A stretch of DNA of 64,000 bases from Brevundimonas mediterranea (GTDB taxonomy: Bacteria > Pseudomonadota > Alphaproteobacteria > Caulobacterales > Caulobacteraceae): positions 882,494 to 946,493 of the forward strand of contig NZ_JACIDA010000002.1 in assembly GCF_014196125.1 (NCBI RefSeq), read 5' to 3'. Numbering within the stretch: position 1 is the first letter of the stretch; each line of letters begins with the position of its first letter. The notes under the pieces were generated by a model, which was not told the DNA's origin, ran no database searches, and was given only the letters and a program-made list of their open reading frames with translations. A program made the translations under genes and the position numbers. Shown one piece after another: positions 1-64,000 of this stretch.

Positions 1-1
1 G

Positions 2-202
2 CAGCGAGCCGCGATGACGGAACGACATCAGACCATGATGGCCGGCATGGACCATTCCAACATGTCGAGCGAAGAGCGTGCGGCGATGAAGGCGAAGCAC
101 GAGGCCATGATGGCGGCCTGTGCCGGCGGTTTGGCGGGTATGGACCACGGTGCGAACGACCCGGCCCCAGCCGCCGCGGCTGAACCGGCCCACCAGCACT
201 GA
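2..202 (+). CDS. C-terminal part of a Met/His-rich protein (cut by window edge)
   Basis: The reading frame is open from the first base, so only the C-terminus is visible; an internal ATG at 14 is the first Met. The visible part has two MDH motifs (GMDHSNM and GMDHG), many Met residues, an Ala/Pro stretch and a final HQH. Such Met/His motifs are typical of periplasmic copper-binding proteins, and the window carries many copper genes. The family cannot be named from this fragment. A terminator-like hairpin follows the stop. Confidence 0.5.
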   Translation, partial: QRAAMTERHQTMMAGMDHSNMSSEERAAMKAKHEAMMAACAGGLAGMDHGANDPAPAAAAEPAHQH

Positions 203-210
203 GGCCAGCG

Positions 211-248
211 CCCGCCGCCGGCCTTCGGGTTAGCGGCGGGTCCGTTTT
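211..248 (+). terminator. Rho-independent terminator-like hairpin
   Basis: An 8-bp perfect GC stem (CCCGCCGC at 211-218 with GCGGCGGG at 233-240) is followed by a short T-rich run (TCCGTTTT). It sits 9 bases after the stop of the Met/His-rich gene. Confidence 0.55.
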
Positions 249-293
249 CTGCTCTAGCGCGCGCTCATCAGTTCGTCAGCGATTGCCGCGGTC

Positions 294-919
294 GGCCCTG
301 TCAGCCCAAACTTTATCCGCCCGGTAAGACGGCTCGCGCCAGGCTCATGGCATGGCCAAATCGACCAACCCGTTCCGCTGGTTTGACAGTTCGCCCGAGG
401 TGATCCGCCTCATAGTGCTGATGTACGTGAAGTACCCGCTGTCGCTGCGAAACGTGGATCGCGAGGACGAGGTGCTGGAATCCTTTGTCACGCGGACCAG
501 AGACAAACCCGCAGCGCTGAAATTCATCAAGAAAGCCATGAAGCGTCACGGCCGACCCAAGGTCGTCGTCACCGACAGGCTCCGCTCATACAAGGTCGCG
601 ATGAAGCAGCTGGGGAACGCTGAAAAGCAGGTGCTCGGCCGTTGGCTCTGCAACAGGGCAGAGAACTCACATCTGCCGTTTCGACGACGAGAACGGGCCA
701 TGCTCCGCTTCCGGCGGATGAAGACGCTGCAAAGTTCAGCTCCGTCCACGACGCCTTCTACAACCACTTCAACCAGGACCGCCACCTCATCAGCCGAGAC
801 GATTTCAAAGCCCGAAGCACGGCCACCTTTGCCGAATGGAACACGCTCGCCGCCTGACGATGAGCTCCCTGCCCTAGTTGTGCCCGGTGGAGACAAGTTA
901 GCGTTGAACTGACAGCGCC
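294..919 (+). mobile_element. Degenerate IS6-family insertion sequence
   Basis: The ends form an 11-bp inverted repeat with one mismatch: GGCCCTGTCAG at 294-304 and the complement of GGCGCTGTCAG at 909-919. Between them lies an IS6-type transposase. The element is about 626 bp, shorter than usual IS6 members (about 0.8 kb), which fits the internal transposase deletion. The 8 bases outside each end (CCGCGGTC and CACGAGTG) do not match, so there is no target duplication. This, plus the cut GAPDH gene on the right flank, suggests an IS-mediated deletion or recombination rather than a simple insertion. Confidence 0.75.
352..857 (+). pseudogene. IS6-family transposase, internally deleted and frameshifted
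   Basis: The N-terminus (STNPFRWFDSSPEVIRL, YPLSLRNV) and C-terminal half (EVLESFVTRTRDKPAALKF, NRAENSHLPFRRRERAM) are typical of IS6/IS26-like DDE transposases. About 60 residues between LRNV and EDEVLES are missing in frame, including the first catalytic Asp. Around 730-735 a base is missing from an A run, so the last 40 residues (SSVHDAFYNHFNQDRH and on) continue in another frame to the stop at 855-857. The second Asp (VVVTDRLRSY) and the Glu (RAENSH) remain. The protein cannot be active. Confidence 0.85.
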
Positions 920-1052
920 CACGAGTGCGCCAGTCCGTCGCGACGTCAGCGCCCCCCACCAGGGTCCTGTCCTTCTGGGCCCGGACCGCATCAGTGACCC
1001 GTTTGCCGATGACGCCGTATCCTTTCACGGCAACCCGGGTTGGTCTGATCAT
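920..1052 (-). pseudogene. Type II (archaeal-type) GAPDH, N-terminal fragment only
   Basis: Reading down from an ATG at 1052, about 44 codons match the start of the intact type II GAPDH at 23117: both have a GYGVIGKRV nucleotide-binding loop, then a TLVGxADV strand. Similarity stops at the IS right end (919), after which translation runs into IS sequence. The rest of the gene is missing from the other side of the IS. An FNR-like palindrome lies about 53 bases upstream, so the lost gene was probably oxygen-regulated (inference). Confidence 0.75.
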
Positions 1053-1094
1053 AGCGACTTCATCTTCTGTGAGTTCACAGAACAGGAGATGAAG

Positions 1095-1128
1095 CAGCCA
1101 CGCCTTGATGCACATCAAGGCGTGGCTG
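1095..1128. promoter_or_regulatory. FNR-type anaerobox inside a perfect 16-bp-arm palindrome
   Basis: Positions 1105-1118 read TTGATGCACATCAA, a perfect match to the FNR/FixK consensus TTGAT-N4-ATCAA. The symmetry extends outwards as perfect arms of 16 bases (1095-1110 and 1113-1128) around a 2-base centre. It lies between two divergent starts: the GAPDH fragment (ATG 1052) and the HAD gene (ATG 1168). With the usual -41.5 placement, transcripts would begin near 1070 (minus) and 1153 (plus), which suits both genes. Confidence 0.75.
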
Positions 1129-1167
1129 TGCCGACGCATGCAAGTCTGCAATGATGGATGAGACGGA

Positions 1168-1917
1168 ATGTCCGACGCATACGATCAAAGACACGACATC
1201 GTGGATGGATCGTCGCGGATGTTGACCGCGGCCATCTTCGACGTCGATGGCGTCCTGCTCGCATCGCCTCATGAGCGCGCGTGGCGTGAGGCGCTTGCCG
1301 GCTTCGCCGAAACAGAGCGCTTCACGACGGCGATGTATCAGTCCCAGATCGCGGGCAAGCCACGACTCGACGGCGCTCGATCGGCGCTTGAGGCCCTGGG
1401 CGTGAACAACGCCGGGCGCCACGCGGTCGCCTATGCAGAACGCAAACAGGCTCGCCTCGAGGAACTAATGCGGACCGGCGGGATCGAGGCCTTCCCGGAC
1501 GCCCTGCGCTTCATCGAGGCGGTCGCCGCCCTCGGCTGGCCCGTGGCCGCCGCCTCATCGTCCAGAAACGCCACCGAAATGATGCGATCAATCCGCCTGG
1601 GCACCGGCCAAAGCCTGCTGGATATCTTCCGCGTGAATGTCTCCGGTCGAGAGGTGAAGCACGGCAAGCCGGACCCGGAGCTTTTCCTGATCGCGGCCGA
1701 CGAACTCGGCGTGTCGCCGACCCGGTGTCTGGTGGTCGAAGACGCTCCGGCCGGCATTCAGGCCGCTCGCGCGGGCGGGATGGCGGCGCTCGGCGTGGCT
1801 CGACTGGGCGACGCGGATCAACTGCGGACGGCAGGTTCGCATCTTGTGGTCGAAACCCTGGACGAGATCGCGCTGGTCGATCTTGCGCAAGGCCGGCTCA
1901 AGGCTCGGACACCGTGA
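1168..1917 (+). CDS. HAD-superfamily beta-phosphoglucomutase-like phosphatase/mutase
   Basis: The protein carries HAD motif I FDVDGVLL near residue 24, motif II ASSS, the motif III lysine in HGKPDPELF, and motif IV VVEDAPAGIQAA. This order and the alpha-helical cap with GKPRLDGA are typical of beta-phosphoglucomutase-like HAD-IA enzymes. It lies 14 bases upstream of a GH65 phosphorylase, the classic partner: the phosphorylase releases beta-glucose-1-phosphate and the mutase makes glucose-6-phosphate. The start at 1168 has GAGACGGA just upstream; an ATG at 1219, giving a more family-like N-terminus, is the alternative. A perfect FNR box lies 50 bases upstream. Confidence 0.85.
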   Translation: MSDAYDQRHDIVDGSSRMLTAAIFDVDGVLLASPHERAWREALAGFAETERFTTAMYQSQIAGKPRLDGARSALEALGVNNAGRHAVAYAERKQARLEELMRTGGIEAFPDALRFIEAVAALGWPVAAASSSRNATEMMRSIRLGTGQSLLDIFRVNVSGREVKHGKPDPELFLIAADELGVSPTRCLVVEDAPAGIQAARAGGMAALGVARLGDADQLRTAGSHLVVETLDEIALVDLAQGRLKARTP

Positions 1918-1931
1918 AGGAACCAGGGACC

Positions 1932-4214
1932 ATGGAACAGACGCTTGAACCAACAGCGGACGCTGCATGGGTTCTTGTTGACGATGGCTGCGACGCGCTC
2001 CGGGAGAGCGATCGCGAAACCCGCTTCACCGTCAGCAACGGTTTCCTGGCCGCCCGGGCCTCTCGGGCGATCAATCAATCACGGCAGCGCATCGCTCCGC
2101 CGAGTACCTATGTCGCCGGGCTGTTCGACACGCGCGATATCGAGCGCCCGGTGCCGGAACTGGTCCCCGCACCGGACTGGCTTCAGATCCGCGTTTCCTT
2201 GCCGGGAGGCCCCCTTATCCAGCATTTCGGGCCCGGGCCGTCGCATCCTTTGACACTCGATATGCGCAGAGGCCTGCTGCTCACCGAATGTCGCCTGGTG
2301 GAAGGGTCGGCCGTGAGCCTCCGCCTGCGCCTGCTACGACTGACCTCACAAGACCAGCGAGCGCTGGGTCTGCAGTTGCTTCACCTGGAGACCGACGAGG
2401 GCGAGACCGAGATCACGCTCGAAGCCTCCATGGACGGGTTCGATAGCGATCTCACGTCCGAGCGTCTTGAGCACGAGTTCGGCGTCTGGCGCACCCATCT
2501 TTCCGGAAAAGGCCTCGCCATGTCCGCCGCCGTGGCCTTGCGGATCGACGGCCAGACACTTCTTCCGACCGTGCTCAGCCCGTTCAGATGGTCCTGGACC
2601 TGGAGAACGCGACCCGGACAGGTCGTCTGCTTCGACCGGCTGGTTGCTCTGGCCCGAAGTGATGCTCCCGATCAGGACCCAGGCGAGAGGGCGCGGAATG
2701 TTCTCGATGGCGCTCGGACAAAGGGCTGGCGTCGCGTTGTCGAGCAACACGAAACGGCCTGGTCAAACCGCTGGTCGCGCAGCGACGTCAAGGTGGAAGG
2801 TGACGGCACCGCGCAAAAGGCTCTTCGCTTCGCGGTCTATCATCTGAACGGCGCAGCCAACCCGGAGGATCCGCGAGTCTCGATCGGCGCCCGGGCCCTG
2901 ACCGGAGCCGATTACCGGGGCCATGTATTCTGGGACACTGAAATCTTCCTGCTGCCTTTCTATATCCTGACCTGGCCCGAGGCGGCCCGGTCCTTGCTGA
3001 TGTACCGCTTCCATACCCTGGACGGCGCGAGAGCGAAGGCGGCCGAGAGGGGCTGGCGGGGCGCCTTTTACGCCTGGGAGTCCACCGACACCGGCCTGGA
3101 GGCGACACCTGAGCAGGCCGTCGGTCCGGACCGGCAGATCATCGACATCCTCACCGGCGCCCAGGAGCAACACATCAGCGCCGACGTCGCCTATGCCGTC
3201 TGGCAATACTGGCAGGCGACGGGCGACGACGAATTCCTGGTCGCGGCCGGCGCGGAAATCCTTCTCGAAACCGGACGCTTCTGGGCCAGTCGGGCCCAAC
3301 CCGAGGCGGACGGCTTGCACCACATCCGCGGCGTCATCGGCCCCGACGAGTATCACGAGAATATCGACGACAACGCCTTCACGAACGTCATGGCGCGCTG
3401 GAACATCCGGCGCGCGCTTGAGGTCGCGGCGATGCTGCGCGAGCAGTGGCCCGCGCAATGGACCGCCCTCTCCCGCCGCCTCGACCTGAACGAGTCCGAA
3501 CTCGAACACTGGACCGGCGTCGCGGAGACGATGGCGACCGGCCTGGATTCGGGCACGGGCCTGTTCGAGCAGTTCACGGGCTATTTCGATCTCGAGGACG
3601 TGGACTTGTCGGCCTACGCGGGTCGCACTGTTCCGATGGACGTGGTCCTCGGACGCGAACGCACGCAGCAGTCCCAAGTGATCAAACAGGCCGATGTCGT
3701 GGCTCTGCTGGCCCTGCTGCCTGAGGAATTCGCGGGCGCCGCCGGCAAGAAAAACTTCGATTACTACGAACCCCGGTGCGGTCACGGCAGTTCACTGAGT
3801 ACCGCCCTGCACGGGCTCGTCGCCGCCCGTCTGGGCGATGTCGAGACGGCCCTGGACTATTTCCACAGGACGGCGGCGGTCGATCTCGCCGACACCAAGG
3901 TGGCGATCGGCGGCGGCATTCACATTGCGGCCCAAGGCGGCCTCTGGATGATGTCGGTCTTCGGGTTCGCCGGACTGTCGTTGCGGAGCGACGGCCTCGC
4001 CTTTGCGCCGCACTTGCCCGCAAGTTGGTCCAGCCTGAGCTTCAGCGTCCAGTGGCGAGGGCGACGCCTGAGCGTCAGGGTGGACCAGGTCAATCAGCAA
4101 CTCGAAGCCTCCCTGGAAGTCGGCGAACCGATGATCCTGATCGTCGGTGGCCGACCATACCCGCTCGCTTCCGAGGCACCCCTTATCCTCCACCTCGAGT
4201 CGCCTCCGCCTTGA
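1932..4214 (+). CDS. Glycoside hydrolase family 65 disaccharide phosphorylase
   Basis: A 760-residue protein of the usual GH65 length. It has the N-terminal beta-sandwich (DRETRFTVSNGFLAAR near residue 35), the VFWDTEIFLLPF segment, the catalytic acid in GPDEYHENI (Glu about residue 473), KQADVVALLALLP and the YYEPRCGHGSSLS phosphate-binding segment near 615-630. Family members phosphorolyse maltose, trehalose, kojibiose or similar alpha-glucosides to beta-glucose-1-phosphate; exact substrate is not readable here. It is probably cytoplasmic and cotranscribed with the upstream mutase. Phosphorolysis saves ATP, which fits the FNR-type promoter. Confidence 0.9.
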   Translation: MEQTLEPTADAAWVLVDDGCDALRESDRETRFTVSNGFLAARASRAINQSRQRIAPPSTYVAGLFDTRDIERPVPELVPAPDWLQIRVSLPGGPLIQHFGPGPSHPLTLDMRRGLLLTECRLVEGSAVSLRLRLLRLTSQDQRALGLQLLHLETDEGETEITLEASMDGFDSDLTSERLEHEFGVWRTHLSGKGLAMSAAVALRIDGQTLLPTVLSPFRWSWTWRTRPGQVVCFDRLVALARSDAPDQDPGERARNVLDGARTKGWRRVVEQHETAWSNRWSRSDVKVEGDGTAQKALRFAVYHLNGAANPEDPRVSIGARALTGADYRGHVFWDTEIFLLPFYILTWPEAARSLLMYRFHTLDGARAKAAERGWRGAFYAWESTDTGLEATPEQAVGPDRQIIDILTGAQEQHISADVAYAVWQYWQATGDDEFLVAAGAEILLETGRFWASRAQPEADGLHHIRGVIGPDEYHENIDDNAFTNVMARWNIRRALEVAAMLREQWPAQWTALSRRLDLNESELEHWTGVAETMATGLDSGTGLFEQFTGYFDLEDVDLSAYAGRTVPMDVVLGRERTQQSQVIKQADVVALLALLPEEFAGAAGKKNFDYYEPRCGHGSSLSTALHGLVAARLGDVETALDYFHRTAAVDLADTKVAIGGGIHIAAQGGLWMMSVFGFAGLSLRSDGLAFAPHLPASWSSLSFSVQWRGRRLSVRVDQVNQQLEASLEVGEPMILIVGGRPYPLASEAPLILHLESPPP

Positions 4215-4530
4215 TCAGGTAACTGACGGTCAGCATTGTCTTAGCCGAGGTCGACGCAACGGGTAGGCGTGCGGCCGCCTCCCTTGAGGTCACGCCTCAC
4301 ACCGGCCTGACTTGCTCAGGACGACCATAGCCAATTCCTCGTCGGCGGCGACGACGCCCGCGGCGCGCGCCAGATGTTATTCAGGCGCGTAACGCGCGTT
4401 CTACTCAGTCGCGCTCGTTTGCGTTGGCTTTTGACACTGCGCCGACAGGCGTGGCGAGCGGCCCATTGTCGAGCGTCACTGGACATCACTTTCGTTTCGC
4501 TGCAAGCGTCGCGTTACGGGGCGAAAACAG
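4215..4530. other. Intergenic region without a supported gene
   Basis: About 316 bases between the GH65 gene and the histidine kinase. I see no FNR-type box, no strong hairpin with a T run and no convincing ORF. It presumably holds the kinase promoter. Confidence 0.5.
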
Positions 4531-5577
4531 ATGAAACACAGCGACCGCGTAACCCCGGACCGGAAGCGGCCTCCGGCAGAGCTCCCCTTCGGCGAGGATT
4601 TTCAAACCATCCTGTCCCTGATCGGGGATGGCGTGGTCAGCACCGACCAGGATGGTCGCATTATTCTGTTCAACCGAGCGGCCGAAGACATTTTTGGCTA
4701 CACGATGAACGAAGTGCTTGGCTGTTCAATCGATACTCTCATTCCGACGCGTTTTCATGACCACCATCGCGAAGACGTCAGGCGCTTCTGTTCGTCAGAA
4801 GCCCCGTTGCGCCGATCCATGGGGGCCGGCCGCGAAGTCCTCGGACGACGAAAGGATGGTCGGGAACTGGCCATCGAGGCGACGCTCTCTCGGCAAATGA
4901 TCGGAAGCCAGCACATCGTCACGGCCGTGGTCCGTGATGTCAGTGACCGGAAAACTTTGGAGAGGCAGGGTCAGGTCGTCGCGAACGAGGTCGCCCATCG
5001 CCTGCGGAACACCATGGCGGTCGTCGATTCGATCGTGACGCTCACCGCCCGAACGGCGCCGTCTGTCGCCGAATTCAAGGAGACGCTGTTGGGTCGTTTC
5101 GCGGCCATCTCGCGCACGAACGATTCCCTTATTCGCGGCTCATGGACCGACGCCAGCGTTCGCCTTCTCCTTGAAACAGAGCTGGCCCCTTACCAGGACA
5201 GCGAGGGAAAGATCACCCTCACAGGACCGGACATCAGTATCGATGGGCAGGTCGCCGTGGCATTGGCGCTGGTCCTCCACGAACTGGCGACAAATGCGGC
5301 CAAGTATGGCGCGCTTTCAACGTCAGCCGGGCTGCTGCGCGTGGATTGGCAAGTGTCGGCGGACGCAATCCCTCTGTTTGAACTCATCTGGGAGGAACGG
5401 GGCGGGCCCACGGTTGTCGCGCCGACGCGCCGGGGATTTGGAAGCGAACTTATCGCTCGCAGCCTTGGCCCCCATGGCGGTAGAGCCGCCTCGACCTATG
5501 CACCGCAGGGCCTCAACTGCCTCATCAGGCTGCCGTTCCGTAGCGTCAATCGACCAGCGGACGATCCTGTTCAATGA
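4531..5577 (+). CDS. PAS-domain sensor histidine kinase, HWE family
   Basis: Residues about 20-135 form a PAS domain (ISLIGDGVV-like start, GRIILFNRAAEDIFGY), a possible redox, light or ligand sensor. The kinase part begins at NEVAHRLRNTMAVVDSI, with the phosphoacceptor His in EVAHRLRN, and has HELATNAAKYGAL and LIWEERGGP, which are the His- and W-x-E signatures of the HWE family, common in alphaproteobacteria. The C-terminus has RRGFGSELI (G box). No transmembrane segment is seen, so it is cytoplasmic. No response regulator is adjacent. It sits among FNR-linked genes; oxygen or redox sensing is only an inference. Confidence 0.88.
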   Translation: MKHSDRVTPDRKRPPAELPFGEDFQTILSLIGDGVVSTDQDGRIILFNRAAEDIFGYTMNEVLGCSIDTLIPTRFHDHHREDVRRFCSSEAPLRRSMGAGREVLGRRKDGRELAIEATLSRQMIGSQHIVTAVVRDVSDRKTLERQGQVVANEVAHRLRNTMAVVDSIVTLTARTAPSVAEFKETLLGRFAAISRTNDSLIRGSWTDASVRLLLETELAPYQDSEGKITLTGPDISIDGQVAVALALVLHELATNAAKYGALSTSAGLLRVDWQVSADAIPLFELIWEERGGPTVVAPTRRGFGSELIARSLGPHGGRAASTYAPQGLNCLIRLPFRSVNRPADDPVQ

Positions 5578-5645
5578 CTGCAGCTCCGGCCCCTCGGCGG
5601 AGCCGATGACTTTTGCCGGCGGCGGCGCCTGGCGCGGTCGGGATG

Positions 5646-6584
5646 TCAGCCGGCCAGGTCCATACTCGCGAGAGCTTGCTGCAAAGCCTTTGCGGACGCA
5701 GCCAGCATGGTGTTCTCCGCGGGGGACAGCGCCGGCAGCAAAATCCTCTCGACCCCGCCGGCCCCGAGGATGCACGGAAGGCTGAGGCATACATCGGCGA
5801 AGCCGTATTGTCCGGTCAACAGCGTCGAAACCGGCAGGACCGCCCGCTCATCGCGCAGTATGACCTCGCATATCCGCACAATCGCGGTCGCGACGCCGAA
5901 GGACGTGTAGCCCTTTCCCTGGACGATACGGTAGCCGGCGTCGCGCACTTCCGTGGCGATCCGGTCCTGGTCGAGTGCCTGTCCCGGAGGACAGAAATCG
6001 CCTAGCGGCACCCCTCCGACCAGAACCGTAGAGAATGCGGCCACCTCGGAATCGCCATGCTCACCCAGAACGACCCCGTCGATGGACCCGGCCGCGACCC
6101 CCAGGCGCTCGGCGAGGGCTTGTTTGAGACGGCTGGAATCGAGCAATGTGCCCGTGCCGATGACCCTCGCTGCGGACAAGCCTGAGCGCCGCAGCGCCAC
6201 CAGCGTCATCAAATCCACCGGATTGGCCGCGACAAGGATGATCCCCGTGAAACCGGCCTGGACCAGTTCTCCGACGCAGGTGGAGACGATCATGGCGCTT
6301 TGCGATGCGACCGACAGGCGACTTTCCGCGCCGTGCGTCGCTGCTCCGGCGGTGATGACGGCGATCCGGGCTGTCGCCGCATCGGCGTAGCTTCCCGCCC
6401 AGATGCGCGCGGGTCTGGCAAGGGCGTTCGCATCGGAGAGGTCGGCGGCTTCGGCCTCGGCGAGCCCGGCGTCACTGTCGATCAGGACGATCTCGCGCAC
6501 CAACGCGCGAAGCATCAGCGCATAGGCGGCCGTCGATCCGACGTGGCCTGCACCGACGATCACAATCCGGTCGTGTCCGATCAT
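5646..6584 (-). CDS. ldh: L-lactate/malate dehydrogenase family protein
   Basis: 312 residues with the NAD-binding loop GAGHVGSTAAY (11-21), the cofactor-site Asp in VLIDSD, NPVDLMT, the substrate Arg in DSSRLKQAL (R152) and the catalytic His in VLGEHGDSE (H176). It should reduce pyruvate to lactate with NADH. The specificity position that is Gln in typical LDH and Arg in MDH appears as Thr83 in GAATHGAESR, so the substrate may differ from lactate. It follows the PPOX-family gene by 37 bases and is probably in one FNR-driven transcript with it. Confidence 0.85.
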   Translation of the reverse strand: MIGHDRIVIVGAGHVGSTAAYALMLRALVREIVLIDSDAGLAEAEAADLSDANALARPARIWAGSYADAATARIAVITAGAATHGAESRLSVASQSAMIVSTCVGELVQAGFTGIILVAANPVDLMTLVALRRSGLSAARVIGTGTLLDSSRLKQALAERLGVAAGSIDGVVLGEHGDSEVAAFSTVLVGGVPLGDFCPPGQALDQDRIATEVRDAGYRIVQGKGYTSFGVATAIVRICEVILRDERAVLPVSTLLTGQYGFADVCLSLPCILGAGGVERILLPALSPAENTMLAASAKALQQALASMDLAG

Positions 6585-6621
6585 CGGATATTCCTTCCTG
6601 TCGGCGCGGCTGGAGTCGGCC

Positions 6622-7125
6622 TCACCGCGCCGCCTCCATGCCGGCGGCGCCGACGGAGAAACATTCTGATCGACTTCGGCCGTGGGTGACGCTGACGGCC
6701 GAGATGATCTCGGGTTTGATCCGGATCAGGGCGACCGAGTCGCCCGATGGGCAATAGACACTGACGCCCGGATAGCGCGAGAAAACGAGCTGGTTCAGAT
6801 GCTCGATATCCTCGGCGACGGTCACCTCCTCCGCCCTGCCGGCCAGGGACAGCCCCACGGCGCCGTCCGCGGCGCTCTCGCTTCTTATCGCGGCGGAAAC
6901 GCGGGGATCGGCCTGAATATTCGCCAGCTTCTGACTGTCCCGTCCGGTCACGAAATACAGATTGAGCCCCTCGTTGACGTAACCCAGCGTCGTGACCTGG
7001 GGCCATCCGTCCGGTCGGTTGACGCCCAGGCTCATCAATCGTTCGCTGGCCAAAAGGACCACAACGGCGGCGACCGCCCGCCCGTGGATGGGTGTACAGC
7101 CGGGCGTGACGTCCTGGATCGGCAT
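6622..7125 (-). CDS. Pyridoxamine 5'-phosphate oxidase-family flavin-binding protein
   Basis: 167 residues with the split-barrel PPOX pattern: an early strand (SLGVNRPDGWPQVTTLGY), LYFVTGRDSQKLANI and the VSAAI strand, then SLAGRAEEV. Family members bind FMN, F420 or heme; the activity cannot be fixed. An RBS-like GAGG lies about 10 bases before the ATG, and an FNR-like box at 7178-7191 is centred about 60 bases upstream, giving a predicted transcript start near 7143. It heads a two-gene unit with ldh. Confidence 0.8.
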   Translation of the reverse strand: MPIQDVTPGCTPIHGRAVAAVVVLLASERLMSLGVNRPDGWPQVTTLGYVNEGLNLYFVTGRDSQKLANIQADPRVSAAIRSESAADGAVGLSLAGRAEEVTVAEDIEHLNQLVFSRYPGVSVYCPSGDSVALIRIKPEIISAVSVTHGRSRSECFSVGAAGMEAAR

Positions 7126-7177
7126 CGGAAAAATTCCTCGCTGGAATCACCCTTGGCCCGGCTCAGGGACAACGGCC

Positions 7178-7191
7178 TTGATCTTGCTCAA
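7178..7191 (-). promoter_or_regulatory. FNR-type anaerobox upstream of the PPOX-ldh unit
   Basis: TTGATCTTGCTCAA matches TTGAT-N4-ATCAA at 9 of 10 positions. It overlaps the last codons of the FNR-family gene. The -41.5 rule places a start near 7143, leaving an 18-base leader with a ribosome site before the ATG at 7125. Confidence 0.65.
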
Positions 7192-7976
7192 GCGCCTCTC
7201 GGGTATTGCAGTTCGCCGTCCGCCAGGGCGCGCAGCATCTCACGATGGACGATCCTGAGTTCGGACCGTGACAACAGTTGGATGACATCCTGCTTTTTCA
7301 ACCTGGTCAGAACGCGGCTCACGGTCTCGATCGTCAAACCCAGATAGTCCGCGATCTCGCCGCGCGTCATCACCAACCGGACACGATCGGCAAGAGTCGG
7401 ACGCAACGGGTCGTGGCCGGGGAGATCGAGCAGAAACCAGGCAACGCGTTCGATCGCCGTTTTGCGCCCGAGCAAGAGCATCTGGTCCTGAGCGGCGGCC
7501 AGCTCATGCGAGGCCCGGTTCAACAGGGCGTGCTCCAGGGAGGGACAGTCCTGAATCAGCGACCTGAAAGCGGTTTTCCGGAACCGGCATACGGACGCCG
7601 GCTCCATCGCCTCGGCGGAGAAGACATAGGCGTCACCAACGGCCAGACCGAGAAAGTCACCCGCAAAGAGAAAACCGATGATCTGACGGCGACCATCGGG
7701 CAGGAGTTTGTAGACCCTGATCGAACCCGAGGAGATGTTGAAGACATGCGGCGCCCGGTCGCCTTCACGGATCAGGACATCACCCGCCGCTAGCGTGACG
7801 GGTTCAGCAATGGCTGCGAGCCGATCCAGGGCGATATCGTCTGTGCTGCCGCAAACGCTGAAGGCTCGCGCCCCACAGCTGTCACAGACGTTTAAAGGTC
7901 GCCGCTCCGCACACCCGGTTGGAAGAGTGGCAAGCGCCAGCCTTGGCGTCGTCCTGGCTTCCATGGCGTCGGACAC
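7188..7976 (-). CDS. fnr: Crp/Fnr-family oxygen-responsive regulator
   Basis: 262 residues. The N-terminus has Cys22, then CDSC (C31, C34) and C42, and a further Cys in ASVCRF (C130); this matches the four-Cys [4Fe-4S] ligand layout of FNR (three near the N-terminus, one near 122-130). A cyclic-nucleotide-type beta-roll follows (LIREGDRAPHVFNISSGSIRVYK), then the dimer helix and a helix-turn-helix TRGEIADYLGLTIETVSRVL whose E-x2-SR recognition residues read TTGAT half-sites. An FNR-like box lies 21 bases upstream, implying autoregulation. It likely controls the surrounding genes. Confidence 0.92.
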   Translation of the reverse strand: MSDAMEARTTPRLALATLPTGCAERRPLNVCDSCGARAFSVCGSTDDIALDRLAAIAEPVTLAAGDVLIREGDRAPHVFNISSGSIRVYKLLPDGRRQIIGFLFAGDFLGLAVGDAYVFSAEAMEPASVCRFRKTAFRSLIQDCPSLEHALLNRASHELAAAQDQMLLLGRKTAIERVAWFLLDLPGHDPLRPTLADRVRLVMTRGEIADYLGLTIETVSRVLTRLKKQDVIQLLSRSELRIVHREMLRALADGELQYPRGA

Positions 7977-7996
7977 GGTTCCAATTTCAGATGTTG

Positions 7997-8010
7997 TTGA
8001 CGTGAATCAA
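7997..8010. promoter_or_regulatory. FNR-type anaerobox between fnr and a divergent ORF
   Basis: TTGACGTGAATCAA matches TTGAT-N4-ATCAA at 9 of 10 positions. Its centre (8003.5) is 27 bases from the fnr ATG, closer than an activating site would be, so repression of fnr is the simplest reading. For the plus-strand ORF a -41.5 start would fall at its ATG (8045). Confidence 0.65.
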
Positions 8011-8044
8011 AGCGCGGTGATCCCGGACGATCCAGTTACACCGG

Positions 8045-8473
8045 ATGACCGCCGCTGTCGTTAGTCGATTGGTCCGAGCCGCGATTGACGAATCCTTCGT
8101 CCTGGCGCGCTTGGGATACCCCGACCTGACCTTGATCGCCTGGCGACGGGCTGCGCGGCGACAGCTTGACCGTAGCGCTGCCACCGGGGGCATCCTGATC
8201 GCCCGGGACGCCCTCGGGCGCCTGAACGGTCTGGTGCTCTATTCGCATTCCGCCTGCATCGCGGCCAGGCCCTGCGTGCAGATCGAGCGACTGGTAAGCT
8301 TTGACGTCTATTCCCCCCGATCTGTCGCCGACAAGCTCGTCTCGGAGGTCATGCGCATAGCTCATCTGGCTGGCTGCGACAGCCTGAGCCTGGTTCGCCC
8401 TTGCCGTCCGCCCGCCGACACAACGACCCTGGTTCTGGCGTCCGAGACGTCGGTTGCATGCCGGATGTTCTGA
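8045..8473 (+). CDS. Hypothetical protein, possibly GNAT-like
   Basis: 142 residues, divergent from fnr. I do not recognise the family with certainty. The pattern GGILIARDALGRLNGLVLYS followed by a helix (ADKLVSEVMRIAHLAGCDSLSLV) resembles an acetyltransferase (GNAT) fold: beta strands, then a long helix, then a final strand, but the acetyl-CoA P-loop is not clear. The FNR box next to its start suggests low-oxygen control or possibly a leaderless transcript. Confidence 0.5.
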   Translation: MTAAVVSRLVRAAIDESFVLARLGYPDLTLIAWRRAARRQLDRSAATGGILIARDALGRLNGLVLYSHSACIAARPCVQIERLVSFDVYSPRSVADKLVSEVMRIAHLAGCDSLSLVRPCRPPADTTTLVLASETSVACRMF

Positions 8474-8656
8474 GGGGAGCGGTCTGGGCCAGGCCATTCC
8501 TCTCACCTGCAAGCCCGCCGACATCCCGGAGGAATGAGGAGAGTCGCGGTCGCTTCGTCTGCGACATGTCTCCAGCCAGGACCGGTGCTGTGACGACCTC
8601 GGCCAGAACGATAAGGCGGGGCACCGTTGGAGCATCGGTCGGCGCCCGCTGGCCGG

Positions 8657-9043
8657 CTAAGGTCTCGAATGGTTCTGCACATCCTGAAGGTAGGCGATCA
8701 GATCCGCGATCTGGTCGCCCTCCAGGGTGATTTCAGGCATCTTCCTGTGGCCGCTGGTCATGCCCTCGGCGAAGGCTTCCTGAAGATCCGTCACGGGATA
8801 ACGGGCTCCGAGGTGGCGGAGCGGGGGCGCGGCCGCCACCGGGCTTTCGCCGGTCGGCCCGACCGAATGGCACGCGGCGCACCGGCTCTGAACGAGCGCT
8901 CGGCCCCGCGCCGCCGAGGCGAGGTCCACAGCCTGTTTGGGATAGTATTTCGCCGCTTCAGCCGTGCCGGCAGCTTCGCGAAATTCGGGACCAGCCGTAC
9001 ATCCCGCCAGCATCAACACGCCGACAATCGCGATCAATCTCAA
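8657..9043 (-). CDS. Lipoprotein c-type cytochrome
   Basis: The mature part has one heme c site, CAACH, and a distal Met in GHRKMPEI, so it is a small class I mono-heme cytochrome. The N-terminus is a lipoprotein signal (RLIAIVGVLMLAGC), placing it on a membrane facing the periplasm. I chose a TTG start at 9043 because AAGGAG lies 6 bases upstream; an in-frame ATG at 9064 would put that site inside the gene. The TTG start also leaves a 20-base leader from the start predicted by the FNR box at 9098-9111. It may deliver electrons to an oxidase or reductase at low oxygen. Confidence 0.85.
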   Translation of the reverse strand: MRLIAIVGVLMLAGCTAGPEFREAAGTAEAAKYYPKQAVDLASAARGRALVQSRCAACHSVGPTGESPVAAAPPLRHLGARYPVTDLQEAFAEGMTSGHRKMPEITLEGDQIADLIAYLQDVQNHSRP

Positions 9044-9097
9044 GACGCTCTCCTTACCGCACATCGACCAGCCTGATCTTCGACGAGGCGCCCGGCG

Positions 9098-9111
9098 TTG
9101 ATCTCGATCAA
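9098..9111. promoter_or_regulatory. Perfect FNR-type anaerobox
   Basis: TTGATCTCGATCAA matches TTGAT-N4-ATCAA at all 10 positions and is itself a perfect palindrome. On the minus strand the -41.5 rule gives a start at about 9063 for the cytochrome gene; on the plus strand about 9146 for the small ORF at 9166. It may serve both. Confidence 0.75.
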
Positions 9112-9165
9112 TGTCATCGTGGCGAACCCGTTGGACCTTCGACGCTTGTCGGGAGCGGAAACGTC

Positions 9166-9423
9166 GTGAAAAATGTCGTCCTCACTGGCGCGCAAACCCC
9201 GTCTTCCGTCCAGGATTCACCTGACCCCGAAGACCTGGTGAGGGCCTTGGTAGAGCGGGGCTTCTACGTCTTCCGTCGGCTCAATCCTCAACAGACCGGC
9301 ACGGGTGGAAAGACCGTCGCCTCCACGGCGCAGGACGTTGCATGGGGCGGACGAGCCGAGCCGGTTCCGTCATTCGACCTGGTCACAGCATCGGGGGCCG
9401 GCTCGGCGCCATCCTCCACCTGA
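9166..9423 (+). CDS. Small hypothetical protein
   Basis: An 85-residue ORF with no family I recognise. The N-terminal half (DPEDLVRALVERGFYVFRRL) looks like a plausible amphipathic helix and strand; the C-terminal half is low complexity (Ala, Ser, Gly). Its support is mainly position: a perfect FNR box is centred 61 bases before the ATG, giving a 20-base leader. It may be a chance ORF. Confidence 0.35.
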   Translation: MKNVVLTGAQTPSSVQDSPDPEDLVRALVERGFYVFRRLNPQQTGTGGKTVASTAQDVAWGGRAEPVPSFDLVTASGAGSAPSST

Positions 9424-9459
9424 TCGATGGACCGTCCTCATCGCATGACGCTCCGGGGA

Positions 9460-10344
9460 TCAGTGAGGGTAGATCGCCGTCACCTCTCCGGCTCCGTCCC
9501 GTACTGTCAGATCGAACTGGATGCGGTCACCGACGGCGGCCTCCCGCAATACAGCCGGCGAAGCCTTGAACGTCATGGTCATCGCGGGCCACCCGATTGA
9601 ACGGATGGCCTCGTGGTTGATGGTGATCGTCCCCGCCGCCGGGTCCACGGCTGTGATGACGCCCGCGCCGTCTGCGGTCGTGGCGTCGGCGGCCTGCGAC
9701 GTCGAGGCGCCATCCGCGCCAACCGTCGGTGATCCGGACTGGGCGGCCGGGGCGGCCTCCCAGAGCAGCTCCAGCGCCGACAGCACCTCCTCGAGCGCCG
9801 CCAGCCGGCGACCGGCGTAGTGCAGATCGAGCCAGGCCACGCCGGCGGCGATCCGCGCCTCGCGGCGCGCGAGGGCGTCGGCGGCGGCGGCCACGTCGAT
9901 GTCGGCCTCCGCCACGGCGCGTTCCGCCCGTCGCCGGGCGCGGCTGGGGACTTCCTGCATGAGGCCGATGCGCGCCATGGTCATTTCGTCGTCGCCGAAC
10001 CGCCCGGCCATGGGGCCCGAGACCGGCAGGTCGTCGATTCCGAACCGGAGCTGTGGATCCGGGAGCCGACCCGCGGCCGCCGAGGCCGCCGAGGCCGCCT
10101 CCACGCCGAGGGCGCTGGCCCGCAGCTGCGGAGCGGAGGTCCCGGCGAGCGCCAGGGCCTCGTCGAACGTCATCGGCTCCGCCGCAGCGGGCATGCCAAT
10201 GGCGGCGAACAGGCCGATGGCGGCGGCGGCGCCGATCGTTCCCCTGGGGGCGATCCTGGCCGGCCGGAGTGGTTTTCCGCGATCGGGATCGACGGCGGCG
10301 CTCGACATGTGACGGCCTGGAGCCGTCCGATAGCCGGAGTTCAT
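9460..10344 (-). CDS. Chimeric protein: TolC/CusC N-terminal half fused to a CusF copper-binding domain
   Basis: 294 residues. After an N-terminal export region, residues about 56-197 match the start of a CzcC/CusC-type outer-membrane factor ([38 protein letters not shown]). The second half of the barrel/tunnel is missing. A low-complexity linker (about 197-226) leads into a complete CusF domain with the copper ligands His, Trp, Met, Met in HEAIRSIGWPAMTMTF. In typical operons cusC is followed by cusB, which can end in CusF; an in-frame deletion joining cusC to cusB-F would give this gene. ATG at 10344 has GAGG 8 bases upstream. Secretion and copper binding are plausible; export-channel function is not. 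Confidence 0.75.
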   Translation of the reverse strand: MNSGYRTAPGRHMSSAAVDPDRGKPLRPARIAPRGTIGAAAAIGLFAAIGMPAAAEPMTFDEALALAGTSAPQLRASALGVEAASAASAAAGRLPDPQLRFGIDDLPVSGPMAGRFGDDEMTMARIGLMQEVPSRARRRAERAVAEADIDVAAAADALARREARIAAGVAWLDLHYAGRRLAALEEVLSALELLWEAAPAAQSGSPTVGADGASTSQAADATTADGAGVITAVDPAAGTITINHEAIRSIGWPAMTMTFKASPAVLREAAVGDRIQFDLTVRDGAGEVTAIYPH

Positions 10345-10447
10345 GGGAATGTCCTCGAGCCCCGCGTCGATCACCTTGGTGCGACGCGGGATGCCAGTCG
10401 TTCGATCAGCGCCCGGGCGAGCGCGGGCCATGATCAGCGAAGTCGGG

Positions 10448-10813
10448 CTATGCCCGCGTCTTGGGAGGATCACCCAGGGGCGTCGGCCGCTCCCCTGCAC
10501 GGGTGTCGTCGGCGCTCAATGCGACCTGCTGGCGATGCGGCGCCGATGGCCGGGCCGTGACGCCCGCGCCGGACGGAAGAGGAACCGCGACCGCCGCGCA
10601 GGCAGCGAGGCCCATGCAGTCGGGGCCGACGTCGTCGCAGGGAGCCCCCGGACCTTCGGCTCCCGCCTGCATCATCATCTCGGCGCAGTCCGGCATGGCG
10701 GCCATGGCGTCCGCGTCCGCGCCCGGCCGCTGGGGCGCGGCGAACGCCGAGGCCTGGCCGATGGAGCCGGCGAGGGCGAAGGCGAACAGAAGGGTGCGAA
10801 CGATACGCCACAT
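10448..10813 (-). CDS. Small secreted Met/Cys-containing protein of a Cus-type operon
   Basis: 121 residues with a signal peptide (RTLLFAFALAGSIGQASA) and a mature part containing MPDCAEMMM and three further Cys, ending in a disordered Pro/Arg tail. I do not know a named family; small Cys/Met proteins like this often precede cusC in alphaproteobacteria. It lies 103 bases upstream of the TolC/CusF chimera on the same strand. Copper binding in the periplasm is an inference. The first in-frame ATG is much further upstream (11086), inside the PRPP synthetase gene, and would destroy the signal peptide. Confidence 0.6.
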   Translation of the reverse strand: MWRIVRTLLFAFALAGSIGQASAFAAPQRPGADADAMAAMPDCAEMMMQAGAEGPGAPCDDVGPDCMGLAACAAVAVPLPSGAGVTARPSAPHRQQVALSADDTRAGERPTPLGDPPKTRA

Positions 10814-11009
10814 GCCATCGACGTTCCGCTTCGCTCTCCGGCGAGTCAAGGCGGCGGACACTCCGCTCAAACCCCGGCTTGACATTCCGAACGAGAGGGG
10901 TCTGCGGCCGTGCCGCAAGCTCGCCGGGGCGAGCTTGCGGGCGCCCATGAAATGGGAACGAACCAGGTTCCACTGTCCGCATCTCATTCGCCTCTCCCTT
11001 GCGAGATGT

Positions 11010-11951
11010 TCATGCGGGACCCTCGGCAGCCCCGTCGCCGGCATCGGACCGGCGGGCGCGCACCAGCCCCGCTGCGTCAGGCTCACGCAGCGCCGACGCC
11101 AGCAACGGGGCCAGGGAGATGGCGTTGCTCGGGTGCGGCACGCTGTCGGTGGACACCACCTGATCGGTTACCTTGGCCAGTTCCTCGAAGGCGTTATCGG
11201 CGAACACCGCATGCACGACCACGCAGACCGGCGGCTTCAGTCCCTGGGCCTGCAGCCGCCGGGCGGCCTCGATCAGGGTGCGTCCCGAGGAGGCGATGTC
11301 GTCGATCAACACGGGCCGTCTGCCGGTCCAGGCGCCGAGATCGGGCAGAACGATCTCGACCTCGCGATCGCCCCGGCGGATCTTGCGCAACACGATGTGC
11401 GGGGCTCCCACCCTGGCGGCGACGGCCGCGACCCATTGTTCGCTCTCCTCATCCGGACCTATGATCAGGGCATCCGGAACCTCGGCCGCGATCCAGTCCG
11501 CCAGCACGGGCGCCGCATGCAGCGTCGCGGTCGGAATGGCGTACAGCGCCGCCAGATCCGGATAGCGGTGCAGATGGGGATCCACCGTGATCAACCGGTC
11601 GAACGCTCCGGACAGCAGACGCGCGAACGGGCGCGAGGTGACCGCCTCTCCGGGCTTGAACCGCCGGTCCTGGCGCATATAGGCGAGGTAGGGCGCGACC
11701 AGGCTCACCTGCGCGGCGCCGAGATCCCGCGCGGCGTCGGCCGCGAACAGCAGGCTCAGAAAGCCGGGGTCCGGGCGGGCCAGGCTGCAGACCAGATCGA
11801 CCGTCCGCCCCGCCATATCCGAGAGGTGACGGATGTAGCTCTCCCCGTCCGGAAAGCGCCGGGTTTCGAGACGGCCCAATTCGAACCCGCCGGCCGTGGC
11901 GAGCCGTTCGGCGAAGGCCTCATTTCCAGGCAGCGGCACGATCAGTCGCAC
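11010..11951 (-). CDS. prs: Ribose-phosphate pyrophosphokinase (PRPP synthetase) paralogue
   Basis: 313 residues with the N-terminal ATP-binding half (LETRRFPDGESYIRH, LVAPYLAYMRQDRRF, the DPHLHR flag region) and the ribose-phosphate loop VLIDDIASSGRTL. It makes PRPP from ribose-5-phosphate and ATP. Such divergent prs copies commonly occur in low-oxygen gene clusters with thymidine/AMP phosphorylase and phosphoketolase, both of which lie 15 kb away. The C-terminal 20 residues are a charged extension. It is the next gene after the D-2-hydroxyacid dehydrogenase, 157 bases downstream. Confidence 0.88.
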   Translation of the reverse strand: MRLIVPLPGNEAFAERLATAGGFELGRLETRRFPDGESYIRHLSDMAGRTVDLVCSLARPDPGFLSLLFAADAARDLGAAQVSLVAPYLAYMRQDRRFKPGEAVTSRPFARLLSGAFDRLITVDPHLHRYPDLAALYAIPTATLHAAPVLADWIAAEVPDALIIGPDEESEQWVAAVAARVGAPHIVLRKIRRGDREVEIVLPDLGAWTGRRPVLIDDIASSGRTLIEAARRLQAQGLKPPVCVVVHAVFADNAFEELAKVTDQVVSTDSVPHPSNAISLAPLLASALREPDAAGLVRARRSDAGDGAAEGPA

Positions 11952-12108
11952 GAGAACCTCCGATGGACCGGCGGACGGCCGGCAGGCTCTCCGACAGACG
12001 CCGGCGCGCGTGAAATCTTACTGCAGCGCCGGACTGATCGCGAAAGCGGGTGTCGGCGGGCGCGGAAGGATGCGGCTCCGGCGGTCGGAACCGCATGTCC
12101 GGCGACGC

Positions 12109-13146
12109 TCAGGTCGCCCCCCCCGGCGATGGTGAGGCCGGCGTGACCGCCGTCACCACGTTCCGGGCCGCGCCCGCGGCATAGGCTTCGATGTTGCCAA
12201 GGGTGGTCTCGATGATCCTGTCGACCGCCTCCTGGGTATTGTAGGCGATGTGGGGCGTGACCAGGACATTGGGCAGCCGAACCAGGGCGTGATCCGCCAG
12301 CAAGGCGCGCAGCCGGGCGGGGTCGACCTGGGCGTCCTGCCGGAAGACCTCCGCCTCATCGCCAAACGCCTGCTCCTCGGCGATGACGTCGAGGCCGGCG
12401 CCCGCGAGCCGGCCCGACGAGAGCGCGCGCAGAAGGGCGGCGGGATCGACGGCTCCGCCGCGCGCCGTGTTGATGAGCAGGGCGCCGGTCTTCATGAGTG
12501 CAAACTCCGGATCCGACAGGCGCAGGCCGGAGCCGCCCGGGGCGTGCAGCGAAATCACGTCCGAGGCGGCGAGAAGCTCCGGCAACGGCACAGCGTGGAA
12601 GTCGGGATCTTTTCGCGCTGCGGCGTCCGGAGACGGGTCGGAAGCGAGCGTCCGCATGCCGAAGCCGCGCGCGATCTGGAGCACGCGGCGACCGACCCGG
12701 CCGGCGCCGATCACGCCGAGGGTCTTTCCCGTAAGCTCCACCCCGCGGAGGTCCCGCGCCCGGACATCGCCCCGGCGCACCCGCTCCGTCGCCTCCGGAA
12801 TACGTCGGCACAACGCCAGCAGCAGGGCGAAGGCGTGCTCGGCCACGGTGTGATCGCCATAGTCCGGCACATTACAGACGGTGATCCCGGCCTCGCGGCA
12901 ATAGGCGAGATCGATATGGTCGTAGCCGGTCGATCGGGTGGCGATCATCCGCAGCCGGAGCATGCCGGCCAGAACGGCGGCGGAGAGGTCCGAATGAACG
13001 AACGGACTGATCACCTCCGCGTCGGCGAAGCGGGCGACGTTGTCCGGGCGGAGCGGTTCCGGCGTGCAGGCCAGGGCGTGCGTCCCGGCGAGGCGGCCGC
13101 AAGCGGCCGCCTCCCACTGCTCGGTCTCGAAGATCACGATCTTCAT
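12109..13146 (-). CDS. ldhA: D-2-hydroxyacid dehydrogenase, D-lactate dehydrogenase-like
   Basis: 345 residues with the Rossmann motif GVIGAGRVGRRV, the substrate Arg in INTARGGAVD, the Glu and the catalytic His in VTPHIAYNT, plus the N-terminal RSTGYDHIDL typical of D-LDH (IATRSTGYDHID). It probably reduces pyruvate to D-lactate. The ATG at 13146 gives the canonical N-terminus MKIVIFETEQ; longer frames run into the permease gene. With the L-LDH-type enzyme at 5646 it gives two lactate-type fermentation exits. Confidence 0.88.
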   Translation of the reverse strand: MKIVIFETEQWEAAACGRLAGTHALACTPEPLRPDNVARFADAEVISPFVHSDLSAAVLAGMLRLRMIATRSTGYDHIDLAYCREAGITVCNVPDYGDHTVAEHAFALLLALCRRIPEATERVRRGDVRARDLRGVELTGKTLGVIGAGRVGRRVLQIARGFGMRTLASDPSPDAAARKDPDFHAVPLPELLAASDVISLHAPGGSGLRLSDPEFALMKTGALLINTARGGAVDPAALLRALSSGRLAGAGLDVIAEEQAFGDEAEVFRQDAQVDPARLRALLADHALVRLPNVLVTPHIAYNTQEAVDRIIETTLGNIEAYAAGAARNVVTAVTPASPSPGGAT

Positions 13147-13162
13147 CAGGGCCCTCCCGGTC

Positions 13163-14266
13163 CTACCAACGGCGCCTGAAGACCAGCCAGGCGCTGAGGA
13201 ACATGGCGCCGCTGATGGCGCCCAGGGCCAGCGCCTGACGCCACAGTTCGGCCAGGCCCGCGCCCTTGAGAAACAGACCGGAGACGATCTCGACATAGTG
13301 GCGCTGCGGACTGGCCAGCGAGGCGGTCTGCAGCCACGGCGGCATGCTCTCGATGGGGGCGATGCTCCCCGACAGAAAGAGGAGCGGAAACAGGCCGAAG
13401 AAGCCCACGAGCATCGCCTGCTGAAGGGTCTGGGTGATGGCGCCGACGAAGGTGCCGAGCGACACGGCGCTCAGCAGATAGACGACCGTGAGACCGAGCA
13501 GGATGAGCACGTCGCCCCGCATCGGCACGCCCATCAGCGTCATGATGACCAGGGCGGGAAACACCGCGCCGGTGCAGATCACCAGGGTCGGCGTGATCTT
13601 GGCGATGAACAGTTCGTGGGCGCGGATCGGGGTGACCCGGAGTTGCTCGATGGTGCCTTCCTGCTTTTCCCGAACGATCGCGGCCGCCGGCAGGACCACG
13701 CCGAGCATCAGCCCGGCCTGGGCCAGCATCGACAGGGCCATGAACCGGGTGTTGGTCAGGTCCGGATTGTACCAGACCCGCACTTCCGGCCGGACGGCGG
13801 CCCGCCGCTCCCCGGCCGGACGCCGGCTCTCCACGAAGCGGGCGCTCTGTTCGATCACATAGGCGCGCGCCCGCGCCGCGACATTGCCGTTGGACCCGTC
13901 GACCACGACGCCGAACGACGCCGGGCGTCCGGCGGCCAGCCGGGCGCCCATGCGCGGTGGTATTTCGACGACCACGTCGAGGGCGCCGCGCCGCAGCCGG
14001 TCCTCCGCCTCGCGCAGACTGGTGAACTGATCGGCGAGCACGAAATTGTCGCCCGTGGTCAGTTCCTCGATGAGGGCGCGGCTGACGGCCGACCGGTCGT
14101 GATCGACGACGGCCAGCTTGAGATGCTGGACGTCGAAACCCAGGGCCATGGTGCACATGACCAGTTCGGCCGTGTAGAGAAAGATCACCACGAACAGCAT
14201 CACAGGATCGCGCAGAAACTGGGCGAATTCCTTGGTGATCAATCCCGCGAGACGGCCGGACAGCAT
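13163..14266 (-). CDS. ABC-2 type exporter permease (YhhJ-like), second copy
   Basis: 367 residues: an N-terminal membrane segment (VMLFVVIFLYTAELVM), a large periplasmic domain with VVDHDRSAVSRALI and EVRVWYNPDLTN, then five membrane helices and REKQEGTIEQLRVTP, the usual ABC-2 signature before TM2. The start shares one base with the stop of the preceding permease (TGATG). Together with that permease it forms the membrane pair of a YhiI/RbbA/YhhJ-like exporter. Substrate unknown. Confidence 0.88.
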   Translation of the reverse strand: MLSGRLAGLITKEFAQFLRDPVMLFVVIFLYTAELVMCTMALGFDVQHLKLAVVDHDRSAVSRALIEELTTGDNFVLADQFTSLREAEDRLRRGALDVVVEIPPRMGARLAAGRPASFGVVVDGSNGNVAARARAYVIEQSARFVESRRPAGERRAAVRPEVRVWYNPDLTNTRFMALSMLAQAGLMLGVVLPAAAIVREKQEGTIEQLRVTPIRAHELFIAKITPTLVICTGAVFPALVIMTLMGVPMRGDVLILLGLTVVYLLSAVSLGTFVGAITQTLQQAMLVGFFGLFPLLFLSGSIAPIESMPPWLQTASLASPQRHYVEIVSGLFLKGAGLAELWRQALALGAISGAMFLSAWLVFRRRW

Positions 14267-15356
14267 CAGGCGATCCTCTTGCGGAAGCGCCAGGCCGCGA
14301 GCGCGAACACCGTCGCGGTATAGGCCGCCAGCACGAGGACATTGGGCCAGAGGTCCCCGAGCCCCGCGCCCCGCAGCACGACCCCGCGTGAGAACTCGAG
14401 AAAATACCGCGTCGGCAGCACCGAGGCGTAGGCCTGAAACGCTGGCGGCATGGTGAAGAGCGGATAGACGAAGCCGGAAAACAGGAAGGCCGGCATCAGG
14501 GTCACGATCAGGGCCGTCAACATGGCGGCCAGCTGGGTGCGCACGAGGGTGGAGACGAGCAGTCCGATGGAAACCGTGCAAAGAACGTAGAGAAGGCCCA
14601 CGGCGAGAAGCAGCCCCACGCTTCCCCGCACCGGCACGTCGAACCAGACCACGCCGCCAAGGACGACAAGGAGAAGTTCCGCATAGGCGATCACGGCGTA
14701 GGGCAGCAGTTTGCCGGCGATGAACTCGCTCCCGGTCAGCGGCGAGGCGTAGATCTGGGCGATGGTGCCCAGTTCCTTTTCGCGCGCGACGGCCAGCGCC
14801 GTGAGCAAAGGCGGGAAGGCCATGAGGATCACCGCGAACAGGCCCGGTACGATGAAGTTGCGGCTGCGCAGTTGCGGATTGTACCAGACGCGCACCTCGG
14901 GCCTGAGAGGGAGGCGCGCCTCCTCCGGATAGGCGTGGAGGATGGCCCGGCCATAGGCCGACAGGATCGCCGCCGTGCTGGCGTAGGTGCCGTCGACCAC
15001 GAACTGCACAGGCGCGTCCTCGCCGCGTCCGAGGCGCGCGGAGAAGCCCGGCGGGATGAACAGCGCCGCCCGGGCCGTCCCGCGCATCAGGGCGTGCTCG
15101 GCCGAGCGTTCGTCCTCCGGCGCCGCCTGGAGGACGAAATATCCCGAGTTGAGAAACCGGGCCTGCAGCTCCCGGCTGGCGGCGGTCCGGTCATGGTCGA
15201 CCACGATCAGCGGCGCGCGGTCGACGTCCAGCGATATGCCGTAGACGAACAGGAACAGCATCATCAGCGGCATGAACAGCGCCACCCCCATGGTGAAGCG
15301 GTCGCGGGAGATCTCCAGCACCTCCTTGCGGGCGAAGGCCAGAACGCGCCGCGCCT

Positions 15357-15360
<4 letters not shown>
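14266..15360 (-). CDS. ABC-2 type exporter permease (YhhJ-like), first copy
   Basis: 364 residues with the same plan as the next gene: TM1 (FMGVALFMPLMMLFLFVYG-like), a periplasmic domain (VVDHDRTAASRELQ, EVRVWYNPQLRS), the REKELGTIAQIYASPLTG motif and five C-terminal membrane helices. It overlaps the upstream ATPase gene by 4 bases (start 15360, ATPase stop at 15357). The two permeases clearly descend from one ancestor. Confidence 0.9.
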
Positions 15361-17063
<1,703 letters not shown>

Positions 17064-17067
17064 CCCC

Positions 17068-18039
17068 CTACTCCGGAACGGCGAGACGGTCGGGCCAGCC
17101 GGCGGAGGCGTCCCACAGAATCCATGCATCGGCCGGCATGCCGGGCTTGAGCAGCCCGTCCGGATTTTCAGCCTCCAGAGTGACCCCGTAGACGGTCCGG
17201 CCCCGTTCGTCCTGCATGTGAATATCGCGCGGGGTGAACTGGGCCTGGGCGTCGACCCGGGCCACGCGCGCCGCGAAATCCCGGCCGGGAAAGGCGTCAA
17301 CCCGCAGCCTGGCGGGAGCCCCCAGACGGACCTTGCCCAGGTCCGGCTCCCGAACGAAGACACGCAGCCTCACCCGCGACAGGTTGGCCAGCACCACCAC
17401 GGGCTGGCCGGCGACGATCACTTCGCCGGGCTCGGCGAGACGCTCCAGCACCGCCCCCGATATCGGCGAGGCGATATGGGTCCTGACCAGCTGCGATCGG
17501 CCCAGGGCCAGGGTCTGGGACGCCGCCTCGGCCTGGGCGACGGCCTCGCCGCGACGCGCCTCAAGCAGGCTGATCTGATCCACGGCGGCCTGATGGGCGT
17601 TGCGGACAACGTCGAGGCGTTGGGCCGTGACATAGCCCTCACGCGCGAGCGCCTCGTAGCGCGACAGATCCGCCCGGGCCGAAGCGGCGTGATGGCGGGC
17701 CAGATCGATCTGGCTGCTCACCTGGGCCACGGTCTGCCCGGCGGCGGCGCGTTGGGCGGCGGCGCGATTCATGAGCAGACGGGCGTCGGACGGGTCGATG
17801 GAGGCCAGCGGGGCTCCGGCCCGAACCGGGGCGCCTTCCAGGGCGTGGTTCTGCAGTAGACGGCCGGACAGCTCAAACGAGACACGCACCTCGTCGACCT
17901 CGATCCGCCCGCTGCCGTAGATGACCTGGGCCGGCGCCGGAGCGGGCTGCAACCGCCAGAAGGCGGCGGCCGAGCCGGCGGCGACCACAATGAGGCCGAC
18001 AGCCACCAGCACCGTCAGACGTCGCCCCTGAATCCTCAC
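17068..18039 (-). CDS. HlyD/YhiI-family membrane fusion protein
   Basis: 323 residues: one N-terminal membrane anchor (LTVLVAVGLIVVAAGSAAAF), the split lipoyl domain (YGSGRIEVDEVRVSFELSGRL and the later SPISGAVLERLAEPGEVI), a long coiled coil between (Ala/Gln/Glu-rich, residues about 85-165), and a beta-barrel. I chose the GTG at 18039 because GGAGG lies 6 bases upstream; no ATG is placed well. It heads the HlyD-ATPase-permease-permease operon and links the inner membrane pump to an outer-membrane channel. Confidence 0.88.
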   Translation of the reverse strand: MRIQGRRLTVLVAVGLIVVAAGSAAAFWRLQPAPAPAQVIYGSGRIEVDEVRVSFELSGRLLQNHALEGAPVRAGAPLASIDPSDARLLMNRAAAQRAAAGQTVAQVSSQIDLARHHAASARADLSRYEALAREGYVTAQRLDVVRNAHQAAVDQISLLEARRGEAVAQAEAASQTLALGRSQLVRTHIASPISGAVLERLAEPGEVIVAGQPVVVLANLSRVRLRVFVREPDLGKVRLGAPARLRVDAFPGRDFAARVARVDAQAQFTPRDIHMQDERGRTVYGVTLEAENPDGLLKPGMPADAWILWDASAGWPDRLAVPE

Positions 18040-18500
18040 ATCCTGCCTCCGGACGCGCTCGCCTGTTCGATGCGCTGATCCTGAAGACGCCGGGTGGAAG
18101 GATTGCTTACGCCCTCGGAAGCCGCCCGCGACGGCGGCTGTGCGCAAGGGGCAGCCGCGCTTCGAGCCGGGAGAGGAGATCCGGCGCCGAAGTCCCCCCA
18201 AGCTTCGTCGGACATGATCGCGCCAGCCGGGGGCCCCGCGGCGTGCGTCTCGATCCGGCCGCGCAGACAGGGCGCCAGTCCGCCCGGCCCCTTGGCGAAG
18301 ACGCCGAATTAGCAGGTCGAGGCCCGCTGTTGGGAGCGACGATGAACGGCTTGCCACGACTGGATCCTTGATCGGACAATGACCTGATGGCCCAGGGTCT
18401 GACGCCGGCGACCGGCGGGTCTTACGACCGTCGGCCTTCCGCGTCGGTAATGATCGGTCGGGTGAGGCGTCAGACGGCGGACGGTGTTCAGAACGGAAGG
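18040..18500. other. Intergenic region without a supported gene
   Basis: About 460 bases upstream of the exporter operon. No ORF here has recognisable protein content and I find no FNR-type site of better than 7 of 10. It presumably contains the exporter promoter and possibly a decayed gene. Confidence 0.4.
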
Positions 18501-18554
18501 GGCCTCGCATGACCTCCAATTCCCCCGGGATCGGCCGGGTCTTCACGCGGCGAG

Positions 18555-18878
18555 TTCTGGCTCATCTCCGCCTGGCCGGTGCTTCATCGCGCCCAACGCG
18601 AGGGCAGGCTGACGACGACCGGTCCGTGCAAATCCATCCGCCACCCGCAGTAGGCCGGCTTCGTGTTGATCATGATCGGCGTACTGCTTCAGTGGCCGAG
18701 GCTGCTCACCTTGGCGATGTTTCCGGCGCTCGTTGTCCTGTACTGGCGCCTGGCCGTGGAGGAGGAGCGCGAAACCGCCCCCCGCTTCGGCCCGGCCTGG
18801 GCCGGATACCGGCGGGCGACGCCGGCGTTCCTCTCCCGACTCGGTCCCGTGTCCCGGCCCGCCCGGCCTGAAGTTTGA
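18555..18878 (+). pseudogene. Isoprenylcysteine carboxyl methyltransferase-like gene, truncated and interrupted by a stop
   Basis: The frame starting FWLISAWPVLHRAQREG and continuing through GPCKSIRHPQ, a TAG at 18651-18653, then AGFVLIMIGVLLQW and YRRATPAFLSRLG matches the C-terminal half of ICMT/PEMT-like methyltransferases. In relatives the stop position is Tyr (HPQY), so one base change (TAC to TAG) explains it. The N-terminal membrane half is absent. These genes often precede a metal P-type ATPase, as here. Confidence 0.7.
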
Positions 18879-18899
18879 TTTTCACCGGAGTTCTTCTTG

Positions 18900-21281
18900 A
18901 TGCGCACCACCACCATCGACGTTTCCGGATTCCGCACCCCGCTGGATCCGCTCGTGATCGAGAAACACCTGCGGGGTCTGAAGGGCGTGCTGGACGCCGC
19001 CGCCAACTTCGGCTCGGCCACCGCCACGGTGCGCTACGACGAGGCCCGTCTCAGCCAGGCCGAACTGGAACAGGCCGTGCGGGACTGCGGCTTCCATTGC
19101 CGGGGCGAGGTCGTGCCCCGACACGTCTGCGTCCCGAACGAGGATGCCGTGGACGCCCGCGCCTCGCACCCCCACCCGCCGGCGGCCCCGGCGGCCGCCC
19201 ACGGGGATCACGCGGCGAGGCGCGGGCACGGGGCCGCGGCCGGCCCCGACGACATGGCCGAGATGGGCCACGGCCCCGGCATGGACATGCAGGCCATGGC
19301 CCGGGACATGCGCAACCGCTTCCTGATCGCGCTGGGCTTCACCGTTCCAATCTTCTTCCTCGCCCCGATGGGCATGGACTTCATGCGCGTGGCGCCGCCG
19401 TTCGGCCTGCCGCTGAAGCCGCTGCTGTTCGTTCTGGCCAGCGCCGCCATCCTCTACCCCGGCTGGCCCTTCTACATCGCCGCGGTCCGGGCGCTGCGAC
19501 GCGGCGTGCTCAACATGGCGGTGCTGGTCCTGCTCAGCGTCGGCACCGGCTATCTGTTCAGCGTCGGCGCGACTTTCCTCTATGACGCGCCGGACTTCTA
19601 CGAGGCCTCGGCCCTGCTGCTGGTCTTCATCCTCATGGGCCACTGGCTCGAGATGCGGGCGCGGGCCGGCGCCTCGGACGCCATTCGCCGACTGATGGAC
19701 CTGGCGCCGCCCACCGCCCGCGTGCTGCGCGACGGCGTCGAGGTCGAGGTCCCGACCTCCGCCGTTCTGGTGGGCGACCGGGTGGTGGTCCGCCCGGGCG
19801 GCCGCATCCCGGTTGACGGCGTCATCGAGGACGGCGGATCGGAGGTCGACGAATCCATGCTCACCGGCGAATCCCTGCCGGTGATGAAGGGGGTCGGCGA
19901 TGCCGTGACCGGCGGCGCCATCAACAAGACCGGGGCCTTCCGCTACAGCGCCACCCGGGTGGGCGCCGACACCGCCCTGGCCCAGATCGTCAAGCTGGTG
20001 CAGGAGGCGCAGAACTCCAAGGCCCCCGCCCAGCTGCTCGCCGACCGCGCCTCCCAGTGGCTGGTGCTGGCCGCCATCGTCATCGGCCTGCTCACCTTCG
20101 GAATCTGGTTCTGGGTCCTGGGCCAGACCCTGCTGTTCGCCCTGACCCTGACGATCACCGTCTTCGTCATCGCCTGCCCCGACGCGCTCGGCCTGGCCAC
20201 CCCCATGGCGATCATGGTGGGCACGGGGCTGGGCGCGCGGCACGGCGTCCTGATCAAGAACGCCGCCGCCCTCGAGGACGCCGTCAAGCTGGATGTGATC
20301 GTCTTCGACAAGACCGGCACCCTGACCCTCGGCGCGCCCAAGGTCGTCCAGATCACCCCGGCCGCCGGGGTGGACGAGACCGACCTGCTGACCACGGCCG
20401 CGGCCCTCGAGCGAGGGTCCGAGCATCACATCGCCAAGGCCGTGCTGGAGCGGACCCGGGACCTCCCCGAAATCGCGGCGGCGGGCTTCGAATCCTTCGG
20501 CGGCAAGGGGCTGCGGGCGACGGTGGACGGTCGCACCGTGCTTTCCGGCAACCGCATGCTGATGGCCGACAACGGCGTCGAGCTCGGCGAGCTGGCCACG
20601 GAATCCGAACGGCTGCAGGGCGCCGGGCGCACCGTCGTCCACATCGCCCGCGACGGCCGCGTCATCGGCCTGATCGCGGTGGCCGACGCCGTGCGGCCGA
20701 CCGCCGGGGCCACCATCCGCCGGCTGCAGGGCCTGGGCGTCAAGGTCGCCATGATCACGGGCGACAACCTCGGCACGGCGCGGCGCATCGCGGGCGAACT
20801 GGGCATCGACATCGTGCTGGCCGAGGTCCTGCCCGGGGAGAAGGCGCTCAAGATCAAGGAGCTCCAGGGCGAGGGGCACAGGGTCGGCATGGTCGGCGAC
20901 GGCGTCAACGACGCCCCCGCCCTGACCCAGGCCGATGTCGGTTTCGCCATCGGGGCCGGGACCGACGTGGCCATCGAGAGCGCCGACGTGGTGCTGATGC
21001 GCAGCGACCCCGCCGACGTGGTCAAGGCCATCGAACTGTCGCGCGCCACCCTGCGCAAGATGCATCAGAACCTGTGGTGGGCCGTCGGCTACAACGTCAT
21101 CGCCTTCCCGCTGGCCGCGGGCGTGCTCTACCCCTTCACCCTGAGCCCCGAGATCGCCGCCCTGTCTATGTCCGGCAGTTCGGTGCTGGTGGCGATCAAC
21201 GCCCTGATGTTGAAGCGCCTGCGACTGGGCGCCGGTATGACCTCCCCGTCGTCCGCCAGAGCCGCAGCGGCGCCGATCTAG
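18900..21281 (+). CDS. P1B-type heavy-metal ATPase with a CPD motif
   Basis: 793 residues. The N-terminal HMA-like domain (about 1-75) lacks the CxxC metal site; a His-rich linker follows (about 85-140). Membrane helices, the phosphatase loop LTGESLP, the metal-site motif [10 protein letters not shown] (426-428 where CPC or CPH is usual), the phosphorylated DKTGTLT (D470), the nucleotide-domain HP-equivalent in EHHIAKAV, and [10 protein letters not shown] are all present. Metal may therefore differ from Cu(I) types. ATG at 18900 follows CCGGAG; TTG at 18897 is in frame. Preceded by a broken methyltransferase gene. Confidence 0.9.
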
Positions 21282-21769
21282 CGTCGCCATCGGCCGTAAC
21301 GTTCGGGCGGACGCCCGGCGATTTCGCGGGGCCCCGGCAACCGGGCGCGCACGCCGCGTTCCTGGGACGGTCGCTGGGGATGGCGCCGGGCTCGCCTGGC
21401 GCGCCCTGGCGCCGGGGTTCGTCGTCATCGCGGGACGCCCGGCCTCGTCGATGATCGCCTATGGCCCGGCCGTAGCGGTGGGCGGCCTGCGCCCCGGCAA
21501 GGCCAGGATGTCCGGCTCGGCAGACGGACGGCGGCGGTGAGCCTCGGCCAAGCCCCCGGCCCGGTGACGCGCAACCCCGGCCGATTCCGTTCGCCGTCGT
21601 GGTCTCTGTCGCCGGAGCGATCGTCGCCCCGCTGCGGCCATGGGCGTTCCATCCGCAGTCCGCTTGAACCCTCGACGTGACGGGACGCATGTAATCACCC
21701 GGGGGACTCGAACGTCTTAGCGAATGACCCGGCGCCACCCGCCAACGTGCATCCGTGAAAGGCACGACC
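21282..21769. other. Intergenic region without a supported gene
   Basis: About 490 bases. Open frames exist on both strands, but none has recognisable composition or motifs. A short plus-strand frame (FVVIAGRPASSMIAYGP) looks protein-like and could be debris of a lost gene. Confidence 0.4.
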
Positions 21770-23026
21770 ATGATGCAAGACGTGAGGGAGGCGCTTGGCT
21801 CGATCCTGCCCGGCCAGACGGCCTTCGGTCTCCTCGCCGCGCTGCTGCGGCGGACGGTCCGCTATGGATCGCTGGTGGTGATCGATCCATGGGACGAGCG
21901 GCATGCCTTCGGCACGGGCGAGGCGCCCTTCGCCACAGTCCGCATCGCCGACCCGCGCGAGGCGGCCAGGCTCCTGGCCAACCCGCGTCTGCGGGTGGGC
22001 GAAGCCTATATGGAGGGTGGGCTCACGCTCGAGGCGGGCACGCTGCGCGATTTCCTGCTGATCGGCGTGGCCGCTTCCGGGGCGATGACCAAGGAAGCTC
22101 GGGCTCTGCGCGAGTTCGCCGCGCCGTTCAGGCCGCGGCGGCACAATCCGATCCCCCGCGCACGGGCGAACGTTGCGCACCATTATGACCTCTCCGAAGA
22201 GCTCTATCGGCTGTTCCTCGATGAAGACCTGCAATACTCCTGCGCCTATTTCCAGGACGGCGACGAAACGCTGGAGCAGGCGCAGGCCAAGAAGAAGCGC
22301 CACATTGCGGCCAAGCTGCGGTTGCACCCGGGCGTACGCGTGCTCGATATCGGTTCGGGCTGGGGCGGCCTGGCCCTGGAGCTCGCCCGCCGTTATGGAG
22401 TCGAGGTCGACGGCGTGACGCTGTCGCAGGAACAGCTGGCCGTGGCCCGGGCGCGCGCGGCCGAGGCCGGTCTGGAGGATCGCGTTCGGTTCCACCTGAG
22501 GGACTATCGGCAGGAGGCGGACTCCTACGACAGCATCGTCTCTGTTGGCATGTTCGAGCATGTCGGGACCCCGCACTACCTTGAATTCTTCGACGCGCTG
22601 AGCCGGCTGCTGGCGCCCGATGGCGTCGCCGTGATCCATGCCATCGGCCGCAAGGGGCCGCCAGGCGAGGCCGATCCGTGGATCGACAAGCACGTCTTCC
22701 CCGGCGGCTACTGCCCGTCCCTGTCGGAAGTGTTCGCCGCGGTGGAGAGGTCAGGGCTCTGGGTCACCGACGTGGAGATCCTGCGCCTGCACTACGCCGA
22801 GACCCTGCGGCACTGGGCCGAGCGGTTCCAGGGCGAGCGCGGGCGTGCCGCCGCGCTCTATGACGAGCGCTTCTGCCGGATGTGGGAATACTACCTCGCC
22901 GTCTGTGAAGCCGCCTTCCGGGTCGGCGGCCTGATGGTGTTCCAGATCCAGCTCGCCCGCGATATCCGCGCCCTTCCGTTGACCCGGGACTACGTGGTCG
23001 ATGCGGAGCGCCGCGGCGTCCCCTGA
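21770..23026 (+). CDS. cfa: Cyclopropane-fatty-acyl-phospholipid synthase
   Basis: 418 residues. An N-terminal lipid-binding domain with VGEAYMEGGL is followed by NVAHHYDLSEELYRLFLD, the AdoMet site VLDIGSGWGGLAL, the GVTLSQEQLA strand, SVGMFEHVG and the C-terminal YYLAVCEAAFR; these are standard Cfa landmarks. It adds a methylene bridge from S-adenosylmethionine to unsaturated phospholipid acyl chains, a stress adaptation. ATG at 21770 follows AAAGG; an upstream GTG at 21755 is in frame. It sits 90 bases upstream of the type II GAPDH. Confidence 0.92.
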   Translation: MMQDVREALGSILPGQTAFGLLAALLRRTVRYGSLVVIDPWDERHAFGTGEAPFATVRIADPREAARLLANPRLRVGEAYMEGGLTLEAGTLRDFLLIGVAASGAMTKEARALREFAAPFRPRRHNPIPRARANVAHHYDLSEELYRLFLDEDLQYSCAYFQDGDETLEQAQAKKKRHIAAKLRLHPGVRVLDIGSGWGGLALELARRYGVEVDGVTLSQEQLAVARARAAEAGLEDRVRFHLRDYRQEADSYDSIVSVGMFEHVGTPHYLEFFDALSRLLAPDGVAVIHAIGRKGPPGEADPWIDKHVFPGGYCPSLSEVFAAVERSGLWVTDVEILRLHYAETLRHWAERFQGERGRAAALYDERFCRMWEYYLAVCEAAFRVGGLMVFQIQLARDIRALPLTRDYVVDAERRGVP

Positions 23027-23116
23027 GGGCCCCGGGCGCGCCCGACCTTCTCGCCGCAACCGATCCGGTCCGGGGACCTTCCCTTCACGACCAGGCACCA
23101 GCAAGGACAGCGATCC

Positions 23117-24172
23117 ATGGCTCAATCAGACACCATCCGCGTCGCGGGGAACGGCTACGGCGTGATCGGCAAGCGGGTGGCGGCGGCCATCGACGCACAG
23201 GGAGACATGACCCTGGTCGGCGTGGCCGACGTCAGCGCCGAGCTGCGCCTGCGCGTGGCCTCCCGGAAGGGCGTCTCACTGTATGGCGCCGCCGATGACG
23301 CCCCCCGGGCGATGGAGCGCGCCGGCCTTCCGGTTGCGGGCGGCCTGGACGACCTGATCGCGGCCGCCGACATCGTGGTCGACTGCACGCCCAAGGGCAT
23401 CGGGGCCGCCAACGCCGAGCTCTACCGGCGCAAGGGCAAACCGTTCATCGTCCAGGGCGGCGAAAGGCACGCGGTGACCGGTCACTCCTTCGTCGCCGAG
23501 TCGAGCTATGCCGGCGCGCTCGGACGGTCATCGACGCGGGTCGTCTCCTGCAACACCACCTCGATCGTCCGCACCCTTGGCGCGCTCAAACAGGCGGGAT
23601 TGCTGCACCGGGCCCGGGGTACGCTGCTGCGAAGGGCGACGGACCCTTGGGAAAGCGACCGGGGCGGGATCATGAACACCCTGGCGCCGGAGCCCGGGAT
23701 TCCGAGTCATCAGGGCCCCGATGCGCAGAGCGTCGACCCCGGACTGGATGTCGTGACCATGGCGGTCAAGGTTCCGGAGACGATCGCTCATCTGCACTAT
23801 TGGGCGGTGCAAATGACCCGTCCGGCCGAAAAGGCCGAAGTGGTCGCGGCTCTCCTCGCGTCCTCGCGCATCGCCCCCGTGCGCATGGCCGATGGCATGA
23901 CCGCGCTGAACAGCGTCAAGGAACTGATGGCCGATCTCGGCCGTCCGCATGACAGTCTCTACGAGGTGGCGCTCTGGGTGGACATGCTCCGCGTCCAGGG
24001 CGACGAACTCTTCTACGCCTATATGGTCGACAACCAGGCCATCGTCGTACCCGAGACCATAGACGCCATCCGGGCGCTTGCGGGCCGGATCACGGAGGCG
24101 GCGGACTCGATCGCCATGACCGACGCCAGCTTGGGCGTCGGCGCCGTCGCGGGGTTGGGCTTTCCGGATTAG
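23117..24172 (+). CDS. Type II glyceraldehyde-3-phosphate dehydrogenase (archaeal type)
   Basis: 351 residues. It has the N-terminal NAD(P) loop GYGVIGKRVAAAI, the segment VVDCTPKGIGAANAE and the catalytic Cys in VVSCNTTSIVRTL, all diagnostic of archaeal-type (type II) GAPDH rather than the bacterial GapA form. It oxidises glyceraldehyde-3-phosphate to 1,3-bisphosphoglycerate, often with NADP. Type II enzymes are uncommon in bacteria. A fragment of a second copy is at 920-1052, next to an FNR box. It lies within the phosphoketolase/phosphorylase island. Confidence 0.9.
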   Translation: MAQSDTIRVAGNGYGVIGKRVAAAIDAQGDMTLVGVADVSAELRLRVASRKGVSLYGAADDAPRAMERAGLPVAGGLDDLIAAADIVVDCTPKGIGAANAELYRRKGKPFIVQGGERHAVTGHSFVAESSYAGALGRSSTRVVSCNTTSIVRTLGALKQAGLLHRARGTLLRRATDPWESDRGGIMNTLAPEPGIPSHQGPDAQSVDPGLDVVTMAVKVPETIAHLHYWAVQMTRPAEKAEVVAALLASSRIAPVRMADGMTALNSVKELMADLGRPHDSLYEVALWVDMLRVQGDELFYAYMVDNQAIVVPETIDAIRALAGRITEAADSIAMTDASLGVGAVAGLGFPD

Positions 24173-24357
24173 GTCGCGTCCGGCCATTCCCGAACGCAGG
24201 CCGCAAATCACCGTCCGTCTTCGTCGAGCGGCGGTGGCGCCACGGGCCGCCCGATGCCGTCCAGGGAAGGCGCAGGTGGCGCATCCCGCCTGGAGCCGGA
24301 CCGGATGCGGGCCGGCGGAATCGCCGCGAGGCGGAATACAATACGCATCACGATTGA

Positions 24358-24431
24358 GTATCCCTCAACAAAACAGGCGCTGAGGGGAATCTTTTCAAGC
24401 ACTTGATTCAACGCAAATCTTGGCGTTGCTT
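24358..24431 (+). promoter_or_regulatory. Conserved 74-bp promoter block of ECF gene 1
   Basis: This block is repeated upstream of the paralogous sigma gene (32417-32490); I count about 66 of 74 identical bases. Its core reads GGGAATC, then CACTTGATTCA and CAAATCT. GGGAATC could be an ECF -35 element for autoregulation. TTGATTCAACGCAA resembles an FNR box at 8 of 10 positions, and the second copy has a comparable TTGATTCAGCACAA. Confidence 0.5.
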
Positions 24432-24470
24432 GTCCGTGAGTGCTCCCTGACTTCATGCAGGAGAAGGTCC

Positions 24471-25169
24471 ATGAGCTTGCAGAGCCCCATCGCGGCGCGT
24501 GACCAGGGAATACGAGCCGTCGCCCCCCGACTGGCCGCCCGCGCGACACCGGCGGCCGAGATTCGACGCCTTGTCGAGCGCCGCTTGCGCGACGATCGCC
24601 CGGCGCACCTTCGTTACCTCCTCAAACGGCTGCGGTCGCACGAAGACGCCGAAGATGTCCTGCAGGAGTTCGCCCTCAAGGCCACGCTGGCGGCCAGCCG
24701 GCTCACCGATCCCGGCAAGGTGGACGCCTGGCTCGGGGTCGCGCTTCGCAACGCCCTGTTCGACCGCTATCGCCGCAACGCGGCCAGGGCGCGGTTGACA
24801 GAGGCGCTGAGCGCCGAGGCGGCCTGCGACGGGGAGAACCCCGCGGATGACGAGCTTGCCCAGTCGCTCCGTTGCCTCGCGCTGGTTCTTGCGGATCTGG
24901 CGCCCGAAACCGCCAGCCTGCTCCGGAGAGCGGAACTGGAAAGGACTCCGCTGGCGACGATCGCCGGCGAGATGCATCTGACCGCCAACAATGTCGGCGT
25001 GAGGGTCCACCGGGCCCGGGCCGTGCTGCGGGAGGGAATGCGGGCCCGCTGCGGGCTCTGTCCCGATCCCTGCGCCCTGGCGGTCGCCGCCTCCGTCCGC
25101 GCGACCCTCGTTGATCCCCTGCGGCCTCAGCCTTCGACCTCGATCAGGTCGGTGTGCGACGCCGCATAG
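24471..25169 (+). CDS. ECF-family RNA polymerase sigma factor with C-terminal Cys motif, copy 1
   Basis: 232 residues. Region 2 is HLRYLLKRLRSHEDAEDVLQ followed by WLGVALRNALFDRYRR; region 4 is LAPETASLLRRAELERTPL with an HTH (IAGEMHLTANNVGVRVHRAR). After region 4 there is a Cys cluster, CGLCPDPC (C-x2-C-x3-C), suggesting a metal or redox-sensitive tail. No anti-sigma gene is adjacent. A paralogue with the same motif lies at 32530. The last 43 bases overlap the convergent phosphorylase gene. ATG at 24471 matches the paralogue (MSLQS). Confidence 0.85.
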   Translation: MSLQSPIAARDQGIRAVAPRLAARATPAAEIRRLVERRLRDDRPAHLRYLLKRLRSHEDAEDVLQEFALKATLAASRLTDPGKVDAWLGVALRNALFDRYRRNAARARLTEALSAEAACDGENPADDELAQSLRCLALVLADLAPETASLLRRAELERTPLATIAGEMHLTANNVGVRVHRARAVLREGMRARCGLCPDPCALAVAASVRATLVDPLRPQPSTSIRSVCDAA

Positions 25170-26653
25170 ACCATGGCGTAATCGAGTTCGCCCCGGCTCT
25201 CCGCGTGGACCGTGGCCAGGGCGTCGCCCGCCGCCACCTCCATCCCGAGGCGGACGTGCATCTCCAGACCGGCCGCCTTGCGTTCGGGTGCGCCGGCCAG
25301 TTTCGCCAGGGTCGCGATCTGGCGGTTGTTAACCAGGATCACCCGACCCGACCGGGTCGCCCGGATCACGGCGCGCTGGCCCGCCGTGGGCGGGACGCGC
25401 ATCCCGCCCTGGGCTTCGCAGATCCGCTGGAATTTCGTCCAGGCGCGCCCATCGGCGATCACGCCCTCGGCGGCGGTCACTCCCTCCCCCGCGGCCGCCC
25501 GCCCGGCCAGTTCGAGTGCGGCGCCCGCCAGCAGGCAGGCGCGCGCTCGCAGATCCGCGGGCGCCCCGGGACGGTTCTGCAGCACGGCGAGGATGTCGCG
25601 GGCCTCCAGGGCCGGCCCGATGCCGACGCCCACGGGCTGTGAGCCGTCCGTCTGCAGGCACAGCGCCCGAATTCCAAAGCCGCTCGCCACGGCCGTCAGC
25701 CGCGCGGCCAGCGCTCCGGCCGCCTCCGCAGAGCGCACCTTGGCGGTCGCACCGACCGGGAGGTCCAGCACCACATGGGTCGAGCCGGCCGCGATCTTCT
25801 TGGACAGAACCGAGGCGATGAGCTGGCCGTCGGTGTCGACGTCGAGAACCCGTTCGATGCGGATGAAGATGTCGTCCACCGGGCTCAACCGGACCGCGCC
25901 GCCCCAGACGACGCAACCGCCTTCGGCCTCGACCACCCGCCGCATCGCGCCCACGTCGAGATCGACCGGCGCCAGGGTCTCCATCGTGTCGGCCGTTCCG
26001 GCCGGCGAGGTGATGGCGCGCGAGGAGGTCTTGGGGGCGACCAGGCCGCAGGCGGCGAGGATCGCCACCACGATCGGCGTCGTCCGGTTGCCGGGCAAAC
26101 CGCCGATGCAGTGCTTGTCCATGACCACGTCGGCGGCCCAGCTCAGGCGGTCTCCCACGTCCACCATGGCGCGGGTCAGGGCGACCGTCTCGGCCTCGTC
26201 CAGCGGAAGGGCGGAGGTGGCGGTCAGAAAGGCCGCCAGATGAATGGAGGTGTAGCGCCCCGCGGCCACATCGCGGATGACCCCCTGGATCGCCGTTTCG
26301 TCCAGCCGCGCGCCATAGATCCGGCGGCGGACGCTGGACATGGACTCGATGGCCGGCGCGTGTCGCACGGCGACGGGGTCGCCCGGCGCCACCCCCAGCA
26401 GGCGCCACGCCTCTTCGGAGAGCGCGACTTCGTCGTGGCCGAGGAGGTCCCCTTCCATCTGGTACAGGGTGGCGTAGACCTCGCGGCCCCCGGCCGACAG
26501 CACCACCTGGGCGCGCGACGACAGGCCCTCGGAGCGGCAGACCGGGCAGTCTCGCCGCATCAGCACGATCGACTCGTGCTGGGCGTGAAGACCGAAGCGG
26601 CGCGCCTTCAGGGAAGGAACCGCGGCGTGGGACGGGTTGGACAGGCGGGTCAC
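25127..26653 (-). CDS. deoA: Archaeal-type thymidine/AMP phosphorylase
   Basis: 508 residues, longer than classic DeoA because of an N-terminal domain (about 1-95, LKARRFGLHAQ and MRRDCPVCRSEG). The phosphate/substrate motif is MDKHCIGGLPGNRTTPIV; DKHxIGGxPGNR is typical of the archaeal AMP phosphorylase/TIGR02645 branch, whereas DeoA has DKHSTGGVGD. AMP phosphorolysis to ribose-1,5-bisphosphate and adenine, or thymidine phosphorolysis, are both possible. GTG at 26653 overlaps the upstream stop by 4 bases (GTGA), so translation is coupled to the beta-CASP gene. Confidence 0.85.
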   Translation of the reverse strand: MTRLSNPSHAAVPSLKARRFGLHAQHESIVLMRRDCPVCRSEGLSSRAQVVLSAGGREVYATLYQMEGDLLGHDEVALSEEAWRLLGVAPGDPVAVRHAPAIESMSSVRRRIYGARLDETAIQGVIRDVAAGRYTSIHLAAFLTATSALPLDEAETVALTRAMVDVGDRLSWAADVVMDKHCIGGLPGNRTTPIVVAILAACGLVAPKTSSRAITSPAGTADTMETLAPVDLDVGAMRRVVEAEGGCVVWGGAVRLSPVDDIFIRIERVLDVDTDGQLIASVLSKKIAAGSTHVVLDLPVGATAKVRSAEAAGALAARLTAVASGFGIRALCLQTDGSQPVGVGIGPALEARDILAVLQNRPGAPADLRARACLLAGAALELAGRAAAGEGVTAAEGVIADGRAWTKFQRICEAQGGMRVPPTAGQRAVIRATRSGRVILVNNRQIATLAKLAGAPERKAAGLEMHVRLGMEVAAGDALATVHAESRGELDYAMVYAASHTDLIEVEG

Positions 26654-28008
26654 AGCGCGTGACGCTCCATCATCTGGGGAATGACGCAGTCCCATCCGAA
26701 CCGGTCCTGGATGCGGACGCGCAGGGCGTCGGACGCATGCGGTTCGCCATGAACGATGAAGACCTTGCGCGGGGGCCGCTTGAGGCCGGACAGCCAGCGC
26801 AGGATTTCCTCGGCGTCCGGGTGAGCCGAAAGCATGGGCAGATTGGCGACCTCGGCCTGGATGGGGACCCACCCGCCGTGGATCTTCACCTCCCTGGCGC
26901 CCTCGACCATCGAACGCCCGCGGGTTCCGGCCGCCTGGAAGCCCGAAAACAGGATGGTGTTGCGCCGATCCGGGCCGAAGGCCTTGATGTGATGGAGCAC
27001 CCGCCCGCCGGTGGCCATGCCACTCGCCGACAGGATCACCTTGGGCATGGGGCTTGCGGTGAGCTTCTTGGACGCCTCCACGTCGCGCACATAGGTGGCG
27101 ACGGCGCAGGCGGCGTCGCACACGTCGGGCGGCATGCGGTGGTCTTCCAGATGCGCGCACAGCAGGTCGGTGGCGTTGATCGCCATCGGACTGTCCATGT
27201 AGATCGGCGTCAGGCCGATCCGCCCCGCCTGCTTCAGCCGCCAGATGTGGTACAGCAGCGACTGGGCCCGGCCGACGGCGAAGGTGGGGATGACGACGGT
27301 CCCGCCGCGCGCGGTGGTCCGCTCGATGACCTCGCCGAGGGCTTCCGTGGGGTCCTGGGGGTCGTGGCGCCGGTCGCCATAGGTCGATTCCACGACCACA
27401 TAGTCGGCCTCCGCCACGGGCTCGGGATCGACCATGGTGGCGTCGCCATAGCGGCCGAGGTCGCCGGAGAAGAGGATCTTCGTCCCGTTCCAGGTCACCT
27501 CGGCGGTGGCCGCGCCGAGGATGTGCCCGGCGCGCCGCAGCATCAGGCTGGCTCCGCCCGGCAGCTGGACCGACGTGTGGAACGGCGTCGGGGCGAAGCG
27601 CTCCACCGCGCGCTCCGCGTCATGAACCCCATAGAGCGGCAAGGCCGGCTTGTGCTTGCCGTAGCCGTAGCGGGTCGCCTGCTCGGCGTCCTTCTCCTGG
27701 ATGTGGCCGCTGTCGCGCAGGATGATTTCCGCCACGTCCCGTGTGGCGGCGCTGGCCAGGATGGGTCCGCGGAATCCGTCCTTGACCAGTTTGGGCAGAT
27801 AGCCGGAATGGTCCAGGTGGGCGTGGGTCAGCACCACCGCGTCGATGCTGGACGGCTCGATCGGCAGGGGGGCCCAGTTCTGCTCGCGCAGGGTCTTGAG
27901 GCCCTGGAACAGGCCGCAGTCGACCAGGATGCGGCGGCCGTCCGCCTCCAGCAGGTGTTTTGATCCGGTGACGGTGCCGGCGCCGCCGAGGCTGGTGAGA
28001 CTGATCAC
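26650..28008 (-). CDS. Beta-CASP metallo-beta-lactamase-fold RNA/nucleic-acid hydrolase
   Basis: 452 residues. The MBL domain has the metal site THAHLDHSGYL (HxHxDH), later GHILGAA and SGDLGRYGDA, and the C-terminal RMM-like VHGEPHASDAL. The inserted beta-CASP region has the SASGMATGGRVLHH segment and PKVILSASG. Relatives are CPSF73/YSH1-like RNA processing nucleases. GTG at 28008, preceded by GGAAGGA, overlaps the phosphoketolase stop by 4 bases. Why a nuclease sits between phosphoketolase and phosphorylase is unknown; supplying nucleotides from RNA to the phosphorylase is a speculative link. Confidence 0.88.
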   Translation of the reverse strand: MISLTSLGGAGTVTGSKHLLEADGRRILVDCGLFQGLKTLREQNWAPLPIEPSSIDAVVLTHAHLDHSGYLPKLVKDGFRGPILASAATRDVAEIILRDSGHIQEKDAEQATRYGYGKHKPALPLYGVHDAERAVERFAPTPFHTSVQLPGGASLMLRRAGHILGAATAEVTWNGTKILFSGDLGRYGDATMVDPEPVAEADYVVVESTYGDRRHDPQDPTEALGEVIERTTARGGTVVIPTFAVGRAQSLLYHIWRLKQAGRIGLTPIYMDSPMAINATDLLCAHLEDHRMPPDVCDAACAVATYVRDVEASKKLTASPMPKVILSASGMATGGRVLHHIKAFGPDRRNTILFSGFQAAGTRGRSMVEGAREVKIHGGWVPIQAEVANLPMLSAHPDAEEILRWLSGLKRPPRKVFIVHGEPHASDALRVRIQDRFGWDCVIPQMMERHAL

Positions 28009-30379
28009 GAGGAAGATCCTTCCGGGGGTGAGACTTGCAGGATGCGGGGGTGGGCGTCGCCGCGAACGGCGGCCAGTTCCGCGGGGGTGAGAACGCCGGA
28101 CGCGTCGGCGCCGAGGAGGTCCGCGCAGGCAACCGCTGCATGGGCCCAGGTGCACCGGTTGGCGAACAGCATGCCCGGGGTGTCGAGGGTTCCGCCGCGG
28201 CTGATGTAGCCCAGAGCCCGGGTGCGTCGGGGTCCGCCGTCGAGGCGGCGCAGCAGGCCGAGCATGGGCTCGGGCCGCGTATGGGTCAGGATCAGGCGCG
28301 GCAGGCGCTCGGGGAAGCAGGCCTCCAGGTCCTCGGGCGACGCGGTATGCCTCGCCTCGATCTCGTCGCGCGGGGCCCGGAACCGGCCCGGCTCGAGCAG
28401 GGCCACGACGCAGACCCGGCGGCCGCTCCGTTCCAGCCGGACGGCGGCGGCGATGGCTTCTCGGGCCTGATAGGCGCCGACCGCGACGATCTGCATCTCG
28501 GCCGCGGCCGGGTCGCCGTGAATCACCCCCGCGCCCCTCGCCCACAGGGCCTCGGCGGCGGCGGCGTCGACCAGGCAGGGCCCGATCCGTTTCGGGACGA
28601 CGAGACAGGCGACCTCGCCGCGGCCGCCGTAGACGCCGCGAAGCGCGGCCACGGCGCTGTTGGCGTCGACCGGGAACAGCACCCGCGCGGTGTCGGACAT
28701 CTCCCCGAGCAGCGCCTCGGCCAGGGTCGGATCCTGATGCGACTGTTCGTTCTTGCCGTTCTCCCAGGTATGGGAGGTGGCGACCAGCGGCACGCTCAGC
28801 CATTGCGGCGGGACGCCGATCTCCCGCTGCCGCCGCGCGAAGAGGATCTCCTGGCGCAGCAGACCCAGCATCTTCACGGCGAAGGCCTCGTAGCTGACGA
28901 TCAGGTTGAGGCCGCCCTTGTTGCCCAGGGCCGCGCCGGCCACGGCCTCCTCGTTCAGGGCCGTGACGACGGCCCCGTCCACCGCTTCCGGCAGGCCCGG
29001 CTCCGGGCGGTTCACCCGGTGGCGGAGCCGCTCGAGCGTCCGTCCCATGCCGTTGCTGCGGAGTTCGTCCGGGTTGCCGAGCCGGACGCGCAGGCCCGGA
29101 TTGGCGTCGACGAACGACACGAACCAGTCGTCGATCGCCGCCATGGGCGAACGCGGTCCGGCCTCCGGAGACGGCGCGGGCCGGACCGGCGCCGGCGGCG
29201 CTCGCCGCGCGGCCGGATGGCCGCTCTCGAGCGGACGGCGCTGCAGTTCATGCGTCGCCAGGGCGCCGAGCGCGGGCTCGAGTTCGCGCGGCGGCACGAA
29301 GAGGGCGGCGGCGGCGGCGTTGAAGGCGGCGCGCGCCGCTGAATCGGTGTGCGGGTTTCCCTCCAGCGGAAGGTTGTGGGCCCGGTTGGTCCCCGCCCCG
29401 GGAAAGCCGAAGCCTTTGACGGTGCGGGCGACCACATAAGGCAGCCGCGCCGGATAGAGGCGGTTGGGATCGGCGGTGAAACGCTTCAGCCGCTCTTCGG
29501 ATTCCAGGATGGCCCAGGCCACGGCGGCGGGGTCGCGGCCGTCGATCTCGATCGGATCGAACCCGTTCAGGCGCAGGTGGCGGTCAAGCCAGTCCGCGCC
29601 GCCGTCCTGGGCGATCTCGGTGCGTTCCTCGATGCGGCGTCCGTTGAGGATCATGACGGGCGTGACGAGGCCGCAGTCCTCCGCCCGCCACCAGCGCGGC
29701 GACCAGTCCGAGCCGCGCTGCTCCTCGAAGGCGCCGTCGCTCAGGAAGGCGACCAGGCTCTCGCCGCGCAGCGGCATGTGGACATATTCGAGCTCGGCGA
29801 GCCGAGATAGCCGCCCTCCGAGACGGCGCCCGCCGTCCCGGGGCCGGCGTGACTGCCGAGGGGAACCGCGGGGCGGCCGTCGGGACCGATCGCATAGCTG
29901 TAGAAGTCGGCCGCCAGCTGGGACAGGCCGGCGTCGGAGCGATCGTAGCGACCCGTCTGTCCCGGCGAGACGTCCCCGGTCAGGGCGTTGACCGCCTCCA
30001 CGGCGGCGACGCAGTGGCCCTGCCCCATGATCCAGGCGCGCGTTCCCCCGGACAGCGCATTGGCGAGCAGATAGCCCACGAAGGCCGGGACCATGTTCAG
30101 CGATCCCCCGGTATGTCCCTCCGGCGCGGCCTTGAAGGCCTCCGCCGGCAGGGTCGCGCCGGACAGGTCCACGCGGCGCGCGTAGGTCATGTGCGCCACC
30201 AGCCACAGAGCGGCGCTGGCCAGCCGATCAGCCGCGGCCAGCAGACGGTGGACCGACTCCTCGTCCGGCCAGACGCCGCGCCGCACGAGGCGGTCGGTCG
30301 TCGCGGCCAACCGCTCGACGGTCTCCGGGCTCCGCACCAACGGCCCGTAGCCGCCCCGCCATGTCTCCGCCCAGCGCAT
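28005..30379 (-). pseudogene. xfp: Phosphoketolase (XFP-like), frameshifted
   Basis: The N-terminal quarter is read from ATG 30379 (GHTGGSLNMVPAFVGYLLANAL, WIMGQGHCVAAVEAVN, PLGSHAGPGTAGAVSEGGYLG); after about 29805 the matching protein continues in another frame (LAELEYVHMPLRGESLVAFLSDGAFEEQR and on through SHTWENGKNEQSHQDP to the stop at 28005). Joined, it would be about 790 residues, the normal phosphoketolase length. The enzyme splits xylulose- or fructose-phosphate to acetyl-phosphate using ThDP. The break is a few missing bases after GGYLG. Either a real mutation or a sequence error; the downstream genes are coupled to its stop. Confidence 0.85.
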
Positions 30380-30539
30380 CGATTCCTCGTCCGTCCGTCA
30401 GCGTCCGGCCTCGATCCGGTCGTGCGTATGACGCCGCTCGCACGGAATGCTTACGGCGGGGGGATCGATGTCGCCGCGCCTTGCGCGCGGTCCCCCGGGG
30501 CGCCAAGATGATCGCCTGCCTGATGAAACGGATGACGAG

Positions 30540-31211
30540 ATGTGCCTGTCGGCGCCCGTGAGCTTCGCCGCCGCCGCCCTGCTGATCCCGACCGGCGGCT
30601 TCACCGTGGCGACGGCGCTGAGGCGTGATCCGCGCTACGCCATGCTGGCCGCTCTGCCGATCCTTCTGGGCCTCCAGCAACTGATGGAGGGGTTCATCTG
30701 GGTGGCGGGCTCCGGCGGCGATCCGGAGGGCGCCCGCCTCTATTCCCTCGCCTATATGTTCTTCGCCTGGGTGGCCTGGCCGATCTGGCTGCCGGTCTCG
30801 GTGTATTTCATCGAGCCGCACCGGCGGCGCGCGGCCTATCTGGTGTTCGCGGTCGCCGGGGCCGCCCTGGGGGCGGTTCAGTTCATTCCCTATCTGGTCC
30901 ACGAGGGCTGGCTGCAGGTCACCCTGCTGCCCCGCGCGATCCGCTACAGCGACACCGAACTGCTCGACGCGGTCATCGGCCGGCCCATGACCTACCTTGT
31001 CTATGTCACGATCATCATCGTCCCGCTGCTGCTTTCGACGGATCGCACGGCAAGGGTGTTCGGCAGCCTGGTGGCGCTGGTGCTGGCGGTCACCGTCGGC
31101 TTCTTCCAGTGGGCCTATATCTCGGTCTTCTGCTTCGGCGGCGCGGCGGCGTCCCTGTATCTGATCTGGGCCCTCTCCCGGAAGCCGGCGGCGTCGCCCG
31201 CGCCCTGCTGA
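30540..31211 (+). CDS. DUF6629-type membrane protein
   Basis: 223 residues with about seven hydrophobic helices. The N-terminus MCLSAPVSFAAAALLIPTG and the LGLQQLMEGFIW segment match uncharacterised DUF6629 membrane proteins (typically MCFSATASF and QQxxEGxxW). Function is unknown. It is divergent from the phosphoketolase operon with about 160 bases between them. ATG 30540 gives this canonical N-terminus; upstream frames are not conserved in character. Confidence 0.75.
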   Translation: MCLSAPVSFAAAALLIPTGGFTVATALRRDPRYAMLAALPILLGLQQLMEGFIWVAGSGGDPEGARLYSLAYMFFAWVAWPIWLPVSVYFIEPHRRRAAYLVFAVAGAALGAVQFIPYLVHEGWLQVTLLPRAIRYSDTELLDAVIGRPMTYLVYVTIIIVPLLLSTDRTARVFGSLVALVLAVTVGFFQWAYISVFCFGGAAASLYLIWALSRKPAASPAPC

Positions 31212-31264
31212 GGCGTCGCGCGGGCCGTCGCGCGGGTGGCGTCACTCCGGCCGGGCGGCGCGCC

Positions 31265-31306
31265 GCCGACGTGGTGCTGATGCGCAGCGATCCCGCCGAC
31301 GTGGTC
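31265..31306 (+). pseudogene. 42-bp scrap of a P1B ATPase gene
   Basis: These bases repeat 20982-21023 of the CPD-type ATPase gene with one difference in 42, coding [14 protein letters not shown]. No other ATPase sequence adjoins it on the left. Confidence 0.75.
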
Positions 31307-31371
31307 CAGCTGTTCGGCGGACGGTGAGGTCGTCCGGGCGGAGCTGATCCGCCACACCGCCCGGCGCCGGT
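31305..31371 (+). repeat. 67-bp perfect direct repeat, copy 1
   Basis: Identical to 32247-32313. It begins at the end of the ATPase scrap and ends 48 bases before the PepSY pseudogene start. Confidence 0.85.
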
Positions 31372-31419
31372 CGGCGGTACGCGCGTCTTCGCGCGCCACG
31401 CCTGGGAAGGGACCCGGTC

Positions 31420-32088
31420 ATGAAGGTTCTCAAGCTCTCCACCCAGCTGCACAAATGGATCGCGCTCGTGGTCGGCCTCCAGGTCCTGTTCTGGGTCGGC
31501 GGCGGTCTGGTGATGACGGCCATCCCGATCGAGACGGTCCGCAGCGAACACCGGGTGGCCGAGCAGCCCACGGCGCCGCTGGCGCTCGCCGCCCTGCCGC
31601 CGCTCGGCGATATCGCCCGGCAAGCCGGCGTCGCCCCCGCGCAGGCCGCGCTTCACAATACGCCCCGCGGACCCGCCTGGACGTTGACGCCGGCCAGCGG
31701 CCAGCCGGTCGTCGTGTCCGCCCTGACGGGGCAACCGTTCGGTCCCCTGTCGGCCGGCCAAGCCTCGGCCTTCGCCCGGCGCGCCTATCGGGGAACGGCG
31801 GAGGGTGTCCAGCGTCGCGCTGCTGCCCGAAGCGCCCCGGGAGACGGGGCGGACGGGCCCGCTCTGGCGCGTGGATTTCGCCGATCGCGAAAAGACCAGC
31901 TTCTACCTGTCTCCGGCGACCGCCGAGGTGGTGACGCGCCGCTCCGGCGTCTGGCGCCTCTTCGACTTCTTCTGGCGTCTCCATGTCATGGACTGGAACG
32001 ACGGCGAGGATTTCAACCACCCCCTGATCATCATCACCACGGCGTTGACGCTGAGCATCGTGGTCTCGGGGTTCATCCTGCTGTGGAT
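31420..32088 (+). pseudogene. PepSY-type membrane protein, frameshifted and 3'-truncated copy
   Basis: The protein parallels the intact PepSY gene at 35020-35748: MKVLKLSTQLHKWIALVVG, FWVGGGLVMTAIPIE, then after an extra base near 31805 it continues in another frame as ETGRTGPLWRVDFADREKTS and WRLHVMDWNDGEDFNHP. It ends at GFILLWI, where the sequence joins the tail of a P1B ATPase gene. The intact copy continues for about 20 more residues. The fused product is very unlikely to be functional. Confidence 0.8.
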
Positions 32089-32163
32089 CTGCTCAAACGG
32101 CTGCGGCTCGGCGCCGGCATGGGCGCCCGGCAGCCCGCTACGTCAGGGGCGGCGCCGATCTAG
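32089..32163 (+). pseudogene. 3' end of a second P1B ATPase gene
   Basis: Codons from 32089 read [11 protein letters not shown], then a variable stretch and AAPI followed by TAG. The intact ATPase at 18900 ends [10 protein letters not shown], variable, AAAPI, TAG. So this is the C-terminus of a paralogous ATPase gene joined to the truncated PepSY gene. Confidence 0.75.
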
Positions 32164-32246
32164 CTTCGCCAGTACCGCGTTGTCCCTGGTGACCGAGGCC
32201 CGCTGAGCGCCGCAGCGGACAGGGCGGCTCCTCCAGCCGGAGATGC

Positions 32247-32313
32247 TCCAGCTGTTCGGCGGACGGTGAGGTCGTCCGGGCGGAGCTGATCCGCCACACC
32301 GCCCGGCGCCGGT
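32247..32313 (+). repeat. 67-bp perfect direct repeat, copy 2
   Basis: Identical to 31305-31371, 942 bases away. It lies between the ATPase tail fragment and the second ECF gene. Recombination between the copies would delete the PepSY pseudogene. Confidence 0.85.
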
Positions 32314-32416
32314 TTGGCTTGACGGGGAACCTCCTGCGGAAAGAGCAGGCGGGGCATCCGACGACATCGGCTGGTGGAAACCGGGTGAAGCGGATGTCTA
32401 TACGCATAGCCGCTCC

Positions 32417-32490
32417 GTATCCCTCAACAAAACAGGAGTCGAAGGGAATCTTTTTAAGCACTTGATTCAGCACAAATCTAGGCGTTGCTT
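32417..32490 (+). promoter_or_regulatory. Conserved 74-bp promoter block of ECF gene 2
   Basis: Counterpart of 24358-24431, about 66 of 74 bases identical. The conserved islands (GTATCCCTCAACAAAACAGG, GGGAATC, AAGCACTTGATTCA, GGCGTTGCTT) are likely promoter and regulator contacts. Confidence 0.5.
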
Positions 32491-32529
32491 ACTCAGGAAT
32501 CTTCACTGACTTCATGCAGGGGACCAACC

Positions 32530-33240
32530 ATGAGTTTACAGAGCCTCGTCACCGCTTCCAGCCGGGGAACACCGTCCACATACCCCCGGCTTGCTGCCTC
32601 CGCGACGCCGGCGGCTGAAATTCGCCGCCTCGTCGAGCGCCGTCTCCGCGAGGATCGTCCGACGCATTTGCGCTACCTCGTCAAACGGCTGCGCTCGCCC
32701 GAAGACGCCGAGGACGTCCTGCAGGAATTCGCTCTCAAGGTGACCCTGGCGGCGGGCCGGCTGACCGACTCTGGCAAGGTGGACGCCTGGCTCGGGATCG
32801 CGTTGCGCAACGCCCTGTTCGATCGTTACCGCCGCAACGCGGCTCGAGCCCGGTTGACGAACGCCCTCGACGCCGAGCCCCGATATGACGAGGGGAACGG
32901 AACTAACGACGACGTCCACCGCGCGCTGCACTGTCTCGCGCAGGCCCTCGCCGAGCTTCCGCCGGAAACCGCTCGCCTGCTGCGCAAGGCGGAAATGGAA
33001 GATGTCCCTTTGGCGGCGATCGCCGGCGAGATGCGACTGGCCGCCAACAACGTCGGCGTGCGGGTGCACCGGGGCCGCGCCGCGCTGCGGCGGCAGATGC
33101 TGGCGCACTGCCAGGCCTGCCCGGAGCCCTGCGCCCTGGCGGCCGCGGCCACCGCCCGCGCGACGCGGGCCGGGACTTTGGAGCATCAGACATCGACTTC
33201 GATCCGGTCGCCATGCGACGCCGCATATTCCAGGGCGTAA
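32530..33240 (+). CDS. ECF-family RNA polymerase sigma factor with C-terminal Cys motif, copy 2
   Basis: 236 residues, alignable over almost its whole length with the sigma factor at 24471: shared EIRRLVERRL, LRSPEDAEDVLQEFAL, NALFDRYRRNAARARL, and the HTH IAGEMRLAANNVGVRVHRGR. The Cys cluster is CQACPEPC, again C-x2-C-x3-C. The reading frame is intact, unlike its neighbours, so it may still be used. Its 3' end overlaps the convergent phosphorylase fragment just as copy 1 overlaps deoA. Confidence 0.85.
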   Translation: MSLQSLVTASSRGTPSTYPRLAASATPAAEIRRLVERRLREDRPTHLRYLVKRLRSPEDAEDVLQEFALKVTLAAGRLTDSGKVDAWLGIALRNALFDRYRRNAARARLTNALDAEPRYDEGNGTNDDVHRALHCLAQALAELPPETARLLRKAEMEDVPLAAIAGEMRLAANNVGVRVHRGRAALRRQMLAHCQACPEPCALAAAATARATRAGTLEHQTSTSIRSPCDAAYSRA

Positions 33241-33320
33241 TCCCGTTCGCCCGGGGTTTCCGAATGAACCGTGGCCAAGGGGTCGCCGGCCGCCACTTCC
33301 ATGCCAAGGCGGACGCGCAT
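33186..33320 (-). pseudogene. 3' end of a second archaeal-type thymidine/AMP phosphorylase gene
   Basis: The last 44 codons (RVRLGMEVAAGDPLATVHSE, then ERDYALEYAASHGDRIEV) match the end of deoA at 25127 (HVRLGMEVAAGDALATVHAE, ELDYAMVYAASHTDLIEV). Upstream of 33320 similarity decays quickly; only traces (GQVDAICGRQ) may extend to about 33410. Confidence 0.8.
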
Positions 33321-33685
33321 CGGCCCGTGCTGGTGGGCAAGCTGTTCATCTTCGCGCGCATGCTGGTCCTGGCGGCCGCAAATCGCGTCCACCTGGCCCC
33401 GGATCTCGCCAGCGCCCGTCACATTCCCAAGGACTTCCGGCGCGGTCGGACGTCTGAAGCTCGACCTGGTGATGGAAACCCTCCTCGCTCTGGCGCTCCT
33501 CGTCGTGGTCGTGGTCGCGGTCATGGCGCCCTGTCTCCGGTCACGCCCATCACCATGGCGAAGTCGGCATGGCGGCTGGCGCGCGACTCCCTTGCCAGGC
33601 GACCAGCGTCGGGACCCTGCGCCCAACCGCCACCCGCCTGGCGCCGGTGGCGCTTCCGCACCAATCTGACTAGGCTGGGACGGCG
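33321..33685. other. Decayed region between phosphorylase fragment and orphan nuclease
   Basis: About 365 bases. The left part may be worn phosphorylase sequence. Around 33500 the minus strand can be read as a short His/Asp-rich stretch (HDRDHDHDEE), hinting at debris of a metal-binding protein. No intact gene. Confidence 0.4.
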
Positions 33686-34978
33686 ATGGAGTTCTGTGGG
33701 GGCGGCGTGCCGGATCGACTTCAAGAGCTTATCGAGCAGTGGCGCGACGATCCTTCGGCCACCTATAGGACGTGGTTCCTGTGGGATGAACGGCTGAAGA
33801 ATTTCCGGTCCATCCGGCGGGGCATCGGTCAGGTCGTCGAGGAGATCGAGGCGGGCCGGTTCGGCGTCGCCTATCGTGGCTCGTCGCTGGAGACCATCGT
33901 CCATTCGGTCGCCGAACAACGCCAGATATTCAGGGGCGCCGACCACGCGTTCCTGTGGAAGCCCAAGCTCCGGATTCCCGACATCTACGAGAACCCGCCC
34001 AACCAGCGCGCCTTTGGCCGTCTGCTGCATCACTGCAGCTGCTGTTCAACCGGCGCCGAGATCCTGTCCGGCATCCGCACGATCGATCAGCTCAAGATCA
34101 AGGGCCTCGGGCCGGCCGTGGCCAACCTGATCTACTTCTTGCATCCCACGCACGCCCCGCCGTTCAACACCGCCATCGTCAATGGCTACAACGCAATCAC
34201 CGGGTCGAAAGTGAAGCTGGGCAGTTGGGAGCACTATCTGGCCATGCGTGAGGGAATTCTGGAACTCAACGCCCGCTATCGCGACCTGCTGTCAAACGAC
34301 CTGGGCGCCATCGCGGGCTTCCTGTTCGATGTCGGGTCAGGACGATACCCCGCTCCGCCCCTGGAAAGCGAAGATCTCTCTGACCGTGACTGGGATCGGC
34401 GGCTGGCTGAAGCCCGGGCTGAAGCGGTGAAGTTCGAGAAGACCGCGCTGCAGCAACGCGACACTGATCGCACCCACACCGAAGTTCAGGCATGGATCCG
34501 GGATCTGGGGCGAGCGCTCGGCTATCGCGTGTGGATCGCCGCCAATGACCGCAGCCGGCCTTATGACGGCGCGCGTCTCGGTGAGGGTTGTCTGGACCAG
34601 CTGCCCGCGGCGCTGGCGAACGGCGCGGGTGCAGAGTCGATCCGCCTCATCGACGTCCTCTGGCTGGAGGCCGGCGCGGATCGCGTGACAGCCGCCTTTG
34701 AGGTCGAACACTCCACCACGATTTATTCCGGCGTCGTGCGTATGCTGGACCTCGCCCTGTCTGGCGAGCTCCATACGTCCGCAGGCCTGTTCCTGGTGGC
34801 GCCAGACAGCCGCGAGGGCGATGTCGGCGCCCAGTTGCGGCGGCCCGCCTTCAGCCGGATCGCGGACCTTGACGTGCGCTACCTTCCCTATGGCGAACTG
34901 GAACGGCACCGGGCTTCAATCGCCCGCTTCGGGACCGACCTTCGGGCCCTGACAGAAATCTCCCACCGCCTGATCTGA
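33686..34978 (+). CDS. Orphan protein, possible PD-(D/E)XK-type nuclease
   Basis: 430 residues; no named family recognised. Residues about 130-150 (LKIKGLGPAVANLIYFLHP) resemble a helix-hairpin-helix DNA-binding element. The C-terminal half (about 260-400) has EVQAWIRDLGRALGY, IDVLWLEAG and then AAFEVEHSTTIYSGVVRMLDL near 336-355; the D...ExE spacing around beta strands resembles restriction-type PD-(D/E)XK cores. No methyltransferase is adjacent. Codon use and lower similarity to neighbouring functions suggest recent arrival. ATG 33686 or GTG 33707 could be the start. Confidence 0.55.
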   Translation: MEFCGGGVPDRLQELIEQWRDDPSATYRTWFLWDERLKNFRSIRRGIGQVVEEIEAGRFGVAYRGSSLETIVHSVAEQRQIFRGADHAFLWKPKLRIPDIYENPPNQRAFGRLLHHCSCCSTGAEILSGIRTIDQLKIKGLGPAVANLIYFLHPTHAPPFNTAIVNGYNAITGSKVKLGSWEHYLAMREGILELNARYRDLLSNDLGAIAGFLFDVGSGRYPAPPLESEDLSDRDWDRRLAEARAEAVKFEKTALQQRDTDRTHTEVQAWIRDLGRALGYRVWIAANDRSRPYDGARLGEGCLDQLPAALANGAGAESIRLIDVLWLEAGADRVTAAFEVEHSTTIYSGVVRMLDLALSGELHTSAGLFLVAPDSREGDVGAQLRRPAFSRIADLDVRYLPYGELERHRASIARFGTDLRALTEISHRLI

Positions 34979-35019
34979 TGGCGGGCCGGGCGGCGGTCGG
35001 CAATCGATCCGGGGGCGCG

Positions 35020-35748
35020 TCACTCTCGCCGGACGGCGCGCTGCGAGGCCCGAGCCGCCTTCAGATCCCGCGCCAGCCGAATCCAGAGCAGGATGAACCC
35101 TGAAACCACGATGCTCAGCGTCAAGGCTGTGGTTATGATGATCAGGGGGTGATTGAAATCCTCGCCGTCGTTCCAGTCCATGACATGGAGACGCCAGAAG
35201 AAGTCGAAAATCCGCCAGACGCCCGAGCGGCGCGTCACCACCTCGCCGGTGGCGGGCGACAGGTAGAAGGAGGTCTTCTCGCGATCTGCGAAGTCGACGC
35301 GCCAAAGCGGCCCGGTCCGTCCCGTCTCCTCTGGCGCCGTGGTCAGGAGCACGGCGCCCGAAACCCCCGCCTCACCCTTGTAGGCGCGCTTGGCGAAGGC
35401 CGAGACCTCGGCGGCGGACATCGGTCCGAACGGCCGACCTGTCGCGGCGGACACGATGACCGGCTCGCCCGCCGCCGGCTTCAGGGTCCAGGCCGGCCCC
35501 CTCGGCGTGGAATGAAGCTCCGCCTGGACGGGCGCGACGCCGGCCCGACGGGCGATCTCGCCGAGGGCCGGAAGCGCGCCGAGCTCCAGCGGACCCGGCT
35601 TGAGTTCGACCGCGCGATGTTCGCCGCGCACCGTCTCGATCGGGATGGCCGTCATCACCAGACCGCCGCCGACCCAGAACAGCACCTGAAGACCGACGAC
35701 CAGCGCGATCCATTTGTGCAGCTGGGTGGAGAGCTTGAGAATCTTCAT
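35020..35748 (-). CDS. PepSY-domain-type membrane protein
   Basis: 242 residues with an N-terminal membrane helix (WIALVVGLQVLFWVGGGLVM), a periplasmic PepSY-like part (GPAWTLKPAAGEPVIVSAATG, LWRVDFADREKTSFYLSPATGEV) and a C-terminal helix (HPLIIITTALTLSIVVSGFILLW). It belongs to small PepSY proteins found with copper genes; role unknown, perhaps electron transfer to or protection of metal enzymes. It starts 3 bases after the DUF411 gene stop. A broken copy lies at 31420. Confidence 0.8.
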   Translation of the reverse strand: MKILKLSTQLHKWIALVVGLQVLFWVGGGLVMTAIPIETVRGEHRAVELKPGPLELGALPALGEIARRAGVAPVQAELHSTPRGPAWTLKPAAGEPVIVSAATGRPFGPMSAAEVSAFAKRAYKGEAGVSGAVLLTTAPEETGRTGPLWRVDFADREKTSFYLSPATGEVVTRRSGVWRIFDFFWRLHVMDWNDGEDFNHPLIIITTALTLSIVVSGFILLWIRLARDLKAARASQRAVRRE

Positions 35749-35751
35749 GCC

Positions 35752-36216
35752 CTAGCCGTGACGCGCGAACACACGCGTGCCGCCGCTCTTGAGGATCAAC
35801 AAGGTCTCGTAAGGCTCCCGCCGGCCGTCGGGCGTCTCCATCCCGGGCGATCCCAGCGGCATCGCCGGCACCGCGAGACCCACGGCCTCCGGACGTTCAG
35901 CCAGGAGTCTGCGCACATCCTCCGCCGGCACATGACCTTCCAGCACATATCCGCCAATCAAGGCCGTATGGCAGGACGCCAAGGACTCGGGAACGCCTTG
36001 GGCGCGGCGGACCGAGCCGGGGTCGGTCACCTCGGTTATCCGCGCCTGAAACCCCGCCGCTGTCATGTGTTCAACCCATGCGCCGCAGCAGCCGCAGGTG
36101 GGCGATTTGTAGACGGCGAGGTCGGACGAAGGACGAGGGGTTTGAGCGCAGGCCGCGGCTGCCGAGGCGCTGACGCCGAGGATCAGAAGGGAGCGGCGCG
36201 AAAGCGACTTTATCAT
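35752..36216 (-). CDS. DUF411 periplasmic metal-binding protein
   Basis: 154 residues. A Tat-like signal (MIKSLSRRSLLILGVSASAA) precedes VYKSPTCGCCGAWVEHM, with the CGCC motif typical of DUF411 (CopG-like) proteins that bind Cu(I), then ASCHTALIGGYVLEGHVPA and GLAVPAMPLGSPGME. The likely role is a periplasmic copper chaperone or buffer. The ATG at 36216 gives the twin-Arg start. It sits in a four-gene copper operon. Confidence 0.88.
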   Translation of the reverse strand: MIKSLSRRSLLILGVSASAAAACAQTPRPSSDLAVYKSPTCGCCGAWVEHMTAAGFQARITEVTDPGSVRRAQGVPESLASCHTALIGGYVLEGHVPAEDVRRLLAERPEAVGLAVPAMPLGSPGMETPDGRREPYETLLILKSGGTRVFARHG

Positions 36217-36266
36217 TGGCTCATTACTCTGGTGATCGGGAGGCCGGGCAACCCGTTTCCGCGTCT

Positions 36267-36812
36267 TCAGGTCGCCCGGCGCAAGGGCCGGGCCGAAGAG
36301 TGATAGATGGCGAACCTCCACTCGTCGCCCCGCTTGCGCAGGACGCTTGTGGCGACGCCGCGACGCTCGATCGGTTCGCGCGCCGTGTCCTTGAAGGTGA
36401 TGTGATAGGTGTAGGTCTCGCTCACGAATGCGGTATCGCCGTCGATCTCCACTGTCATCTCGTGGTTGCGAAACTCGAAACCCGCCAGATCGGTAAACTC
36501 GGGTCCGAGATGGTGCTCGAGGTAATAGGCGAAAGTCCCCTCTACGCCGCCGTTCTCGAAAATCGCCGAGTCCTCCCAGAACAGAGCCGGGGTCTGTGAC
36601 ACGTCCATCCGGGTAATGGCGTCCTTGTAGGCGGCGACGACGGTTCGGACCTGCGCCTCGTCAGCGGCTTGCGCATGGCCGGGAGCGTGTGCCGAGCCTG
36701 GGGTGTGGGCCGAGCCGGGGGCGTGAGAGTGGGGCGCCTGGGTCTGGGCCTGGGCGGAGGTAGCGAGGACGGCGGCGAGCGCCGATCCGGCGAGTGCTGA
36801 ACGAAACGACAT
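36267..36812 (-). CDS. Secreted NTF2-like (DUF4440/SnoaL-type) protein with His-rich N-terminus
   Basis: 181 residues with a signal peptide (SALAGSALAAVLATSAQAQ), then a His/Pro repeat (HSHAPGSAHTPGSAHAPGHA) likely to bind metal, then an NTF2-like fold (VRTVVAAYKDAITRMD, FAYYLEHHLGPEF, YTYHITFKD, EWRFAIYHSS). No catalytic function is assigned for this group; they are often found in copper clusters. Confidence 0.75.
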   Translation of the reverse strand: MSFRSALAGSALAAVLATSAQAQTQAPHSHAPGSAHTPGSAHAPGHAQAADEAQVRTVVAAYKDAITRMDVSQTPALFWEDSAIFENGGVEGTFAYYLEHHLGPEFTDLAGFEFRNHEMTVEIDGDTAFVSETYTYHITFKDTAREPIERRGVATSVLRKRGDEWRFAIYHSSARPLRRAT

Positions 36813-36910
36813 GGATCAAAGCTCCTGGTTAGCCGCGGCCGCGAAAGCGTCCTGGTCCGGCGAAAGTGGATGGAAAACTATGGGGCGGGCGACGCGTGTC
36901 CTTGAGGCCG

Positions 36911-37564
36911 TCAGAACATAAGATGTCTCACGCCGTGGGTCAGCATCCCGCCCAGCAGGCCGTTGACCATCACGGCGGCGGCGGTGAGCGTCAACAGGCC
37001 GACGTAGATCAGCTCACGCCGGCGTCCCGGTCGGCGGACCCAATGCTCCTTCGCCCACCAGCTCAGCAGGCCGAGCGCGGCGATCGAGGTGCCGAGCCAC
37101 CGATGGTAGAGGTGAGTCACATCGTCCTTCCCGGGCAGCCCCATAGCGAACCATCCCAGCGCCACCGCGGCGAGCGCAGAGATCGCGGCCAGGGCGATAA
37201 TGACGCGGGTGCCCTGGGTCAGGACAGGCCGGCGGAGCGTCAGCGCGGCGATCTCGAGAAGGGCGGCGACGAGGAACAGCGCGATGGGGAAATGCACCGC
37301 GGCCGGATGCATGGCCCCGAGCCAGCGATACAGGCGCTCGGGCATTGGCTTGGGACCCTCGTCCGCCGTCATGGCCCCGTGGTCCATGTCCATAGCCATT
37401 CCCGGCATGGCCATCACGCCGCCTTCTGGCACGGCGCCCGCCGGCGCGGCGGCCTGGGCACGGGCCGCGGCCTGCTTGTCATGATCCTCGTGCGCGAACG
37501 CGGGCGCGCTGACAGACAGCGCCACCACCAGGGCGATCCCCGACAGAAGTTTGCGTATCGACAT
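36911..37564 (-). CDS. DUF2231-type membrane protein with metal-binding N-terminus
   Basis: 217 residues. A signal peptide leads to a periplasmic stretch rich in Met, His and Asp (HEDHDK, MPGMAMDMDHGAM), followed by four membrane helices starting LGAMHPAAVHFPIALFLVAALLE, the DUF2231 signature. Probably binds copper outside and sits in the inner membrane. It heads the minus-strand operon and diverges from the cnrYXH-like genes with a 116-base shared promoter region. Confidence 0.82.
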   Translation of the reverse strand: MSIRKLLSGIALVVALSVSAPAFAHEDHDKQAAARAQAAAPAGAVPEGGVMAMPGMAMDMDHGAMTADEGPKPMPERLYRWLGAMHPAAVHFPIALFLVAALLEIAALTLRRPVLTQGTRVIIALAAISALAAVALGWFAMGLPGKDDVTHLYHRWLGTSIAALGLLSWWAKEHWVRRPGRRRELIYVGLLTLTAAAVMVNGLLGGMLTHGVRHLMF

Positions 37565-37593
37565 TGTTCTCTCCCATCCCGTCCCTTCTGCTA

Positions 37594-37651
37594 ACTACGC
37601 ACCGGGGAGGCCGTCCCCTCGTTTGAGGGATTTGGCTTGTTTCGGCGTAGT
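37594..37651. promoter_or_regulatory. Divergent promoter region with mirrored GCGTAGT elements
   Basis: ACTACGC at 37594-37600 and GCGTAGT at 37645-37651 form a 7-bp inverted repeat 44 bases apart. Each reads GCGTAGT toward its own gene and is placed about 30 bases from the corresponding ATG, as -10 elements of ECF-type promoters would be. The -35 elements are not clear. Confidence 0.4.
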
Positions 37652-37680
37652 AGGGATTAGGGGCGCAAGGAGAGTGTTCG

Positions 37681-37962
37681 ATGGCGCGTAATTTGGATGA
37701 TCTTTTGGCCGGATCGGCGGCGACGCCCTTGGGCCGGTCGCTCGACGGGCTCGAACCGCTCGTCTGGAGCCGGGTCGACGCGCTTCGCGGCGAAAGGCTC
37801 GCGTCGCAACTGCGTTTGGGGGCCGTCGCCATGGCCCTGGTCACCGGCCTGACGGCAGGCGGCGTCGGCGCGGTCGCCGCCCCCAGACCGGCCGGGGAGA
37901 TGGCCATTTTCACGGTCGACGCGGGCCTGTCGCCTCTGGTGAGACTGGAAACCGGCCGATGA
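37681..37962 (+). CDS. cnrY: CnrY-like membrane anti-sigma factor
   Basis: 93 residues: a cytoplasmic N-terminal part (MARNLDDLLAGSAATPLGRSL) that would bind the sigma factor, one membrane helix (LGAVAMALVTGLTAGGVGAV) and a short periplasmic tail. Size, topology and position before a CnrX-like gene and an ECF sigma gene match CnrY. RBS AAGGAG lies 9 bases upstream. It overlaps the next gene by 4 bases. Confidence 0.75.
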   Translation: MARNLDDLLAGSAATPLGRSLDGLEPLVWSRVDALRGERLASQLRLGAVAMALVTGLTAGGVGAVAAPRPAGEMAIFTVDAGLSPLVRLETGR

Positions 37963-38399
37963 AGCGCGGCTGGCAGGCCATCGCCCTGACGGCCGTCCTG
38001 GCGGCGGTCGCCAGCGGCGCGGGCACTTGGATCAGCGCCAGCTGGGTGCTGAGCCGGCGCGAACCGCCATCCCTGCACGACATCGTGCACCACGACCTGA
38101 AGCTCTCGCCCGACCAGCTGACCCGCATCGACGCAGTCGAAGCCCGGTTCGCCGCGCGCCGGCCCGCGCTCGAAGCGGACGTCCGCGCGGCCAATCAGGA
38201 ACTGGCGCGCGCGATCGCAAGGAGCGACGGCGACGGTCCCCAGGTCCAGGCGGCGGTGGACCATTTCCACGTCGCCATGGGCGCCTTGCAGAAGGAGACG
38301 ATCGCCCACGTCTTCGAGATGCGGTCCGTGCTGACGCCGGCCCAGGCGGAGGTGTTCGACGACCGCATCGTCGCCGCCCTCGCACCCGCCGAAGGCTGA
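37959..38399 (+). CDS. cnrX: CnrX-like periplasmic metal sensor
   Basis: 146 residues: N-terminal membrane anchor (about 5-30) and a helical sensor domain. The Co/Ni ligands of Cupriavidus CnrX (His42, His46, Glu63, His119, Met123) are all present here as His40, His44, Glu61, His117 and Met121, a constant offset of two. This supports direct metal sensing in the periplasm with signal transfer through the CnrY-like protein to the sigma factor. The neighbouring genes are copper-type, so the sensed metal may differ. Confidence 0.85.
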   Translation: MKRGWQAIALTAVLAAVASGAGTWISASWVLSRREPPSLHDIVHHDLKLSPDQLTRIDAVEARFAARRPALEADVRAANQELARAIARSDGDGPQVQAAVDHFHVAMGALQKETIAHVFEMRSVLTPAQAEVFDDRIVAALAPAEG

Positions 38400-38407
38400 C
38401 GATCCGG

Positions 38408-38986
38408 GTGGAGAGTCCAGCGGACCTGTCAGCCCGCGCCGCCGGCGGCGACCGGGCGGCCTTCAGCGAGTTGATGCGGCAGACCAAGACGGGCCTGTTC
38501 CGCTTTGTCCGGCGTTATGTCGGCGACGAGCAGGACGCGTGGGACCTGTTGCAGGACACCTATGCGGCGGCCTGGATCAGCATCCGACGCTACGATCCGA
38601 CACGGCCCTTCGAGGCCTGGATCCGCACCATCGCGCTCAATAAATGCCGGGACTGGAGCCGCCGCCGCTTCGTTCGGCGGCTCATCCGGGGCGGCGTCGA
38701 CTTGTCGTCGCCGGAAGCCATGTCCGTGCCGGACGGGGCCGAGGCGGTGGATGACCGGATGGATGCCAACGCCCGGCTGGCGCGGTTGAACGAGGCCGTG
38801 AGCCGTCTGCCGCCGCACCTCAAGGCTCCGCTTCTGCTGACGGCGATCGAAGGCCGCAGTCAGGCGGAAACGGCCGGGATGCTGGGTGTCTCCATCAAGA
38901 CCGTGGAGACCCGCGTGGCGCGGGCTCGTCGCAAGCTGTCCGAGGCGCTGGACGACACGCCCGCTGTCCGGGCCGCTCTTGAGTGA
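38408..38986 (+). CDS. cnrH: CnrH-like ECF sigma factor
   Basis: 192 residues. Region 2 is FSELMRQTKTGLFRFVRRYVGDEQDAWDLLQDTYAAAW, region 4 has LPPHLKAPLLLTAIEGRSQAETAGMLGVSIKTVETRVARAR. The GTG start at 38408 gives the expected N-terminus, 8 bases after the sensor gene; the upstream RBS is weak, which may mean coupled translation. With the two upstream genes it forms a metal-responsive Y-X-H unit that should activate the divergent and downstream copper genes. Confidence 0.88.
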   Translation: MESPADLSARAAGGDRAAFSELMRQTKTGLFRFVRRYVGDEQDAWDLLQDTYAAAWISIRRYDPTRPFEAWIRTIALNKCRDWSRRRFVRRLIRGGVDLSSPEAMSVPDGAEAVDDRMDANARLARLNEAVSRLPPHLKAPLLLTAIEGRSQAETAGMLGVSIKTVETRVARARRKLSEALDDTPAVRAALE

Positions 38987-39162
38987 TCAGCTCGAGGGTC
39001 CTCGGAACCTTCGTCGCGCCTTAGCCCCGCTCGGGCCGCAGCGGCGCTCCGTCGATCGACCTCCAGGCGGCGAGGGATGCGGCGCCCGTCCGCGTATTCT
39101 AGTATGAGGGCGTCGCGGGAAATCGACCCGATCATCGCCCTTTTCTTTCAGGAGCTTGTCAC

Positions 39163-39489
39163 ATGAGAGTCCCGATCCTAGCCGCCGCAGCGGCGATCAC
39201 CTTGGGCGCCTGCCAGCCGGCCGCCGACCCTCAACCGGTCGAGGCCCAGACGGCGCCGGGCGCCTCGGCGACGACCCCGATGGAGGCCGCGCCGGTCGCC
39301 ACGCCCGAGCCGACCCCGCAGCCGCAGGCCGCCGCACCAGCCCCGGCGCCGTCCCCCCGGGCCTCGACGCCCCGACCGACCCGCCCCGCGCCGGCGCCAG
39401 CACCCGCCCCGACGCCGCCGCCGGCCGATCCGATGGCCGGCCATGACATGTCGAAGATGGACGGCATGACCATGCCGCCCAACCAGTAG
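39163..39489 (+). CDS. Pro/Ala-rich lipoprotein with C-terminal copper-binding Met/His motif
   Basis: 108 residues. A lipoprotein signal (AAAAAITLGAC) is followed by about 65 low-complexity Pro/Ala/Thr residues, likely a flexible arm, and a metal motif MAGHDMSKMDGMTM at the C-terminus, the same GHDMS unit repeated in CopB. RBS AGGAG lies just upstream. It may tether a copper-binding end near the membrane for transfer to CopC or CopB. Confidence 0.7.
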   Translation: MRVPILAAAAAITLGACQPAADPQPVEAQTAPGASATTPMEAAPVATPEPTPQPQAAAPAPAPSPRASTPRPTRPAPAPAPAPTPPPADPMAGHDMSKMDGMTMPPNQ

Positions 39490-39515
39490 TCCACGTAAGC
39501 ATCAGGAAGTCTCTC

Positions 39516-39923
39516 ATGAACCGTTCAATCCTCACCAGCCTGGCCGCTCTGGCGGCGCTGGCTCCCGTCTCCCTCGCCCAGGCCCAGAGCCATTCGCACG
39601 CGGGCATGTCGGCGCAGGATCACGCCGCCATGCAGGCCCCCGCCAACGGCGTCGTCACCGCGCCCGCGGACAACGCCATGCTAGCGGTCGCGCCGACGAC
39701 CTTCTCGGCGACGTTCCCGCACGCCATGACCCTGACCTCTCTCAGGCTGACGGGCCCTGACGCCCGGTCCATCGACGTGGCTGTGGTCGACGACGCGGCG
39801 CCGGTCACCACGGTCAGCGCGCCCCTCCCCATCCTGGCCCCCGGATCCTATTCCGCCGCCTGGGCCGCGAAGGGCGCCGACGGCCACCAGATGAACGGCC
39901 TCGTCCGTTTCATGGTTCACTGA
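39516..39923 (+). CDS. copC: CopC-family periplasmic copper-binding protein
   Basis: 135 residues: signal peptide (LAALAALAPVSLAQA), a His/Met-rich N-terminus (SHSHAGMSAQDHAAM), then the CopC beta-sandwich (SPxxNAMLAVAPTTFSATFP-like start, LTSLRLTGPDARSI, GSYSAAWAAKGADGHQMNGLVRFMV). The C-terminal DGH motif supplies a Cu(II) ligand in CopC proteins. It lies 26 bases after the lipoprotein gene and ends before a strong terminator. Confidence 0.88.
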   Translation: MNRSILTSLAALAALAPVSLAQAQSHSHAGMSAQDHAAMQAPANGVVTAPADNAMLAVAPTTFSATFPHAMTLTSLRLTGPDARSIDVAVVDDAAPVTTVSAPLPILAPGSYSAAWAAKGADGHQMNGLVRFMVH

Positions 39924-39970
39924 GGGATCGGCCTCCCGCCTCCTGAGGGGCCGAAGCCGGATGTGGAAGG

Positions 39971-40001
39971 AACGCCGCGCGACCTGCCGCGCGGCGTTTT
40001 T
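39971..40001 (+). terminator. Rho-independent terminator after copC
   Basis: A perfect 11-bp GC stem (39971-39981 with 39988-39998) with a 6-base loop and a run of five T. Confidence 0.88.
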
Positions 40002-40063
40002 CCGTCGTCGATCAGCGGTCGGCTCCCCGGCTGACCCCTCGCGATGGTCTTTCAGCCCTGGGC

Positions 40064-40867
40064 TCAGTCGGCGCGCCGTGATCGCCGGCCGGCGCGATCC
40101 ATCCGGCCGGGGGGCGAACTACGCTCCTGAAGGTGGGGCGCCAAGCTCGCCAATGTCCGGGTCACAACGTGGGCGTCGCCGAAACCGCGTCCTACAGCTT
40201 GGCCAGCCTCCGGGTCGTACAGAATGGTGAAACAGCCCAGCGCCATGGCCGGGCGAATGTCCCATACCAGACTGTCGCCGACGACGCAGACCTCTGCCGG
40301 TTCGACGGCCAGGGCGGCGAACATTCGCCTGAACGCTGCGGGATCGGGCTTCCCCACGCCGACCTCGCCTTCAATCTGGATGTGGTGGAAATGCGAAGCC
40401 AGGCCGAAACGCTCGATCTTGGCGCGCTGCAGGGGACCGGCGCCGTTGGTGAGAAGCGCCAGCCGGTATCCAGCATCCCGCAGATGGACCAACACGGCGT
40501 CCGCCCCGGGTTCGAGCCGCATCTGCCGGTCGCGATGAAGGCTGAAGGCGTCGGCGAGGCGTTCGGCGATTTCCGGAGAGGGCGTCGCACATCCGTCGCG
40601 CCGCAGGGCCTCAAAGGCCTTGGCCGCGATGATGCGCCTGGCCTGCCTCGGGGCTCCGCGGCCGATGGCGTGGCTTTCCGGATCGCTCCAGAAAGCCCGC
40701 CCCGCCTCCGTCAGGGCCCGCGCCGCATGGTCCGGAGCCAGGTCGCCAAGCTCGGTCTGGTACAACTGACAGACCCTACGCCACGCCAGGTCCGGGCGGC
40801 GATAGGCTGAGATCAAGGTGTCATCCAGATCGATAGCGACGGCCCGGGTTCGCCGAGTCGCTGTCAT
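40064..40867 (-). CDS. HAD-superfamily hydrolase
   Basis: 267 residues. Motif I is AIDLDDTLI, motif II LLTNGAG, the lysine of motif III lies in VGVGKPDPAAF and motif IV is VVGDSLVWDIRPAM. The helical cap after motif I and the order indicate subfamily I (HAD-IA), phosphatase-like. Substrate unknown. ATG at 40867; an upstream frame adds only a few non-conserved residues. Its C-terminus carries an Arg-rich tail of about 25 residues. Confidence 0.8.
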   Translation of the reverse strand: MTATRRTRAVAIDLDDTLISAYRRPDLAWRRVCQLYQTELGDLAPDHAARALTEAGRAFWSDPESHAIGRGAPRQARRIIAAKAFEALRRDGCATPSPEIAERLADAFSLHRDRQMRLEPGADAVLVHLRDAGYRLALLTNGAGPLQRAKIERFGLASHFHHIQIEGEVGVGKPDPAAFRRMFAALAVEPAEVCVVGDSLVWDIRPAMALGCFTILYDPEAGQAVGRGFGDAHVVTRTLASLAPHLQERSSPPGRMDRAGRRSRRAD

Positions 40868-41004
40868 TGGACCCCACCCGGCCGGACACCAGCGTGCGCA
40901 AGACACTGGCTATAGTGGCGCACTGACCCACGCGAGGGCATCCTCATGCCCCCCCGCTGGTTGACTGCGCGGGCCCGGCACCAAGATGAACCCGCCAGCC
41001 TTCG

Positions 41005-42675
41005 CTAGAACCAGGCCCGAATGCCGACGACCAGTCGGGTGTCTTCCGAGCTTCGTCCGTCGGCTTCCAGGAAGTCCGCCGTATTGCCGAAGCTCTTGGT
41101 CCATTCCACGCCGACATAGGGGGCGAACTCCTTGCGGAACTCGTACCGCAGCCGGGCCCCGATCTGGAGCGACGACAGGCCGGAGCCGATCCGGAGTTCT
41201 GGGATGTCCTCCGCCGACAGCACCACCTCGGCCCGGGGCTGGACGATCCAGCGATTGGTGATGCGCTGATCGTATTCGGCCTCCGCCCTTGCCGTGAGTT
41301 CGCCCTTGTTGGACAGGAAGGCCGCCGCGTCGACCTCGAACCAGTAGGGCGCCAGACCCTGGATGCCGACGACCAGGTCGGTCCGGTCGCCTTCGGGCCG
41401 GTAGGTTTGCCGCAGGCCGGTCTGGAAGTCGAAGAAGGGTCGGAACGCTCGGCTGTAGAGGGCCTGAATCTCGGCCTCCTCGACCTCGCCGTCGAAGGCG
41501 CCTTCCCCTTCCGACTTCCACCAGAAGCGATTGATGTCGCCGCCGGTCCAGCCCTGGGCGTCCCAGGCGTAGGCTTCTTCGCCTTCGGCGAAGGTCGCTT
41601 CGAGCTGGTCGATGATGACCGCCGTCGTGCGCACATTTCCATGCTCGACCCGCAGTTGGGCGCGGGCCGCCGCCATTTCGGCGGGGTCGAACAGCAGGTC
41701 GGCGGCATTGGCCGGCCCGGTTGCCGCGCCCGCCGGAGCGGGGGCTTCCGGCGGACGGCCCGGATTGTCCGCGCTGGTCGGGACGTCGGGCGGCATGGCC
41801 ATTCCGGACATGTCGTGTCCGGCCGGCATCTGACCCATCGTCGACATATCGTGACCGGCCGGCATCGCCGGAGTCGGCGTCTGGCCCATCATCGACATGT
41901 CGTGCCCCGCCGGCATGGCCGGCGCGGGCGGAGTCTGACCCATGGTCGACATGTCATGGCCGGCATGCGGGGGCGCGGCGGCCGGAGCCGGCTGGGTCTG
42001 GCCCATCGTCGACATGTCGTGCCCCGCCGGCATGGCTGGCGCGGGCTGGGTCTGACCCATGGTCGACATATCATGACCGGCATGCGGGGACGTGGCGGCC
42101 GGAGCCGGCTGAGTCTGGCCCATCGTCGACATGTCGTGCCCCGCGGGCATGGCTGGCGCAGGCTGGGTCTGACCCATGGTCGACATGTCATGGCCGGCAT
42201 GCGGGGACGCGGCGGCCGGAGCTGGCTGGGGCTGGCCCATCGTCGACATGTCGTGCCCCGCCGGCATGGCTGGCGCGGGCGGGGTCTGTGCCATGGCCGA
42301 CATGTCATGACCGGCATGCGGGGACACGGCGGCCGGAGCCGGCTGGGTCTGGCCCATCGTCGACATGTCGTGCCCCGCCGGCATGGCTGGCGCGGGCTGG
42401 GTCTGACCCATGGTCGACATGTCGTGCCCCGTCGGCATCGCCCTAGCCGGCAGACGGACGGGCACCGCGCCCGTCGGGCACGTCGGCGCTCCGGCCGTAC
42501 CTATCCGGGATGCATCGGCGGTGGAGGAGCCGCGCGCGACGCAGCCCTCCGGAAGCGCCTGGCGAACAGGCGCGGGCGTGGCATGCCCGGCGTGGCTCTG
42601 CGCCAGCGCCGACGTCGCCGCCGTCGCGGAAGCCGCTGCGAGGATCAGGGGGAGAATCGCGACCGACGTCTTCAC
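41005..42675 (-). CDS. copB: Copper resistance protein CopB with expanded Met/His repeat array
   Basis: 556 residues; usual CopB is about 300-400. The signal peptide is followed by about 12 GHDMS units (residues about 80-292), then the outer-membrane beta-barrel: DLLFDPAEMAAARAQLRVEHG, WWKSEGEGAFDG, RPFFDFQTGLRQ, the strands SLQIGARLRYEFRKEFAPYVGVEW and a final aromatic residue. CopB binds and probably exports or sequesters copper. Its ATG overlaps the CopA stop by 4 bases. The repeats are the source of the extra length. Confidence 0.92.
   Translation of the reverse strand: MKTSVAILPLILAAASATAATSALAQSHAGHATPAPVRQALPEGCVARGSSTADASRIGTAGAPTCPTGAVPVRLPARAMPTGHDMSTMGQTQPAPAMPAGHDMSTMGQTQPAPAAVSPHAGHDMSAMAQTPPAPAMPAGHDMSTMGQPQPAPAAASPHAGHDMSTMGQTQPAPAMPAGHDMSTMGQTQPAPAATSPHAGHDMSTMGQTQPAPAMPAGHDMSTMGQTQPAPAAAPPHAGHDMSTMGQTPPAPAMPAGHDMSMMGQTPTPAMPAGHDMSTMGQMPAGHDMSGMAMPPDVPTSADNPGRPPEAPAPAGAATGPANAADLLFDPAEMAAARAQLRVEHGNVRTTAVIIDQLEATFAEGEEAYAWDAQGWTGGDINRFWWKSEGEGAFDGEVEEAEIQALYSRAFRPFFDFQTGLRQTYRPEGDRTDLVVGIQGLAPYWFEVDAAAFLSNKGELTARAEAEYDQRITNRWIVQPRAEVVLSAEDIPELRIGSGLSSLQIGARLRYEFRKEFAPYVGVEWTKSFGNTADFLEADGRSSEDTRLVVGIRAWF
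41800..42440 (-). repeat. Tandem repeats coding Met/His copper motifs in copB
   Basis: The higher-order unit is 117 bp (39 residues) made of two GHDMSTMGQ motifs with Pro/Ala linkers; at least four units are recognisable, with shorter units at the C-terminal side. The code varies at a few positions, implying repeated duplication rather than one event. Confidence 0.85.
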
Positions 42676-44534
42676 GATGCGGCTCCTTCCATCGGACGGA
42701 CCGTGACCACGTTGAACATCCCGGCATGCATGTGCAGCAACAGGTGACAGTGGAAGGCCCAGTCGCCGGGGTTGTCGGCGGTCAGGTCGAAACTGACCTT
42801 GCCGCCCGGCGGAACGTTGACAGTGTGTTTGAGCGGCTGGTGCCCGGCAGGGCCCCCGGTGACCAGTTCGAAGAAATGGCCGTGCAGATGGATCGGGTGC
42901 GCCATCATGGAATCGTTGACCAGGGTCACGCGCACCCGCTCGTCCCGCTCGAACCGGATCGGCTCGACCAGCTCGCTGAATTTTCGGCCGTCAAAGCCCC
43001 ACATGAACCGCTCCATATTGCCGGTCAGATGGATTTCCATCGTCCGGGACGGGGGACGCTGATCCTTGTTGGGCTGGAGCGAGACGAGGTCGGTGTAGAC
43101 GAGGACGCGATGCGGAACATCCTGAAGCCCGATCGGACGCTCGCCCATGCGGTTGGCCGGCGCCATCGCGATGGCATCGACGCCCACACCGACCGCCATG
43201 TCGGGCGGCGCATTCTCGGGATCGCGCATGTTCATTCCGGCCATGGAGCCGTGATCCATTCCAGGCATCGCCCCGGCAGGCTGGGCAGGCACGGCGCCGT
43301 GATCCATGCCCGCCATGGCTCCGCCGGAGGCTCCGGTCATGGCCCCGTGGTCCATCCCGGCCATGGCTCCGCCCGGCTGGGCTCCCATGGACCCGTGATC
43401 CATTCCGCCCATGCCGCCCATGTCCCCCATGCCCATGTCCTTCATGGTCAGGTTGGGAACCTCCCGCAGCGGCGGAACCTCAGCGGTCATTCCAAGACGC
43501 GGCGCCAGGGTCGCCCGCCCCATGCCCGATCGGTCGATGGCTTCGGAGACGATGGTGTAGGCGCGGTCCTCGGTCGGCTGGACGATGACGTCATAGGTCT
43601 CGGCCACAGAAATCTGGAACTCGTCGGTCTCGATCGGGCGCACATTCTCGCCGTCGGCCTGAACCACGGTCATCGGCAGTCCGGGAATTCGCACGTTGAA
43701 GATCGACATGGCCGAGGCGTTGATGATGCGCAACCGCACCCGCTCGCCGGGCCGGAACAGACCGGTCCAGTTCTCCCGCGGCCCGTGGCCGTTGATCAGA
43801 TAGGTGTAGGTCGAGCCGTTGACGTCGAGGATGTCGCGCGGATCCATGCGCATCTCGCCCCACATCCGGCGCTCTTCCAGGCTCATCCGGTCGCTGCCGT
43901 CCAGCAGGCCGGCCAGGGTGGTGCGCTGGCGGTTGAAGTAACCGGGGCTCTTCTTGAGCTTGTCGAAGATTTCGTGCGGGTGCATGAAGCTCCAGTCCGA
44001 CAGGACCAGCACATGTTCGCGGTCGTAGGCGACCGGGTCGGCGCCCGCCGGGTCGATGACGATGGGCCCGTAATGGCCGAGCGCCTCCTGCAGTCCTGAG
44101 TGGCTGTGGTACCAGAAGGTGCCGGACTGCCGGACCGGGAATTCGTAAACGAAGGTCTCGCGCGGGCGGATGCCGGGGAAGCTGACGCCCGGCACACCGT
44201 CCATCTGGAACGGCAGCAGGATGCCGTGCCAGTGGATGGATGTGTCCTCATCAAGCTGGTTCGTCACCGCGAGGCGGACGTTCTGGCCTTCGCGCAAACG
44301 GAGCACCGGCGCGGGAAGCACGCCGTTGATCGTTGTGGCCGTGGCGGTGCGCCCGTTCACGGTGAACGGCGACTGACCGATCGTCAGGTCGATGTTCGGG
44401 CCGGTGAGGGTCGGCAGGTCCGCCCGCAACCCCGGCGAACCTGTCTGGGCCCAGGCGGGCATCAAGCCCTGCAGGGCCGCGAGACCGCCTCCGGCGACAG
44501 CGCCGCGCAGCAGTAGTCGACGATCCAGCTTCAT
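42672..44534 (-). CDS. copA: CopA-type periplasmic multicopper oxidase
   Basis: 620 residues with a Tat signal (MKLDRRLLLRGAVAGGG). Copper sites read HWHGILLPFQMDG, FWYHSHSGLQEALG, HPIHLHGHFFELV and HCHLLLHMHAGM, giving the complete type 1, 2 and 3 centres with axial Met. An insert at about 365-445 has several MDHGSM/MDHGAM motifs, likely extra Cu sites. It oxidises Cu(I) to the less toxic Cu(II) in the periplasm. First gene of copA-copB. Confidence 0.93.
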   Translation of the reverse strand: MKLDRRLLLRGAVAGGGLAALQGLMPAWAQTGSPGLRADLPTLTGPNIDLTIGQSPFTVNGRTATATTINGVLPAPVLRLREGQNVRLAVTNQLDEDTSIHWHGILLPFQMDGVPGVSFPGIRPRETFVYEFPVRQSGTFWYHSHSGLQEALGHYGPIVIDPAGADPVAYDREHVLVLSDWSFMHPHEIFDKLKKSPGYFNRQRTTLAGLLDGSDRMSLEERRMWGEMRMDPRDILDVNGSTYTYLINGHGPRENWTGLFRPGERVRLRIINASAMSIFNVRIPGLPMTVVQADGENVRPIETDEFQISVAETYDVIVQPTEDRAYTIVSEAIDRSGMGRATLAPRLGMTAEVPPLREVPNLTMKDMGMGDMGGMGGMDHGSMGAQPGGAMAGMDHGAMTGASGGAMAGMDHGAVPAQPAGAMPGMDHGSMAGMNMRDPENAPPDMAVGVGVDAIAMAPANRMGERPIGLQDVPHRVLVYTDLVSLQPNKDQRPPSRTMEIHLTGNMERFMWGFDGRKFSELVEPIRFERDERVRVTLVNDSMMAHPIHLHGHFFELVTGGPAGHQPLKHTVNVPPGGKVSFDLTADNPGDWAFHCHLLLHMHAGMFNVVTVRPMEGAAS

Positions 44535-44671
44535 GGGATACTCCTGAAAGTCATGACCGCGCCTCCGTACGGCGACGATCTATAGGGATTTACGCAGGCG
44601 ACGCGGTCGGCCCTCGCGACACGCTGCCGCAGAGCCGACCGCGCCGGCGGCCCTCGCGGCCGCCCGCCGAA

Positions 44672-45142
44672 TTACCGCCGCGCCAGAAGAGCCTTCATCT
44701 GGGCGATCTCCTGTTCCTGGGAGCGGACGATTTCCTCGCACAGACCGAGCACTTCCGGATCCGTCAGCGAGGCTTGCTGGCACATCAGGATGGCGCCGGA
44801 GTGGTGCGGGATCATCGAACGCAGGAACTCCGTGTCTCCCACCGCCGCCTGGGTCCGCATACCCCAGAAGCTGACCGCAAACACCAGGGCGGCAGCCCCG
44901 CCGATCAGCAGATTCGTCCGTTTCGACGGATACATCGACCGCATGAACACCAGCATGAGGATCGCCATAGGCGAGACCATCATGAGGGTCATGTAGACGT
45001 TGTTGAGGTTGAAGTAGAAATGATTGAGGGACGCGATCATCGTGTACATCACGAGGTACATGATGATGAAATCCAGGACGAGCTCGATCGCGAACGACCG
45101 ATAGCTCCCCTTCATGGCGTGCATGGTCTTCATGTTTTCCAT
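44672..45142 (-). CDS. DUF305-type membrane-anchored protein
   Basis: 156 residues: three membrane helices in the first 95 residues (LVLDFIIMYLVMYTMIASL, YMTLMMVSPMAILMLVF, LLIGGAAALVFAVSFWG), then a DUF305 part with FLRSMIPHHSGAILMCQQASL and EEIVRSQEQEIAQM; the PHH motif and spaced His/Glu residues are the DUF305 signature. It is widespread in copper clusters, with function unproven. ATG at 45142 follows AGAGGAAG; TTG further upstream is less likely. Confidence 0.82.
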   Translation of the reverse strand: MENMKTMHAMKGSYRSFAIELVLDFIIMYLVMYTMIASLNHFYFNLNNVYMTLMMVSPMAILMLVFMRSMYPSKRTNLLIGGAAALVFAVSFWGMRTQAAVGDTEFLRSMIPHHSGAILMCQQASLTDPEVLGLCEEIVRSQEQEIAQMKALLARR

Positions 45143-45197
45143 CGATTGTTCTTCCTCTACTCGCAAATCTGCAACGGGACTTCTCGCCGACGCCGGA

Positions 45198-45878
45198 TCA
45201 TCCTGCGCTGGCGGGATGAGCCTCCAGCCAGGCGCGCAGCTCCGCGATGTCCGCGGTCTGCATCTCGATCGTCTTCTGCGCCATGCGCCGGATGTCGGCG
45301 TCCTGGCTTTCGCGCAGCACCACCTGGGCCATGTCGAGGGCGCCCTGGTGATGCGCGATCATCTTGCGAGCCCAGGTCTGGTCCGTGTCGACCCCGGTCG
45401 CGGCCATCATGGCCTCCATCATTTTCGCTTCGGCCGGCGCGAACGGCGGCTCACCGCCTCCGCCCGGCGCTGCCGCACCGGCTGCGGCCCCCACGTTTGT
45501 TTCGAGCCAACGCTGGAGCTCGGCGATGTCCCCGGTCTGCATCTCGACGGTCTTCTGCGCCATCCGGCGAATGTCGGCATCCCGCGTGTCGCGCAGCACG
45601 ATCTGGGACATATCGAGGGCGCCTTGGTGATGGGGGATCATCTTGCGGGCCCATGCCTCTCCGGCGCTGGCTCCCGTCGCCGACCTCATGGCCTCGTGCA
45701 TCCTCGCCTCGGCGGCGGAGAAGGGCGTCTGCGCCATCGCCATGGGCTCCGGAGTCTGCGCCGACTCGTCGGCCTTGGAGGCCGCCGGCGGCTCGGCGGC
45801 CGGGCTGCACGCCGCCACGAGGAGAGCGGAACAGCCGGCGAGCAGAACGGACGAGCGTGTGAAGGTCAGGTTGAACAT
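45198..45878 (-). CDS. Lipoprotein with two DUF305 domains in tandem
   Basis: 226 residues. A lipoprotein signal (VLLAGCSALLVAAC) precedes two near-identical DUF305 units at about 60-130 and 155-222: each has WARKMIPHHQGALDM or WARKMIAHHQGALDM and DIRRMAQKTxEMQT. A Gly/Ala linker separates them. The internal duplication doubles the His-containing metal site. Probably a periplasmic copper binder. ATG at 45878 gives the signal. Confidence 0.85.
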   Translation of the reverse strand: MFNLTFTRSSVLLAGCSALLVAACSPAAEPPAASKADESAQTPEPMAMAQTPFSAAEARMHEAMRSATGASAGEAWARKMIPHHQGALDMSQIVLRDTRDADIRRMAQKTVEMQTGDIAELQRWLETNVGAAAGAAAPGGGGEPPFAPAEAKMMEAMMAATGVDTDQTWARKMIAHHQGALDMAQVVLRESQDADIRRMAQKTIEMQTADIAELRAWLEAHPASAG

Positions 45879-46160
45879 CGGGTGTCTCCGGCGTGGGGCG
45901 GCGCCGGCGAATCGGCCGGCGGCTAGTTGAAGAGGGCGCCGGCGAGGCGGCGGCGGGACGCGGACTTGAACCGGGATCTCGGCGCCGTTGCGCAACCGGA
46001 CATGAACGCCAGTTAAATCCGGGTCCTCCGACACGGTTCCGCCTTGATCAAATATACCCGAACGCTGTTGGATCAGGCGAGGGATCGGCTGCCGGAGTGC
46101 GTAATGGCGCAAACGCCGGTCGTCGCCTTCTCCTGGCCCCGGTCCCCCATGCCGCCCCCG

Positions 46161-48515
46161 TTAAAGTCTGACCGCACGAAGCCGCAGCGCATTGCCGATG
46201 ACGCTCACGGAGGACAGGGCCATCGCCAACGCCGCCAGAGCCGGCGACAGCAGGAGGCCAAAGATCGGGTACAGCAGCCCCGCCGCGACCGGGATGCCCA
46301 GGGCGTTGTACCCGAAGGCGAAGACGAGATTCTGGCGAATGTTGCTCATCACCGCCTTCGACAGCTTGCGGGCCCGGACGATGCCCTGGAGGTCGCCCCC
46401 CAGCAGGGTGACGCCGGCGCTCTCGATCGCCACGTCGGAACCTGCGCCCATGGCCACACCAACATCGGCGGCGGCCAGGGCCGGGGCATCGTTGACCCCG
46501 TCGCCAGCCATGGCGACGATCCGGCCCTCGGCGCGCAGCCGCTCGACGACCGCCGCCTTGTCCTGCGGCAGGACCTCGGCCTGGACGTCGTCTATGCCGA
46601 GCCGGCGCGCCACCGCCTCGGCCGTGGTCCGGTTATCCCCGGTCATCATCACCAGGCGCAGGCCCGCGGCCTTCAGATCGCGAATGGCCCCGGCGGTCGT
46701 CGCCTTGACCGGGTCGGCGATGCCGAGGACGCCGGCCGCGGCCCCGTCCACGGCCACGAAGATCGCGGTGGCGCCGTCCTGGCGTAGCGCCTCGGCCTCG
46801 GCCTCGAGGGCGGCGACATCGACGCCGATCTCGCCGAGGTAGCGGCCGTTGCCGAGCGCCACGCGGCGGCCGTCGACCACCCCGGTGACGCCACGCCCGA
46901 CCGGGCTGTCGAACTCCGAGGCCTCCGACAGCGCGAGCTTGCGATCCGTCGCGGCGCGGACGACGGCGTCGGCCAGCGGATGTTCGCTGGCCCGCTCCAG
47001 ACTGGCGGAGAGTCTCAGAAGCTCGGTCTCGTCGAACCCGGGCGCGGGCCGGATCGCCGTGACCGACGGGCGCCCCTCGGTCAGGGTGCCGGTCTTGTCG
47101 AGCACCAGGGTGTCGACCTTTTCGAAACGCTCCAGCGCCTCGGCGTTCTTGATCAAGACCCCGGCGTGGGCGCCGCGCCCCACCCCGACCATGATGGAGA
47201 TCGGCGTTGCCAGGCCCAGCGCGCAGGGACAGGCGATGATCAGCACCGAGACCGCGGCGACCAGCGCGTAGGACAGGCGCGGTTCGGGACCGACCAGGCC
47301 CCAGACGAGGGCGGCGAGAACCGCGATGCCGATCACTGCCGGCACGAACCAGCCGGACACCTTGTCGGCCAGCCGCTGGATCGGCGCGCGGCTGCGCTGG
47401 GCCTGGGCCACCATCTGGACGATCTGCGCCAGCAGGGTGTCGGCGCCGACCTTGTCAGCCCGCATCACGAACGAGCCGGTCTTGTTGAGCGAACCGGCGA
47501 CGACCTTGTCCCCGACGCCCTTGGTCACCGGCATGGATTCACCCGTGACCAGGGACTCGTCGATGGTTACGCGACCGTCCAGAATCTCGCCATCGACCGC
47601 CACCTTCTCGCCGGGGCGGACGCGCAGCCGGTCTCCGACGGCGACCATGTCGAGCGTGACGTCCTCGTCGCCGCCGTCGTCACGGAGCCGCCGCGCGGTC
47701 TTGGGCGCCAAATCAAGCAGCGCCCGGATGGCGCCGGACGTCTGTTCGCGGGCGCGCAGCTCAAGAATCTGGCCCACCAGAACCAGGACGGTGATGATGG
47801 CCGCTGCCTCGAAATAGACCGGCGCGCTGCCGTCCATCCGGCGGACCGCCGCCGGGAACAGAGCCGGCGCCAGCACCGCGACCACGCTGTAGATCCAGGC
47901 CGCGCCGACGCCGATGGCGATCAGGGTGAACATGTTGAGGCTGCGGTTGCGGAGGGAAGCCCAGCCCCGCTGGAAGAACGGCCAGCCGGCCCACAGCACC
48001 ACGGGCGTCGCCAGCGCGAACTGGATCCAGTTGGAGGTTTGGCCCGAAATCCGCATCGCCAGTCCGGTCAGATGGCCGCCCATCTCGAGCGCGAAGACGG
48101 GCAGGGTCAGGACCGCGGCAACCCAGAGGCGGCGGGTGAAGTCGATCAGTTCGTGATTGACCGGCGCCTCGGCGGTGACGGTCTCCGGCTCCAGCGCCAT
48201 GCCGCAGATCGGGCAGGAGCCCGGGCCCTCCTGGCGCACCTCCGGATGCATCGGGCAGGTGTAGATGGTGCCCGGGATGACAGGCGCCGGTTGCCGGGCC
48301 TCGCCGAGATAGCGGTCCGGATCGGCGATGAATTTGGTCCGGCAGCCCGCCGAACAGAAGAAATAGTCCTTATCGTCGTGGGCCGCCCGATGCGCTGTGG
48401 TCGCCGGATCGACGGTCATGCCGCAGACCGGATCGACCGCCTTCGCGCCGCTGTCCGCCGATTTGGCCGAACAGCAGCTGTGGTCGGGCGGATGCGAATG
48501 GGAGGGCATGGACAT
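46161..48515 (-). CDS. copA: Cu(I)-exporting P1B ATPase with YHS and heavy-metal-binding N-terminal domains
   Basis: 784 residues. Instead of HMA domains it has a YHS-like segment ([22 protein letters not shown]) and a YTCPMHPEV metal domain with CPICGM. The core has the CPC motif in [33 protein letters not shown], the [12 protein letters not shown] motif and [17 protein letters not shown]. It pumps Cu(I) from cytoplasm to periplasm. RBS AAGGAG lies 6 bases upstream. It is divergent from csoR and has a CsoR operator between. Confidence 0.93.
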
Positions 48516-48547
48516 GGCGGGCTCCTTGAAACAGCTGGACGCCAGAT

Positions 48548-48564
48548 ATACCCTATGGGGGTAT
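48548..48564. promoter_or_regulatory. CsoR operator
   Basis: ATACCCTATGGGGGTAT is a palindrome of ATACCC and GGGTAT around five bases, the GC-flanked type bound by CsoR. It lies between the Cu ATPase start (48515) and csoR (48617), so it can repress both. Confidence 0.78.
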
Positions 48565-48616
48565 CGCGCAAGGCGCTGTCCTGGGGTAGGGTCGAACGGT
48601 CAGAACGAGGAATTGG

Positions 48617-48892
48617 ATGCAGACGGAAACCAAACCCAAGGTGTTGAACCGCCTGAACCGGATCGAGGGCCAGGTTCGCGGCATCGCCCGGATGGTCGAG
48701 GAGGACCGCTACTGCGTGGAGGTCCTCACCCAGCTCCAGGCCGTGCGGGCCGCCCTGCTGCGCGTCGAGAGGGAGGTGCTGAAAGACCACCTCGACCATT
48801 GCGTCATGGGGGCGATGACCGGCGACGATCTCTCCGATCGCAAGGCCAAGGCCACAGAACTGATCAACCTTCTCGGACGCGCATCGCGCTAG
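48617..48892 (+). CDS. csoR: CsoR-family copper-responsive repressor
   Basis: 91 residues, all helical, starting KVLNRLNRIEGQVRGIARMVEED. The Cu ligands are Cys33, His58 and Cys62; spacing (25 and 29) equals that of CsoR (Cys36, His61, Cys65). Copper binding releases DNA and allows the ATPase to be made. RBS GAGGA lies upstream. Confidence 0.9.
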   Translation: MQTETKPKVLNRLNRIEGQVRGIARMVEEDRYCVEVLTQLQAVRAALLRVEREVLKDHLDHCVMGAMTGDDLSDRKAKATELINLLGRASR

Positions 48893-49780
48893 CGCAGGAT
48901 ATTTCCCTAGACGGCCTGTCGGATTGGTTCGGCGAGCGTCCTAAAATATCCTCTCGGGTAGTAGGGCCGATCGGACACGCCGATCTGGCCTGTCCGGGGG
49001 CGTGTGGGCCCCGGACCGGAACTTGCCCAAGAGATGATCCCACAGGCTGATGAACAGGCCGAAAAACCCACGGAGAATCACGGGCGCATAGCGAAGACGT
49101 GGAGCCTGCATCTGCGCCTAGGCCAGGACCTTGAGGCGCCGACCGACCAGGCCCCACGGGCGACGGCTCCGGGCGCCGGGTCCTCAGACGGCTTGAGAAG
49201 CACCCCTTCAAGGCGTGGATCCAGCTTATACGCCTTGACGCCGAGCCGTTCTCTGAAGCCCGCCACGATGCGGTCCGGCTGGGCCTCAGGGCTCGACAGG
49301 GCCGTCAGGGAGGGCGGAATGACGAGGCGAGGGCCGGCCCGATCAGCGCCAGAAAGCCCGATGACGATCGCCTGACGGCTCGGGGCGCGACGGTCGTCCA
49401 GAACCACGCGGACCGAGCCCGCGCGAGCCACGGTCAGCTGGATTGCGACATGGGTGGGCGACGTGGTCTTCGTGCGCGCCCGCATAGACGGCCCATCCAT
49501 CGCCCATGGAGAAAACCGCGCTCGATGAGATCCAGGCCATCGTTCACCACGGCCCGCGCTGAACTGTGGGCTGAGCCGGTGGCACGCGTCATCCCGCCTT
49601 CCGATGAAACCTGCAAGCCGACCGCCATGAGCCCGCGAGCGGCGCAGGATCAGATCATGGCCTTTTCTCCAGCGCGGCAGGCCTGACCCCCGGATGCGAG
49701 AGGATGAGGGATGGCGGCGACCGATGCGTATACCAATTAAGCGGTCCGTCCTGTGCCGCCCGCCGTGGGGGCCATCGTTC
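48893..49780. other. 888-base region without a convincing gene
   Basis: Several overlapping frames are open on the minus strand, notably around 49200-49600 (AIQLTVARAGSVRVVLDDRR, FRERLGVKAYKLDPRLEGVLL; ARAVVNDGLDLIERGFLHG in another frame). They look like pieces of a decayed protein, but the family is not recognisable. No terminator or operator is clear. Confidence 0.4.
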
Positions 49781-50905
49781 ATGACGTCCGTTTCTCCGAC
49801 TCACGAAGGCTACCCGGCTGATCTGAGGGCCCTGACCAGCCTGCGGGCCTTCCTGGCCATGGGCGTGGTGCTGTTCCACTACCAGCTTCAGTGGGATCCG
49901 GCCCTGGGCTACAGCCCGATCATCGAGCGAAGCCGGCTGGGGGTCGACGCCTTCTTCATGCTGTCGGGCTTCATTCTGGCCCACGTCTACGGCCCCGCTT
50001 TCGCCGCAGGAACGTTCAGCTACAGGCGCTTCCTCGTGGCCCGCTTGGCTCGGCTCTATCCCCTCCATCTGGCGATTTTAGGCGGTGTTCTGATCATGGT
50101 GCTCGGAGCTTCAATCTCTGGCGTTCCGTTCGATCTCTCGACCTACACGACAGAGGGCTTCTTCAAGACCCTGTTCCTGGTACAGGCGTGGTTTCCAAGC
50201 GAAATCGGATACAATTGGAGCGGCCCGTCCTGGTCGCTCTCGGCGGAATGGTTCGCCTATCTGCTGTTCCCGGCCTACGCCCTTCTCTCGATCCGGATGA
50301 GACATCGTCCTTGGTTCCTGCTCGGCTTGGGCATCGTCAGCTATGTTGTCATCGACGCGGCCTACGTCTCAACCTTCGGCAAGGTTCTGCCTCGGGCCGA
50401 GGACGACATGGGCATCTTGCGCATAGCGCCGGCCTTTCTGATCGGCATGGCGCTCTACGGCTTGGGCCATCGCTGGCGCTGGAGCCGGCCCGTCGCCATC
50501 GCCGCCGCCCTGGCTGCTACCCTCGTGTTGCTCGGCGCTATGCAGCTGTCGTTGGACGACCGGATCATCGTCGCCCTCTCAGCCCCCGTTATCCTGACCT
50601 GGTCCCTGCTCGCACGCGCGGACTGCGAGGGGCCTCTCGCCGCCCCTGCGCTGGTTTTCGCCGGTGAAGCCTCCTTCGCCCTCTATCTCGTGCACATGCC
50701 CGTCCTCGTCGCCTTCAAGGGCGTGGTCGCCGAACTGCGCGGCATCGACAGCGCCTTCCGCATCACGCCAGTCGAACTGGCAGGGTTGTTCGTCGTCACG
50801 GCGCTGATCGCGGCGGCCCTGCATCTGCTCGTTGAGAAACCTGGGCGAACCTGGATCCGACGCCGGTTCGAAAGCCGGCGAGCCCGGCCCGCAGCGCCGG
50901 CCTGA
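49781..50905 (+). CDS. Acyltransferase 3-family membrane protein
   Basis: 374 residues with about ten membrane helices. Acyltransferase 3 signatures: an early catalytic HxxR-like segment around VLFHYQL, SRLGVDAFFMLSGFILAHVY, FLVARLARLYPLHL, SWSLSAEWFAYLLFPAY and the FALYLVHMPVL helix. It O-acylates a surface or envelope sugar. Unrelated to its metal neighbours. ATG at 49781. Confidence 0.88.
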   Translation: MTSVSPTHEGYPADLRALTSLRAFLAMGVVLFHYQLQWDPALGYSPIIERSRLGVDAFFMLSGFILAHVYGPAFAAGTFSYRRFLVARLARLYPLHLAILGGVLIMVLGASISGVPFDLSTYTTEGFFKTLFLVQAWFPSEIGYNWSGPSWSLSAEWFAYLLFPAYALLSIRMRHRPWFLLGLGIVSYVVIDAAYVSTFGKVLPRAEDDMGILRIAPAFLIGMALYGLGHRWRWSRPVAIAAALAATLVLLGAMQLSLDDRIIVALSAPVILTWSLLARADCEGPLAAPALVFAGEASFALYLVHMPVLVAFKGVVAELRGIDSAFRITPVELAGLFVVTALIAAALHLLVEKPGRTWIRRRFESRRARPAAPA

Positions 50906-51220
50906 CCCCGGGCCACGAGACGTGGGTACTGCCTCGGCGTCGGTCAATCCCGACCGGTCGGCGCCGCACTGGCGCCGCAGCGACCCGCAGCCCACCAAGA
51001 AAACATTTTGAGAATGATAGTGAGTCACTCCCATGCCGCCCCTTACCACGACTGGCGGATCGATCAATGTTCGCATCGTCGCAGCCGTCAACGGAGCTCC
51101 CGACCTCCGCCATCACGTATCCACCTGAAGGACGAATCCTAGCCATATCGTGATGCGGCAACCTCGACCGTTGCCATTGGGATCGGGTCGCACTATGGCG
51201 GATGAAGGAGCCGTTCAATC
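50906..51220. other. Promoter region upstream of the RND efflux operon
   Basis: About 315 bases without an accepted gene. It holds a Fur-like half-site, TGAGAATGATAGT near 51010-51022, lacking a proper second half, and a GACCGGTC palindrome near 50950. Confidence 0.4.
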
Positions 51221-51667
51221 TTGTCTCGCCTGTTTCGCACCATTTGCGTCAGCCTGTGCGCCGCCCTCGTGGCGACGTTGAGCCTGCATGGGGTTCAGGA
51301 AGGGCGGCACCAGATTGCCCATGCGTCGGATTGGCCGGCAGTCGCGATCGGCCACGGTGATCACGCAGAGATCGCGGACGTCGATCATGGCTCGCTGCAC
51401 GTCCATATCGCCCCCGACGCGCCAGCCGAGGATCCACTGGATCAAGCCGAAGACGGCGAAGACGAGGGCGAGGCCGGGCGTCCAGCAAGCCATCACCACC
51501 ATACGAGCGGCGACAGCCACACCGCCATCCCGATCCTCAACCGCGATCTGAGCCCCCTCGTCGCCATGAACGCCGTGCTGATCCAGCCGGCGGGCGATGG
51601 CGCACGTCCGGCCCACGACGGCGACGGGCCTGAATACCCTCCCAGACGGACGCGCACGATCATCTGA
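51221..51667 (+). CDS. Secreted His-rich protein of the RND operon
   Basis: 148 residues, TTG start with GAAGGAG upstream. A signal-like N-terminus (TICVSLCAALVATLSLHG) is followed by many His and acidic residues: HGDHAEIADVDHGSLHVH, an acidic stretch DPLDQAEDGEDEGEA, and HHHH. No named family; such proteins precede czcC-like genes. Binding Zn, Co or Ni in the periplasm is inferred. Confidence 0.65.
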   Translation: MSRLFRTICVSLCAALVATLSLHGVQEGRHQIAHASDWPAVAIGHGDHAEIADVDHGSLHVHIAPDAPAEDPLDQAEDGEDEGEAGRPASHHHHTSGDSHTAIPILNRDLSPLVAMNAVLIQPAGDGARPAHDGDGPEYPPRRTRTII

Positions 51668-51720
51668 TCCGACGCGGCCAATCGGTCGCGCGTGCACCCC
51701 CGTTTCCCGGAGAGAATCCC

Positions 51721-53033
51721 TTGAAGACCCCATCGTCCGGCATTGCCGGGCCGTGGGCGCGACTGACGGCCGTGTCGGCCCTCGCGCTCATTCTGGCGGC
51801 CTCGCTGCCGCCGACCCTTGCTGTCGCACAGGATGCGGCGGCCACGTCCACCGCGCCTGTACTGTCGCTGGACGAGGCGCTGCGTCGAGCCGCCCTGGTC
51901 GATCCCTCACTGGCACCGACCCAGGCCCGGCGACAGGCGTCGCGGGCAGCCGTGCGTCAGGCGGACGTTCGTCCCAACCCCACGCTTGGGGTGATGGTCG
52001 AGAACTTTCCGACCATCGGCGGAGGCGACCTGTTCCGTCGGACCGAGACCACGCTCACAGTCGAGCGACGGTTCGAGCGGGGCGGTGACAGGTCCGCCCG
52101 TGTCTCTCTCGCCGAAGCCGAAGGGCTGCTGGTCGACGCCACCGCGCGCATTCGCCAGTTGGACCGGCTCGAACAGGTGCAGCGCGCCTGGGCGGAAGCT
52201 CTGGCGGCTCAGGCCGAGTTGGAGATCGCCCGCGAGCGCCTTGACCTCGCCGAACGGTTCCAGACCGAGGTCGGTCGCCGCGTGGACATGGCGCGCGATC
52301 CTCTGTTCGCCGGGGCGCGCGCCGAGGCCGAACTGGCTCAGGCCCAGATCGACTTCGATCAGGCCGGGATTACCGTCCGGGTCGCCAACATTTCGCTGGC
52401 CCGGTTCTGGGATGGGTCATCGGACTTCACCCTTGGCGCCGAGACCTTCGCCGACACCCGGTCGGCGCTCGACGTCACGGATGGGGTCGCCCAGGCGGAC
52501 CTGGACATCTTCGTCGCACAGCGCGACATCGCCGTCGCCCGGGTGGCGGTGGAGACGGCCCGCGCCCGGTCGGACGCCACGGTCAGCGCCGGCGTCCGTC
52601 ACTTCGGGGACGGCAACGACCTCGGCTTTGTCGTCGGCGCGTCGATTCCCCTTGGTCGCTACGACCAGAACCTCGGGGCCATCGACCGCGCCCGAGCGGA
52701 GGGGCTGGCCGCCGAGGGTGATCTCGCCGCCGCCCGCATCGACCGTGAACGTGAGATCGCGCGCCTGCAGGTTCAGGTCATGGCCCGAGCCAGCGAAGCT
52801 CGCAGGATCGGGCAGGAAACCCTTCCCCAGGCCGAGCGCGCCGTCGTTCTGGTGCGCGACGGCTTCAACAGGGGCGGCTTCACCTACAACGACGTCATCT
52901 CCGCCCAGACCGCCCTGCTGCAGACCCGCGCCCGCCGCGTCGCGGTGCTCAAGCAATTCCATATCGATCGCGCCCGCCTCGACAGACTGACCGGCGCGCA
53001 CGGCGCCCTGATCCTCGCCCTGGAGACTCAACC

Positions 53034-53037
<4 letters not shown>
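51721..53037 (+). CDS. czcC: CzcC-like outer-membrane efflux factor (TolC family)
   Basis: 438 residues with a signal peptide and two OEP repeats: LSLDEALRRAALVDPSLAPT at the first and ASEARRIGQETLPQAERAVVLVRDGFNRGGFTYNDVI at the second. It forms the outer channel of an HME-RND pump. TTG start (GGAGAG upstream). Its stop overlaps the next gene by 4 bases (ATGA). Confidence 0.9.
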
Positions 53038-58224
<5,187 letters not shown>

Positions 58225-58237
58225 CGGGAGACCTTCC

Positions 58238-58954
58238 ATGCAAAATCTCAATCAACCCGATCCCGCCGAACTGCCGTCGACGGCCAAGCTGCTCAAGTCT
58301 ACCGGCGTCGCCGTCGTCATCGCCTCGGCCCTGCTGGTCACCGTGGTCCTTCCAGCCGAGTACGGCGTCGATCCTACCCGCATCGGCTCGGTCTTCGGGC
58401 TGACCGAGATGGGCCGGATCAAGCGCCAACTCGCCGTTGAAGCTGCGGCTGAAGCGGCCTCAACGGCGGCGGTCATTACATCCACGAGGACCGCGCCTGC
58501 CTTGCCGGCAGCCGCACCAGTGGGCTCACCAGACACCGCAACTCAGGAGCCGGCCAGGTCTGCCAAGACCGAAGCCGTCCCGCCAGCGGTCACGACCCAG
58601 ACGGCAGCCGCAGCTACGACAACCAATGGCGCATCGGCGGGTCGCAGCCATCGCACGTCCCTGACCCTTGAGCCTGACGAGGGGGCCGAGATCAAAATGG
58701 CCATGGGGGACGGCGCGAAGGCGAACTTCACCTGGTCCACCAGTGGCCCGGCGGTGAACTATGACACCCATGGTGACGGCCAAGGGATCACCTATCACGG
58801 CTATAGCAAGGGAACCTCCGCCCGCGAGACGGGGGTGCTAACGGCCGCTTTCGCGGGTCATCACGGCTGGTTCTGGCGTAACCGCAGCGGCGAGCGTGTC
58901 ACCATCACGCTTCAAACCTCGGGCGACTACGAGAGCGTCGATTTCGTCGACTGA
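58238..58954 (+). CDS. Single-pass transmembrane anchor protein of the RND operon
   Basis: 238 residues: a membrane helix (TGVAVVIASALLVTVVLPAEYG), a low-complexity Ala/Thr-rich linker (about 70-135) and a C-terminal beta-rich domain (TLEPDEGAEIKMAMGDGAKANFTW, GITYHGYSKGTS, AAFAGHHGWFWRNRSGERVTI). Function unknown; genes like this follow Ni/Co RND pumps. RBS GGGAGA upstream; the HupE gene ends 13 bases before. Confidence 0.78.
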   Translation: MQNLNQPDPAELPSTAKLLKSTGVAVVIASALLVTVVLPAEYGVDPTRIGSVFGLTEMGRIKRQLAVEAAAEAASTAAVITSTRTAPALPAAAPVGSPDTATQEPARSAKTEAVPPAVTTQTAAAATTTNGASAGRSHRTSLTLEPDEGAEIKMAMGDGAKANFTWSTSGPAVNYDTHGDGQGITYHGYSKGTSARETGVLTAAFAGHHGWFWRNRSGERVTITLQTSGDYESVDFVD

Positions 58955-58985
58955 GGCTTACGGTCGGATGTCTCCCGCCTTGGGC

Positions 58986-60305
58986 TCACTCCTTCGTCGT
59001 CGGCCATCGCGGGTGGCGCTCGTCGATGACGAAGGGATGGCTGTGCAACGCCTCTCCGGATTGACCGTCCAGATGCGGATCGTCTTCGGCCGGTGCGTCA
59101 TGCCGATGCGGCAGGTCCGTCGGGTCGTTCGCAGGCCAGACTACAAATCCTAGGACCGTTCCGAACGCGCACAGGGCGGCCAGCACCAGAAAGGCCGCGC
59201 TGGGGTCCGCAGCCGCGCTGACCAGACCGGCGACCGGATAGGCGATCAGCCAGGCGGCGTGGGACAGGGCGAACTGCGCCGCGAACAGGGCCGGACGATC
59301 CTGTGCGTTGGAAGACCGACGCAAGGCGCGACCCGCCGGTGTGAGGGTCAGCGAATAGCCGACGCCCATGACGGCCCAGAGGATGAGCAGGGCGACATAG
59401 GTGGTCGCCAGCACCGATCCCCCAAGCAGCACCAGGGTCATGATCGCGGCGCCCCACAACATGGCGGTCCGGTCTGCGACCCGGTCCAGCAGGCGAGGCA
59501 GGGCGATCGCCGCCGCCATCGACCCCGCCCCGAAAGCCGCTAGCGCCCAGGCGGCGGCTTGGCCGGACATGGCGAAGCGGGACTGCACCAGGACGACCGT
59601 GTTGACGAACACCATGGCCCCGCCGGCGGCCTCGGCGATGCTGATGGCGATCAGACCGCGCAGACGTGGCGTCAAAGCGAACAGGCGAACCCCGCCCGTG
59701 AGCCGCTGGATGAAGGGTTTCTGAGCCGTCTGCGTCAGTACCGGCAGTGCAGCCGTGACGACGAAAAGGGCCGAGATAACGAAGCCGAGGGACGTCCCGG
59801 CGAACAGATTGTTGTAGCTCATGAAGGCGAGGAGCACGGCCGCCAGCACGGGACTGGCCACGCTCTCGAGATCGGCCGCGAGGCGCGAGAGCGACAGGGC
59901 CTTGGTGTATTCCGCCTCGTCAGGCAGCAGGTCGGGGATCATCGCCTGGAACGCCGGGGTGAAGGCCGCCGAGGCGACGTACAGCACCGTCATCAGGGCA
60001 TAGACCTCCCAGGCCTCGCCAACGAACGGCAAGGCGCCGGCGACACAGGCCCGGACGACATCCAGCGAGACCAGCAGGGCCTTGCGGGGAAGCCTGGCCG
60101 CCAGGGCGCTCGCGAAGGGCGCGACGCCGATATAGGCGATCATCTTGATGGCCAGGGCCATCCCCAAGACTTCGCCGGCATTGGCCCCGGCCAGATCATG
60201 CGCCAGCAGACCCAGCGCCACCGTCGCCATGCCCGTGCCGAGCAGGGCCGCGACCTGAGCCGTAAACAGGTGCCGATAACCGGCATGTCGGAGCGGGGAA
60301 AACAT
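58986..60305 (-). CDS. MFS transporter with His-rich C-terminal tail
   Basis: 439 residues with about 12 helices and the MFS loop LAARLPRKALLVSLD between TM2 and TM3. The C-terminal 40 residues are His/Asp-rich (LPHRHDAPAEDDPHLDGQ, ALHSHPFVIDERHP), resembling NreB-type nickel exporters. It diverges from the metal-sensing repressor with the operator at 60344-60362 between, so nickel or cobalt export is likely. Confidence 0.82.
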   Translation of the reverse strand: MFSPLRHAGYRHLFTAQVAALLGTGMATVALGLLAHDLAGANAGEVLGMALAIKMIAYIGVAPFASALAARLPRKALLVSLDVVRACVAGALPFVGEAWEVYALMTVLYVASAAFTPAFQAMIPDLLPDEAEYTKALSLSRLAADLESVASPVLAAVLLAFMSYNNLFAGTSLGFVISALFVVTAALPVLTQTAQKPFIQRLTGGVRLFALTPRLRGLIAISIAEAAGGAMVFVNTVVLVQSRFAMSGQAAAWALAAFGAGSMAAAIALPRLLDRVADRTAMLWGAAIMTLVLLGGSVLATTYVALLILWAVMGVGYSLTLTPAGRALRRSSNAQDRPALFAAQFALSHAAWLIAYPVAGLVSAAADPSAAFLVLAALCAFGTVLGFVVWPANDPTDLPHRHDAPAEDDPHLDGQSGEALHSHPFVIDERHPRWPTTKE

Positions 60306-60343
60306 CGAAGATCATCCTGCGGGTCGAGCCAGGGGGCTAGCCT

Positions 60344-60362
60344 TATCCCCTCCGGGGGGATA
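60344..60362. promoter_or_regulatory. Operator of the RcnR/InrS-like repressor
   Basis: TATCCCC at 60344-60350 and GGGGATA at 60356-60362 form a perfect palindrome around five bases, typical for RcnR/DmeR-like repressors. It lies between the MFS gene and the repressor gene, 11 bases before the latter's ATG. Confidence 0.75.
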
Positions 60363-60372
60363 GCATCTTGCT

Positions 60373-60648
60373 ATGGCCCACGTCGTCCATAAATCCCATC
60401 CCGAGATCGTCAATCGGCTCAAACGCGCCGAGGGACATCTGCGGAAAACCATCGCCATGATCGAGGGCGGCCGCACCTGCCTCGACCTCGCCCAGCAGCT
60501 TCACGCAATCGAGAAGGCCGTGGCGGCGGCCAAGAAGGCCCTGATCCACGATCACATCGACCATTGCCTCGCCCATGCGGCGGAGGGCGATCCGGCTGAG
60601 GCGCGGCAGGCCATGGCCGAGTTCAAAGACATCACCAAATACCTGTGA
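60373..60648 (+). CDS. rcnR: RcnR/InrS-like metal-sensing repressor (CsoR family)
   Basis: 91 residues: NRLKRAEGHLRKTIAMIEGGRTCLDLAQQL and HDHIDHCLAHA. Putative ligands are Cys36, His61 and Cys65, with N-terminal His3, His6 and His9 as candidates for the fourth site, a His-Cys-His-Cys set like the Ni sensor InrS and unlike the His-Cys-His-His of RcnR. It should repress the MFS gene, itself and the exporter 7 bases downstream until Ni or Co binds. Confidence 0.85.
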   Translation: MAHVVHKSHPEIVNRLKRAEGHLRKTIAMIEGGRTCLDLAQQLHAIEKAVAAAKKALIHDHIDHCLAHAAEGDPAEARQAMAEFKDITKYL

Positions 60649-60655
60649 GACGCCG

Positions 60656-61768
60656 ATGACTCCGTTTGCGGACCTGCTCGCGCAGGGCTCGGCCCATGCC
60701 TGGCTGTTCATTCCCTCGGCCCTCCTTCTCGGGGCGCTTCACGGTCTTGAGCCGGGGCATTCCAAGACCATGATGGCGGCCTTCATCGTCGCCGTGCGCG
60801 GGACGGTCTGGCAGGCGGTATTGCTCGGGCTTTCGGCGACCTTGTCGCACACGGCCATCGTCTGGGCGATCGCCCTGACCGGTCTTTACTTCGGTCAGTT
60901 CTTCGACATCGAAGCCTCGGAGGGCTGGTTCCAACTGGCCTCGGCCGTGATCATCCTCGGTGTCGCCGCATGGATGCTGTTGGCCACATGGCGCGAGCAG
61001 AACGCCGTCCATAACGAGCATGATCATGACCACACCCACGACGAGACGCGCTGGATCGACACGGGCCATGGCGTCGTCAGCCTGAGTATCTTCGAGGACG
61101 GTATTCCGCCGCGCTTCCGGTTTGCCCCCGATCACGGTCCTGTCCCGAGGGCCGGCGACATCAAGGTCGCCACCACGCGCGCGGACGGCTCCGTCCAGAC
61201 ATTCCACTTCGAGACACGCGACGGCTATCTCGAATCGGCTGACGTCATTCCCGAACCCCACGCCTTCACGGCGCGGCTGGTTCTGGGCCACGGCGATCAC
61301 ACCCATGACTTCGACGTCGAGTTCGCCGAACACGATCACGAGCATGGTCATGACCACGGCGGCCTGGATGTCTCAAACCCCGGCCACCAGGACGCCCATG
61401 AACGCGCCCACGCCAACGACATCAAGAAACGGTTCGCCAACCGCAAGGTGACCACCTGGCAGATCATGCTCTTCGGCCTGACAGGCGGCCTGATCCCGTG
61501 CCCGGCCTCGATCACCGTCCTGCTGCTCTGCCTGCAGCTGAAGCAGGTGGCCTTGGGTGCGACCCTCGTCCTGTGCTTTTCGATCGGATTGGCGGCGACC
61601 ATGGTCACCGTCGGTGTCGCAGCGGCGATCGGGATGCGGCATGCGGAGAAGCGCTGGTCGGGAGGTTTCGCGGCTTTTGCGCGGAAAGCGCCCTATTTTT
61701 CAGGCGGGCTGATCGCCATCGTCGGCCTGGTTCTCACCTGGCAGGCCGTCGTGGCCCTGGCCGGGTAG
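60656..61768 (+). CDS. rcnA: NicO-family nickel/cobalt exporter (RcnA-like)
   Basis: 370 residues. NicO signature helix LLGALHGLEPGHSKTMMAAFIVAVRG (GLEPGHS, His/Asp rich) and SATLSHTAIVW; a long cytoplasmic or periplasmic loop with HDHDHTHDETRW and HDHEHGHDHGG likely binds metal; GGLIPCPASITVLLL near the C-terminal helices. Exports Ni/Co. ATG at 60656 is 7 bases after the repressor stop. Confidence 0.9.
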   Translation: MTPFADLLAQGSAHAWLFIPSALLLGALHGLEPGHSKTMMAAFIVAVRGTVWQAVLLGLSATLSHTAIVWAIALTGLYFGQFFDIEASEGWFQLASAVIILGVAAWMLLATWREQNAVHNEHDHDHTHDETRWIDTGHGVVSLSIFEDGIPPRFRFAPDHGPVPRAGDIKVATTRADGSVQTFHFETRDGYLESADVIPEPHAFTARLVLGHGDHTHDFDVEFAEHDHEHGHDHGGLDVSNPGHQDAHERAHANDIKKRFANRKVTTWQIMLFGLTGGLIPCPASITVLLLCLQLKQVALGATLVLCFSIGLAATMVTVGVAAAIGMRHAEKRWSGGFAAFARKAPYFSGGLIAIVGLVLTWQAVVALAG

Positions 61769-61775
61769 TTCCTTC

Positions 61776-61970
61776 ATGACCGGCACGCCCTGTATCGATA
61801 TCTGCACCTTCGACGGCCGCTCGGGTCAGTGCGAAGGATGTGGTCGGACGCGGCCGGAGATAGCGGGCTGGCGCAAGCTTAGTCCCTATCAGAAGAGAAC
61901 CATCGAACGGGATCTGCCACGTCGTCTCGCCAGGCTTTCAGCCAACCTCACACCGAAACCGACGGTGTGA
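61776..61970 (+). CDS. DUF1289 small Cys protein
   Basis: 64 residues with PCIDICTFDGRSGQCEGCGRTRPEIAGWRKLS, four Cys in the DUF1289 arrangement, probably a small metal- or Fe-S-binding protein. It begins 7 bases after the exporter stop and may be in its transcript. A GC hairpin overlaps its end but lacks a T run. Confidence 0.85.
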   Translation: MTGTPCIDICTFDGRSGQCEGCGRTRPEIAGWRKLSPYQKRTIERDLPRRLARLSANLTPKPTV

Positions 61971-62278
61971 AAAGAGACGTGAGGCCGTGGCCATCGCTCC
62001 GGTCCACCTTGCGGGTTACGGCGTTTGAGACCCGACGACGTCTCATTCTGACCGGCGCTGGCGAGATAGCGGTCGAGAATGAACCGGTCGAGAGGCAGGC
62101 CAACCGCCCATCTTGGGGGCTGTTTCGTGCCTCATCCTCGAAGGATATGCTTCCGCTTCTGGCTGGGCTGCGAGTGATACCGGTTCTTATCTAGCTGTTT
62201 TATAAGCCTTTTCGGAACTATAGAGCGTTCGCGCGATTAGGGTTCGGGTCGCAGCCGATGCCGACCGGAGCGAACCTG
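61971..62278. other. Intergenic region before the polyketide synthase
   Basis: About 308 bases. The right half is AT-richer (CTGTTTTATAAGCC near 62195) and may hold the PKS promoter. No gene is supported. Confidence 0.4.
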
Positions 62279-63331
62279 ATGCCTGCTTCCGCCAAAATTC
62301 TCTCCATCGCGACCGCAGACGCGCCGAATGTCATGACCCAGACGGACGTCGTCCGGGTCGCTCAGGCGCTGTTTAGAGACCGGTTTCCCGGAATCGACCG
62401 GATGCTGCCCGTGTTCGACACGGCGGGGATCAGGACGCGCCAATCGGCCATGCCCCTGGATTGGTATCTCACTCCACGGGGTTGGCCGGAACGGACCCAG
62501 GCCTATCTCGACATCGCGGTCGGCATGTTCGCCCGCGCCGCCGAAGCGGCTCTCGATCAAGCAGGCCTGAAGGGGTGCGATGTTGACGTGATCATCACGG
62601 TCTCGTCGACGGGCATCGCCACGCCCAGCCTTGAGGCCCGCGCCATGGCCCGGATGGGATTTCGCTCCGATGCAGCGCGGGTCCCGGTCTTCGGCCTCGG
62701 CTGCGCCGGCGGAGCGACGGGCCTCGCCCTTGCGGGAAGGCTGGCCCAGGCCTCGCCGGGGGCCGTGATCCTTGTGGTCGTGGTCGAGCTCTGCACCCTT
62801 TCATTCCGGATGGAGGATCTGACCAAGGCGGACATCGTTGCGACGGCGCTGTTCGGCGACGGGTCGGCCGCTTGTGTGGTTCGCTGCGGCGAGGCGGGCT
62901 TCGCCTCGATCGAGGCGGCGGGCGAACACACCTGGCCTGGAAGTCTGGACGTCATGGGCTGGCGCGTCGGCCCGACCGGTCTGGGCGTGATCTTCGACCG
63001 CGCCATTCCTCCGTTCGCCCGCGAAAACCTTCGACCGGCGATGGTCGGGATGCTCGAACGCCAGGGCCTGGAGCTTGAGGATGTTGATCGTTTCATCTGT
63101 CACCCGGGCGGAATGAAGGTCATCGACGCCCTGGAGAGATCCCTGTCCCTCGATCAGGGCAGTCTGGATCACGAACGGGAGGTTTTGGCCGACCACGGCA
63201 ACATGTCCGCGCCCACTGTCCTCTATGTCCTCGACCGCGCGAGACGGCAGGGTCTGCCGAACCGGTCGGTCGTGACCGCCCTGGGGCCAGGTTTCACCCT
63301 GAGCACCGTGACCCTGAGGGCGGCGGCGTGA
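62279..63331 (+). CDS. Type III polyketide synthase (chalcone-synthase-like)
   Basis: 350 residues. The catalytic triad is Cys in FGLGCAGGATGL, His in FICHPGGMKVID and Asn in DHGNMSAPTVLYVL. Bacterial members make alkylresorcinols or alkylpyrones from fatty-acyl starters and malonyl-CoA. Start at 62279 has GGAG 8 bases upstream; an ATG at 62258 is in frame. It is coupled to the next gene. Confidence 0.9.
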   Translation: MPASAKILSIATADAPNVMTQTDVVRVAQALFRDRFPGIDRMLPVFDTAGIRTRQSAMPLDWYLTPRGWPERTQAYLDIAVGMFARAAEAALDQAGLKGCDVDVIITVSSTGIATPSLEARAMARMGFRSDAARVPVFGLGCAGGATGLALAGRLAQASPGAVILVVVVELCTLSFRMEDLTKADIVATALFGDGSAACVVRCGEAGFASIEAAGEHTWPGSLDVMGWRVGPTGLGVIFDRAIPPFARENLRPAMVGMLERQGLELEDVDRFICHPGGMKVIDALERSLSLDQGSLDHEREVLADHGNMSAPTVLYVLDRARRQGLPNRSVVTALGPGFTLSTVTLRAAA

Positions 63332-63837
63332 TGTTGTCCATCGTCGTCCTCGCCCTGGTGACCGCGCAGCGGCTCGGGGAACTGGTTCTGGCCGAGTATA
63401 ACACTCACCGTCTGCGCGCCCAGGGCGCCGTCGAGACGGGCGCGGACCACTACGTCTTCATCGTCCTCCTGCACGGGGCCTGGCTTCTGGGACTGTGGGC
63501 GTTCGCGTGGGACAGGCCGGTCAACCTTGCCCTGCTCGCCGTCTTCGTTCTGCTCCAGGCAGGCCGGGTCTGGGTGATCGCCACCCTCGGGTCCCGCTGG
63601 ACGACCCGGATCATCACCTTGCCAGGCGCGCCGCTGGTCACTCGGGGGCCTTATCGCTTCGTCTCCCATCCCAACTATGTCGTGGTCGCCCTCGAGATCG
63701 CGGTCCTGCCGGTGGCCTTCGGACTGGTCGGCTATGCGATCGTGTTCAGCCTTCTCAACGCAGCGATGATGTGGGTGCGCATACGCAGCGAAGCCCGCGC
63801 TCTTTCGGCGGCAACCGCCGGAGCGCAGCCGGGATAG
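63331..63837 (+). CDS. Isoprenylcysteine carboxyl methyltransferase-like membrane protein
   Basis: 168 residues with about four membrane helices. ICMT features: RLGELVLAEYNTHRLRAQGA at the start and GPYRFVSHPNYVVVALE, the AdoMet-binding RHPNY-like motif (SHPNY here), near residues 110-120. In SrsA-SrsB/BpsA-BpsB pairs the partner methylates the polyketide product. ATG at 63331 shares one base with the PKS stop (TGATG). Confidence 0.88.
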   Translation: MLSIVVLALVTAQRLGELVLAEYNTHRLRAQGAVETGADHYVFIVLLHGAWLLGLWAFAWDRPVNLALLAVFVLLQAGRVWVIATLGSRWTTRIITLPGAPLVTRGPYRFVSHPNYVVVALEIAVLPVAFGLVGYAIVFSLLNAAMMWVRIRSEARALSAATAGAQPG

Positions 63838-64000
63838 GAGACCGCTCGGGGCCTTCCTGTCGTGTCAGCAGGCGCGGGTCCTGCTCGGTGAGCTCGGCAA
63901 CTCTGGTGCGACGCCCCCGTCCACCAGCCAAGCGGCTTTTTGGTTCTAGGCGGTCCAGCGAGTTCGCGGCGCCTGGCTCAGGGCAGTGTGAACACCGTCT
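63838..64000. other. Window end without a supported gene
   Basis: 163 bases after the methyltransferase stop. I see no gene, terminator or operator here. Confidence 0.4.

Follow-up and report, generated by a model that had tools for sequence, protein, structure and literature searches.

A mobile proteobacterial gene cluster with a phosphoketolase-like and an AMP-phosphorylase-like enzyme, and its possible role in drawing ATP from nucleotide ribose

The window, that is the whole stretch of 64,000 nucleotides analysed from Brevundimonas mediterranea, contains at 23117–30379 a group of genes related to nucleotide and pentose metabolism. On the forward strand lies a type II glyceraldehyde-3-phosphate dehydrogenase (GAPDH-II; 23117–24172), of which the genome has three copies (the others at C2:875778-876776 and C2:837592-838590), and the archaeal type given to it in the initial annotation agrees with two models above cut-off (NF003251, 427 bits against 185; TIGR01546, 312 against 233). 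A gene for a cyclopropane fatty acid synthase-like protein (21755–23026, +) adjoins GAPDH-II in all three copies. The reverse strand encodes TP2, an NMP (AMP) phosphorylase-like protein of 508 aa (25127–26653; TIGR02645, 557 bits), a ribonuclease-like beta-CASP metallo-beta-lactamase (26650–28008; Beta-Casp 110 bits, RMMBL 65) and a phosphoketolase-like protein (PKL) in two parts, the C part (28005 to about 29788; PF03894, 132 bits) and the N part (29741–30379, with ATG at 30379 and the homologous stretch at 29795–30379; PF09364, 25 bits), which occupy different frames. TP2 and the beta-CASP gene each start with a GTG within a GTGA overlap, and both overlaps, which had been pointed out before, are seen again in the other copy of the cluster in this genome.

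The PRPP synthetase had been placed in the same segment, which is wrong: the gene (PRPPS-2), a second and divergent ribose-phosphate diphosphokinase, is located at 11010–11951 (−), 13 kb from TP2. It exceeds the cut-offs of NF005537 (431 bits against 322) and TIGR01251 (194 against 113), by which ribose-phosphate activity is predicted, while a higher-scoring PRPP synthetase at C1:1318908 is presumably the housekeeping enzyme. Upstream of PRPPS-2 and on the same strand is a D-2-hydroxyacid dehydrogenase (12109–13149, −; PF02826/PF00389), and an L-lactate dehydrogenase is encoded at 5646–6584 (−; TIGR01771, 322.6 against 303.6). An ECF sigma factor gene (24420–25169, +; Sigma70_r2, TIGR02937 above cut-off), absent from the initial annotation, sits between GAPDH-II and TP2, converges with TP2 and overlaps its 3' end. 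Its paralogue of 70% identity is found at 32485–33240 (+), where a 43-aa remnant of the TP2 C-terminus (33192–33320, −; 74% identity to TP2 465–507) marks a third TP2-ECF unit.

A second copy of the cluster, which is intact and also has acetate kinase (AckA), lies in the same genome about 44 kb from the window copy. Relative to it, the N and C parts of the window PKL are separated by the loss of one base, and they are 82% and 84% identical to the intact PKL (P0003), respectively. A programmed frameshift was considered and excluded, because the second copy is unbroken and 38 of 38 relatives, picked for another purpose, also read through. PKL is in two pieces at one locus (L162) among the best 80 of 570, and in one genome of the family (G227) a single TGA lies inside the PKL match.

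The phosphoketolase assignment stands in part, since the XFP domain is there in the window and both XFP_N and XFP are found in the intact copy (PF09364, 47.7 against 23.7; PF03894, 130 against 22), while the window gene is split over two frames and belongs to a divergent relative. Against six NCBIfam phosphoketolase models, whose cut-offs span 777 to 1518, the best scores of the C part (87 bits) and of the intact copy (119.5, against 962 for the PRK05261 subfamily) stay below cut-off, and the identity to ordinary phosphoketolases of the class is 23–31%. The top matches of the predicted PKL model are phosphoketolases (Z of 41.3 over 709 residues, against 32.9 for the best transketolase), in a model that is weak in several loops near the active site (pLDDT below 50, 554–559 included). 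Catalytic His, Glu, Asn, Ser and Lys positions are kept, and H100, H188, H346 and H559 are, with further residues, invariant across 12 PKL and 9 ordinary phosphoketolases. These four histidines would correspond to H64, H142, H320 and H553 of B. breve XFP, residues that are named in PDB titles, and the comparison also took in other catalytic positions of that enzyme. Judged by its sequence, PKL is a divergent phosphoketolase subfamily for which acetyl phosphate formation is predicted. Close to the active site some residues are consistently exchanged (N347 and N552 for Q, K554 for H), so that the substrate is perhaps not xylulose 5-phosphate.

TP2 has the motif DKHCIGGLPGNR that had been tied to the archaeal AMP-phosphorylase branch earlier. 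TP2 exceeds the cut-off of TIGR02645 (putative thymidine phosphorylase; 557 bits against 434.6) and stays below that of the AMP phosphorylase equivalog TIGR03327 (463.5 against 535), and DeoA-type models reach about 180 bits or below. The best PDB match is 4ga5. In a signature and tree set that omits 8 loci with a non-fitting motif, two partial loci and one duplicate, TP2 retains 28 of 28 positions of the AMP-phosphorylase branch that are missing from two DeoA, and in the tree it falls with archaeal AMP phosphorylase and is separated from DeoA (support 100/100). In a few genomes PhnN is found in one frame with TP2 relatives, or near them. The single frame occurs in 3 of 385 genomes, from three families, with both halves confirmed by family models in the one genome tested; it links TP2 to ribose-1,5-bisphosphate (R15P) rather than thymidine, and no paper on PhnN together with thymidine phosphorylase was found in our literature search. 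In 26 TP2 stretches from other genomes of the class, PKL is found in none, the beta-CASP gene in 12 and PRPPS in 10, and as TP2 is commoner without PKL, the TP2 part must have another role too.

The archaeal pathway itself appears to be incomplete here. As stated initially, the window holds no R15P isomerase or RuBisCO, and this extends to the whole genome (99.7% complete) as searched: no match was found for PF01008 (R15P isomerase, IF-2B fold), for PF00016 (form III RuBisCO) or, above cut-off, for PhnN. PF01008 is matched in none of 8 PKL-bearing genomes of the family that were searched, own genome included, and PF00016 in 1 of 30, a fragment in G071. A conversion of R15P to a pentose phosphate is thus lacking, and the cluster is not the archaeal pathway. 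The beta-CASP protein has MBL, beta-CASP and RMMBL domains, its best PDB match is the TTHA0252 ribonuclease (2dkf), and its score for Cas14 of type VII CRISPR is below cut-off (NF045584, 356 against 800 bits); these two nucleases are its closest sequence relatives.

The gene set was counted in the best 80 of 570 confirmed PKL loci. The beta-CASP gene is found in 71 of these 80 (in 64 it is of the same kind, with an identity of at least 45%, and in 7 of another kind), TP2 in 54, PRPPS in 50, AckA in 40 and GAPDH-II in 10, and beta-CASP, TP2 and PRPPS occur jointly in 44. After clustering at 90% (44 clusters), the numbers are 36, 26, 25, 20 and 6. All listed matches of beta-CASP, TP2 and PRPPS share the strand of PKL, and in 16 of the 80 AckA lies upstream on that strand, at most 600 bp away. 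Acetate kinase is present and TP2 absent in 15, and Dechloromonas, Thauera, Curvibacter and Diaphorobacter are among such loci. In the family sample, TP2 is found in 9 of 9 genomes with a close PKL and 24 of 140 others (Fisher 5e-7, kinship ignored). The set occurs in alpha-, beta- and gammaproteobacteria, a recurrence beyond chance, and the co-occurrence that the initial annotation proposed to look for does exist for the genes of PKL, beta-CASP, TP2, PRPP synthetase and acetate kinase. GAPDH-II is tied to PKL more loosely, in view of its 10 loci and of a weak association in the family (found in 2 of the 9 genomes with PKL and 2 of the 140 others; Fisher 0.018). The interpretation given initially is supported in part; in the window the genes do not form one intact operon, as PKL is frame-broken and PRPPS-2 lies apart. 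The cluster is mobile and common to many proteobacteria, and it often accompanies copper-resistance genes; copper genes are found in 7 of 10 plasmid stretches and insertion sequences in several. No paper describing the gene set as a cluster was found in our literature searches.

Energy supply without oxygen had also been proposed, and regulation gives a mixed picture. The window encodes an FNR/FixK-type regulator (7188–7964, −; Crp and HTH Pfam domains; NF045989 FnrL, 149 bits, below the cut-off of 300) with CX2CX7C near the N terminus in its sequence. Three strict FNR-type boxes (TTGAYN4RTCAA) are present, against 0.05 expected: TTGACGTGAATCAA upstream of the regulator (7997–8010), TTGATGCACATCAA ahead of a gene pair for a HAD sugar-phosphatase/mutase and a GH65 protein (1105–1118) and TTGATCTCGATCAA at 9098–9111; no strict box was found before PKL in the window. 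The best 80 of 570 loci have 35 strict boxes against 4.4 expected from Markov resampling, with 6 gene-box pairs within 400 bp of PKL, AckA, PRPPS, beta-CASP, TP2 or GAPDH-II (3.1 by random placement), 4 of which concern GAPDH-II in four Brevundimonas-type loci. A strict box within 400 bp upstream of PKL occurs in 1 of these 80, and a general direct FNR control of the PKL operon is rejected. The search for looser, Bradyrhizobium-type boxes covered the window and three stretches of its own genome. In favor of the proposal, proteins of the same kinds are induced in microoxia in Bradyrhizobium, with log2FC of 2.9 (MBL), 4.4 (PRPPS), 2.1 (TP family) and 4.3 (phosphoketolase); in PMC6515984 they appear in a laxer-threshold list, unmarked as direct FixK2 targets. 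According to PMC9104804, bll3115, bll3117, bll2518 (phosphoketolase) and bll2517 (acetate kinase) are lowered in a fixK2 mutant.

Taken together, we lean slightly towards the cluster being a mobile emergency-energy module, in which substrate-level ATP would be gained from nucleotide ribose via acetyl phosphate, with activities predicted from the genes; the beneficiaries would probably be cells starved of oxygen or stressed by metals, which would use the sugar in nucleotides of their own as a source of ATP. NMPs would be supplied by the beta-CASP protein or by the turnover of RNA in general, and TP2 would split them with phosphate into the base and R15P. R15P would become ribose 5-phosphate by the PRPP chemistry of the clustered PRPPS-2, possibly its way back into metabolism. 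After isomerisation to xylulose 5-phosphate, PKL would form acetyl phosphate and glyceraldehyde 3-phosphate; acetate kinase would turn the former into ATP, and GAPDH-II and lactate dehydrogenase would carry the triose to lactate with redox balanced. A more specific version is rather unlikely in our view: a bacterial pentose bisphosphate route without R15P isomerase and RuBisCO, where TP2 makes R15P and PRPPS-2, in the place of PhnN in relatives, would either transfer the phosphate at C1 of R15P to AMP or ADP or make PRPP and run its reaction backwards to ATP and ribose 5-phosphate. One phosphoryl bond would be saved per nucleotide before its ribose is fermented to acetyl phosphate and ATP by way of a new subfamily of phosphoketolases.

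The same genes might serve salvage rather than energy, with TP2 and PRPPS-2 moving ribose phosphates back and forth between the NMP and PRPP pools, for base exchange or to keep PRPP in balance once RNA has been damaged, and PKL and acetate kinase as a separate fermentative pair hitch-hiking on the same stress island. We consider this unlikely, although the beta-CASP-TP2-PRPPS set without PKL in other genomes of the class, the PhnN-TP2 frames that point to PRPP, the 15 loci with acetate kinase and PKL lacking TP2 and the separate operons of Bradyrhizobium speak for it; the common strand, the joint occurrence in 44 of the best 80 of 570 loci, the GTGA overlaps in both own copies and the single oxygen regulator to which both Bradyrhizobium operons respond speak against it. 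As to the window copy, it is by a slight preference a duplicate that has been rearranged and whose PKL frame is broken, and the intact copy would do the work. That it is a decaying duplicate, functionless in itself, is rather unlikely: the broken frame, the TP2 remnant, the distant PRPPS and the intact copy elsewhere would fit, whereas the TP2, beta-CASP, PRPPS and GAPDH-II frames are open, and dN/dS against the other copy is about 0.16 for the broken PKL and 0.18 for the intact TP2, a similarity indicating a recent break or an error of the assembly.

Two readings would deny the key activities. PKL may be a xylulose 5-phosphate 3-epimerase, the RefSeq name on 14 of 15 plasmid records (with matches over 80% of the length), or a different ThDP enzyme that lacks phosphoketolase chemistry; its low identity and its scores far under the NCBIfam cut-offs agree with this, and still we find it improbable in view of the whole-length phosphoketolase fold of the predicted model, the kept catalytic residues and the acetate kinase in half of the best 80 of 570 loci. 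Very improbable, in our opinion, is an ordinary thymidine or pyrimidine nucleoside phosphorylase among unrelated stress genes of a copper-resistance island: product names in the records, the plasmid copper genes and the insertion sequences suggest it, while the DeoA-type scores, the tree, the PhnN frames and the recurrence in three proteobacterial classes contradict it.

The module favored here resembles the archaeal pentose bisphosphate pathway (Thermococcus kodakarensis TK0352 NMP phosphorylase, R15P isomerase, RuBisCO) in its NMP phosphorylase-type enzyme and in R15P as the probable node, and differs by having a phosphoketolase-like enzyme and acetate kinase instead of the other two. With the phosphoketolase pathway or bifid shunt (XFP of B. 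longum and B. breve, XPK of L. lactis), it shares the predicted fold, the catalytic residues and the acetate kinase partner; PKL is about 20% identical to those enzymes and has the active-site substitutions, and the shunt is fed by sugar whereas the cluster would be fed by nucleotides. In place of PhnN, the ribose 1,5-bisphosphokinase of phosphonate metabolism, for which the genome gave no match above cut-off, the cluster has PRPPS-2. By annotation, bll3117-bll3116-bll3115 (TP family, PRPPS, MBL) and bll2518-bll2517 of Bradyrhizobium diazoefficiens, two separate operons, encode proteins of the same kinds, with bll3115-3117 and bll2518 as the microoxia-induced proteins. If the module is real, many soil and water proteobacteria would hold a kit, often plasmid-borne with copper genes, with which to subsist for a short time on nucleotides of their own once respiration stops. 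It would also provide a function for a large enzyme family currently named epimerase and for the archaeal-branch "thymidine phosphorylases" of bacteria, and explain the Bradyrhizobium gene set that is given without a pathway in the consulted passages of PMC6515984 and PMC9104804.

The window further contains a copper-type P-type ATPase (18897–21281, +; TIGR01511, 599 bits against 397), of a kind that often adjoins PRPPS-PKL in other genomes, and arginine deiminase genes adjoin the cluster in 2 of the 10 plasmid stretches.

The region 23117-30379 was initially annotated as one route from nucleotides to pentose phosphates. It holds the type II GAPDH gene (GAPDH-II; 23117-24172, +), the AMP-phosphorylase-like gene TP2 (25127-26653, -), the beta-CASP gene (26650-28008, -), the phosphoketolase-like gene PKL and an ECF sigma factor gene, but the PRPP synthetase placed there lies at 11010-11951 (-; PRPPS-2, a divergent second PRPP synthetase). 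The GTGA overlaps of PKL with beta-CASP and of beta-CASP with TP2 are real, and recur in a second copy of the cluster in the same genome (3.41 Mb, 99.7% complete). The window copy is not intact: PKL is split into two frames (N part 29741-30379, C part 28005-29788, both -), with one base missing near 29790 relative to the intact PKL of the second copy (L035:16424-18793, protein P0003). This second, intact cluster (G000:C2:857659-868819, on stretch L035) has its own ECF sigma factor, acetate kinase and PRPPS-2, and its beta-CASP and TP2 are 94% and 83% identical to those of the window. Between the copies, both PKL parts have a dN/dS of about 0.16, TP2 one of 0.18 and beta-CASP one of 0.10, and dS is about 0.7 for TP2 and PKL and 0.30 for beta-CASP (26650-28008 against L035:15060-16415). 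From these values, the duplication is old and under selection, and the PKL break is either recent or an assembly error; the lower dS of beta-CASP perhaps reflects gene conversion. A third, decayed TP2-ECF unit (32482-33320) consists of a TP2 C-terminal remnant of 43 residues (33192-33320) beside another ECF sigma gene. GAPDH-II and cyclopropane synthase stand together at three sites of this genome, and the GAPDH-II copy at C2:837592-838590 has one in-frame stop (TAG) in the family search. Divergent from the window PKL is a DUF6629 membrane protein (30447-31211), with relatives in six other PKL stretches (L104, L106, L108, L117, L119 and L123).

The conserved co-occurrence suggested as a check was found. 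One contig scan confirmed at least 570 PKL relatives, and all of the best 80 were examined, with locus counts that are lower bounds because flanks are short in some loci. In these 80 loci, PKL is accompanied by beta-CASP (71), TP2 (54), PRPP synthetase (50), acetate kinase (40), heavy-metal P-type ATPase (27) and GAPDH-II (10), and 44 loci contain beta-CASP, TP2 and PRPP synthetase together. After clustering of PKL at 90% identity, the corresponding numbers for 44 clusters are 36, 26, 25, 20, 15 and 6, with 20 containing all three. All matches of beta-CASP (71), TP2 (55) and PRPP synthetase (50) are on the strand of PKL, as are 37 of 41 acetate kinase matches. Sixty-four beta-CASP proteins show at least 45% identity, while the other 7 (about 41%, 4-6 kb to the left) are of another kind. 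Acetate kinase occurs without TP2 in 15 of the 80 loci. Betaproteobacterial loci such as L143:3224-12358, with iron alcohol dehydrogenase, another kind of beta-CASP, acetate kinase and PKL and no TP2, are an alternative fermentative arrangement.

Nine of ten plasmid stretches carry TP2, PRPP synthetase or acetate kinase near PKL, and none of the three was found near PKL in the tenth (Phenylobacterium zucineum). The recurring plasmid order is P-type ATPase-PRPPS-PKL-bCASP-TP2, and in Alteromonas PKL is overlapped by acetate kinase. Copper genes are present in 7 and arginine deiminase genes in 2 of the ten; a conjugative plasmid of Paracoccus has BREX defence genes near the cluster (L117:24485-32343). 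Since an HlyD-ABC exporter, PRPP synthetase, PKL, beta-CASP and TP2 stand in line in Brevundimonas viscosa (L125), we suggest that the exporter-dehydrogenase-PRPPS block (11010-18546) and the PKL block of the window formed one ancestral cluster, split by a later insertion.

By its sequence, PKL is a distinct phosphoketolase subfamily. It matches the XFP and XFP_N domains, stays far under the cut-offs of all six NCBIfam phosphoketolase models matched, and shares 23-31% identity over matched pieces with ordinary phosphoketolases of the class; RefSeq names 14 of 15 long plasmid matches "xylulose 5-phosphate 3-epimerase". The closest relatives among the best 80 of at least 570 come from Brevundimonas MAGs and are 99% identical to the intact own copy. 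An AlphaFold model of such a 99%-identical protein (38-row alignment; pLDDT 81, pTM 0.81, several loops below 50) matches phosphoketolases with Z 41.3, aligning 709 residues at 3.5 A and 20% identity; the best transketolase reaches 32.9. When 12 PKL and 9 ordinary phosphoketolases were compared, 88 columns invariant in the latter were also invariant in PKL and 233 were changed or variable. The former include H100, H133, H188, K333, H346, S453, E488, Y508, N555 and H559, which we take to be B. breve H64, H97, H142, K300, H320, S440, E479, Y501, N549 and H553; PDB titles name H64, H142, H320 and H553 as mutated residues. The latter include N347, N552 and K554, presumably B. breve Q321, Q546 and H548. 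The domains, model fit and shared residues make ThDP phosphoketolase chemistry likely, with xylulose 5-phosphate as a putative substrate.

TP2 reaches 557 bits against TIGR02645; the AMP phosphorylase model gives 463.5, below its cut-off of 535, and DeoA-type models give about 180 at most. Among solved structures its best match is 4ga5, presumably the T. kodakarensis enzyme. Aligning 22 TP2-type proteins with 2 DeoA sequences gave 28 positions that set the TP2/AMP phosphorylase branch apart; the window TP2 keeps all 28 and the Thermococcus protein 24. AMP, CMP and UMP are given as substrates of the T. kodakarensis enzyme TK0352 (PMC9700705). A direct hint to NMP phosphorylase function in bacteria comes from frames joining TP2 with PhnN, which is described as converting ribose-1,5-bisphosphate (R15P) to PRPP. 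In genome G065 (L056:11637-13673), PhnN (TIGR02322, 192 bits; cut-off 156) and TP2 share one 678-residue open frame, which G509 (L216) and G533 (L217) match across both halves as a single frame; the three genomes belong to three families. PhnN and TP2 are divergent neighbours in G165, and a PhnN-like match (34%, one internal stop) lies about 1.5 kb from TP2 in G345. Because of this partner, TP2 of the fused branch probably handles R15P. Phylogenetically, the fusions form a supported group (97/96) with the window TP2 outside it and without resolved neighbours (three rows are long), and the R15P assignment is likely, not certain, to carry over.

No archaeal isomerase/RuBisCO route turned up anywhere in the window's genome, which has no IF-2B-family match and no RuBisCO. 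PhnN is also absent over the cut-off there (best match 49 bits against 156), and matches under the cut-off elsewhere resemble guanylate kinase. PRPPS-2 is proposed as the link by which R15P would re-enter metabolism, because the divergent PRPP synthetase tracks PKL: besides a single high-scoring PRPP synthetase (390 bits), the genome carries two divergent ones (194 and 176 bits), both in these clusters; the divergent form is present in 8 of 8 PKL-bearing family genomes examined, while in four genomes of the same genus that lack a PKL match the high-scoring form alone exceeds the cut-off. It is also missing from G065 and G533, where PhnN is in frame with TP2 (G509 has a second synthetase at 338 bits). 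The proposal is weakened by two PKL genomes (G247 and G320) with PhnN over the cut-off elsewhere. The residues RQD(93-95), R97, K190, R192 and DD(217-218) show 95% or higher conservation among 50 PRPPS-2 sequences including the window's.

In the family sample, 9 of 149 genomes contain PKL at 60% identity or more, and TP2 over the cut-off is found in 9 of 9 PKL genomes against 24 of 140 others (Fisher 5e-7, not corrected for kinship); GAPDH-II occurs in 4 of the 149, two of them PKL carriers. In the class sample (190 genomes), 26 have TP2 over the cut-off and only the own genome has a close PKL. The 26 TP2 stretches from other class genomes (24 of 25 over the cut-off, plus 2 below) contain beta-CASP in 12, PRPP synthetase in 10 and PKL in none, which makes the TP2 core broader than its combination with PKL.

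Conversion of ribose 5-phosphate to lactate and acetate via phosphoketolase, acetate kinase, lower glycolysis and lactate dehydrogenase is redox balanced, and yields 3 ATP per nucleotide-derived pentose phosphate. The window encodes a lactate dehydrogenase (5646-6584) and a D-2-hydroxyacid dehydrogenase (12109-13149). Overall, the nucleotide-pentose idea gained more support than the raw sequence could give, with three corrections: the broken copy, no archaeal isomerase/RuBisCO route found in the genome, and the distinct phosphoketolase subfamily with its putative substrate.

As for oxygen, the window encodes an FNR/FixK-type regulator whose gene is preceded by a box, and it has three strict FNR boxes against 0.05 expected. 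No strict box precedes PKL, TP2 or GAPDH-II (23117-24172) in the window, and one precedes another GAPDH-II copy of the genome. In Bradyrhizobium diazoefficiens, bll3115 (MBL fold), bll3116 (ribose-phosphate pyrophosphokinase), bll3117 (thymidine phosphorylase family) and bll2518 (phosphoketolase) are listed as microoxia-induced in transcript and protein, in the laxer list of PMC6515984, which does not mark them as direct FixK2 targets. The operons bll3117-3116-3115 and bll2518-2517 (bll2517, acetate kinase) are predicted with FixK2 boxes in PMC9104804, where fold changes in the fixK2 mutant are given as -6.6 (bll3117), -30.6 (bll3115), -10.0 (bll2518) and -10.2 (bll2517). Elsewhere in the window, a strict FNR box lies 50 bp upstream of a beta-phosphoglucomutase-like HAD protein and a GH65 protein (1105-4214), a pair that raises the question of phosphorolytic sugar use under low oxygen.
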